Counted from the first letter of the stretch, positions 1 through 28,755 are shown. The stretch is 28,755 bases of DNA from a virus (IMGVR_UViG_3300043450_000154:1-28755), one strand, 5' to 3'. Notes: generated from the sequence alone by a model not told the origin. Numbers and translations are program-made.

Positions 1-163
1 CCTTTTCATAAAAACATTTAAATTCTATTTCGTTGGAATTTGTAAAATAAACAAACGTGTGATAATCTGGAAGTTTCTCTTCTAATTGTTTCTGTATAGT
101 GTTATAAATTTCATTAGTCACACCACCACGATTGATGCCCATTAAAAAAATTGGTTTTGCCAT
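1..163 (-). CDS. Partial hypothetical protein (N-terminal part, runs off the window)
   Basis: Reading on the minus strand from the ATG at 163 gives an open frame to the window edge, about 54 residues, beginning MAKPIFLMGINRGGVTNE. It is the last gene visible in the leftward operon and starts just after the stop of the phosphoesterase gene, with an A-rich stretch in front of the ATG. The N-terminus reads like a beta strand followed by a glycine-rich turn, but I do not recognise the family. The other phosphoesterase copy, at 28505-28755, is followed at the same spacing by an unrelated gene, so this gene is the one that differs between the two contexts. No function is assigned. Confidence 0.6.
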   Translation of the reverse strand, partial: MAKPIFLMGINRGGVTNEIYNTIQKQLEEKLPDYHTFVYFTNSNEIEFKCFYEK

Positions 164-418
164 ATTTTTAGGTGTTTGAATAAATTGCTTGAAAATCAGG
201 TGCAATGTAATTGCGCTCTTTTTCCTTCACTTCACGAATGAAATTTAGTCGCATTAAATAACCGCCGATCGGTTTACCATACGCACCTCTTTCGATATGC
301 CAACCAAAAGCTCCATCGGTAAACTCGTCTTTGTAAGTTGATGTTCTAATATCGTGTTGGATGCGTTGCTTCACTTCGTAAGGTGATGTTGGACTGATTG
401 TTTCTTTGATATTGATGT
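161..418. repeat. Copy A of a diverged repeat (3' part of the phosphoesterase gene)
   Basis: This stretch aligns without gaps to 28498-28755 at a constant offset of 28337 bases. I count about 28 mismatches by hand, mostly at third codon positions. Similarity starts at the start codon of the downstream gene and reaches the window end, so copy B is cut by the window. Beyond position 161 the two flanks are unrelated. Confidence 0.85.
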
Positions 419-1043
419 GATGGTAAAGTTCGTGAACGTGCCCCATCCAAAGAACATCGGCACCGTCAACCTGTGCGCCCATGCGTTGGTGTTGAATAAC
501 TCCCTTTGTTACCACACCACCGCCACCGTGCCCGTGGTGGTATTTTAGTTTGAAGTTGATTTGAGCCGTTGAACTTGGACGGCTAACAGTAAACACAATC
601 CAACCGGCATAACCACCATTCAAAACATTTGCACCTGTTTTGTAATTGAGCAAAGAAACGAACCGCTCGGTGAGGTCTATTTCGTGGCGTTTGCTCACTG
701 CCGTTTCATGATTACCGTACCCCACAAAAAGTAAATGGTCGGCATATTTTGCCCACCATTCAACTGCTTCGTTAACAACCAAGTCAAAGTAATTACCGCC
801 TTGATGTTCAGGCCTAATATCGTCTTTGCTCGCACGCTTGTCGTACTTTCCTTGCATGATACAAAAGAAATCACCATTGATTAGGATTTTAGCACCCAGG
901 TTAATGGCTTTCTCGATGTGTTCTTGGAGTAGGTCACGACGGCATTTAGGATGATCGAAGTGCAAATCGGAAAGCAGAAGGAACTGATCTCCGTCGGTGC
1001 ATCGGATTGAAACGATGTTGCGCCCGTACTTGGTTGTTTCCAT
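168..1043 (-). CDS. Calcineurin-like metallophosphoesterase
   Basis: The 291-residue protein carries the full set of metal-binding motifs of the calcineurin-like phosphoesterase superfamily in order: D26-x-H28, G57-D58, G110-N-H112-E, H170-G-H172 and G201-H-x-H204. Members hydrolyse phosphomono- or phosphodiesters using two metal ions, and phage versions can act on DNA ends, RNA or nucleotides, so the substrate is open. The start is the ATG inside a TTTCCATGG junction (plus-strand reading), 2 bases after the upstream stop. A diverged second copy of its 3' end occupies 28505-28755. Its proximity to nuclease and recombination genes is compatible with a nucleic-acid role, but that is inference. 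Confidence 0.88.
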   Translation of the reverse strand: METTKYGRNIVSIRCTDGDQFLLLSDLHFDHPKCRRDLLQEHIEKAINLGAKILINGDFFCIMQGKYDKRASKDDIRPEHQGGNYFDLVVNEAVEWWAKYADHLLFVGYGNHETAVSKRHEIDLTERFVSLLNYKTGANVLNGGYAGWIVFTVSRPSSTAQINFKLKYHHGHGGGGVVTKGVIQHQRMGAQVDGADVLWMGHVHELYHHINIKETISPTSPYEVKQRIQHDIRTSTYKDEFTDGAFGWHIERGAYGKPIGGYLMRLNFIREVKEKERNYIAPDFQAIYSNT

Positions 1044-1045
1044 GG

Positions 1046-1315
1046 TTAATTACCTTTGGTTTTATGTCTTAACATTGAAGGGTAATTCTCTTCATGTTCT
1101 GCTTTACGCTTTAATTCATAAAATTCCTTGGATGAAGCAAGCAATTTAATAACATCGTCATCGTTTATTCCAAACGCTTTTTTTAAATTTTCACAAGTGA
1201 TAGTAAGTATATCTTGAATGCAGAAATTATCACTATCAAAGTCAAAATTATTTGAATAACATTCGGTTCTTTGTTCACTATTTGTTTCCAAAGATATTTT
1301 TACTACTTTTTCCAT
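1046..1315 (-). CDS. Hypothetical protein, 89 residues
   Basis: Small acidic protein starting MEKVVKISLETNSEQ. It is soluble by composition, with no membrane segment and no motif I recognise; the middle is rich in Asp and Asn (NNFDFDSDNF) and the C-terminal third (residues 45-80) looks helical and charged. It sits in a run of five short genes (1046-2200) with gaps of 2 bases or overlaps, so it is surely co-transcribed. The start is the ATG of the recurring TAACCATGG junction, where the upstream gene's TAA ends 2 bases before this ATG. Possibly one of the small early accessory proteins phages carry; no function can be read from sequence. Confidence 0.7.
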   Translation of the reverse strand: MEKVVKISLETNSEQRTECYSNNFDFDSDNFCIQDILTITCENLKKAFGINDDDVIKLLASSKEFYELKRKAEHEENYPSMLRHKTKGN

Positions 1316-1317
1316 GG

Positions 1318-1506
1318 TTAAAGTTTTACGTTTTGGAAAGCTTCCTCAACAGTCTTATCTGCAAAGCCTAACCTATAAGTCATGAAGTGCGTTTCATAAA
1401 TAAACTTTTCAAGGTCAGGATAACCGCCAGTGTACGGATATTCAACGGTCATTGTGGTGGTTTCCTCATTGGTTTTTCTCACCACTGATATTGTAATTGT
1501 TTCCAT
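1318..1506 (-). CDS. Hypothetical protein, 62 residues
   Basis: Very small protein beginning METITISVVRKTNEE. The pattern is strand-rich at residues 1-23, then an aromatic turn (YPYTGGYPD), then one helix. There are no cysteines and no membrane segment. It lies 2 bases from both neighbours in the compact early operon and shares with them the TAACCATGGAAA stop-start junction. I do not recognise the family. Support for its being real is the exact packing between two other open frames and the A-rich translation start; there is no homology-type evidence. Confidence 0.6.
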   Translation of the reverse strand: METITISVVRKTNEETTTMTVEYPYTGGYPDLEKFIYETHFMTYRLGFADKTVEEAFQNVKL

Positions 1507-1508
1507 GG

Positions 1509-1883
1509 TTATGATTTAATGATTGAAAGATAATACTTTGCGTCTTTACTTTCGCTTTCTTCGTAGTTTTTTAACAGGATAGTTTTGAACTTCAATAGTT
1601 CTGCCTTGTCTATTTTTGTGGATTTTAAGAAAGCTTTGTGGTAAGGTCGGAATGCAATCTTGGATGCAAAGGTGTGGATGGTTTGGGATATTTGGATTAA
1701 CTCTTCCTTGACTGCAATAAACCGCTTTAATACTTCCTCGTCTTCAAAGCGTTCGTTTTTCAGTTGGCTTCGGTATTCTTTGAGCGATGCACGGTAGTTG
1801 TGCAACCATTCAAACCATTCCAGTTCCTGACCTACTTCAAAGCCAAATCGATTGTATTTGTATTTGTCAAATGGATGGGTCAT
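1509..1883 (-). CDS. Hypothetical protein, 124 residues
   Basis: The protein is charged and helix-rich, with aromatic residues near the N-terminus (YKYNRFGFEVGQELEWFEWL) and a long predicted coiled region at residues 30-75. No catalytic motif is visible. Its ATG at 1883 overlaps the 3' end of the DUF1064 gene by 4 bases (stop and start share ATGA), indicating coupled translation with that nuclease-like protein. The pairing may mean a functional link, but that is inference only. I do not recognise a family. Confidence 0.65.
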   Translation of the reverse strand: MTHPFDKYKYNRFGFEVGQELEWFEWLHNYRASLKEYRSQLKNERFEDEEVLKRFIAVKEELIQISQTIHTFASKIAFRPYHKAFLKSTKIDKAELLKFKTILLKNYEESESKDAKYYLSIIKS

Positions 1884-2200
1884 GTTTCCGTAATTGTAAT
1901 TTGGTGTTGGTTTTCGATTAGTTTCTTTTTCAGTTTGTACAACGGCGTTCTCATTCCCTTCACGTCTTCAATAATAGTCTTACTTAGCGTTTTGTCGTAG
2001 TAAACGAAGTCTGCTTTGTACGTGAACATTTTTTTGCCGTCTAAAGCGAAGACAAAGGGCGTCTGAAGGTGTAAGTCCAGTATCTCCCCGATCTTCGCTC
2101 TAAGCGTCAAAGAAACGTATCTATCGGCTTCCTTCTTACTATCGAAGGTGATGCCGTCAATAATTGTTTTCTTGTTGTTGTATTTTGAGCGTTTGATCAT
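1880..2200 (-). CDS. DUF1064 protein, PD-(D/E)XK nuclease-like
   Basis: The 106-residue sequence matches the DUF1064 phage family from memory: an NKKTIIDGITFDSKKEADRY opening, then a hydrophobic strand, then KADFVYYD and IIEDVKG followed by a Lys-rich helix. The conserved E of KKEAD, the D of ADF and the E-x-K of EDVK fit the catalytic core of the PD-(D/E)XK nuclease fold. Members of this family are usually encoded among phage replication and recombination genes, and their activity is mostly untested. Here it follows a tRNA gene and lies in the same direction as the ERF annealing protein further upstream, so a DNA end-processing role is plausible. Length is normal for the family. Confidence 0.8.
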   Translation of the reverse strand: MIKRSKYNNKKTIIDGITFDSKKEADRYVSLTLRAKIGEILDLHLQTPFVFALDGKKMFTYKADFVYYDKTLSKTIIEDVKGMRTPLYKLKKKLIENQHQITITET

Positions 2201-2212
2201 GGATTTAATTTG

Positions 2213-2294
2213 CAGTTAGGGTAGGATTCGAACCTACTTTTAAGATTTTGTAGTTTCATCTAAAAACCTCGCGTAACCATTTCGCCACCTAACT
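2213..2294 (-). tRNA. tRNA, class II-like; Ser(AGA) or Leu(UAG) unresolved
   Basis: Read on the minus strand, the acceptor stem is AGTTAGG paired with CCTAACT (7 of 7). The T arm is GTAGG-TTCGAAT-CCTAC with a canonical loop, and a short D arm GCG...CGC follows T8-G9. The anticodon region pairs best as GGTTT-TTAGATG-AAACT, giving anticodon AGA (Ser), and the discriminator base is G, also serine-like. Canonical spacing from the D stem instead puts TAG (Leu) in place but with a poor anticodon stem. The variable region is about 14 bases, fitting class II tRNAs. No CCA is encoded. It lies between two protein genes and is probably processed from the same transcript. Confidence 0.8.
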
Positions 2295-2303
2295 GTTGTT
2301 TTG

Positions 2304-2540
2304 TTATGCTTCAATCTTTTGGATTGTTATCCGGTAGTCATAACCAACACCACCAACTGAAAATTCAGTATCGCTGGATTTAAAAAATGCAACCATTTTG
2401 TCGTGATGATAGATGATTTCAAATTTGTCACACTGTTCTACGAAATTCATTTCAGTAACTTCTTGTGAAAGGCAGTGATAATTCAATTCAGTGCCGATGT
2501 GCGCTTGCATTGGTACGCGTTTTACGATGTAATTTGTCAT
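2304..2540 (-). CDS. Hypothetical protein, 78 residues, first gene of an early unit
   Basis: Small soluble protein starting MTNYIVKRVPMQAHIGTEL and ending in strand-like segments (FSVGGVGYDYRITIQKI). I do not recognise a family. It is the first gene after the promoter at 2560-2590. The start at 2540 is fixed by the CTTATG found at the same place in two other leaders in this window. The tRNA and the DUF1064 gene follow, so it is likely expressed early and strongly. The two histidine pairs (for example IIYHHDK) are not in a recognisable metal site. Confidence 0.7.
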   Translation of the reverse strand: MTNYIVKRVPMQAHIGTELNYHCLSQEVTEMNFVEQCDKFEIIYHHDKMVAFFKSSDTEFSVGGVGYDYRITIQKIEA

Positions 2541-2559
2541 AAGTTTGTTTTTGGTATTA

Positions 2560-2590
2560 CAAAGATAGTAATGAAAATCAATTGTGCAAA
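2560..2590 (-). promoter_or_regulatory. Promoter, Bacteroidota type (early P1)
   Basis: On the minus strand TTTG (2590-2587) is followed by exactly 19 bases and then TATCTTTG (2567-2560). This fits the Bacteroidota housekeeping consensus TTTG-N19-TAnnTTTG. Downstream reads TAATACCAAAAACAAACTT before the ATG, nearly the same as in the promoters at 7581 and 9068. Confidence 0.85.
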
Positions 2591-2596
2591 TTATTT

Positions 2597-3361
2597 TTAA
2601 AAAGGTTGGTTTCTTTTTTCAAAATAGTTAACCAGGAGCGGTGTCTTTTCGTATGCTGCCACAAAATGATCTTTGCTTACGGGTTCATGGTACATCAATT
2701 CCGTTCTCAAATCGGATTCTGTTGGAAACTGATCAAAGAAAAGCTTGCACGCATAGGCGCACGCACTGGCGTTGTTGCGGAAGTCGGTCGGGTCACCAGT
2801 TCGTGATACCAAGGAACCGAGCATGATCGTTAGGTTTAACCGGCTAGCCATTTCGAAACAGTAATCCTTTTGCTCTTTCAAAAGTCCGTAGCTGTGGTGC
2901 ACGTAGATTGCTTCGTAGGTAACCGCTCCGAAGTCAAAGAACTTGGCCATATCCCGGTTGTTTTCATGGTATTGCCGGTAGGAAGAAATAATCCATGCTT
3001 TGCGTTGAGCCATGGAGTAATTGATGTTGTATTTCTTTTCCTCGGTTTGTAGTGCCGGCAGTTGGTGGATGGTTTGGTGTGACTTGTTGAACCGGACCAT
3101 GTACTGGGAAACCCACTGGATGATCAACCGGATTGAAGGCTTGAATGAATCGGTTGCATTTCTACGGCCAAACTTCAAAGCTTCTTCGAACTGATCTGTT
3201 GTGAGGGAGTGATACACTTCCAGGTCTTCGTGGAGTGTTTGCACCTGGCGTATTAGGTTATCATCGATGCCTACGTTGTTTCCAAAATAGGAGTAAAGAT
3301 TTAGGAGCTGATTGGTTAGGAACTTGATTGCTTCCTTTTTTTCCATTTGTTTGATAGTCAT
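2597..3361 (-). CDS. Hypothetical protein, 254 residues, possible replication accessory
   Basis: Mostly helical protein (MTIKQMEKKEAIKFLTNQLL) with no Walker motif, zinc site or membrane segment that I can see. The central part (residues 110-165) is rich in aromatic residues and histidines. It follows the winged-helix gene at 3368-4126 with a 6-base gap, and the pair forms one unit driven from the leader at 4127-4237. In many phages an initiator-like winged-helix protein is followed by a helicase loader, but this protein lacks the AAA+ signature, so that role is not supported directly. The promoter at 2560-2590 lies just past its stop. Confidence 0.6.
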   Translation of the reverse strand: MTIKQMEKKEAIKFLTNQLLNLYSYFGNNVGIDDNLIRQVQTLHEDLEVYHSLTTDQFEEALKFGRRNATDSFKPSIRLIIQWVSQYMVRFNKSHQTIHQLPALQTEEKKYNINYSMAQRKAWIISSYRQYHENNRDMAKFFDFGAVTYEAIYVHHSYGLLKEQKDYCFEMASRLNLTIMLGSLVSRTGDPTDFRNNASACAYACKLFFDQFPTESDLRTELMYHEPVSKDHFVAAYEKTPLLVNYFEKRNQPF

Positions 3362-3367
3362 AGTTTT

Positions 3368-4126
3368 TTATTTAATGATTTTGCTTGCTACAAATTCGGC
3401 TATTTCATCGGCGGTCATGTTGCTTGTGGTTAGTCGGTTCTCTTTGGGTTTGTTTACTTTGTTGAGGTCGACAATCTTTATCCAGTGGGCAAAGTGCTTG
3501 AATGAATCGCTTTTGAAGTGGTACATTTTTGTTTCTAGTTCTTGGTAGTTCACAAAGGTATCAACTGCAGCTCGTATTTGCTCCACTGGGTAACCGGTTG
3601 CTTGCTTGATGTTGTGAAGGTGAAGCTCCAATTGTTCGTTGATGTAGTCTTTGCAGTCGGTAGGTTTCAAATTTTGGAAACTTTCCTTAATACTACTACT
3701 ACTATTAGTATTCTTTTTATTTTTGATTCTTTCTTCTTTCTTATTTATGTGCACGGATTCGATAAAATTTTTTGATAGCATTTGTTCATTTTCTTTTATC
3801 GCATTCGTTTCGAATTGTGAAATGCTAAACGGATTCGCTAAAATTTTTTTATCGAATGTGATTCGAATAATGGGTGCTTGGTTCTTTTTTCCGGGCTCTA
3901 AAATTGCTATCAATCCCTTTGCTTGCAATCCTTCCAGGGTACGGTAATAGGTAGGATTTGATAGGTTCAAATGTGCCGAGGTTGTACGGGTAGGCAAACC
4001 AAATAACTCCGATTTAAGCGTGTTTTGTAGGTTGATAATAACGAACATCAAGGCGATCTCATTCGTCGTTAATATGCCTTCCTTAATGATCGAATTAAGG
4101 CGAAAATTGTAATCGATTAGGTTCAT
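3368..4126 (-). CDS. Winged-helix DNA-binding protein, replication-initiator-like
   Basis: The N-terminal 100 residues look like a winged helix: helices around TTNEIALMFVIINLQ, a recognition-helix-like TSAHLNLSNPTYYRTLEGL, then a wing with GLIAILEPGKKNQAPIIRITF. A Lys/Asn/Ser-rich linker follows (residues 125-150, including a run of Ser from an ACT microsatellite near 3690-3705), then a helical C-terminal domain. This arrangement resembles phage replication initiators and DnaD-like proteins, but the family is not certain. The gene is first in its unit and has an unusual structured leader of about 95 bases, suggesting autoregulation or translational control. Confidence 0.65.
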   Translation of the reverse strand: MNLIDYNFRLNSIIKEGILTTNEIALMFVIINLQNTLKSELFGLPTRTTSAHLNLSNPTYYRTLEGLQAKGLIAILEPGKKNQAPIIRITFDKKILANPFSISQFETNAIKENEQMLSKNFIESVHINKKEERIKNKKNTNSSSSIKESFQNLKPTDCKDYINEQLELHLHNIKQATGYPVEQIRAAVDTFVNYQELETKMYHFKSDSFKHFAHWIKIVDLNKVNKPKENRLTTSNMTADEIAEFVASKIIK

Positions 4127-4237
4127 AAATAATAAACCCCACCAAGAACGGTATAGCGGTACACGTCCAAGGCAGGGCCATTAGTTTTTATTGTAGGCAA
4201 ATCCGCTAATTTGCTTTTGTTTCTTGGTGTAAAGATA
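4127..4237 (-). promoter_or_regulatory. Leader with weak promoter and closed RNA stem
   Basis: The minus strand holds TATCTTTA (4237-4230), a near match to TAnnTTTG, with only a partial upstream element (TTATTGAC). The transcript should begin near CACCAAGAA (4229-4221). That 9-base segment is perfectly complementary to TTCTTGGTG at 4148-4140, 16 bases ahead of the start codon. Inside lie a perfect hairpin GCAAAT-TAGCGG-ATTTGC (4214-4197), a GGC/GCC mini-hairpin and a GTGTA/TATAC hairpin. A 28-codon upstream frame (4181-4095) overlaps the gene start. Confidence 0.5.
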
Positions 4238-4266
4238 ACACCATTTTTTGATTGTCAATAAATTAG

Positions 4267-4545
4267 TTATGCGAAATCTAATGACAACTGTTCAAAAGTC
4301 TTTTTTGGGCGATAATATTCTCCCGTTCCAAAATCATATTGAAACCAGTTATTTGAAAACTTCTTCCAAAAAGTATCTTCATTGATCTGCATAATATTCC
4401 CAGCGCAATCATTGCATTTAGTGTGCTTTTTCGGGCAATTATGATACACAGCTTCACACCCAGGATCTGGACAAACTTTAATTAATCCAAGACCTCGCAT
4501 AACAGCACCTATATTTGATTGCGGTTTTTGTGGTAAATAATTCAT
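4267..4545 (-). CDS. Small zinc-ribbon-like protein, 92 residues
   Basis: Residues 25-47 hold a dense set of possible zinc ligands: C25, C30, H35, C37, H41, C44 and C47 (CPDPGC...HNCPKKHTKCNDC). The rest is a hydrophilic aromatic tail. Such short zinc-binding proteins occur widely in phages and can bind nucleic acids or host enzymes, but the role is unknown. The next upstream gene (4579-4788) also ends in a Cys-x-x-Cys (CFGCGS), although that single pair is not a full zinc site. The gene lies upstream of the structured leader with a 33-base gap before it. Confidence 0.7.
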   Translation of the reverse strand: MNYLPQKPQSNIGAVMRGLGLIKVCPDPGCEAVYHNCPKKHTKCNDCAGNIMQINEDTFWKKFSNNWFQYDFGTGEYYRPKKTFEQLSLDFA

Positions 4546-4578
4546 GTTTTTCTTGTATTTGTCTTGTCAGTTTAAACC

Positions 4579-4788
4579 TTACGAACCGCATCCAAAACAT
4601 TCAAAGTTGGAGTCATCGGGCCGAACCGGCTCAACCTTGCCAATCAATTGCTTGATCTCAAAGATTTGCTGCCGGATATTGAACTGTTCATCAGTCATCG
4701 TTCCATCCAGTTGATTTTCTAGGTAGGACATTTTCCACTTCAAAGCTTCAACGTCTTGTTGGTTTTGTGGTTTTTGGTAGTTACTCAT
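4579..4788 (-). CDS. Hypothetical protein, 69 residues, C-terminal CxxC
   Basis: A helix-rich short protein (EALKWKMSYLENQLDGTMTDEQFNIRQQIFEIKQLIGKV cannot be given whole, but its pattern at residues 14-51 suggests a helical hairpin or coiled coil) ending in FECFGCGS. The terminal CxxC could contribute to a metal site or disulphide in an oligomer. It begins 3 bases after the stop of the next gene upstream. I do not recognise the family. Confidence 0.65.
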   Translation of the reverse strand: MSNYQKPQNQQDVEALKWKMSYLENQLDGTMTDEQFNIRQQIFEIKQLIGKVEPVRPDDSNFECFGCGS

Positions 4789-4791
4789 TTT

Positions 4792-5028
4792 CTATTCGTT
4801 TAAAAGTATTGATCCATTGTTACTATCCGGAAAGAATCCACTGGATGCGCGGCTGCGCTCGGTGGCCTTCACATAGTCAACCTCAACCTTTGCTGAATTA
4901 ACAATCACCTGGGCAATATCGGCGATGGCTTTCGCACGATCTAACTCCAACGGTTTTTCTTCATCCAACAAAGCTTCCATAGTCGCAAACAAATGGTTGC
5001 GTAAGTCTTCAATTTTGTTCTTTGGCAT
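4792..5028 (-). CDS. Conserved phage protein next to HNH gene (unknown function)
   Basis: The 78-residue protein has the pattern IEDLRNHLFATMEALLDEE...AKAIADIAQVIVNSAKVEVDY, which I recognise as a small conserved phage protein also found in proteobacterial phages, usually beside an HNH endonuclease or DNA-binding gene. No biochemical function is known to me. It is all helical. Its start codon lies within the 3' end of the HNH gene (overlap of 20 bases), so the two are coupled in translation. The same pairing in distant phages suggests they work together or travel as a cassette. Confidence 0.75.
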   Translation of the reverse strand: MPKNKIEDLRNHLFATMEALLDEEKPLELDRAKAIADIAQVIVNSAKVEVDYVKATERSRASSGFFPDSNNGSILLNE

Positions 5029-5629
5029 TGATTTTCTTTTTTAGTTTTGATAATACTTTCATTGTGAATTGTAACTCGGGATCGTATCGTTGAATGGTAT
5101 TTTTCAACATCAATTCCCTTCGCGTTACAAGGATTAAATTTTCGATGATTAGGTTTTGTCTATTCCCATCTTTGAATATCACCGCACTTCCTTTGGGTAC
5201 TTCGCCGTGGTGTTGGTTCCAAATGTGGACGTGCTTTTGAATAAACTTGCCATTGACTTTGATCATTGTGTACCCTTCAACATCCACTCGCTCCGATCCA
5301 TCCGGCTTCCAATTTGGTGGCTTTGCTCCCTTCTTGAACATGGTAGCTTTGCACTTTTCGTAAATCTCGGGTGCCATCTTCTTTCCATAGTTCATAGGTT
5401 TTTCTCCCTTCTTAAACCGGTGCGCCTTTCCTAACTCACTTAATTCCCTGGCTTGTTTCTTTAATTCGTCAGACTTAAACTTTGGGTCCTTCTTCAATTT
5501 AAGACGGAATACGAGGTTGTAAATGGCTGATAGGGAAACTCCTACGTGCTGTGCGACTTCCCTCGTGTACTGGATTGGATAGTGTTTGACGATGTAATCA
5601 ATCTGTTCCGGCTTCAATCTTCTTGGCAT
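5009..5629 (-). CDS. HNH endonuclease with N-terminal HTH
   Basis: From the ATG at 5629 the protein has 206 residues. Residues 5-45 form a helix-turn-helix (EQIDYIVKHYP...AQHVGVSLSAIYNLV). Residues 130-165 carry an HNH_3-type core: H133-x-H135-IW, HHGEVPKGS, FKDGNRQN and ENL. In the subtype with FKDGN the usual middle histidine is replaced, as seen in related phage proteins. The frame is open up to 5647 with a TTG, but the ATG 18 bases in is preferred. It overlaps the gene upstream by 32 bases. It may be a homing-type or DNA-processing nuclease with sequence-specific binding through the HTH; being built into an operon argues against a free-standing intruder. Confidence 0.82.
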   Translation of the reverse strand: MPRRLKPEQIDYIVKHYPIQYTREVAQHVGVSLSAIYNLVFRLKLKKDPKFKSDELKKQARELSELGKAHRFKKGEKPMNYGKKMAPEIYEKCKATMFKKGAKPPNWKPDGSERVDVEGYTMIKVNGKFIQKHVHIWNQHHGEVPKGSAVIFKDGNRQNLIIENLILVTRRELMLKNTIQRYDPELQFTMKVLSKLKKKINAKEQN

Positions 5630-5963
5630 CTTCAAATTGTCTTTCAATATCGTTCAACACTTCTTCAAGCACCATGTACTGGGATGGGTGCCACGTCGAC
5701 AAACAACTTGTTACCTTATCAATCCCGCGACTGATCAATAGCATATCCTCTTCGTTCTCGTTGTAGAACACACCGATAAAGTGATTAAGAATTGACATTA
5801 AATTGAAGGACAAAGATTGGCACTGGTTCTTGATCGCCTGACGATATACCGGTGTTCCTTTTAGGTCATCCATACTTTCGGCAAGTGATTGCATAAGTAC
5901 GATGTTTCTGAAAAACGCAAGCTTAAACTTGTCGTTATCTAGTGGGTGTTTAGTTGTTTCCAT
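5598..5963 (-). CDS. Hypothetical protein, 121 residues
   Basis: Helix-rich protein (METTKHPLDNDKFKLAFFRN) with hydrophobic heptads but no true membrane segment, and no catalytic motif. It overlaps both neighbours: 14 bases with the gene upstream and 32 with the HNH gene downstream. This level of overlap suggests a fixed early cassette. I do not recognise a family. The composition (Leu, Ile, Met-rich helices with acidic C-terminus) would fit a small helical bundle that binds a partner protein. Confidence 0.65.
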   Translation of the reverse strand: METTKHPLDNDKFKLAFFRNIVLMQSLAESMDDLKGTPVYRQAIKNQCQSLSFNLMSILNHFIGVFYNENEEDMLLISRGIDKVTSCLSTWHPSQYMVLEEVLNDIERQFEDAKKIEAGTD

Positions 5964-6162
5964 TTAGTTTTTGATTTAAGCGTCTACAAAGGTCATCAAC
6001 AAAAGACATTTCTTCAAGGTTTTCGCATCGAGCTGCGTGTTTCTTTTTGAAAAGGTCTATCATTTTCACCAACGCATCACGATGTTTTGGTTGATTGGAT
6101 TGGTTTTGAATGATACGGTTCATCGAATCGTAGTCATTGATTATTGGCTTAAACGATTTCAT
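5950..6162 (-). CDS. Hypothetical protein, 70 residues
   Basis: Small basic protein beginning MKSFKPIINDYDSMNRIIQN. It reads as two helices with a Lys-rich stretch in the middle (LFKKKHAARCENL). It shares ATGA with the upstream gene (4-base overlap) and overlaps the downstream gene by 14 bases, so it is translated as part of the chain. No family is recognised. A nucleic-acid-binding role would fit the charge, but that is only a guess. Confidence 0.6.
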   Translation of the reverse strand: MKSFKPIINDYDSMNRIIQNQSNQPKHRDALVKMIDLFKKKHAARCENLEEMSFVDDLCRRLNQKLNGNN

Positions 6163-6632
6163 TTTGTTGGTGTTACTCTTAACGTTGTGGTTGATAGTTT
6201 TACCGGTGGCTTAATGATCACAATTTGGCCATCCTCGTTTACGATCGGCAAAGCAGAAGTTAATGCCTTCAAAAACTTTTCGCGCTCCCTTAATAGGGCG
6301 GTATTCTCTTCACACAAAGCTTTCAAGGTCGTATAAACTGAATCGTTACATTGTGAATAGTCGTACCTTACACCGCTTTCAACCTGGGTAACCTCGGCAC
6401 CAAATACCTCGGCACGTTTGCCGTACTTCATTTGCTCGGTCATTGCCAACTCTTTGGTATTATCCAACGTCTTTTGTAAAGCATCGATCAACATCTTTGC
6501 GCGAACGGCGAACTCGAGGGGATTGGTATAGCCTTCTTCAATTTGAGTAGTAAACGCTTCTTCTAAAGCCTTTACTTGCAACCTTCCAGTGATGCCCGAA
6601 AGTAATTGCTCGGTGTGGTTAATTAGTTCCAT
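6159..6632 (-). CDS. Conserved phage protein beside the ERF annealing gene
   Basis: 157 residues. Residues 15-70 are helical. The central GAEVTQVESGVRYDYSQCND and the C-terminal PPVKLSTTTLRVT follow a pattern I have seen in Bacteroidota phages next to recombination genes: a conserved YDYSQCND box, then a coiled stretch, then a Ser/Thr-rich tail. The function is unknown to me. The neighbourhood (ERF-type annealing protein and an HTH protein immediately upstream) suggests a role in recombination or replication. It overlaps its upstream neighbour by 14 bases. Confidence 0.7.
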   Translation of the reverse strand: MELINHTEQLLSGITGRLQVKALEEAFTTQIEEGYTNPLEFAVRAKMLIDALQKTLDNTKELAMTEQMKYGKRAEVFGAEVTQVESGVRYDYSQCNDSVYTTLKALCEENTALLREREKFLKALTSALPIVNEDGQIVIIKPPVKLSTTTLRVTPTK

Positions 6633-6954
6633 CGGTTTCTTTTGTGTATTTGTATTGCCTTTGTGTTGGTTGGTAGAAGGGGTGATTTCTTCCGTGTGTT
6701 TCCCATTGCTCGATCTTGAATTCTTTTACCAAGGACCAATAGTCATAGTGCACCGGTTCATTATCTCGCACCTTTCGTTTCCTCCCACATCCTACCTTGT
6801 GAACTTCGTTAAAGTTTTCGGATTTCTTCCATCCGTACTTACGTGCCCAGTTAACAATTGTCGCAGAAGAAATGCCGACTAAGCCGGCAATCTCTGCGTT
6901 TGACAAATGGGGGTATAGGTTCTTGACTGAATTTAAGATTTTAGCCGTCATCAT
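6619..6954 (-). CDS. Small helix-turn-helix DNA-binding protein
   Basis: From the ATG at 6954, which shares ATGA with the ERF gene stop, the protein has 111 residues. Residues 15-43 form a clear helix-turn-helix: HLSNAEIAGLVGISSATIVN followed by WARKYGWKKS, as in phage proteins that resemble terminase small subunits or HNH-associated HTH domains. The remainder is basic (GCGRKRKVRD) and aromatic. A TTG six bases upstream also opens the frame, but the ATG is preferred. It may be a regulator or an HTH part of a nuclease whose catalytic domain is missing. The target site is unknown. Confidence 0.7.
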   Translation of the reverse strand: MMTAKILNSVKNLYPHLSNAEIAGLVGISSATIVNWARKYGWKKSENFNEVHKVGCGRKRKVRDNEPVHYDYWSLVKEFKIEQWETHGRNHPFYQPTQRQYKYTKETDGTN

Positions 6955-7559
6955 TTCCAAATCTTGTTAGTGTCCTTGTAAAAACGTTCCTTCCATTCTT
7001 GGGTAATCCGGTAGTACTCGCACGTCTTCTCTAATAGTGTTGGATCGGTTTCGTGTAATTCTACAAGCTTCAAATACTTTTCTTCGGTGAATGGCTGTAA
7101 CTCCTTAACCTGGGCTTGCTTGGTTTGTGGTGCACTTGGTTTCGTGATGGGCTTGTTAGGCACTTGCGTAGGTAGCTTATTAGTTGCACCGTTCGCGTCA
7201 TCGTCTTCTTGGATAACTCCGAAGCAAGCAGAAAGGGAATAACGTCTTGCATAGGTCAACGCACTGCCGTACCCGTGTGGGTCATTCTTAGGCGCTGGAA
7301 CGAACGCAATCCCGTTCGACATAGTTTCACCTGATTCGTGAATGATAAGCGTTTCTACGCCAACTCCACCCTCTAAGCGGTGAATGATTTGTGAGTAGGT
7401 AAGTCCGTGATCGTTTAACGGCTTCTTGATGGCATCCGTAACGCTCGCAAGATCGGCGTACTTGTTTCGGAAGTGAGGATTGGTGCTGTCCTTAGAAGCT
7501 CCTTCGATTTGGGCGGTTGCTTTAACCAAAGCTTTCGCCAAGTTCTTGATGTTTTCCAT
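6951..7559 (-). CDS. erf: ERF-family single-strand annealing protein
   Basis: The 202-residue protein shows the ERF family signature: an N-terminal helix (NLAKALVKATAQIEG), the box NPHFRNKYADL at residues 27-37, the YGSALTYARRYSL helix at residues 98-109, and the acidic DDDAN at residues 119-123. These proteins anneal complementary single strands during phage recombination and genome circularisation. The C-terminal part (125-202) is variable with a Pro/Thr/Lys linker, which is usual. It is the first gene after the promoter at 7581-7611, which sets its start at the CTTATG. No dedicated exonuclease partner lies next to it; the DUF1064 protein at 1880-2200 is a candidate. Confidence 0.92.
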   Translation of the reverse strand: MENIKNLAKALVKATAQIEGASKDSTNPHFRNKYADLASVTDAIKKPLNDHGLTYSQIIHRLEGGVGVETLIIHESGETMSNGIAFVPAPKNDPHGYGSALTYARRYSLSACFGVIQEDDDANGATNKLPTQVPNKPITKPSAPQTKQAQVKELQPFTEEKYLKLVELHETDPTLLEKTCEYYRITQEWKERFYKDTNKIWK

Positions 7560-7580
7560 AAGTATTTATTTTTGGTATCA

Positions 7581-7611
7581 CAAAATTAAAAGAGAAAATT
7601 AATTATGCAAA
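7581..7611 (-). promoter_or_regulatory. Promoter, Bacteroidota type (early P2)
   Basis: On the minus strand TTTG (7611-7608), 19 bases, then TAATTTTG (7588-7581), a perfect match to TTTG-N19-TAnnTTTG. It is followed by TGATACCAAAAATAAATACTT and the ATG of the ERF gene. The spacer shares ATTTTC with P1 and P3. Confidence 0.87.
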
Positions 7612-7618
7612 CTTTTTT

Positions 7619-8077
7619 TTAAATTTTTTTCTGCCATGGTACGTAAGCGGTTCGCTTGCCTATCTTGGTGGCTCTTAAAATCTGTTTGCGGTTGTGTGTT
7701 TTTGAGTAGCTGATATGCACCCAGTCCGGTTCATCCAAGGTGCCAAACTCCCAAATGATCTGATCGAACTCGGGTAGCTTGCACGCTTCCTCAAATAGGT
7801 GGAAGTTGGATGTGTTCAACGCTTGCATATCGATTGCTTCACCTTGGCAGTGCTGGCTTGACTTACTCCCGCCAATGGCACGGTTAAGGTCCGGTGATCG
7901 GTAGAAGCTTGACACTCGGATTGCACCAAGGATTTCGCGTAATGGCTCGAAAACCTTTTCGGCTGTTTCAGTCATTCGCTCAATGATTGCTTGGGGCGGT
8001 GTGTTATCGATTCCCAGGCGTGTGGCCGTGTTGCTCTTTGTGGCCTCGGCTAGTGTGATGTGTTTACTTATTTTCAT
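7619..8077 (-). CDS. Endolysin, peptidase M15 (D,D/L,D-carboxypeptidase-like)
   Basis: From the ATG at 8077 the protein has 152 residues and starts MKISKHITLAEATKS. The M15-type zinc site is visible: SSFYRSP, then H76 in SSQHCQGEAID with D83, then H121 in DWVHIS. This fits phage M15A peptidases that cleave peptidoglycan cross-links or stem peptides. There is no signal peptide, so release needs a holin; two holin-like genes lie across the terminator at 9249-9777. The frame is open to 8137, but the inner ATG matches the family N-terminus and overlaps the upstream stop by only 14 bases. Lysis genes are therefore split over two transcription units. Confidence 0.87.
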   Translation of the reverse strand: MKISKHITLAEATKSNTATRLGIDNTPPQAIIERMTETAEKVFEPLREILGAIRVSSFYRSPDLNRAIGGSKSSQHCQGEAIDMQALNTSNFHLFEEACKLPEFDQIIWEFGTLDEPDWVHISYSKTHNRKQILRATKIGKRTAYVPWQKKI

Positions 8078-8267
8078 GTCCGTAAGTTTCAATGTAGTAT
8101 TCCATAGAGTCGATTCGATCACGGGCAACTTCGCCATGACAGAACGCTCTTCTAATTTGTTCTATCTCCATCTGTCTGGCTTGTACAATAAATGATGTAG
8201 GAATAAAGTCAATACCTTCTTCGCTTAATAATTGTTCAATAAACCAATCTAATGCTGTCTGTTTCAT
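8064..8267 (-). CDS. Small conserved phage protein, paralogue A
   Basis: 67-residue helical protein starting MKQTALDWFIEQLLSEEG and ending YYIETYGHENK. The gene directly upstream (8264-8464) has the same plan: MKTAIEWLEEKL, a Q-rich central helix EMEMEQI, and YYVETYGGEK. This is a small protein type common in Bacteroidota phages, with no known function. The gene shares ATGA with its paralogue and overlaps the endolysin start by 14 bases. Confidence 0.78.
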   Translation of the reverse strand: MKQTALDWFIEQLLSEEGIDFIPTSFIVQARQMEIEQIRRAFCHGEVARDRIDSMEYYIETYGHENK

Positions 8268-8464
8268 TTCTCACCTCCGTAAGTTTCAACGTAGTACCAT
8301 ATTGCATCTTGTTCTGAACATGGAACCCTATCGGATTGATAAGCACCAATGATCTGTTCCATTTCCATTTCCTTTGCCATAACAAAATACCCACGTACTG
8401 GATCAAAGTCTTCACCAAGGGATTCCTTCAATTTTTCCTCTAACCATTCAATTGCCGTTTTCAT
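8264..8464 (-). CDS. Small conserved phage protein, paralogue B
   Basis: 66 residues, MKTAIEWLEEKLKESLGEDF at the start, helix EMEMEQIIGAY in the middle and YYVETYGGEK at the end. It is the tandem paralogue of 8064-8267, with the same ends and the same helix positions but different middle residues. It is probably the result of an old tandem duplication, since nucleotide similarity is limited. Both flanking junctions are ATGA overlaps, so translation is coupled through the block. Function unknown. Confidence 0.78.
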   Translation of the reverse strand: MKTAIEWLEEKLKESLGEDFDPVRGYFVMAKEMEMEQIIGAYQSDRVPCSEQDAIWYYVETYGGEK

Positions 8465-8682
8465 TTCTCACCCCCCTTGAAAAAATTTGAAAGCTTGATG
8501 AATACCGTCCGATCACACACACCGGTCAATATCACTTTGCGATACGTCGGTGCCGATACTGGTAAAAAAGTCACTGGGATTTGACGCGTAATGCGTTGTG
8601 CTTCCCATGATTCTGCTAGGTCCTTGGACACTAACGAGGTCGCGCGCTTGCGACCCCGTGTTAAGTTCTGTAATTGGTTCAT
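8461..8682 (-). CDS. Hypothetical protein, 73 residues, basic
   Basis: The frame begins MNQLQNLTRGRKRATSLVSK and is chosen over an overlapping frame (8513-8716) because both of its ends form exact ATGA junctions with its neighbours, at 8679-8682 and at 8461-8464. The protein is basic at the N-terminus (RGRKR) and has a strand-like second half (YRKVILTGVCDRTVFIKLS). No family is recognised. It might bind nucleic acid, but only the charge suggests this. Confidence 0.6.
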   Translation of the reverse strand: MNQLQNLTRGRKRATSLVSKDLAESWEAQRITRQIPVTFLPVSAPTYRKVILTGVCDRTVFIKLSNFFKGGEK

Positions 8683-9047
8683 TTGATATAGTTAAAAACA
8701 ACATTGTACGTTTCAAAAGAAGGCCGGCTCAATCGGAAGGAAATACAAACAAGGTCATCGTGGCACGTGAAGCATCCATCCGTTACCACCGATCCGTAGT
8801 GATTATTTCTATTGGACACGAATTGCATCTCTTGATTGAAGAAGTCAGAAACTCCAATCTCTTCATGTCCGATTTCACGAAGGTAGCTAAAAATCTGTTC
8901 TACTTCGCGCCATGCGTAATGCGTTACCGGATCACATTGCTTGTCATAGGTTGAATGACCTACAAGGATTTCCCAACCGTAATCTCCTTGACAATCGGCT
9001 AGTTTTTTGAGGTTGCTCGGAAGCACCTTTGAGCTAAAATTTTTCAT
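8679..9047 (-). CDS. Hypothetical protein, 122 residues, first gene after promoter P3
   Basis: Starts MKNFSSKVLPSNLKKLADCQ at 9047. A longer frame with MLM from 9053 exists, but the inner ATG falls at the CTTATG that also starts the genes after the other two early promoters. The protein contains scattered Cys and His (CQG, HST, KQCDP, CFTCHDD) with no clear zinc pattern, and looks alpha/beta. I do not recognise the family. As the first gene of the unit it should be made early and in quantity, a position in which phages often carry proteins that act on the host, but that is inference. Confidence 0.7.
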   Translation of the reverse strand: MKNFSSKVLPSNLKKLADCQGDYGWEILVGHSTYDKQCDPVTHYAWREVEQIFSYLREIGHEEIGVSDFFNQEMQFVSNRNNHYGSVVTDGCFTCHDDLVCISFRLSRPSFETYNVVFNYIK

Positions 9048-9067
9048 AAGCATTTAATTTGGTAACA

Positions 9068-9098
9068 CAAATTTATAACAGAAAATTAAAACTCCAAA
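9068..9098 (-). promoter_or_regulatory. Promoter, Bacteroidota type (early P3)
   Basis: On the minus strand TTTG (9098-9095), 19 bases, then TAAATTTG (9075-9068), matching the Bacteroidota consensus. Downstream reads TGTTACCAAATTAAATGCTT before the ATG at 9047, close to P1 and P2. It sits just past the late-operon terminator, as expected for a fresh start of transcription. Upstream is very AT-rich. Confidence 0.87.
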
Positions 9099-9139
9099 AT
9101 AAAAGTGAAAATATTTTTGAAGTGTTAAAATTTGCTCAT

Positions 9140-9176
9140 AAAAAACCCCCGCCTGAAAACACATCGAGCGGGGGTT
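9140..9176 (-). terminator. Intrinsic terminator ending the late operon
   Basis: A 9-bp perfect stem (AACCCCCGC at 9168-9176 read on the minus strand pairs with GCGGGGGTT, 9152-9144) with a 15-base loop, followed on the minus strand by six T. It therefore stops leftward transcription coming out of the holin genes. The plus-strand side carries only TTAAAA and is a weak terminator at most. Confidence 0.9.
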
Positions 9177-9187
9177 AAAACCAAAAA

Positions 9188-9207
9188 TAGATACTTATGA
9201 CTATCTA
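9188..9207. promoter_or_regulatory. Small inverted repeat in the 9054-9248 gap
   Basis: TAGATA-cttatgac-TATCTA is a perfect 6-base inverted repeat in the gap between the holin genes and the terminator. It could be an operator or an mRNA 3' element. Apart from this, promoter P3 and the terminator, I see nothing else in the gap. Confidence 0.25.
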
Positions 9208-9248
9208 CTCAAAAGTACGGGCGCAAAGTGGCAATCAAAAAATAAAAG

Positions 9249-9506
9249 TTACTTTTCTTTCGAATCGTCAACGGTAATACTGGAAACAGCGGTTAAAATA
9301 CTGCCGGCTGTAATCAAGTACCCGGATAAAGAAACAATAGCAACCGGTAAAGCAACTGGTGCGGCAGCTAAGGCACCGCCAACAACACCAACCATGATAC
9401 CAATTGTGCGAAGCTTCTTAAAAAAGGGAGGCGTGGGCGCATTAAGGCGGTCAATAACGGACATTTCATTTGCTTTTTTCATTTGGAAAAGTTTAAGATT
9501 TTTCAT
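9249..9506 (-). CDS. Small membrane protein, holin-like or lysis accessory
   Basis: From the ATG at 9506 the protein has 85 residues. The N-terminus is cytoplasmic-type (MKKANEMSVIDRLNAPTPPF) and then come two hydrophobic segments at about residues 34-55 and 57-78 separated by a short turn, with an acidic end (DDSKEK). I recognise this layout from small proteins in Bacteroidota phages, where they lie beside holins. A second ATG at 9482 (MKKANEMS) is equally possible. It overlaps the holin gene by 14 bases and is the last gene before the terminator. Confidence 0.7.
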   Translation of the reverse strand: MKNLKLFQMKKANEMSVIDRLNAPTPPFFKKLRTIGIMVGVVGGALAAAPVALPVAIVSLSGYLITAGSILTAVSSITVDDSKEK

Positions 9507-9777
9507 TTTTGATAAATTTGGTGGCAAATATTTCAGTTCCTTTCAATCCAAGGTAGCCCATGATAAACGCGATACCGTATTCCGCTGATCCGTTCTCCAT
9601 CCCCAAACCTTCAACCACAATCGGTGTAAGGTAGTTTGCAGAAAACACACCGCTCGGAATACTCACCAACGCTTTGCGCCATGAAAATTCTTTCTTACCG
9701 ATCATAACGAGCGAACCGGCGAACCCAGCGAAGGATAAGCCCAGGTTAATGCCGAGGTCATGTAGTAACTGCTTCAT
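9493..9777 (-). CDS. Putative holin
   Basis: 94 residues with three hydrophobic stretches, at about residues 8-27, 38-57 and 66-82, and a short charged tail (KFIKNEKS). Size, membrane segments and position right after the tail fibre gene and before the late terminator are those of a phage holin, which forms membrane pores that let endolysin out. The endolysin itself is in the next transcription unit (7619-8077). The start ATG shares ATGA with a 47-residue gene upstream. The family is not assigned with certainty. Confidence 0.7.
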   Translation of the reverse strand: MKQLLHDLGINLGLSFAGFAGSLVMIGKKEFSWRKALVSIPSGVFSANYLTPIVVEGLGMENGSAEYGIAFIMGYLGLKGTEIFATKFIKNEKS

Positions 9778-9917
9778 GGCACAAAGATTTCAAAGTAAAC
9801 TTGGCCACCATTTTCGGAAGCCCAAAGACGTGAACCTTCAACATACAATTTCATTGCATCCTCAAAGGTTAAATCATAGGTGGTAACACCTTCTAAATTA
9901 GTGACTGCGTAAATCAT
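9774..9917 (-). CDS. Small hypothetical protein, 47 residues, between fibre and holin
   Basis: A short frame read directly from the sequence, starting MIYAVTNLEGVTTYDLTFED and ending VYFEIFVP. Both ends are ATGA junctions: the start overlaps the stop of the tail fibre gene (9914-9917) and the stop overlaps the holin start (9774-9777). That double coupling is the main evidence that it is translated. It is soluble and strand-rich. It may be a small tail fibre chaperone or a piece of the fibre tip, but no motif supports either. Confidence 0.65.
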   Translation of the reverse strand: MIYAVTNLEGVTTYDLTFEDAMKLYVEGSRLWASENGGQVYFEIFVP

Positions 9918-11419
9918 GATGTAATAATTTCAAGGAAAGCACTTTCGCACGTAACGGTATCAGACCCAGTTGTTTTTGCAACGGTAATAATAAAGCTAAT
10001 CGGTTGAGTACGGTCAATGGTTTGGCTAACCAATGCTCCACCGTTATTACCATAAATGGTATTATTTGTGACCGTATTTGTTGCAAATCTTAAAGTTGTT
10101 GACAACGTTACAACTGCGAGTAAATCTATTTGTGTTGATGTAATAGAAGCCCCTAATGTTGAGGGTGAATATAAACTAGCCCCCGCAGTTGTAGTTCCAA
10201 ACTTAACACGAAGTGACTTTGTTCCCGTTGTATTATAAGTCATCAACCCACAAATACGAATCACATCGCCTACGTTCAAAGTGTTTGCAGGAATGGTCAA
10301 AGTTGACATGATAACTTCCGAAGTAGTATTTCCCGAAGTAAACGCTGATGGCGCAATAGTAACCGCAGGAATCACTTTCGGGATGCGTGCCTTATCGAAC
10401 GTTCCCAAAGTAATTTGGGACGCTGAAAACGTCTTATTTGCATCGCTCGTATTGTCCACGTTTCCAAGTCCAACCATTGATTTGGTTACTTGCTTGTTTT
10501 TCCATAGGTCGGTTGAACTTTCGTAAATCAAAGCATCGTTATTGGCTAACGTTGCTGGGTCAATAAACACGTTGTGAAGTTCGTCTAACTCCCAACCGTT
10601 CATGATCTTAACGTAAATCTTTCCGTTGTTAGCGTGCGAATATTCTACGTAACCAAGTACAACGATGTGACCCGTAGAACCGTTCGGCTTTACGTTAGTC
10701 ATGCGCCCCGCAGTGGTCGGACTTAAATACAACACATCACCATCGGCCCAGGATTCACCTTGCAAACTTCCGGTTGTGTTTACTCCTTCAAGTTGGCCAA
10801 CAGTTAAAATAAAACCTTCTTGGTTAGGTGCAATCGTTTCCGTTACAACACCGAGCGTATCGGCTGAATTGAGGTCGTTATTTGCTTGCGCTAAATTAAC
10901 CGCTAACCTTTGGCCTTGCGCACCCGTAACCTTTACAACTTGGTAATTGGCTTTCGTTAGTGTGGTGTTTGGGTTCACTTTGTTTACCACACGTGCGACC
11001 AAATCAACACCATTTTTTAGAGTAACCGATCCACCTTTCAGAAGTGTTTGTGAACTTCCTATCGTATCGTTCCATTCCGTTGCACCAACTGCAAGCGTAC
11101 CGGTTGGATTTACATTCAACGCTAATTGATCGGCAGTTAAATTGTACGTGCCGAGATCGACGTTTTGTGTTGCACCCGTGTAAGGTACACCACCACCACC
11201 GCCACCTGTTGACTTTGCTTCAAGATCACCATTGGCCACGCCGTCCTTAAACCAATATTCAACTGATCCAGTTCCATCGTCAATGATAACCGTCAAGCCA
11301 ATATAACGGCGGTCTATTTCAATAGAACTCAATGCCGAGGCTGTCGATACAAATGGACCCAAGCGATCATCAATCGGAGCGGGTTTGTTTACTCTAAAAT
11401 TATCGGTTATGTTTATCAT
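9914..11419 (-). CDS. Tail fibre / receptor-binding protein
   Basis: 501 residues in modular fibre style. The N-terminal domain (1-70) is followed by a linker of six glycines near residues 72-77, then the PYTGATQNVDLGTYNLTADQ segment typical of Bacteroidota phage fibres, a Thr/Asn/Gly-rich beta region, the VGLGNVDNTSDANKTFS element near residue 320 seen in many tail fibre proteins, and a C-terminal beta domain (350-501) that would be the receptor-binding tip. No intramolecular chaperone site is visible. It is the last structural gene, just upstream of lysis genes, and its start shares ATGA with the previous gene. Confidence 0.85.
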   Translation of the reverse strand: MINITDNFRVNKPAPIDDRLGPFVSTASALSSIEIDRRYIGLTVIIDDGTGSVEYWFKDGVANGDLEAKSTGGGGGGVPYTGATQNVDLGTYNLTADQLALNVNPTGTLAVGATEWNDTIGSSQTLLKGGSVTLKNGVDLVARVVNKVNPNTTLTKANYQVVKVTGAQGQRLAVNLAQANNDLNSADTLGVVTETIAPNQEGFILTVGQLEGVNTTGSLQGESWADGDVLYLSPTTAGRMTNVKPNGSTGHIVVLGYVEYSHANNGKIYVKIMNGWELDELHNVFIDPATLANNDALIYESSTDLWKNKQVTKSMVGLGNVDNTSDANKTFSASQITLGTFDKARIPKVIPAVTIAPSAFTSGNTTSEVIMSTLTIPANTLNVGDVIRICGLMTYNTTGTKSLRVKFGTTTAGASLYSPSTLGASITSTQIDLLAVVTLSTTLRFATNTVTNNTIYGNNGGALVSQTIDRTQPISFIITVAKTTGSDTVTCESAFLEIITS

Positions 11420-12231
11420 CTTATTGTCATTGGTGTTACTACATCAGTAGGCCATTGTGAAATCCAAATGTCGTACCCATCTTGCGTGTCGTACAACTCA
11501 AATAAATCGGTGAAGTTACCCACGTCAATATTGCTTCTTTGCCATACCGTGAACGCGTAATCTTCGGGCACCGCAAACCAAATGAAGTCATTGGTCACTG
11601 CGTTAGGATCGAAGGCTATTGTGAAGGGTTTTCGGGCTCGTACATAGATTATATTCCCATCCAAGTAATCAGCTACCGAACTCGTTGCAGAAGTGCCGTA
11701 ATAGCAAGTATCGGGATTTAGTTCTGAAGGTAAGTCGCACAAAGACATTGCCAGTGGCATGGTGAAATTCATGGTCACACGTACACCGGCCACGCGATCA
11801 CCAAAGCGATCGACGAATGGTTCAATGCCAGCGTTCACATCAACTGCAAAATCTTGTCCATAGGTCCGTTGAAACTTAACCATGTAGTCACTTGATAGCT
11901 GAATCATATCACTGATCACTTCATCGATTTGCTTTTGTTGGAAGTCAGTCGCATCGCCACCCATCGGCATATCGGCAACCTTCTGCAATTCTTCGATTTT
12001 GTCCATGAATACCAAAGAAGAACTGATAGTAATACCATTTGAAACAAAGCTTGCGCGATCCATAAGGGCAAAAACCAAAGGATAATACACGCGATCAACA
12101 CCAGGGGTTAGAAAGTTGGTAATATCGGCACTATCGGGGTTTAAAATGTCACCGGTACCAAAGGAATTAACGAGCGGGTGACCCTCGCTGAACTCCTTTA
12201 ATACTCTTTTTATGCTGTTCCAACTTTTCAT
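11416..12231 (-). CDS. Virion structural protein, 271 residues (tail/neck type, unassigned)
   Basis: Starts MKSWNSIKRVLKEFSEGHPL and contains a NSFGTGDILNPDSAD...YYPLVFALMDRASF opening that I recognise from Bacteroidota phages in head-tail junction regions; its function there is not established as far as I know. The middle is acidic and helical, the end strand-rich with many Trp and Tyr. Position between the connector-type gene and the fibre gene fits a tail terminator or other minor virion protein. An alternative short frame (12167-12289) overlaps its start by 65 bases. Confidence 0.65.
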   Translation of the reverse strand: MKSWNSIKRVLKEFSEGHPLVNSFGTGDILNPDSADITNFLTPGVDRVYYPLVFALMDRASFVSNGITISSSLVFMDKIEELQKVADMPMGGDATDFQQKQIDEVISDMIQLSSDYMVKFQRTYGQDFAVDVNAGIEPFVDRFGDRVAGVRVTMNFTMPLAMSLCDLPSELNPDTCYYGTSATSSVADYLDGNIIYVRARKPFTIAFDPNAVTNDFIWFAVPEDYAFTVWQRSNIDVGNFTDLFELYDTQDGYDIWISQWPTDVVTPMTIR

Positions 12232-12289
12232 TTTTCTGCTTTTCTAGGTAAATCCGTAACTTTTCTAAGTTCTTTTTGTGTGTAGACAT
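12167..12289 (-). CDS. Possible small basic protein, 40 residues
   Basis: A short frame starting MSTHKKNLEKLRIYLEKQ and ending VQRGSPAR opens 2 bases after the stop of the connector-type gene, in the order TAACTATG, and runs 65 bases into the next gene in another frame. The first half is a Lys/Glu-rich amphipathic helix. It fills an otherwise empty 60-base gap in an operon that elsewhere has almost no gaps, which is the only support. It may be no more than a translational bridge. Confidence 0.35.
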   Translation of the reverse strand: MSTHKKNLEKLRIYLEKQKNEKLEQHKKSIKGVQRGSPAR

Positions 12290-12291
12290 AG

Positions 12292-12870
12292 TTAATCACA
12301 GCAAGTTCGATTATAATTCGCTTGGTACTTTTCTTCAAAGCTACCACAACAACCTGGTCTAGTCAATACCATTCCGCTAGTGTAGTTTCTACGCGTTGGA
12401 AGGATTGTATCGATGTTGGATGTAGGACTGGAGAACAAAGGATACAACGTAGTGTTGGCCAAAAGGAAACGCGTCACGCGCTCGGAATACCATTGCGCCT
12501 TGTTGCGGTACATATCCATCAATTTTTGCAATTCTTCTACGCTCGCTTGTGTACTGTTTTGATCCGTACCACGTTCGATGTTCTTGTTTCTGAACTGGAA
12601 ACCTAAAGCCATTGGTGCTTCCATCATAACCCACATTTGTAAACATGGTTGGATGTAATCGGCTAATAAAGTTTCGTTATCATTGGTCAAGGTATTGGCA
12701 ATGATTTGATTTTGCAACTGCTTGTATAGATCACTTCCAATAATCGGTTGAATGTACATCTCTTGGCACATAATCACCGTTGGTCGCAACTTAAACATGG
12801 ATACATTCTCGTTGATTAACGAGGCATCCTTCAATTGCTTTTCTGATATGAATAATGCTTTTTGGCTCAT
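12292..12870 (-). CDS. Putative head-tail connector protein, 192 residues
   Basis: The N-terminal segment (MSQKALFISEKQLKDASLIN, then PTVIMCQEMYIQPIIGSDLY) is a pattern I know from Bacteroidota phage proteins encoded beside portal genes (DUF6712-like, from memory). The body is helical with many Met and Gln, and the end has CCG and CCD cysteine pairs. Its place directly after the portal gene (ATGA overlap at 12867-12870) supports a head completion or adaptor role. Function is inferred from position; no motif proves it. Confidence 0.65.
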   Translation of the reverse strand: MSQKALFISEKQLKDASLINENVSMFKLRPTVIMCQEMYIQPIIGSDLYKQLQNQIIANTLTNDNETLLADYIQPCLQMWVMMEAPMALGFQFRNKNIERGTDQNSTQASVEELQKLMDMYRNKAQWYSERVTRFLLANTTLYPLFSSPTSNIDTILPTRRNYTSGMVLTRPGCCGSFEEKYQANYNRTCCD

Positions 12871-14846
12871 GGCTTTGGCTTAACTAATACTTGGAACCAA
12901 GAATGTCTACATGAAGGAATATGTGTGTTGGTATCGGGCAATGTCATCCATCCACCTCGACGCTCCCAAACTGAATACCCCATGATTTGCGAAATTTGGT
13001 TAATGTCATTGCGGGTATAATACCTACCCAGTTCAATCATTTTGATACAGAACTCACGGCTACCGTCAATCAACTTTTGTGGACCAAACTCGGGAAGCAC
13101 ATCGTAACGGTACATTACTTGAACCAACGGCTCACTTTCGGGTCGATCCGGCTTAATAAAGTCTTTGGCGTTATCCCCTAGTTCTTTCAATGCGCCACGA
13201 AGATTGATCGCTCCCTTTTCAACCAACGCACTAATGCGCTCGCTGATCTTTTCAACGGACGTGCTTAACCGACGCGAAATGTCTTCGGCTGTAATGGTTG
13301 GATCCTTCTTGATTTCTTTCAAGATATTGCTGTCAAGTTCTTCGTACTCGCTCGCAAATTCTTGCTCTTGAAGTTCGAATCCGTATCGCATGGTTCGAGC
13401 TTTCAACTCAACAAAATTCTCCTTGCTTTGGCCAAATTGCTGGAACAAATCTAACTCAACTTTGTCGTTACGCTTGAATCCGTGAAAGCTTGTTGACGTT
13501 TCTTGTGGTGGTACTTGGCTTTCCGGGGCTGGGTTAAGTCCTATCAACGAACGAACTTCGTTATCGCTCATTTTCTCGAGAACCTTGTTGGCCACTAACG
13601 GGCTCAACGCCTGGATGCTGTCGGTTGTTTTTGGTACATCTACCGTGTCATCTTTCAATCCCGCCATCTCGCGCAATTCAGCACGGCTGGCAATGGTGGT
13701 CAATGTCTGTTCAGACAATTGCTCTTTGATTGGATCGGTCGGTAAAATCTCCAACACTCCAACTCCGTTAAAATCCAAAATGTAATTGAAAACCTTTTCG
13801 ATCTTACGCACGCGGTCCTCAACGTACACCGACTTAAACAGCTCGTAAGACTCGATCAACTCCGAGCGTCCACCCAATTGCCCGGATGTACGGATGCCGA
13901 ATAGCATAGGTGATGTAACGCGGTGCGCAACAAAGATTTCGGTCTGAATGGTGTTGTTTAAAATCTCAAATTGCTTGTCCAGGTTGTTCGCTTCCAGTGC
14001 TGAAATTTCCAACCCGTTTTCTTTGGTGTCATTGAATGCAACCACAATGCGCTCGCCTTCATCACCTCGCATTTGGGTAATTAATTGACGCTTGATGTCG
14101 CGTTGTTCTTCATCGGTTGGAACACCGTTGTTGAAGCTGAATAAATAACCACCAAGGAAACCGTTTCGAAGGTTGTTCACGTGGTAGTTTGCAATGCGTG
14201 CATCCGTTTCGATGTAGGCAAGTGCGCCGAGGTATTCCGGAATAGGGTAATACTTTACAGACGGCGCATAACTGGAATAGTAAAACAACTGCTTTCCGAG
14301 CTTGTTCTCGGGATTGAAGGCCACGTACTCTCTTAATCCTTCCGGTTCACCAAACTCTTTCCACTCCTGGGCGAAATAGAACTTGTCTTGCTTTTCATTC
14401 ACGCGAAGGTTACCAAAGTTCACGTGTGCAATTTGTGAAATCTTACCTTGCAAGTTCCAAATAACCTCGAGCGCAAACCCGTTAAAGATCTCAAAGTCAA
14501 GGGTAACCTTGTAAAGAATGTCGTTCAAGTCATCGTATGGGTTGGGATCTTCCAACATACGGTTTAGTTCTGTAACAAGATCGGCGGCCAAATCTTTGGG
14601 GTCGTACGTCCATCCCTTGCCGGTGATATAGTTCACCTTTCCGTTTACAATAGCGTTATGCTTTGCGCTACGTTGGTACATCTCCAATAAATAGGAAGGA
14701 TAGTTGTTTCTTTCCCCGTAAAACACGTATGGTTTCCCATTCATTACCTTATATTCAGGTAACTTCGATTCAAAGTTCTGTTTTGTTTTGGCCATTACGT
14801 CGGTCTTTGCGACCCCATAACTACCTTTTATTCTACGTGCGCTCAT
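12867..14846 (-). CDS. Portal protein with C-terminal extension
   Basis: 659 residues. The first 400 look like a phage portal: YVFYGERNNYPSYLLEMYQR near the start, NGFALEVIWN in the clip region, and VAHRVTSPMLFGIRTSGQLGG near residues 310-330. The portal forms the dodecameric ring through which DNA enters the head. It is longer than usual. Residues 504-548 read like a winged-helix segment (LDSNILKEIKKDPTITAEDI onward) and residues 590-659 form a separate domain with RYYTRNDI, WERRGGW and CRHSW that I know from other Bacteroidota portal proteins. The gene comes after the capsid gene in transcription order, which is unusual. Confidence 0.85.
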   Translation of the reverse strand: MSARRIKGSYGVAKTDVMAKTKQNFESKLPEYKVMNGKPYVFYGERNNYPSYLLEMYQRSAKHNAIVNGKVNYITGKGWTYDPKDLAADLVTELNRMLEDPNPYDDLNDILYKVTLDFEIFNGFALEVIWNLQGKISQIAHVNFGNLRVNEKQDKFYFAQEWKEFGEPEGLREYVAFNPENKLGKQLFYYSSYAPSVKYYPIPEYLGALAYIETDARIANYHVNNLRNGFLGGYLFSFNNGVPTDEEQRDIKRQLITQMRGDEGERIVVAFNDTKENGLEISALEANNLDKQFEILNNTIQTEIFVAHRVTSPMLFGIRTSGQLGGRSELIESYELFKSVYVEDRVRKIEKVFNYILDFNGVGVLEILPTDPIKEQLSEQTLTTIASRAELREMAGLKDDTVDVPKTTDSIQALSPLVANKVLEKMSDNEVRSLIGLNPAPESQVPPQETSTSFHGFKRNDKVELDLFQQFGQSKENFVELKARTMRYGFELQEQEFASEYEELDSNILKEIKKDPTITAEDISRRLSTSVEKISERISALVEKGAINLRGALKELGDNAKDFIKPDRPESEPLVQVMYRYDVLPEFGPQKLIDGSREFCIKMIELGRYYTRNDINQISQIMGYSVWERRGGWMTLPDTNTHIPSCRHSWFQVLVKPKP

Positions 14847-15214
14847 AAATTTGGCTCAATATATTCGATCGTGTTTGCAGAAAACACGGTATCGTTTGTT
14901 TCCGATTCAATTATTTGATACAATCCACACTCCAACACTCCTAAAACTTCAGCATCTTCCGGACTGGACGCACCACTTTCGCCCTCGTAAAGCGTGTAAG
15001 TACATTGGCCTCCTGGTATATTTCCAATAGAAACATTGAATGCGTTGTAACGATCCGTTTGGAAAGATAGATCACTCGTTTTCGCGAAGGAATAAAAGAA
15101 GTCATTGTTGGTTGAAATGTGATGGATATTCAAATACAGCGTATCACCTTGGCTATAAAACTCGGTGGCAGTAAAGAACAACCGGTTAACCTCATTGGAA
15201 TTAAGTAACTGCAT
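14843..15214 (-). CDS. Hypothetical structural protein, 123 residues
   Basis: Starts MQLLNSNEVNRLFFTATEF and is strand-rich with an acidic composition and a Gly/Ser turn (YEGESGASSPEDAE). It lies between the putative tail tube gene and the portal gene, shares ATGA with the portal start, and follows a terminator-like hairpin (15250-15274). These facts fit a small virion component such as a decoration or neck protein, but I do not recognise it with certainty. Confidence 0.65.
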   Translation of the reverse strand: MQLLNSNEVNRLFFTATEFYSQGDTLYLNIHHISTNNDFFYSFAKTSDLSFQTDRYNAFNVSIGNIPGGQCTYTLYEGESGASSPEDAEVLGVLECGLYQIIESETNDTVFSANTIEYIEPNL

Positions 15215-15249
15215 AACTATTGTATTACAAAACTCAAAAAAGTAACAAC

Positions 15250-15274
15250 AAAAAAAGGGATCGTTTCCGATCCC
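15250..15274 (-). terminator. Intrinsic terminator within the structural operon
   Basis: GGGATCG (15274-15268 on the minus strand) pairs perfectly with CGATCCC (15263-15257) around a 4-base GAAA loop, followed on the minus strand by seven T (15256-15250). It lies 23 bases past the stop of the gene at 15297-15782. A tetraloop stem with a T7 tail should terminate well; the portal and fibre genes beyond need read-through or a new start. Confidence 0.88.
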
Positions 15275-15296
15275 CCAAAACTAATATGGAAAGGTA

Positions 15297-15782
15297 TTAA
15301 GGCAAAATTTCTTCCAATACAACGATTGGGCTCGTTTCGTTGGTAGAGAATGTCAATGTCAATCCGTTCAAATCTCCCATAGCTGTACCAGTTGCACCGG
15401 TGCCAGTGGTTAGATTTACTCCGTTTTCGTAACCAAGAATCCACTGAACACCATTGCGATCGGTAGCAACAACTGCCAATTTCGCTTGTGCCATAAGCTT
15501 CAACTCATTGCGAAGGGCAGCGGTCAACTTAGGCAATTGAATGGTCAATTCAGTTGTGTAGAAAGTAGTTCCAGTTTGCTCTGAAGACGTTACAGTTTCA
15601 GTGAATTGTGCCGTGTTGATTGGCAACTGATACTTGAAGAAAGTACCGGTAACGGTAGCAACTTCACCGGCTGCGGGAGCGTCGTAAGTGATGGAAGATT
15701 GATTTGCAATGTGGATGTGTTTGATACCACCCACACTGTCTTTACACCCTAAAGTGTAACCAGCGGTTAATGCGCAACTCAT
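15297..15782 (-). CDS. Putative major tail (tube) protein
   Basis: 161 residues starting MSCALTAGYTLGCKDSVGGI. The two cysteines and the GCKDSVGGIK segment are typical of a Bacteroidota phage structural protein, beta-rich with many Thr and Gly. It sits right after the major capsid gene between two strong terminators, which implies it is made in large amounts like the capsid, as a tail tube would be. The family is recognised but its identification as the tube protein is inference. A longer overlapping frame in the same region (15217-15444) is a shadow. Confidence 0.7.
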   Translation of the reverse strand: MSCALTAGYTLGCKDSVGGIKHIHIANQSSITYDAPAAGEVATVTGTFFKYQLPINTAQFTETVTSSEQTGTTFYTTELTIQLPKLTAALRNELKLMAQAKLAVVATDRNGVQWILGYENGVNLTTGTGATGTAMGDLNGLTLTFSTNETSPIVVLEEILP

Positions 15783-15806
15783 ATTTTTATTTCTTTATTG
15801 ATATAC

Positions 15807-15835
15807 AAAAAAAGGGTGGGCGATTTCACCCACCC
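15807..15835 (-). terminator. Intrinsic terminator directly after the capsid gene
   Basis: GGGTGGG (15835-15829 on the minus strand) pairs with CCCACCC (15820-15814), loop of 8 bases, followed by seven T (15813-15807). It lies 26 bases past the capsid stop. A strong stop here would leave the capsid as the most abundant message. Confidence 0.88.
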
Positions 15836-15860
15836 CTTGGTTAATTGTTCAATCTATTGA

Positions 15861-16829
15861 TTAAGCCATTACGAACTTAACGATCTGATCAGGGAATGCA
15901 ACCTGGAAACCAGCTTTGAACTCACAAACGAAACGAACGTTCATTGCTTCTTTAGCATAGAAGATTTCGAATTTCTCTTGCTCATTCAACAAGTCAGTAC
16001 CGAATACCAAGTTGGAAGTGCGCATAGCGTAGATAGAGAATGAAGTGTTACCACCGATACCATCGTTCAATCCTGGAACAGCAACCAATTTAATGTTGGA
16101 TCCTGGGATAACCATTTCACCAGCTTGCATACCATCGTAGTAAGAAAGGTTGAAATAGTTAGAAGCTACGATGTCTTGACGGAACAAACGGAATACATCC
16201 CATCCACAGAAAACAACAACATCGTCAGTACCCAAAATGTCGGTAGGAATTGCACGCTCAATCGCTTGCAATACAGTGCGACGTGAAGTAGTACCGGCAG
16301 CGTTAGCAGTGAAATTTGCTTTAGAAATTGGAGTAACACCGTTACCAGTGAAGGCATTAGTGTTCGCATCGATTACGCCGGAAGCTGCATCGATAACATC
16401 TTTCCAACCATCGATTTCAGTGCTATCTCCAACCCAAGAAATTGACTCCAATTGACGAGCAATCATAGCAACCTTTTGGTTTGCGTACGCCTCTTCAAAT
16501 GGGATAGCTTGGTACAAAGAACCTTGAGGAAGGTGGTGCTGCAACCAAGTTTGCTCCAACGCTTGAGGACACAAAGACTCATGTACTTTCAAGTGCTTAA
16601 CAGCAATGTTACGCTGGCTGAAAGTAGTAGTACCGTTATCAGCAAAAGCACACGTAACACCGTAAGCAAATGGAGCGGTGGTGTCCATGATGTTGATAGC
16701 GGAAGTACCTTTAAGTCCAACCATTTTGTTTGCCATTGAAATTGACTTTGCACCGAAAACGGCTTTGGTCATCAATGGAAGTGTGTTTTGATTAACGTAA
16801 GAAGTTAATCCAGTAAGTGAAAAACTCAT
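15861..16829 (-). CDS. Major capsid protein (HK97-fold type)
   Basis: 322 residues. Features of HK97-type capsid proteins from Bacteroidota phages: an N-terminal arm region (MSFSLTGLTSYVNQNTLPLM), the SWVGDSTEIDGW segment in the middle, FCGWDVFRLFRQDI, an extended loop (MVIPGSNIKLVAVPGL) and the C-terminal MNVRFVCEFKAGFQVAFPDQ. The gene follows the scaffold and protease genes and is followed at once by a strong terminator, consistent with high dosage. There is no sign that it is fused to a scaffold, which is encoded separately. Confidence 0.9.
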   Translation of the reverse strand: MSFSLTGLTSYVNQNTLPLMTKAVFGAKSISMANKMVGLKGTSAINIMDTTAPFAYGVTCAFADNGTTTFSQRNIAVKHLKVHESLCPQALEQTWLQHHLPQGSLYQAIPFEEAYANQKVAMIARQLESISWVGDSTEIDGWKDVIDAASGVIDANTNAFTGNGVTPISKANFTANAAGTTSRRTVLQAIERAIPTDILGTDDVVVFCGWDVFRLFRQDIVASNYFNLSYYDGMQAGEMVIPGSNIKLVAVPGLNDGIGGNTSFSIYAMRTSNLVFGTDLLNEQEKFEIFYAKEAMNVRFVCEFKAGFQVAFPDQIVKFVMA

Positions 16830-16836
16830 CTTTTTT

Positions 16837-17418
16837 TTATTTTAGTGCTTGTAAAAATTTGTCAATGTTTGCGTTCTGCTTGCTCTTTGGGTACAAGTAA
16901 GTGAACGATGCTGGCTTGGAAACCTCGGCAGTTGGAAGGGTAGAAATTTCTTCTACAACGGCAGTCATGGCTTCAGTTGCTTTTGTCATTCCTTCAAACT
17001 TCTTCATCAATTCATCTAACTTACCTTCAAGCTTCACAATGCGATCTTGCAATTCAGCGGTGATGTCAACAACTGGCATAACATCAGCCATTTCAACTTC
17101 AACCTCGATCTTTGGCTCTTCTTCCAATGGCATGATTTCAGCAATCAAACCGTCTTTAACAACGATCTTTGCAACACCAAGAATTTCGTGCTCACCATCA
17201 GGGGCGGGAGCTTCAGTACCATCTTCAGCAATTGCAACAACTGGAACACCAACGGCAATTTCTCCGTCAATCTTAACCTTAACACCGGAAGCAGTTTCGT
17301 ACTCTGCAAAGTTGTGTTCAACGGCGGGCGTTTCTCCAACTTCTACGGTAGGATCAGTAGGCAATTCTGAAGACATTAAGTAAGATTTGATCTTTAACAA
17401 TTCTGCTTTTATGTCCAT
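16837..17418 (-). CDS. Capsid scaffold / assembly protein
   Basis: 193 residues, strongly acidic. The first third is alanine and glutamate-rich. The middle (YETASGVKVKIDGEIAVGVP through HEILGVAKIVVKDGLIAEI) is a repeated strand pattern that I know from phage scaffold or capsid assembly proteins. A coiled coil follows at about 120-160, and the end is a lysine-rich helix (KSKQNANIDKFLQAL) like scaffold tails that bind capsid. It lies between the protease and capsid genes, the classical place for a scaffold. It would be removed by the protease after assembly. Confidence 0.8.
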   Translation of the reverse strand: MDIKAELLKIKSYLMSSELPTDPTVEVGETPAVEHNFAEYETASGVKVKIDGEIAVGVPVVAIAEDGTEAPAPDGEHEILGVAKIVVKDGLIAEIMPLEEEPKIEVEVEMADVMPVVDITAELQDRIVKLEGKLDELMKKFEGMTKATEAMTAVVEEISTLPTAEVSKPASFTYLYPKSKQNANIDKFLQALK

Positions 17419-17471
17419 AAATTTGACTTTATCAATAGTATTACAATAGGGGAAAAAGTGACAGAAAATAG

Positions 17472-18047
17472 TTACAACAACGAAATGATTTCATCCAATA
17501 ACGTAGTGATTTCCACGTTCTTAGAAAAGTTCTCGGCGTGTGCTACGTGTAAGAACTCACCCTCAACAGAAAATCCTTTGAACGTGCCGTCCTTCACTTG
17601 GCTCCATATATCATTATTATAAACTTTATAACTTCCAAACCACGTACCCTCGGGGCAATCCTCGAATCCCTTGGGTGCTGAAATGCCACGGCTCGAATCC
17701 TTTAAAAAGGTTTCAAACATGAACACTCCATCTACCGGGTCTTTGTGCTCCTTGTTTACGTTGTTGGAATTTTGATCGCGCATAAATTTTTCAGCGATCT
17801 TCTTCACCATTTCAGCATCGTAAGTCACGTAGTATTCCCCAAAGGAATTATCCCTTCGATAGATCAATTGATCGGGAATCATTAACGGACCGGTTACGAT
17901 TCTTTTCTCTTCATCGGCGGTGAACTTATGCGATTTGAACGCGTGAAAATTTCGCTCAATGGCTGGCGTGTTTACCAGTGCCACGAACTCAACCCCTGTT
18001 TCTTCATCCTCGGGATTGATTACTAGTTTGTAAATTGGTAGTTCCAT
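17472..18047 (-). CDS. Prohead protease, XkdF-like
   Basis: 191 residues. The pattern fits the XkdF family of phage prohead proteases: PLMIPDQLIYR, then a conserved H101 in NKEHKDPVDGVFMFE, then the CPEGTWFGSYKV segment, and S160 in FKGFSVEGEF. H101 and S160 are the likely catalytic pair. It processes scaffold and capsid proteins during head maturation. The gene begins at a TAATG overlap with the tape measure gene stop (18047), so head maturation is transcribed directly after a tail gene, which is not the usual order. Confidence 0.85.
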   Translation of the reverse strand: MELPIYKLVINPEDEETGVEFVALVNTPAIERNFHAFKSHKFTADEEKRIVTGPLMIPDQLIYRRDNSFGEYYVTYDAEMVKKIAEKFMRDQNSNNVNKEHKDPVDGVFMFETFLKDSSRGISAPKGFEDCPEGTWFGSYKVYNNDIWSQVKDGTFKGFSVEGEFLHVAHAENFSKNVEITTLLDEIISLL

Positions 18048-20038
18048 TATTTTCCTAATGTTGCGGTTTGTGAAAGTCTTTTTGATCGTTTCTGCTTATC
18101 CGAAATATCGGTTTCAAGCACGTATGTTTTTACCGATTGTTGAAGGTTACCCTGGGCATCAAGTTGCAGTTGGGTGCTTCCAATTGTTGGAGTGCTTCCA
18201 GCCATGGAAGACGGTGCAGCTGAAAAGTTAGGCATTGAACCAACTGGACCACCACCGCCACCACCGGGCACTTGAACTTTATTGATTGATTTAACAGTAT
18301 TAAAACCATTAATACCGATTGTTGCTGCACTGGCAATTTTTACCGCCGTTCCAAATGGTTCGGGATACGGATTCTTTGCTCTTAACACTTCCGAAATACC
18401 AAGGTAGGTATTAATCAAAGCTTGGGCGGTTGCAAGTGCTTTGCCCGCTTTTGTTTCCTTACCTAACGCATCCGATAAACTACCAAACAAATCAGCAACG
18501 GCCTTGGTCAACGCCATCTTTCCTTGAAGTTGTGCGCTGTCTAATTGTTTCGTCGCTTCATTATATTGCTTTTGAGTAATCAATCCAGTTTTATACGCAT
18601 TGTCTAAAATGGTTTTTATTTCATCGTAGCTTTGAGAATAGTCTTGACGTTGGATTTCAAGTTGCGCACGTTGTTGTTCTAATTGCTTATCGCTAATTTC
18701 CTTTTTCTTTAAAGCAATTTCATCAGCTAAGGCAGTGGTATCGTTACCAAATTTCTTTTCAATTTCAAGTTGCTTTTCAAGTTTCTGAATTTCTAATGTT
18801 TCAGTTTCTTGGTCATTAAGTTTAGCAACTGCAATTAAATGGGCGTAATAGGCATCGTTTGCCTTGATGCTATCATCAAATTCTTTTTTTCTACGTTCTT
18901 CTGAATCCTTGGCATCTTCTTCTTGTTTCTTCTTTAAATCAGCATCTTCTTTATCCTTTTTTTCCTTAGCTTTTTTAGCGTCTTCATCCCTTTTCTCCTT
19001 AGCCTTTTTATTGGCATCGTCAACACTTTTTTGGTAGCTCGCATCCAGGACCAACCGCTTGTTATTGGCATCGGCAATTTCAGTGGTCAATTCTTTAATG
19101 CGCTTCTTTTCATCGTCGGTAGCGTTACCGGCTTTAACCTTTGTTTGAAGTGCTGTTTGTTCGGTTTTTAAGTTCTTAATCCGTAGATCAGCAAGTTGCT
19201 TTTCAAGGTTGTAGATTTCCTTCGCGCTCTTTCCTTCTGCTTTGGCTAGTTCAATTCTACGCTCGATCGTTTTTTCTGCTTCCTTCATGGCATCCTTCGT
19301 TTTATTGAAGGCTTCAACCACTTTATCAGCGTTCTCTTTGGTCTTTGCCGTTGCTGCATTATCAATCAACCCGAAAGAAATGGTGCTCAAAAAGTCACGT
19401 ACCTTTGCAATGATCCCATCAAACGGTTTCAAAAGGTTCATCACAACCTTCTTTACATCGTCAAAGTTTGCAATAAGCAAACCCAATCCCGCCACCAAAG
19501 CCATAACTCCCGTTGCCATTAACGCCTTCGAAAATCCTTTTGTGGCTTTCGTGCCTACTTCCGTTGCAGCTGCATTTGCCTTTTGCGCCTTACTTAAAAA
19601 TGCTAACGAAAACGCACTATCTTTTTGAAGGATGTTTGTAATAGCAGTCACACCTTGAAGCAATGCCATTGCTCCCTGTGTTTTCTTGATCGCTTCTTCA
19701 ACCGCTTTGTTCTCTGAACCAAACAAAGACATCGCACCCTGTGCAGCTGCGAAACCACCGGCAATTCCTTGCGCTGCTTGACTGAACGCATCTAACCGGA
19801 AAGTATCGGAAGACAAAGCTTTAATCGCTGCCTTGGTATCACCTATCTGATCCTTAACCTCCCCCGCTCTTTGTTGCAAAACTTTAAAGTCAGCCGAACC
19901 TGCTTTGCCAGCATTGGACATATCATTTAAGGCTTTTTCTATTTGCCTTAATTCGTCCTTTAATGATTTAAAATCTTTGTTTGCGTCGTCGGTTTCCGTC
20001 TTTACGCGTAACAAAATATCCTTAGTAGTATCTGCCAT
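18047..20038 (-). CDS. Tape measure protein
   Basis: 663 residues. Residues 1-75 form a coiled coil rich in Asp and Lys; there is a hydrophobic segment at 172-191; a long charged coil runs from about 230 to 490 with Lys/Glu repeats; and after a glycine run at 592-597 comes the YVLETDIS...KRSKRL terminus common to Bacteroidota tape measures. It sets tail length. At about 0.15 nm per residue this predicts a tail of roughly 100 nm, as in siphoviruses. It follows the distal tail genes and directly precedes the protease gene. The glycine-rich C-terminal tail may be cut off during assembly. Confidence 0.9.
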   Translation of the reverse strand: MADTTKDILLRVKTETDDANKDFKSLKDELRQIEKALNDMSNAGKAGSADFKVLQQRAGEVKDQIGDTKAAIKALSSDTFRLDAFSQAAQGIAGGFAAAQGAMSLFGSENKAVEEAIKKTQGAMALLQGVTAITNILQKDSAFSLAFLSKAQKANAAATEVGTKATKGFSKALMATGVMALVAGLGLLIANFDDVKKVVMNLLKPFDGIIAKVRDFLSTISFGLIDNAATAKTKENADKVVEAFNKTKDAMKEAEKTIERRIELAKAEGKSAKEIYNLEKQLADLRIKNLKTEQTALQTKVKAGNATDDEKKRIKELTTEIADANNKRLVLDASYQKSVDDANKKAKEKRDEDAKKAKEKKDKEDADLKKKQEEDAKDSEERRKKEFDDSIKANDAYYAHLIAVAKLNDQETETLEIQKLEKQLEIEKKFGNDTTALADEIALKKKEISDKQLEQQRAQLEIQRQDYSQSYDEIKTILDNAYKTGLITQKQYNEATKQLDSAQLQGKMALTKAVADLFGSLSDALGKETKAGKALATAQALINTYLGISEVLRAKNPYPEPFGTAVKIASAATIGINGFNTVKSINKVQVPGGGGGGPVGSMPNFSAAPSSMAGSTPTIGSTQLQLDAQGNLQQSVKTYVLETDISDKQKRSKRLSQTATLGK

Positions 20039-22239
20039 TATTCTGTAATTAACTGGGGTTTAGGTTCGTCTGAAATAAATGCTCCGGTGCCACCCGTTAA
20101 TTGGAAAACGGTTGGAGTGAATGGTGCCAAATCCAATACTTTCAAAAGTTCGATTGAAGTTGATTCGTCGCTGTTTGCATCGTAATCGTTTACCGACAAA
20201 AGGTAAAACAAAGTGCCGTTAATATAAATCGGTTTGCGGAAGTCAAGATTCAACACGTCAACTGCCGAAAGTTGTACAAATAACTTGACTTTCTTTGCGT
20301 CTTTGTTAGTGTATAGGTTGACGTAATCCAACCAAAAACGATTGAATAGGTTGTTGTTGGTGTACCTATAAATCGCTCCGCTTGTTTCATCGGATTGATA
20401 GTACAACTCACGTGGAATGCCAAAGCAAAGATCGTAGGTTGGGTTGTACGGATTGTCTAAATTGCCCGCGTACGGATAACTAGTGTATTCAGTACCCTCG
20501 AAAACAAATTCCGTATCGCTTGGAAATTCAATGTACTCATGGTAAAGAATACGAAGGTTTGGGGTAACAGGCTTCACGTTCAATTCAACATCGCCACCGC
20601 TCGCAGTTCCTTTGTTATCCATGTCGTAATAACGTGCGTAAATGCGTGGGCTCGGAGAAAATCCAACCATTACGCTATTGCCAAATCCAACATCCTCGGA
20701 TTGCTCACCATTGCTGAACTCATTTGAACTAATGTAGGTACGTGAACCGTAACTTGATTGATACGCACTTTGGTAACGCTTCTCAAAGTAACCGCCCGCA
20801 TCCTTGTAACTGAACTTGTAAGTTTTTGGGTTCATGTATCCACATGGGACTACTTCGTAACCTTTCTCAACATCCCAACGTGAAGTCCAATCGAGGTAAG
20901 TTGAAGTATCGTAAAAGTCGGAAAACGGTTCGATGTATAGTTTCTTCGGATCGTACTTATCAGGCATGATAAACAAGTTGAACATACGAACCAAGTACAT
21001 AAGGAAATCGGATTGCTTAACCTTGGGTACAATGGTTTCATTCATGTTCCAGTCATCCCCAGGTTGCATTTTTGGTGTGCCTTCAATTTGATTAAGCCAA
21101 TAAGATTCATTATTTATTCGGGTTACATCGGTAACATTTTGGGTAATTGAATAAACTACATCGTATTGATCACCTGCATTTGCAGTATCTTGAAGGAAAA
21201 AGCTTTGTGATTTTGTAGTATTTGCAGGCGTGTTAAATCCAAAAACAAGGTCAAAATTTGAACCAATTAAAACACCATTTTTTCTAATTCTACTTCTAAC
21301 TAATACTTGACCAAGTGGCAATGTTCCACTTACGCAAGTTGCATTTACATTTACTTGAAAATTGTAAGTTCTATCAGATGGAGCGGTAAATTTGTAAGTA
21401 ATTGGATTATATGAACCACCATTAAAATAAGGAGCGGGAGTATCTGTACCAAATTGATAAACCGTATTTGCAATAGTTCCCGTATATGTTAAATCAGTAT
21501 TTTGACCAATATAAAACAAGTTTGTTTGCGCTTGTTCTTGGGTAATGTAAGGCACACCACTAACGCCATACGGTACTATCAACTGCTTAAACCATTGCGA
21601 GGTAAGGAAGTTACTCACATAAGTAAATCCCGCACCGCCTATGATCTTGTCAACGTACTTCTTAACGGAAATCGCGGGGTAAAAATCACCCGTGGTAAAC
21701 ACATCAGCGTACGGACTTGGTGCCTGTGTACGTGTGAAACTCGCTTGACCGTAGTCGATAGCGGGGTAATAGTAATCGTTGCCCGTACTGCCTACCGAAT
21801 TAGTCCACGCATCCACAATATTACTTCCATCCCATTCGTGGTTAAGTTCGCTGAAATCTAAGTCAGTCAATTCGCTATCTCCTAACTGCTTAAATAAGTT
21901 GACGTTTTCCCCGTACAAACCGACTTCATACGTCTTAAATTGACCGTCACTCTTAACCGCCAATAATTGCGCAATGCCATTGAACACTTCAACACCGTTC
22001 TGCAACACGTAAGAGTTCACCCTTACGCTAGGGTCAAACCCAATTACCCACTGATCAAATCGGTAAATGGAACCAAACACATTATCGTTGTGCGGAGTTC
22101 CCGGCACTTCAATGGTTCTGCTAACCGTTCCTTTGCGCTCTACGGGGTTTTCTATGTCCGTAATGGAATAGGTTAAACGAATATCAATATCATCGCTTAA
22201 ATCCAATCTTTTGCCGTCAATGTAAAGTTCTGTTATCAT
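20038..22239 (-). CDS. Large tail protein, 733 residues (distal tail/baseplate type)
   Basis: Starts MITELYIDGKRLDLSDDIDI, a strand-rich opening like the N-terminal domain of Bacteroidota tail proteins that sit at the tail tip. The rest is beta-rich and aromatic (many Tyr, Asn and Thr), which fits a distal tail or baseplate hub protein with carbohydrate-binding-like domains. I see no catalytic motif. It lies between the 441-residue protein and the tape measure gene, with ATGA (22236-22239) and TAATG (20038) overlaps. Function is by position and fold guess. Confidence 0.72.
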   Translation of the reverse strand: MITELYIDGKRLDLSDDIDIRLTYSITDIENPVERKGTVSRTIEVPGTPHNDNVFGSIYRFDQWVIGFDPSVRVNSYVLQNGVEVFNGIAQLLAVKSDGQFKTYEVGLYGENVNLFKQLGDSELTDLDFSELNHEWDGSNIVDAWTNSVGSTGNDYYYPAIDYGQASFTRTQAPSPYADVFTTGDFYPAISVKKYVDKIIGGAGFTYVSNFLTSQWFKQLIVPYGVSGVPYITQEQAQTNLFYIGQNTDLTYTGTIANTVYQFGTDTPAPYFNGGSYNPITYKFTAPSDRTYNFQVNVNATCVSGTLPLGQVLVRSRIRKNGVLIGSNFDLVFGFNTPANTTKSQSFFLQDTANAGDQYDVVYSITQNVTDVTRINNESYWLNQIEGTPKMQPGDDWNMNETIVPKVKQSDFLMYLVRMFNLFIMPDKYDPKKLYIEPFSDFYDTSTYLDWTSRWDVEKGYEVVPCGYMNPKTYKFSYKDAGGYFEKRYQSAYQSSYGSRTYISSNEFSNGEQSEDVGFGNSVMVGFSPSPRIYARYYDMDNKGTASGGDVELNVKPVTPNLRILYHEYIEFPSDTEFVFEGTEYTSYPYAGNLDNPYNPTYDLCFGIPRELYYQSDETSGAIYRYTNNNLFNRFWLDYVNLYTNKDAKKVKLFVQLSAVDVLNLDFRKPIYINGTLFYLLSVNDYDANSDESTSIELLKVLDLAPFTPTVFQLTGGTGAFISDEPKPQLITE

Positions 22240-23561
22240 AACGGCATCGATTCGTCAAAGGTGAATTTGTAGGTAATGGTGAGCGTGTGAAGTTGGTCGA
22301 AGTCACGTTTCCAAACGTTGTAGCTTGTATCGGTTACCAAAATGGGAACTAAGTATTCCAAAACTCCATCTCCTGTTTCAAATGCTTTGCGTAACCAAAG
22401 ACGTGGTGAGCGCACCATTTCAGCTAACCATTCAAATTCTGCATCGGTTAACCAATCAGAAGAAACGGTGAACTCTTTATTGTAATCTACTTGTGCGTTG
22501 TACTTGGAAAAGTTAATGTAGTTTCCATAAACACCAGGATCGGTAAATGTATCCGTCAAATACGGACGGCTCGCTTCAACTCTTTGAATGCTTTGCCTTT
22601 CTCGGTTTGGCTTGGTGAACACGTAACTATCAACCCCACCTAATTGGTTCTCAAAATGCACCTCGGTAAAGTCGTATCGTGGGCACTCATCGGTTAACCG
22701 TACAACGTATTCAATAGTTGCTTGGTTAATTCCTTCATCTTGAAATCCAGTAACAGTATAGTAACCCGTGCCGAGGATATTCGGCGCAACAGGAAAATCA
22801 ACATCGCCACTTTGAGAATCACTTGTTAAACTTGAACTTAAATTGCGCACATCCAAAGGCATGAATGGAACGGCAATCATGTTGTACTCGTTTTGCTCGC
22901 TCGATGCGTGTGACGTTTGATTGATCGTTGGTAGGTAATACTCACGAATCAACGCATTCTCGGAATCGTAATATTGATAGCGTATGTAATCAATGTTTGG
23001 GTCAACTTCTTTACTACATAAAAAATAAAGATTTCCGCTTTGATTGTACGTTACCGAAGCAACTGCCTTGGCTGATTGTGGTCGGGTGGTCAATGGTAAT
23101 CGACTACTAACTGCATCGCTATCTAACCAATAATTAGTTTTAAAGTTTGGAAATTGCACAAAGTCAAAAACAGTCCAAGCCCCATTGTAAATGATAGCCG
23201 TTTCCGCGTCGGTTGGAGCAGAACTTCCACCCGTGTACTCTTCGTCAAATTCAACGTCGAACTCAATGTATTGAGAAGGGCATCCAAAACTTTGAGGCTC
23301 TGAAAATCCCGTGTTAATCATGTTAGGTATTACTTCAAAATATCCTCGCACAATTTCCTGAAAATTGAATCTTCCATAGTTGCTATTGCTAGCACTTGGA
23401 ACCGTCTTTAACTTAGCTACCAAGTTTCCATTTATAGAAACATTTGCCACGTATCGGAAGTTCGGTTCTGTCTTGTTATCACTATCAACAAGATACACCA
23501 ACGGATTTCCCGCGGGTGAATACCTTGGTTCAGTTACTTGGGTTAAAATCGTTATTGCCAT
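22236..23561 (-). CDS. Tail protein, 441 residues
   Basis: Begins MAITILTQVTEPRYSPAGNP and continues in long strand-rich repeats (LVYLVDSDN, YVANVSINGNLVAKLK), with many Tyr, Asn and acidic residues and no transmembrane segment. This resembles tail proteins in Bacteroidota siphoviruses found directly before the distal tail gene. It overlaps its neighbours at TAATG (23561) and ATGA (22236). Exact place in the virion is not known; a role in the tail tip is inferred from order. Confidence 0.7.
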   Translation of the reverse strand: MAITILTQVTEPRYSPAGNPLVYLVDSDNKTEPNFRYVANVSINGNLVAKLKTVPSASNSNYGRFNFQEIVRGYFEVIPNMINTGFSEPQSFGCPSQYIEFDVEFDEEYTGGSSAPTDAETAIIYNGAWTVFDFVQFPNFKTNYWLDSDAVSSRLPLTTRPQSAKAVASVTYNQSGNLYFLCSKEVDPNIDYIRYQYYDSENALIREYYLPTINQTSHASSEQNEYNMIAVPFMPLDVRNLSSSLTSDSQSGDVDFPVAPNILGTGYYTVTGFQDEGINQATIEYVVRLTDECPRYDFTEVHFENQLGGVDSYVFTKPNRERQSIQRVEASRPYLTDTFTDPGVYGNYINFSKYNAQVDYNKEFTVSSDWLTDAEFEWLAEMVRSPRLWLRKAFETGDGVLEYLVPILVTDTSYNVWKRDFDQLHTLTITYKFTFDESMPL

Positions 23562-24115
23562 TATCTTGGTAGTGTTACTTCAATGCTTGTTTGTGCGATG
23601 TAATCGGCCACTTTAATTGCGAGCCTAGTAATTTCTTCATCCGTAACGAATGGAGAAACGAACGGGTTTTTCCTTACCCCGTACTTGTAAACCGAGTGCT
23701 GAATTTCACGCGCCTTTTCATCTATGCTTTGTCCTTTTCTTGGGCTTATCCCTTTCGCTGCCATCCACTTTTTGAACGGCTCACGGGGCGGGAATTTGTC
23801 CTTGAACTGGAAGGGAGAATCCGGTGCCTTGCGCGAACCGAACCGACCCTTCACCCCGTACTCTACAAACTTCCAATATCCAGGTGCCTCGATCTCGATG
23901 GCGTAATCTTTGCCGTACCTTTTTACCGGTAACGGAATGATCCCTTGGGCAAGTACATAGGTGGCATCGCTCCCGTTCTTGGATAAGTTTTGCCTAAACG
24001 CGTCAATGGCAGTGTTTGCCCAGTCGGTTAATATCTTATCAACCCCCTCAAATTCAGTGCTAATTTGTTCGGGATCTAATCCGATACTATCAAGCTGAAT
24101 AAACTTTGATGCCAT
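23561..24115 (-). CDS. Tail completion / neck protein (gp10-like)
   Basis: 184 residues. The segment IEIEAPGYWKFVEYGVKGRF followed by PFQFKDKFPP and the KKWMAAKGIS helix matches the layout of small tail-completion proteins of the HK97 gp10 type in Bacteroidota phages. These sit at the head-tail junction or tail top. It is separated from the chaperone genes by a 27-base gap with the motif TTTTGTAATTC in front of its ATG. The assignment is moderately sure; the lack of a fold search leaves room for doubt. Confidence 0.7.
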   Translation of the reverse strand: MASKFIQLDSIGLDPEQISTEFEGVDKILTDWANTAIDAFRQNLSKNGSDATYVLAQGIIPLPVKRYGKDYAIEIEAPGYWKFVEYGVKGRFGSRKAPDSPFQFKDKFPPREPFKKWMAAKGISPRKGQSIDEKAREIQHSVYKYGVRKNPFVSPFVTDEEITRLAIKVADYIAQTSIEVTLPR

Positions 24116-24142
24116 AACAATAGAATTACAAAATCGAAAATG

Positions 24143-24412
24143 TTACCTTAATCTAGATTTTGCTATTTGCTTGTTGACTTCTACCCTTTCGTGCTCCATC
24201 TTATCTTGCCAATAATTCACGTAGATAAAAAACTCAATCACTTTGAGGTCAAAAATATCTTTCCATTTGAGCACATCACCACCGGCTAACGTGTCAACCA
24301 AAATCAACCACTTGTACTTTTCTGCAAATCCAGTTCCGGTGTCAAGTCCTGTTTCGTCTGTTGGATTAGTTGATTTAAAAATCTTGGGGAATCGCTTAGA
24401 AACAGCATCCAA
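24143..24412 (-). CDS. Tail assembly chaperone GT extension (reached by -1 frameshift)
   Basis: This frame overlaps the 3' end of the chaperone G gene by 109 bases in the -1 frame and has no ATG; the first possible start is a TTG. A run of nine T (24427-24419, minus strand) lies in both frames at the entrance, and the -1 frame is open from there. The likely product is a fusion of about 257 residues, G for about 164 residues and then this extension (GQLDAVSKRFPKIF onward). It would be made as a minor product and bind the tape measure protein. The independent frame is listed for completeness. Confidence 0.72.
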   Translation of the reverse strand: MDAVSKRFPKIFKSTNPTDETGLDTGTGFAEKYKWLILVDTLAGGDVLKWKDIFDLKVIEFFIYVNYWQDKMEHERVEVNKQIAKSRLR

Positions 24413-24915
24413 CTGCCCAAAAAAAAAGCGGACAATCCCAATGCTTCAACGGCTAACATCTTTTCCTTCACATCCTTTGCCCGCTCAAAATGCTTATTGC
24501 CATCGTATTTTTTTGCAATCCAAAACGGCGTTACCTCACGCATCAACGATGCAACGATTAAGTGAATGTTTTGATTGATCTTTTCTTGGTCACTGGTCCA
24601 CTCACTGATCTCCACGAATTGCGCCGTGCACACGTCCTCAAAAAATCGATTGATCCAATAACGCTTTCCATTCACCTTCACAAAATTCTTGAATGGCTTG
24701 TAAGGTTCTTCATTCAGCTGGTTCACGATTGACTCGTAACGCTTGCGCAAATCGGGCAGTGAGTACTGATCTACCTTGGAGTAACCGCCGTCAACGATCG
24801 CAGTTACCGAGCGCATCAAATCCCATCCTTCCAGGTGTTGCACCTCTTGGATCATTTGCCATTGGCCAACCGTTAAGGTGCGCCAAACATTGTTGTTCTT
24901 CTTATTTAATCCCAT
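24304..24915 (-). CDS. Tail assembly chaperone G
   Basis: 203 residues starting MGLNKKNNNVWRTLTVGQWQ, helix-rich, Trp-rich, with a hydrophobic end (LGLSAFFLGSWMLFL). Its position upstream of the tail tip and tape measure genes, its length and a slippery run near its end match the G protein of the lambda-type G/GT pair. Chaperone proteins coat the tape measure during tail assembly. The ATG lies inside the terminase gene end (14-base overlap). I rest the call on frames and position, since these proteins are poorly conserved. Confidence 0.72.
   Translation of the reverse strand: MGLNKKNNNVWRTLTVGQWQMIQEVQHLEGWDLMRSVTAIVDGGYSKVDQYSLPDLRKRYESIVNQLNEEPYKPFKNFVKVNGKRYWINRFFEDVCTAQFVEISEWTSDQEKINQNIHLIVASLMREVTPFWIAKKYDGNKHFERAKDVKEKMLAVEALGLSAFFLGSWMLFLSDSPRFLNQLIQQTKQDLTPELDLQKSTSG
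24419..24428 (-). other. Slippery sequence (T9) for programmed -1 frameshift
   Basis: On the minus strand the 0 frame reads GCT TTT TTT TTG GGC. The nine T give a T-TTT-TTT heptamer on which both tRNAs can re-pair one base back, giving the -1 frame that continues to 24143. No strong stem is obvious just downstream. Confidence 0.72.
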
Positions 24916-26059
24916 ATTTTCCTACGTTTTTTTCTGCTAGTTTATTCAATGCAAAATATCTCAATGCGTCCATGCCGTGATTGAAGGAATCAATCGGTAC
25001 GTTGGTAGCGTTGCCGTCCTTTTCTTTCCATTTGTAGGCGTTCAATTCTTTGATTAGATTGGCACTTCTACTCGTTACGTTAAAGCGAAACCGTTTCAAT
25101 ATATCGATGCCGTTTAGTATGCTGTCTTTTCCTTTATTGGCACCCTCAATTCGCCATCCCATGCGCCGGATTTCTTCAATACTTTTCGGTTCTGCTGAAT
25201 CGGCCACGATCGGCATATTGTTATTGATACCGGCACGGGCAAATACCTGGGCAATGTCCTGATTTGTTAGCCCTTTGTGGTACATAAATTCGTCAATGAT
25301 CAATTCTCCGTTGTACCGGTACACCATAACGCACGCGGTGGGATCGTTCGTGAACCCAAAATCCAATCCCGCACCAAGCAGTTGCGCCTCGCTCGGTATC
25401 GTTCCAATCGTTCCCCAGTTGCGATAAATCAAACCCTCAATCTTGCCGGTCATCCCTCGGGCGTACACCTTCCAAAGTTCTTCATCGTCACTGCGTAACG
25501 CTTCAATCTTTTTGCGAATGATCTCGGGAAGGAATGGGTTGTGTCGGTGGTCGGAAATGATTAACTCAACACCGTCTTTGCCGATCAACTTTTCATGGAC
25601 CCAAAAGCGAGCGTTAGGGTTGTAGTCAATGAACACTTGCTTCTTGGTTCGCATGGCGAGCTCGGAATAGATTTCAAAGCTTATCCCGTTCGCCTCATTC
25701 AGAAAGAAGTAGTCACGCTTTCCGCTCTTTGCATCCTGGGAATCTTGGTAGCTTTTAAACTCCATGATAGAGCCGTTGTGAAACGTAAAGATACGATCGC
25801 TCGCGTTGTAGCTTTTTATCCAGCTTTGAATGTCGGTTGAGCTCGCTACAATTGCTTGCATATCTCGGAGAGCACCGCTTTTAAGGTTCGGAACGTCTTG
25901 GCCTACAACACTGATCACTTGGTCCGGTTGCTCGATGGCTTTCAAGCAAAGCACCTGGAGGATGGAGTAAGTCTTGCCGGAACTTGTACCACCTTGATTG
26001 ACTATAACCTCGGCAATTGAATTGTAATTGCGCTCAAAAATTACCGACGTTTGAAACAT
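24902..26059 (-). CDS. terL: Terminase large subunit (PBSX/Terminase_3 type)
   Basis: From the ATG at 26059 (TGATG with the small subunit stop; a TTG just before it also opens the frame) the protein has 385 residues. The ATPase has Walker A GGTSSGKT at 23-30 and Walker B DYFFLNEAN near 116-124. The nuclease domain has D233 in GLDFGFTNDP, D287 in ADSAEP, and D364 in FNHGMDALRY, the three acidic residues that bind metal in RNase-H-like packaging nucleases. It packages DNA into the head through the portal. Length and motifs are complete. Confidence 0.95.
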   Translation of the reverse strand: MFQTSVIFERNYNSIAEVIVNQGGTSSGKTYSILQVLCLKAIEQPDQVISVVGQDVPNLKSGALRDMQAIVASSTDIQSWIKSYNASDRIFTFHNGSIMEFKSYQDSQDAKSGKRDYFFLNEANGISFEIYSELAMRTKKQVFIDYNPNARFWVHEKLIGKDGVELIISDHRHNPFLPEIIRKKIEALRSDDEELWKVYARGMTGKIEGLIYRNWGTIGTIPSEAQLLGAGLDFGFTNDPTACVMVYRYNGELIIDEFMYHKGLTNQDIAQVFARAGINNNMPIVADSAEPKSIEEIRRMGWRIEGANKGKDSILNGIDILKRFRFNVTSRSANLIKELNAYKWKEKDGNATNVPIDSFNHGMDALRYFALNKLAEKNVGKYGIK

Positions 26060-26508
26060 CAATCTAAAATTATTGCATCTTCACTATCGGCAAGGTCAAC
26101 ACTCCCTTTGATTATTCCAACATTGATTTCCGCTTGTGGCATCGATACCGTAGTGTCAACCGTTTCCTTTGGCTTTCCGTACACGCGATCAAATAGAACT
26201 TCCATAAGGTGGATTGAACCGCGACTCATGTCACGCTCCATCTTCTTGCTGATCATCTTCAACCAGAATGGCACATCCTCACGTTCGCCCAGGTCCTTGA
26301 CTTGCTTTTCAGTCATGCAAAGCATTGCCATGATCATATCGTTGGCTTGACTGGATGAAAGGGTAATGTCAAACTCTTCCATAAACACCTCTTTGATCAC
26401 GTTCTTCAACGCCCGTGGCCTTCCATTCCGATTGATGTTTTCGGGGTGGCTTTTAAATCCGTGCTTCTTCGCGGTTTCCTTGTCCTTAAAATTCTCCCCG
26501 CGTGGCAT
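26059..26508 (-). CDS. terS: Terminase small subunit
   Basis: From the ATG at 26508 (TAATG with the upstream stop) the protein has 149 residues and starts MPRGENFKDKETAKKHGFKS. The N-terminus with NINRNGRPRALKNVIKEVF resembles the DUF5681-type opening of phage small terminases. Basic residues early fit DNA binding, the middle helical part would form the oligomer, and the end (DLADSEDAIILD) is acidic, where the large subunit may dock. It recognises the packaging start site. The longer frame to 26553 is less likely. Confidence 0.8.
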   Translation of the reverse strand: MPRGENFKDKETAKKHGFKSHPENINRNGRPRALKNVIKEVFMEEFDITLSSSQANDMIMAMLCMTEKQVKDLGEREDVPFWLKMISKKMERDMSRGSIHLMEVLFDRVYGKPKETVDTTVSMPQAEINVGIIKGSVDLADSEDAIILD

Positions 26509-26702
26509 TAGATTTCGATTTTGTTTACAATATCCTTCAGCTTTTGCATACACATAAGCTTCAATTCGTAATCGGTAGCACCACCAACGTTCACGTGATC
26601 GGCAGTTTCTGCTATATCCATCAACAAGTTGGCAATGGTAGCGTAAAGCTCCACCGCGCCAATGGCTTCATCGATAACATTCTTTTCTTTTGTATCGTTC
26701 AT
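26508..26702 (-). CDS. Hypothetical protein, 64 residues
   Basis: Small acidic, helical protein starting MNDTKEKNVIDEAIGAVELY and ending LQKLKDIVNKIEI-like (KLKDIVNKIEI). It sits between the small terminase gene and the 149-residue gene, with ATGA (26699) and TAATG (26508) overlaps. Charge and length are those of small helical proteins that associate with a partner, but no family is recognised. Confidence 0.6.
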   Translation of the reverse strand: MNDTKEKNVIDEAIGAVELYATIANLLMDIAETADHVNVGGATDYELKLMCMQKLKDIVNKIEI

Positions 26703-27148
26703 TTCTCGAGCTCCTTCAACTTTGCTTCACTCCATCGAAGGCCAGCAAGCCCACCCCAAAGAAGGTAGGAAATGTATCCGCAATCCTGGGGCGTTGCTTG
26801 TTCGTAATCTTCTTTCGCACGACTCAAATAGGAGTACATCCGTTTGATCGTGTCAACCGTCACGCGCTCACCATTTGCGAGCTGTTGAGCTCGAACCTTA
26901 CCGACTTGCGTAGCACATTTGTTACCGTTCTTTTCGTTCAGTTCAATGCCGCGCTTAGCGTTGTTACGGACCGCTTGCGGGTAGTCATTGTAGGATTGGA
27001 ATAGTTCGTACTTCTTGCGACCTAACGCGTTGCACACGGCCAACCTTTGAACGCTGTCGGTGTATTCGTTCTTCATGGTATCATCGCTCATGCAACGATC
27101 CATGAAATCACTTTTTGATTCTTCTGACTTTCTTTTTGGGAGTGGCAT
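26699..27148 (-). CDS. Conserved phage protein, prohead-protease-associated domains
   Basis: 149 residues. The start (MPLPKRKSEESKSDFMDRCM) and the segment AVRNNAKRGIELNEKNGNKC through ISYLLWGGLAG...WSEAKLKELE are two small domains I know from phages, commonly fused to or encoded next to prohead protease or structural genes. Here they form a separate protein upstream of the terminase genes, far from the XkdF protease at 17472. Function unknown. The ATG is well inside the gene upstream (41-base overlap). Confidence 0.7.
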   Translation of the reverse strand: MPLPKRKSEESKSDFMDRCMSDDTMKNEYTDSVQRLAVCNALGRKKYELFQSYNDYPQAVRNNAKRGIELNEKNGNKCATQVGKVRAQQLANGERVTVDTIKRMYSYLSRAKEDYEQATPQDCGYISYLLWGGLAGLRWSEAKLKELEK

Positions 27149-27479
27149 CGGTTTCTTCTTTAGTGTTCACAATTTCTTCCGGTTCACTTTCCATGAACAC
27201 AGCTTTTGCAATGGCTTCGCTATTCTCGCGGAATCTACGATCTCTTTCTTTTTCGTACATTGAGAACACACGTGTAAACGCACTTACATTGCACGTAACA
27301 CAACCGCTCACCCATCTACGGCCCATGACTTCGCTCCATACTGAACCAACGATTGCCATTTGTTCAGGTGCCAATTTAAATACACGAACGCGCTGATATT
27401 CCAACCATTTCGGATATAACGGTTCTAATCTGTTGAGTTGATCTTCTGTCATTCTGTTTATCATTTTTCTTCCATTCAT
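27108..27479 (-). CDS. Hypothetical protein, 123 residues
   Basis: From the ATG at 27479, which shares ATGA with the membrane-protein gene, the protein starts MNGRKMINRMTEDQLNRLEP. The middle contains WVSGCVTCNVSAFTRVFSMY with a Cys-x-x-Cys; the end is strongly basic (KKKVRRIKK). A frame to 27632 exists but the N-terminal residues there are improbable and overlap the membrane gene. I do not recognise a family; it could bind DNA by its basic tail. Confidence 0.65.
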   Translation of the reverse strand: MNGRKMINRMTEDQLNRLEPLYPKWLEYQRVRVFKLAPEQMAIVGSVWSEVMGRRWVSGCVTCNVSAFTRVFSMYEKERDRRFRENSEAIAKAVFMESEPEEIVNTKEETDATPKKKVRRIKK

Positions 27480-27730
27480 CGGTTTCTGTATAAAATAACA
27501 TCTACAAAAATGTAGGCGAGTATTGAGGATAAACCACCAACACCGACCACATCTATAATGTCGATCCGGTGAGTAAGTAACCCAAGGCAGCCATGGGCAA
27601 TACCGATCCACCAAGATAGGCAAATGTAACAATTGAATGGCTTGAATCCGATTGCCTCGCCAATGTCGGTGAGCTTAGTCATCACCACTCCAATACAAGC
27701 GGAATACACCGCCAAAAGTAATACTATCAT
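27476..27730 (-). CDS. Small membrane protein with CxxC motif
   Basis: 84 residues with three hydrophobic stretches (about 1-18, 38-52 and 58-80) and the motif FNCYICLSWWIG (C34, C37) near the membrane edge. The motif recalls the FxCxxCLSxWxG of DUF1360 and of small membrane proteins common in Bacteroidota phages. The role is unknown; the pair of cysteines could hold a disulphide or metal. It is coupled by ATGA overlaps to the sigma-like gene (27727-27730) and to the gene downstream (27476-27479). Confidence 0.7.
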   Translation of the reverse strand: MIVLLLAVYSACIGVVMTKLTDIGEAIGFKPFNCYICLSWWIGIAHGCLGLLTHRIDIIDVVGVGGLSSILAYIFVDVILYRNR

Positions 27731-28209
27731 TTTAATTTATTTTTTACGTTTCTAATTGTCGCTCGAACGGAATTGTACGGAATCTTGGTGTCGCGTGAAA
27801 TCTTTTTCATCGGCACCCCTTCCAGGTGTATTTGAAAAATCACACCTTCGTACCATTCGAGCTTTGTCATTTTCTGCTTTATACTTTCAATCCTTTCCGA
27901 GTCTTGCCGGTCTTGCTCTTGGTTGTACTCTTCATCGATAAACTCCACTTGATCTATTCCAACCGTTTCTTGCGATGGGTTGAACTTCTTGTTGAATGGT
28001 GATCTCGGTAGATAGTAGGTGTTGTAGATTACTTGAATCACAAACAAGTACCACGATGAATTGAGCAACTGGTTCTTTTGCTCTTCCGGTTTCTCGCAAA
28101 GGTACAAAACAACCTCGTGATAAAGGTCATGGCCAAGATCCCCCGCCAATTCAAGGCAGTACTTCTTGATGCCACGGTGGCTAGTCACGAGGTCGATTAG
28201 TGGGTGCAT
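27727..28209 (-). CDS. Sigma-70-like factor (ECF type), phage-encoded
   Basis: 160 residues. The first third has the DLYHEVVLYLCE helix expected of sigma region 2, then a variable loop, then residues 117-160 form a region-4-like helix-turn-helix: LEWYEGVIFQIHLEGVPMKK followed by ISRDTKIPYNSVRATIRNV. Such small proteins, two sigma domains with little else, can act as alternative sigma factors, and a phage version could redirect polymerase to late promoters. The gene is upstream of the packaging and structural genes. I cannot see region 2.4 clearly, so the function is a strong guess rather than proven. Its ATG directly follows the SSB-like gene's TAA. Confidence 0.7.
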   Translation of the reverse strand: MHPLIDLVTSHRGIKKYCLELAGDLGHDLYHEVVLYLCEKPEEQKNQLLNSSWYLFVIQVIYNTYYLPRSPFNKKFNPSQETVGIDQVEFIDEEYNQEQDRQDSERIESIKQKMTKLEWYEGVIFQIHLEGVPMKKISRDTKIPYNSVRATIRNVKNKLK

Positions 28210-28500
28210 TTAGAACGGCAAATCGTTATCGGTGCTCCATCCATGTTGAGCCAATTTATCAACGGCGGGTTTGAGTGCCGGATTGATTTCGCTCGGTGCT
28301 TGCACCGGTGCGTCTTTCGCCTTCCATTTCACCCAGTGCGTTGCTTTGCTCTTTTGGTCAACCTCTTTGCGTTGCCCTACAAATACCTCAATATCCCCGT
28401 ATTGGTTGGTGGGTAAATCTAACAAATCTTGTTTTTTAAGTTGAACCTTAACCCCGTACTGGTTAGACCAACCTTTGCCTACATACTTTTCGTTTTCCAT
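28210..28500 (-). CDS. SSB-like protein with acidic C-terminal tip
   Basis: From the ATG at 28500 the protein has 96 residues and starts MENEKYVGKGWSNQYG. The sequence resembles small Bacteroidota phage proteins that look like single-stranded DNA-binding proteins (KYVGKG opening, QLKKQDLLDLP, then an aromatic strand around HWVKWK). It ends in DNDLPF, the acidic tip by which bacterial SSB binds partner proteins. A standard OB fold cannot be confirmed by eye, and the protein is shorter than SSB. It may protect single-stranded DNA or bind replication proteins through the tip. Confidence 0.6.
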   Translation of the reverse strand: MENEKYVGKGWSNQYGVKVQLKKQDLLDLPTNQYGDIEVFVGQRKEVDQKSKATHWVKWKAKDAPVQAPSEINPALKPAVDKLAQHGWSTDNDLPF

Positions 28501-28755
28501 ATTTTTAAATGTTTGAATAAATAGCTTGAAAATCAGGTGCAATGTAATTACGCTCTTTCTCCTTCACTTCACGAATGTAATTCAATCGCATTAAATAACC
28601 TCCTATTGGTTTACCATATGCACCCCGTTCGATGTGCCACCCGAAAGCACCGTCGGTGAACTCGTCCTTGTAAGTCGATGTTCTAATGTCGTGTTGGATG
28701 CGTTGCTTCACTTCGTAAGGTGCTGTTGTACTAATCGTTTCTTTGATGTTGATGT
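28498..28755. repeat. Copy B of the diverged phosphoesterase repeat
   Basis: Counterpart of 161-418, aligned without gaps at offset 28337, about 28 mismatches by hand count. The window ends inside it, so its true length is unknown. Confidence 0.85.
28505..28755 (-). CDS. Metallophosphoesterase, second copy (C-terminal part only)
   Basis: The frame is open to the window edge and encodes the last 83 or so residues of a second phosphoesterase, differing from the C-terminus of the copy at 168-1043 at about four residues (for example NFIREV becomes NYIREV). The metal-binding motifs lie beyond the edge and cannot be checked. Unlike the first copy, it is followed by the SSB-like gene 4 bases after its stop. 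The strong protein conservation despite many silent changes says both copies are under selection. Confidence 0.85.
   Translation of the reverse strand, partial: INIKETISTTAPYEVKQRIQHDIRTSTYKDEFTDGAFGWHIERGAYGKPIGGYLMRLNYIREVKEKERNYIAPDFQAIYSNI

Follow-up and report, generated by a model that had tools for sequence, protein, structure and literature searches.

Tail genes ahead of head genes in a probable Bacteroidota phage of about 28 kb: an apparently inherited layout with candidate late promoters and conserved hairpins

In the textbook order of lambda- and HK97-like siphoviruses, the portal, protease and capsid genes directly follow terL, the gene of the terminase large subunit, and lie ahead of the gene of the tape measure protein (TMP). 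The Nonlabens/Persicivirga phages P12024S and P12024L of the genus Inhavirus are arranged differently, in the cyclic order terL-chaperone-gp10-g22-g20-TMP-protease-capsid-tube-portal-DUF6712-endolysin-ERF, and the same order of blocks, measured from terL, is found in Cellulophaga phage phi46:1, Bacteroides phages BT23 and BU2-1 and Phocaeicola phage BV674P5. Public phage records with a portal of the BV674P5 type number 147, the gene order having been checked in the named ones only. We found no paper remarking on this gene order in the openly readable literature, which is no proof of absence. The layout itself is already known, and the late region described here is real yet ordinary in its group.

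The DNA that we analysed, called the window throughout, is the entire record IMGVR_UViG_3300043450_000154 of 28,755 bases, with all of its substantial genes on the minus strand. Its ends overlap imperfectly in the same orientation (151-418 against about 28489-28755; 268 bases, 89% identity) and related contigs are similar in size (28,664, 28,564 and 28,002 bases), so that the window probably represents an almost entire genome of about 28.3 kb, closed across strain variation, whose circularity went unrecognised in the record. As tape measure and tube genes are present, this ~28 kb tailed phage is most likely a siphovirus; no sheath gene was recognised in the window. The Bacteroidota-type promoter consensus occurs at 9 sites against 1.6 expected, a scan of bacterial genomes with the portal returned two loci only, both relatives in Mucilaginibacter and Flavobacteriales genome bins, and because of these findings and of the cultured relatives we infer a host among the Bacteroidota. 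No close named relative was found by DNA: megablast of window positions 9000-28755 against phage records gave no match, and by nucleotide similarity to P12024S/L the window does not belong to Inhavirus. Its TerL is 55% identical to that of the human-gut contig MT836763. For the comparisons below, we searched 168 sequences with profiles of the window's genes, and related loci or contigs carry L numbers.

The order of transcription is terS, terL, a frameshifted tail chaperone, a gp10-like gene, two large tail proteins, TMP, protease, scaffold, capsid, tail tube, portal and DUF6712. The terminase small subunit gene (26059-26553) is named by its position and phrog_15125, with homologues directly ahead of terL in 30 loci, and terL itself (24902-26062) matches PF17288 (1.6e-16), PF04466 (4.8e-14) and PHROG terL. 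The G part of the tail assembly chaperone (24304-24915) is named by position, by a conserved frameshift and by homology, using its own profile, to P12024S gp38, a member of phrog_32199. A -1 slippery heptamer, T TTT TTG, lies within a nine-T run at 24418-24424 (minus strand), the sequence CTTTTTTTTTGGGCAG being identical in the window, L011, L016, L017 and L019, and it leads into a -1 frame extension, the GT part (24143-24428), whose frame and protein sequence are conserved in the same five contigs. This conservation of both site and downstream frame is that of a G/GT chaperone with a putative -1 frameshift. The usual hallmark of lying directly upstream of the tape measure gene is absent, as the gp10-like gene, 22236-23561 and 20038-22239 intervene. 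The first of these, encoding an HK97 gp10-like tail completion protein (23561-24115), matches phrog_29822 (2e-5), and its P12024S counterpart also matches phrog_5, tail completion/Neck1 (4e-4). The next two encode large tail or virion proteins of no established role, g22 (22236-23561), conserved in position in about 50 loci, and g20 (20038-22239), which matches gp20 of phi46:1 (3.7e-41), a protein annotated as a virion protein by MS/MS. The initial annotation called both of them tail tip proteins, a name that we could not establish; PDB profile searches gave nothing useful for either, with no PDB profile match for 22236-23561, and virion membership is supported for 20038-22239 only, through the phi46:1 homologue. 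The tail block closes with TMP (18047-20038; phrog_1538 1.1e-9, phrog_9483 1e-7, phrog_339 1.7e-6).

The head block opens with a head maturation protease of the XkdF type (17472-18047; PF14550 2e-15, phrog_34096), followed by a scaffold candidate (16837-17418) named for its position between protease and capsid, as Pfam and PHROG profile searches gave no convincing match for it. In profile searches the major capsid protein (15861-16829) matched only a family of unknown function, and weakly; a structure model built from 28 sequences (pLDDT 74) matches HK97-fold capsids with E-values down to 2.5e-12, and the product is thus predicted to have the HK97 fold. The tail tube protein of 161 residues (15297-15782; phrog_19091 2e-20) likewise has a predicted tube fold, in a model of medium confidence (pLDDT 68) whose top matches are almost without exception tube-fold proteins, the best being the tube of phage 7-7-1 (E 4.6e-4), with others in Milano, the DSR2-tail tube and monocin. 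The tube gene is thus placed within the head block, with capsid on one side and portal on the other. Cultured relatives have two or three tail-tube-like paralogues (L002 2149-2694 and 5953-6552; L004 14771-16360; L169 9241-10896; L170 15321-16912) and the window has one. A small conserved protein with homologues in 77 loci is encoded at 14843-15214 and overlaps by 4 bases the gene of the portal protein (12867-14846; phrog_33693 5e-33, phrog_11226 9e-33), which contains an internal winged-helix HTH segment at about residues 503-547 (PF13412 4e-8). The C-terminal domain of the portal has the conserved residues R.FC ... C.H.W, found in P12024S too, and the gene falls outside the range, 15861-26508, that the initial annotation had covered. 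The DUF6712 protein (12292-12870; PF20459 4e-21), whose phi46:1 homologue gp08 carries an MS/MS-based annotation as a virion protein, is likely the head-tail connector. Beyond it lie a conserved protein found at the same place in about 60 loci (11416-12231) and a putative tail fibre with a weak match to phrog_25620 (9914-11419), which stands behind the 11416-12231 gene in 37 loci.

These assignments, made with Pfam and PHROG profiles and with structure prediction for the capsid and tube, confirm what was first noticed in this DNA, namely that tail genes precede head genes and that the portal lies behind the capsid. The contrast with the usual siphovirus order, in which portal and head genes come right after terminase, also holds, and portal-first relatives exist: Flavobacterium phage FPSV-S2, whose TerL is 39% identical to that of the window, has by annotation the textbook order terL, head genes including capsid, tail chaperone and TMP. 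The window departs from that order and agrees with P12024S in both blocks, terL being followed by chaperone, completion protein, large tail proteins and TMP, and the head block running protease, capsid, tube, portal and DUF6712, with P12024S homologues by PHROG. Homologous proteins occupy each place of the cyclic order in P12024S and P12024L, and the P12024S portal is 28% identical to that of the window; unlike in the window, opposite-strand accessory genes separate TMP from protease in P12024S, there are two tube-like genes, and capsid and tube genes adjoin without a gap, a terminator-like hairpin standing behind the portal gene in its place. BT23, BU2-1 and phages of the BV674P5 type share with the window terL, the tail genes and a TMP gene directly ahead of the head block, in which the portal comes last, after capsid and tube-like genes, but they are larger (about 35-38 kb), with two or three tube-like paralogues and a shorter portal, and in BT23 and BU2-1 a DNA polymerase gene is annotated. 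In phi46:1, several of whose virion proteins are MS/MS-annotated, portal and DUF6712 close the head block and terL heads the tail block as in the window, whereas the portal block is separated from terL by lysis genes and TMP from protease by early genes; on its strand the head block comes ahead of terL and tail. P12024S and phi46:1 therefore agree with the window in cyclic order only, whereas its relatives have the direct TMP-protease junction and so, according to their annotation, do the gut phages.

The reading implied by the initial annotation, in which the layout is a peculiarity of this genome with a whole module swapped, does not stand: the order is the rule among the relatives, in Inhavirus and in cultured Bacteroides, Phocaeicola and Cellulophaga phages, and its occurrence in a known genus, here with Nonlabens P12024S, is the very finding that the annotation had named as speaking against it. 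Its description of the portal as moved last is right in that the portal does come last, and is better stated for the whole head block protease-scaffold-capsid-tube-portal-neck, common to all these phages. For a large set of Bacteroidota phages the rule terminase-portal-capsid-tail, used in annotation and checking, thus fails, and in such phages the place to look for portal and capsid genes is downstream of TMP. Based on our data we propose that the window has an inherited tail-first Bacteroidota layout with late transcription in three units, a joint reading to which we give a probability of about 0.75.

The regulatory pattern that enters this proposal is in our opinion a more interesting by-product than the gene order. 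Three promoter-like elements occur on the minus strand of the window, P1 (24120-24146; GTNACNTTTT-N5-TTGTAATNCWAT) ahead of the gp10-like gene, P2 (17435-17462) before the scaffold gene and P3 (15219-15246) before the operon of 14843-15214 and portal. The general form of this bipartite motif is GTNACNTTTT-N5..8-box B, and it was found before gp10 in 17 loci, before the scaffold gene in 39 and before 14843-15214 in 44, whereas 18 other gene types have no copy ahead of them. Box B reads TTGTAATNCWAT in the window's clade and CCCATTNNATAANT in the sister clade, and in none of the 36 loci with two or more sites are the two types mixed. Such a concerted change at separate sites is as expected for promoters read by one co-evolving factor. 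The motif was found in these two closely related clades only and is not evident in more distant ones such as L065 and L095. As box B ends 4 bases ahead of the start codons of gp10 and 14843-15214 in the window, those transcripts would be nearly leaderless, and it is conceivable that the motif instead works on RNA or in translation. No sigma factor was established in the window, where 27727-28209 gives a non-significant region-4 match only. Standard Bacteroidota promoters (TTTG-N-TAnnTTTG) were rejected as late promoters, the convincing ones preceding early or lysis-side genes, and one such promoter at 15276-15306 was set aside because it is not kept in L007 or L017. The good promoters of this type (2560-2590, 7581-7611 and 9068-9098, minus strand, at early or lysis-side genes) have a similar downstream stretch, TGT.ATACCAAA-like. 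The bipartite motif supplies candidate late promoters that can be tested, in a group of phages of which most are uncultured.

Two terminator-like hairpins were located by terminator scan on the minus strand, T1 behind the capsid gene (15811-15838) and T2 behind the tail tube gene (15255-15276). In total, sigma-70 and terminator scans of the window gave no excess over shuffles, and only these two strong hairpins stand out. Of the gaps that could be measured among the relatives, 66 of 67 behind the capsid gene hold a GC-rich hairpin (0.4 in shuffles), as do 60 of 66 behind the tube gene (0.8 in shuffles), other junction types having 0 or 1 each, and a T run ends the hairpin in 47 loci behind capsid and in 56 behind tube. 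Counted by loop-anchored comparison, there are 23 distinct stems behind the capsid gene and 24 behind the tube gene, with pairs changed on both sides, the structure being kept and the sequence not; RNAalifold, applied to the tube-portal gap as aligned by MAFFT, returned no pairs, as the hairpins are misaligned there. A hairpin behind the capsid gene is also present in phi46:1, BU2-1 and BV674P5 and in the portal-first FPSV-S2 and L117, and is therefore a wider habit and no cause of the gene order. In T7 as well a terminator behind the capsid gene is known.

Taken together, the motif may be a late promoter recognised by a factor that the phage specifies or modifies, and the hairpins may end or stabilise transcripts. 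One late unit would then comprise the tail block and protease, a second scaffold-capsid-(T1)-tube-(T2), bringing high-copy virion proteins together, and a third portal, connector and fibre, in which the low-copy portal would have its own start, with a hairpin between it and the high-copy genes. The portal is present in 12 subunits per virion. Heads and tails are built from free subunits, so that gene order need not match assembly order. Dosage control, and any causal link between it and the gene order, is what we would infer from this arrangement. Worded in full, the idea is that copy number, and not the organelle to which a product belongs, governs the arrangement of the late region, in which three late promoters, identical, phage-specific and evolving in concert, together with two hairpin terminators would place scaffold, capsid and tube in one high-output unit and isolate the 12-copy portal in another, and that this dosage logic keeps the portal last across Bacteroidota siphoviruses while terL is freely exchanged; we hold it tentatively, at somewhat less than even odds. 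That the order is inherited but purely historical, hairpins and motifs being local regulation that any order of genes would show alike and dosage being irrelevant to the last place of the portal, has close to an even chance. The capsid-gene hairpins of portal-first phages speak for it, as does the general knowledge that phages can assemble without a fixed order of their genes, whereas in this clade P3 and T2 set the portal operon apart from the capsid and tube genes, which fits a dosage separation without showing that dosage caused the order.

The inherited part of our proposal draws on the survey, in which strict collinearity with the window holds for 126 of the 127 loci that carry at least three markers; the public records L001, L002 and L004 and the permuted record L165 are outside this count and were examined separately. 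TMP, capsid and portal occur together in 53 survey loci, 21 run from terL/chaperone/gp10 through portal, and the order is kept down to about 30% portal identity. A recent rearrangement that took head genes and portal downstream in this phage alone, as the initial annotation implied, is highly improbable given this collinearity and the same order in distant cultured phages, even though some phages with related TerL are portal-first (among them, judged by their PHROG matches to portal or capsid, L100, L101, L103, L112, L117, L126 and L127) and the TerL tree mixes both layouts. In that tree of 76 rows the portal-first rows, few in number (8), are scattered, five layout changes are needed, at least four of them forced by well-supported branches, and the long branches of P12024S and phi46:1 are uncertainly placed; the human-gut L001, which is tail-first, pairs with the portal-first L100. 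This scatter suggests that terL moves between layouts, and exchange explains the mixing better than rearrangement does; terL appears to have been exchanged while head and tail blocks keep their own layout.

That pieces of different phages were artificially joined near 18047 or 24915 has almost no probability left, for while the window ends, matching at only 89%, show that strains are mixed there, cultured genomes have the same order, TMP and protease overlap by one base (TAATG) at 18047, and independent contigs span both junctions, that at 18047 in L007, L010, L011, L013-L017, L019 and other IMG/VR contigs and the terL/chaperone junction near 24915 in L011 and L016 and, among more distant relatives, L025, L058 and L061. 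With these contigs and the collinear loci, the misassembly that the initial annotation had allowed for is therefore not found, and judged from the sequences compared the gene order is inherited, being neither a local accident nor an assembly error. In L074 1-14538, the sole non-collinear locus, the tail block lies on the other strand and diverges from the head block, and TMP and g20 have changed places.
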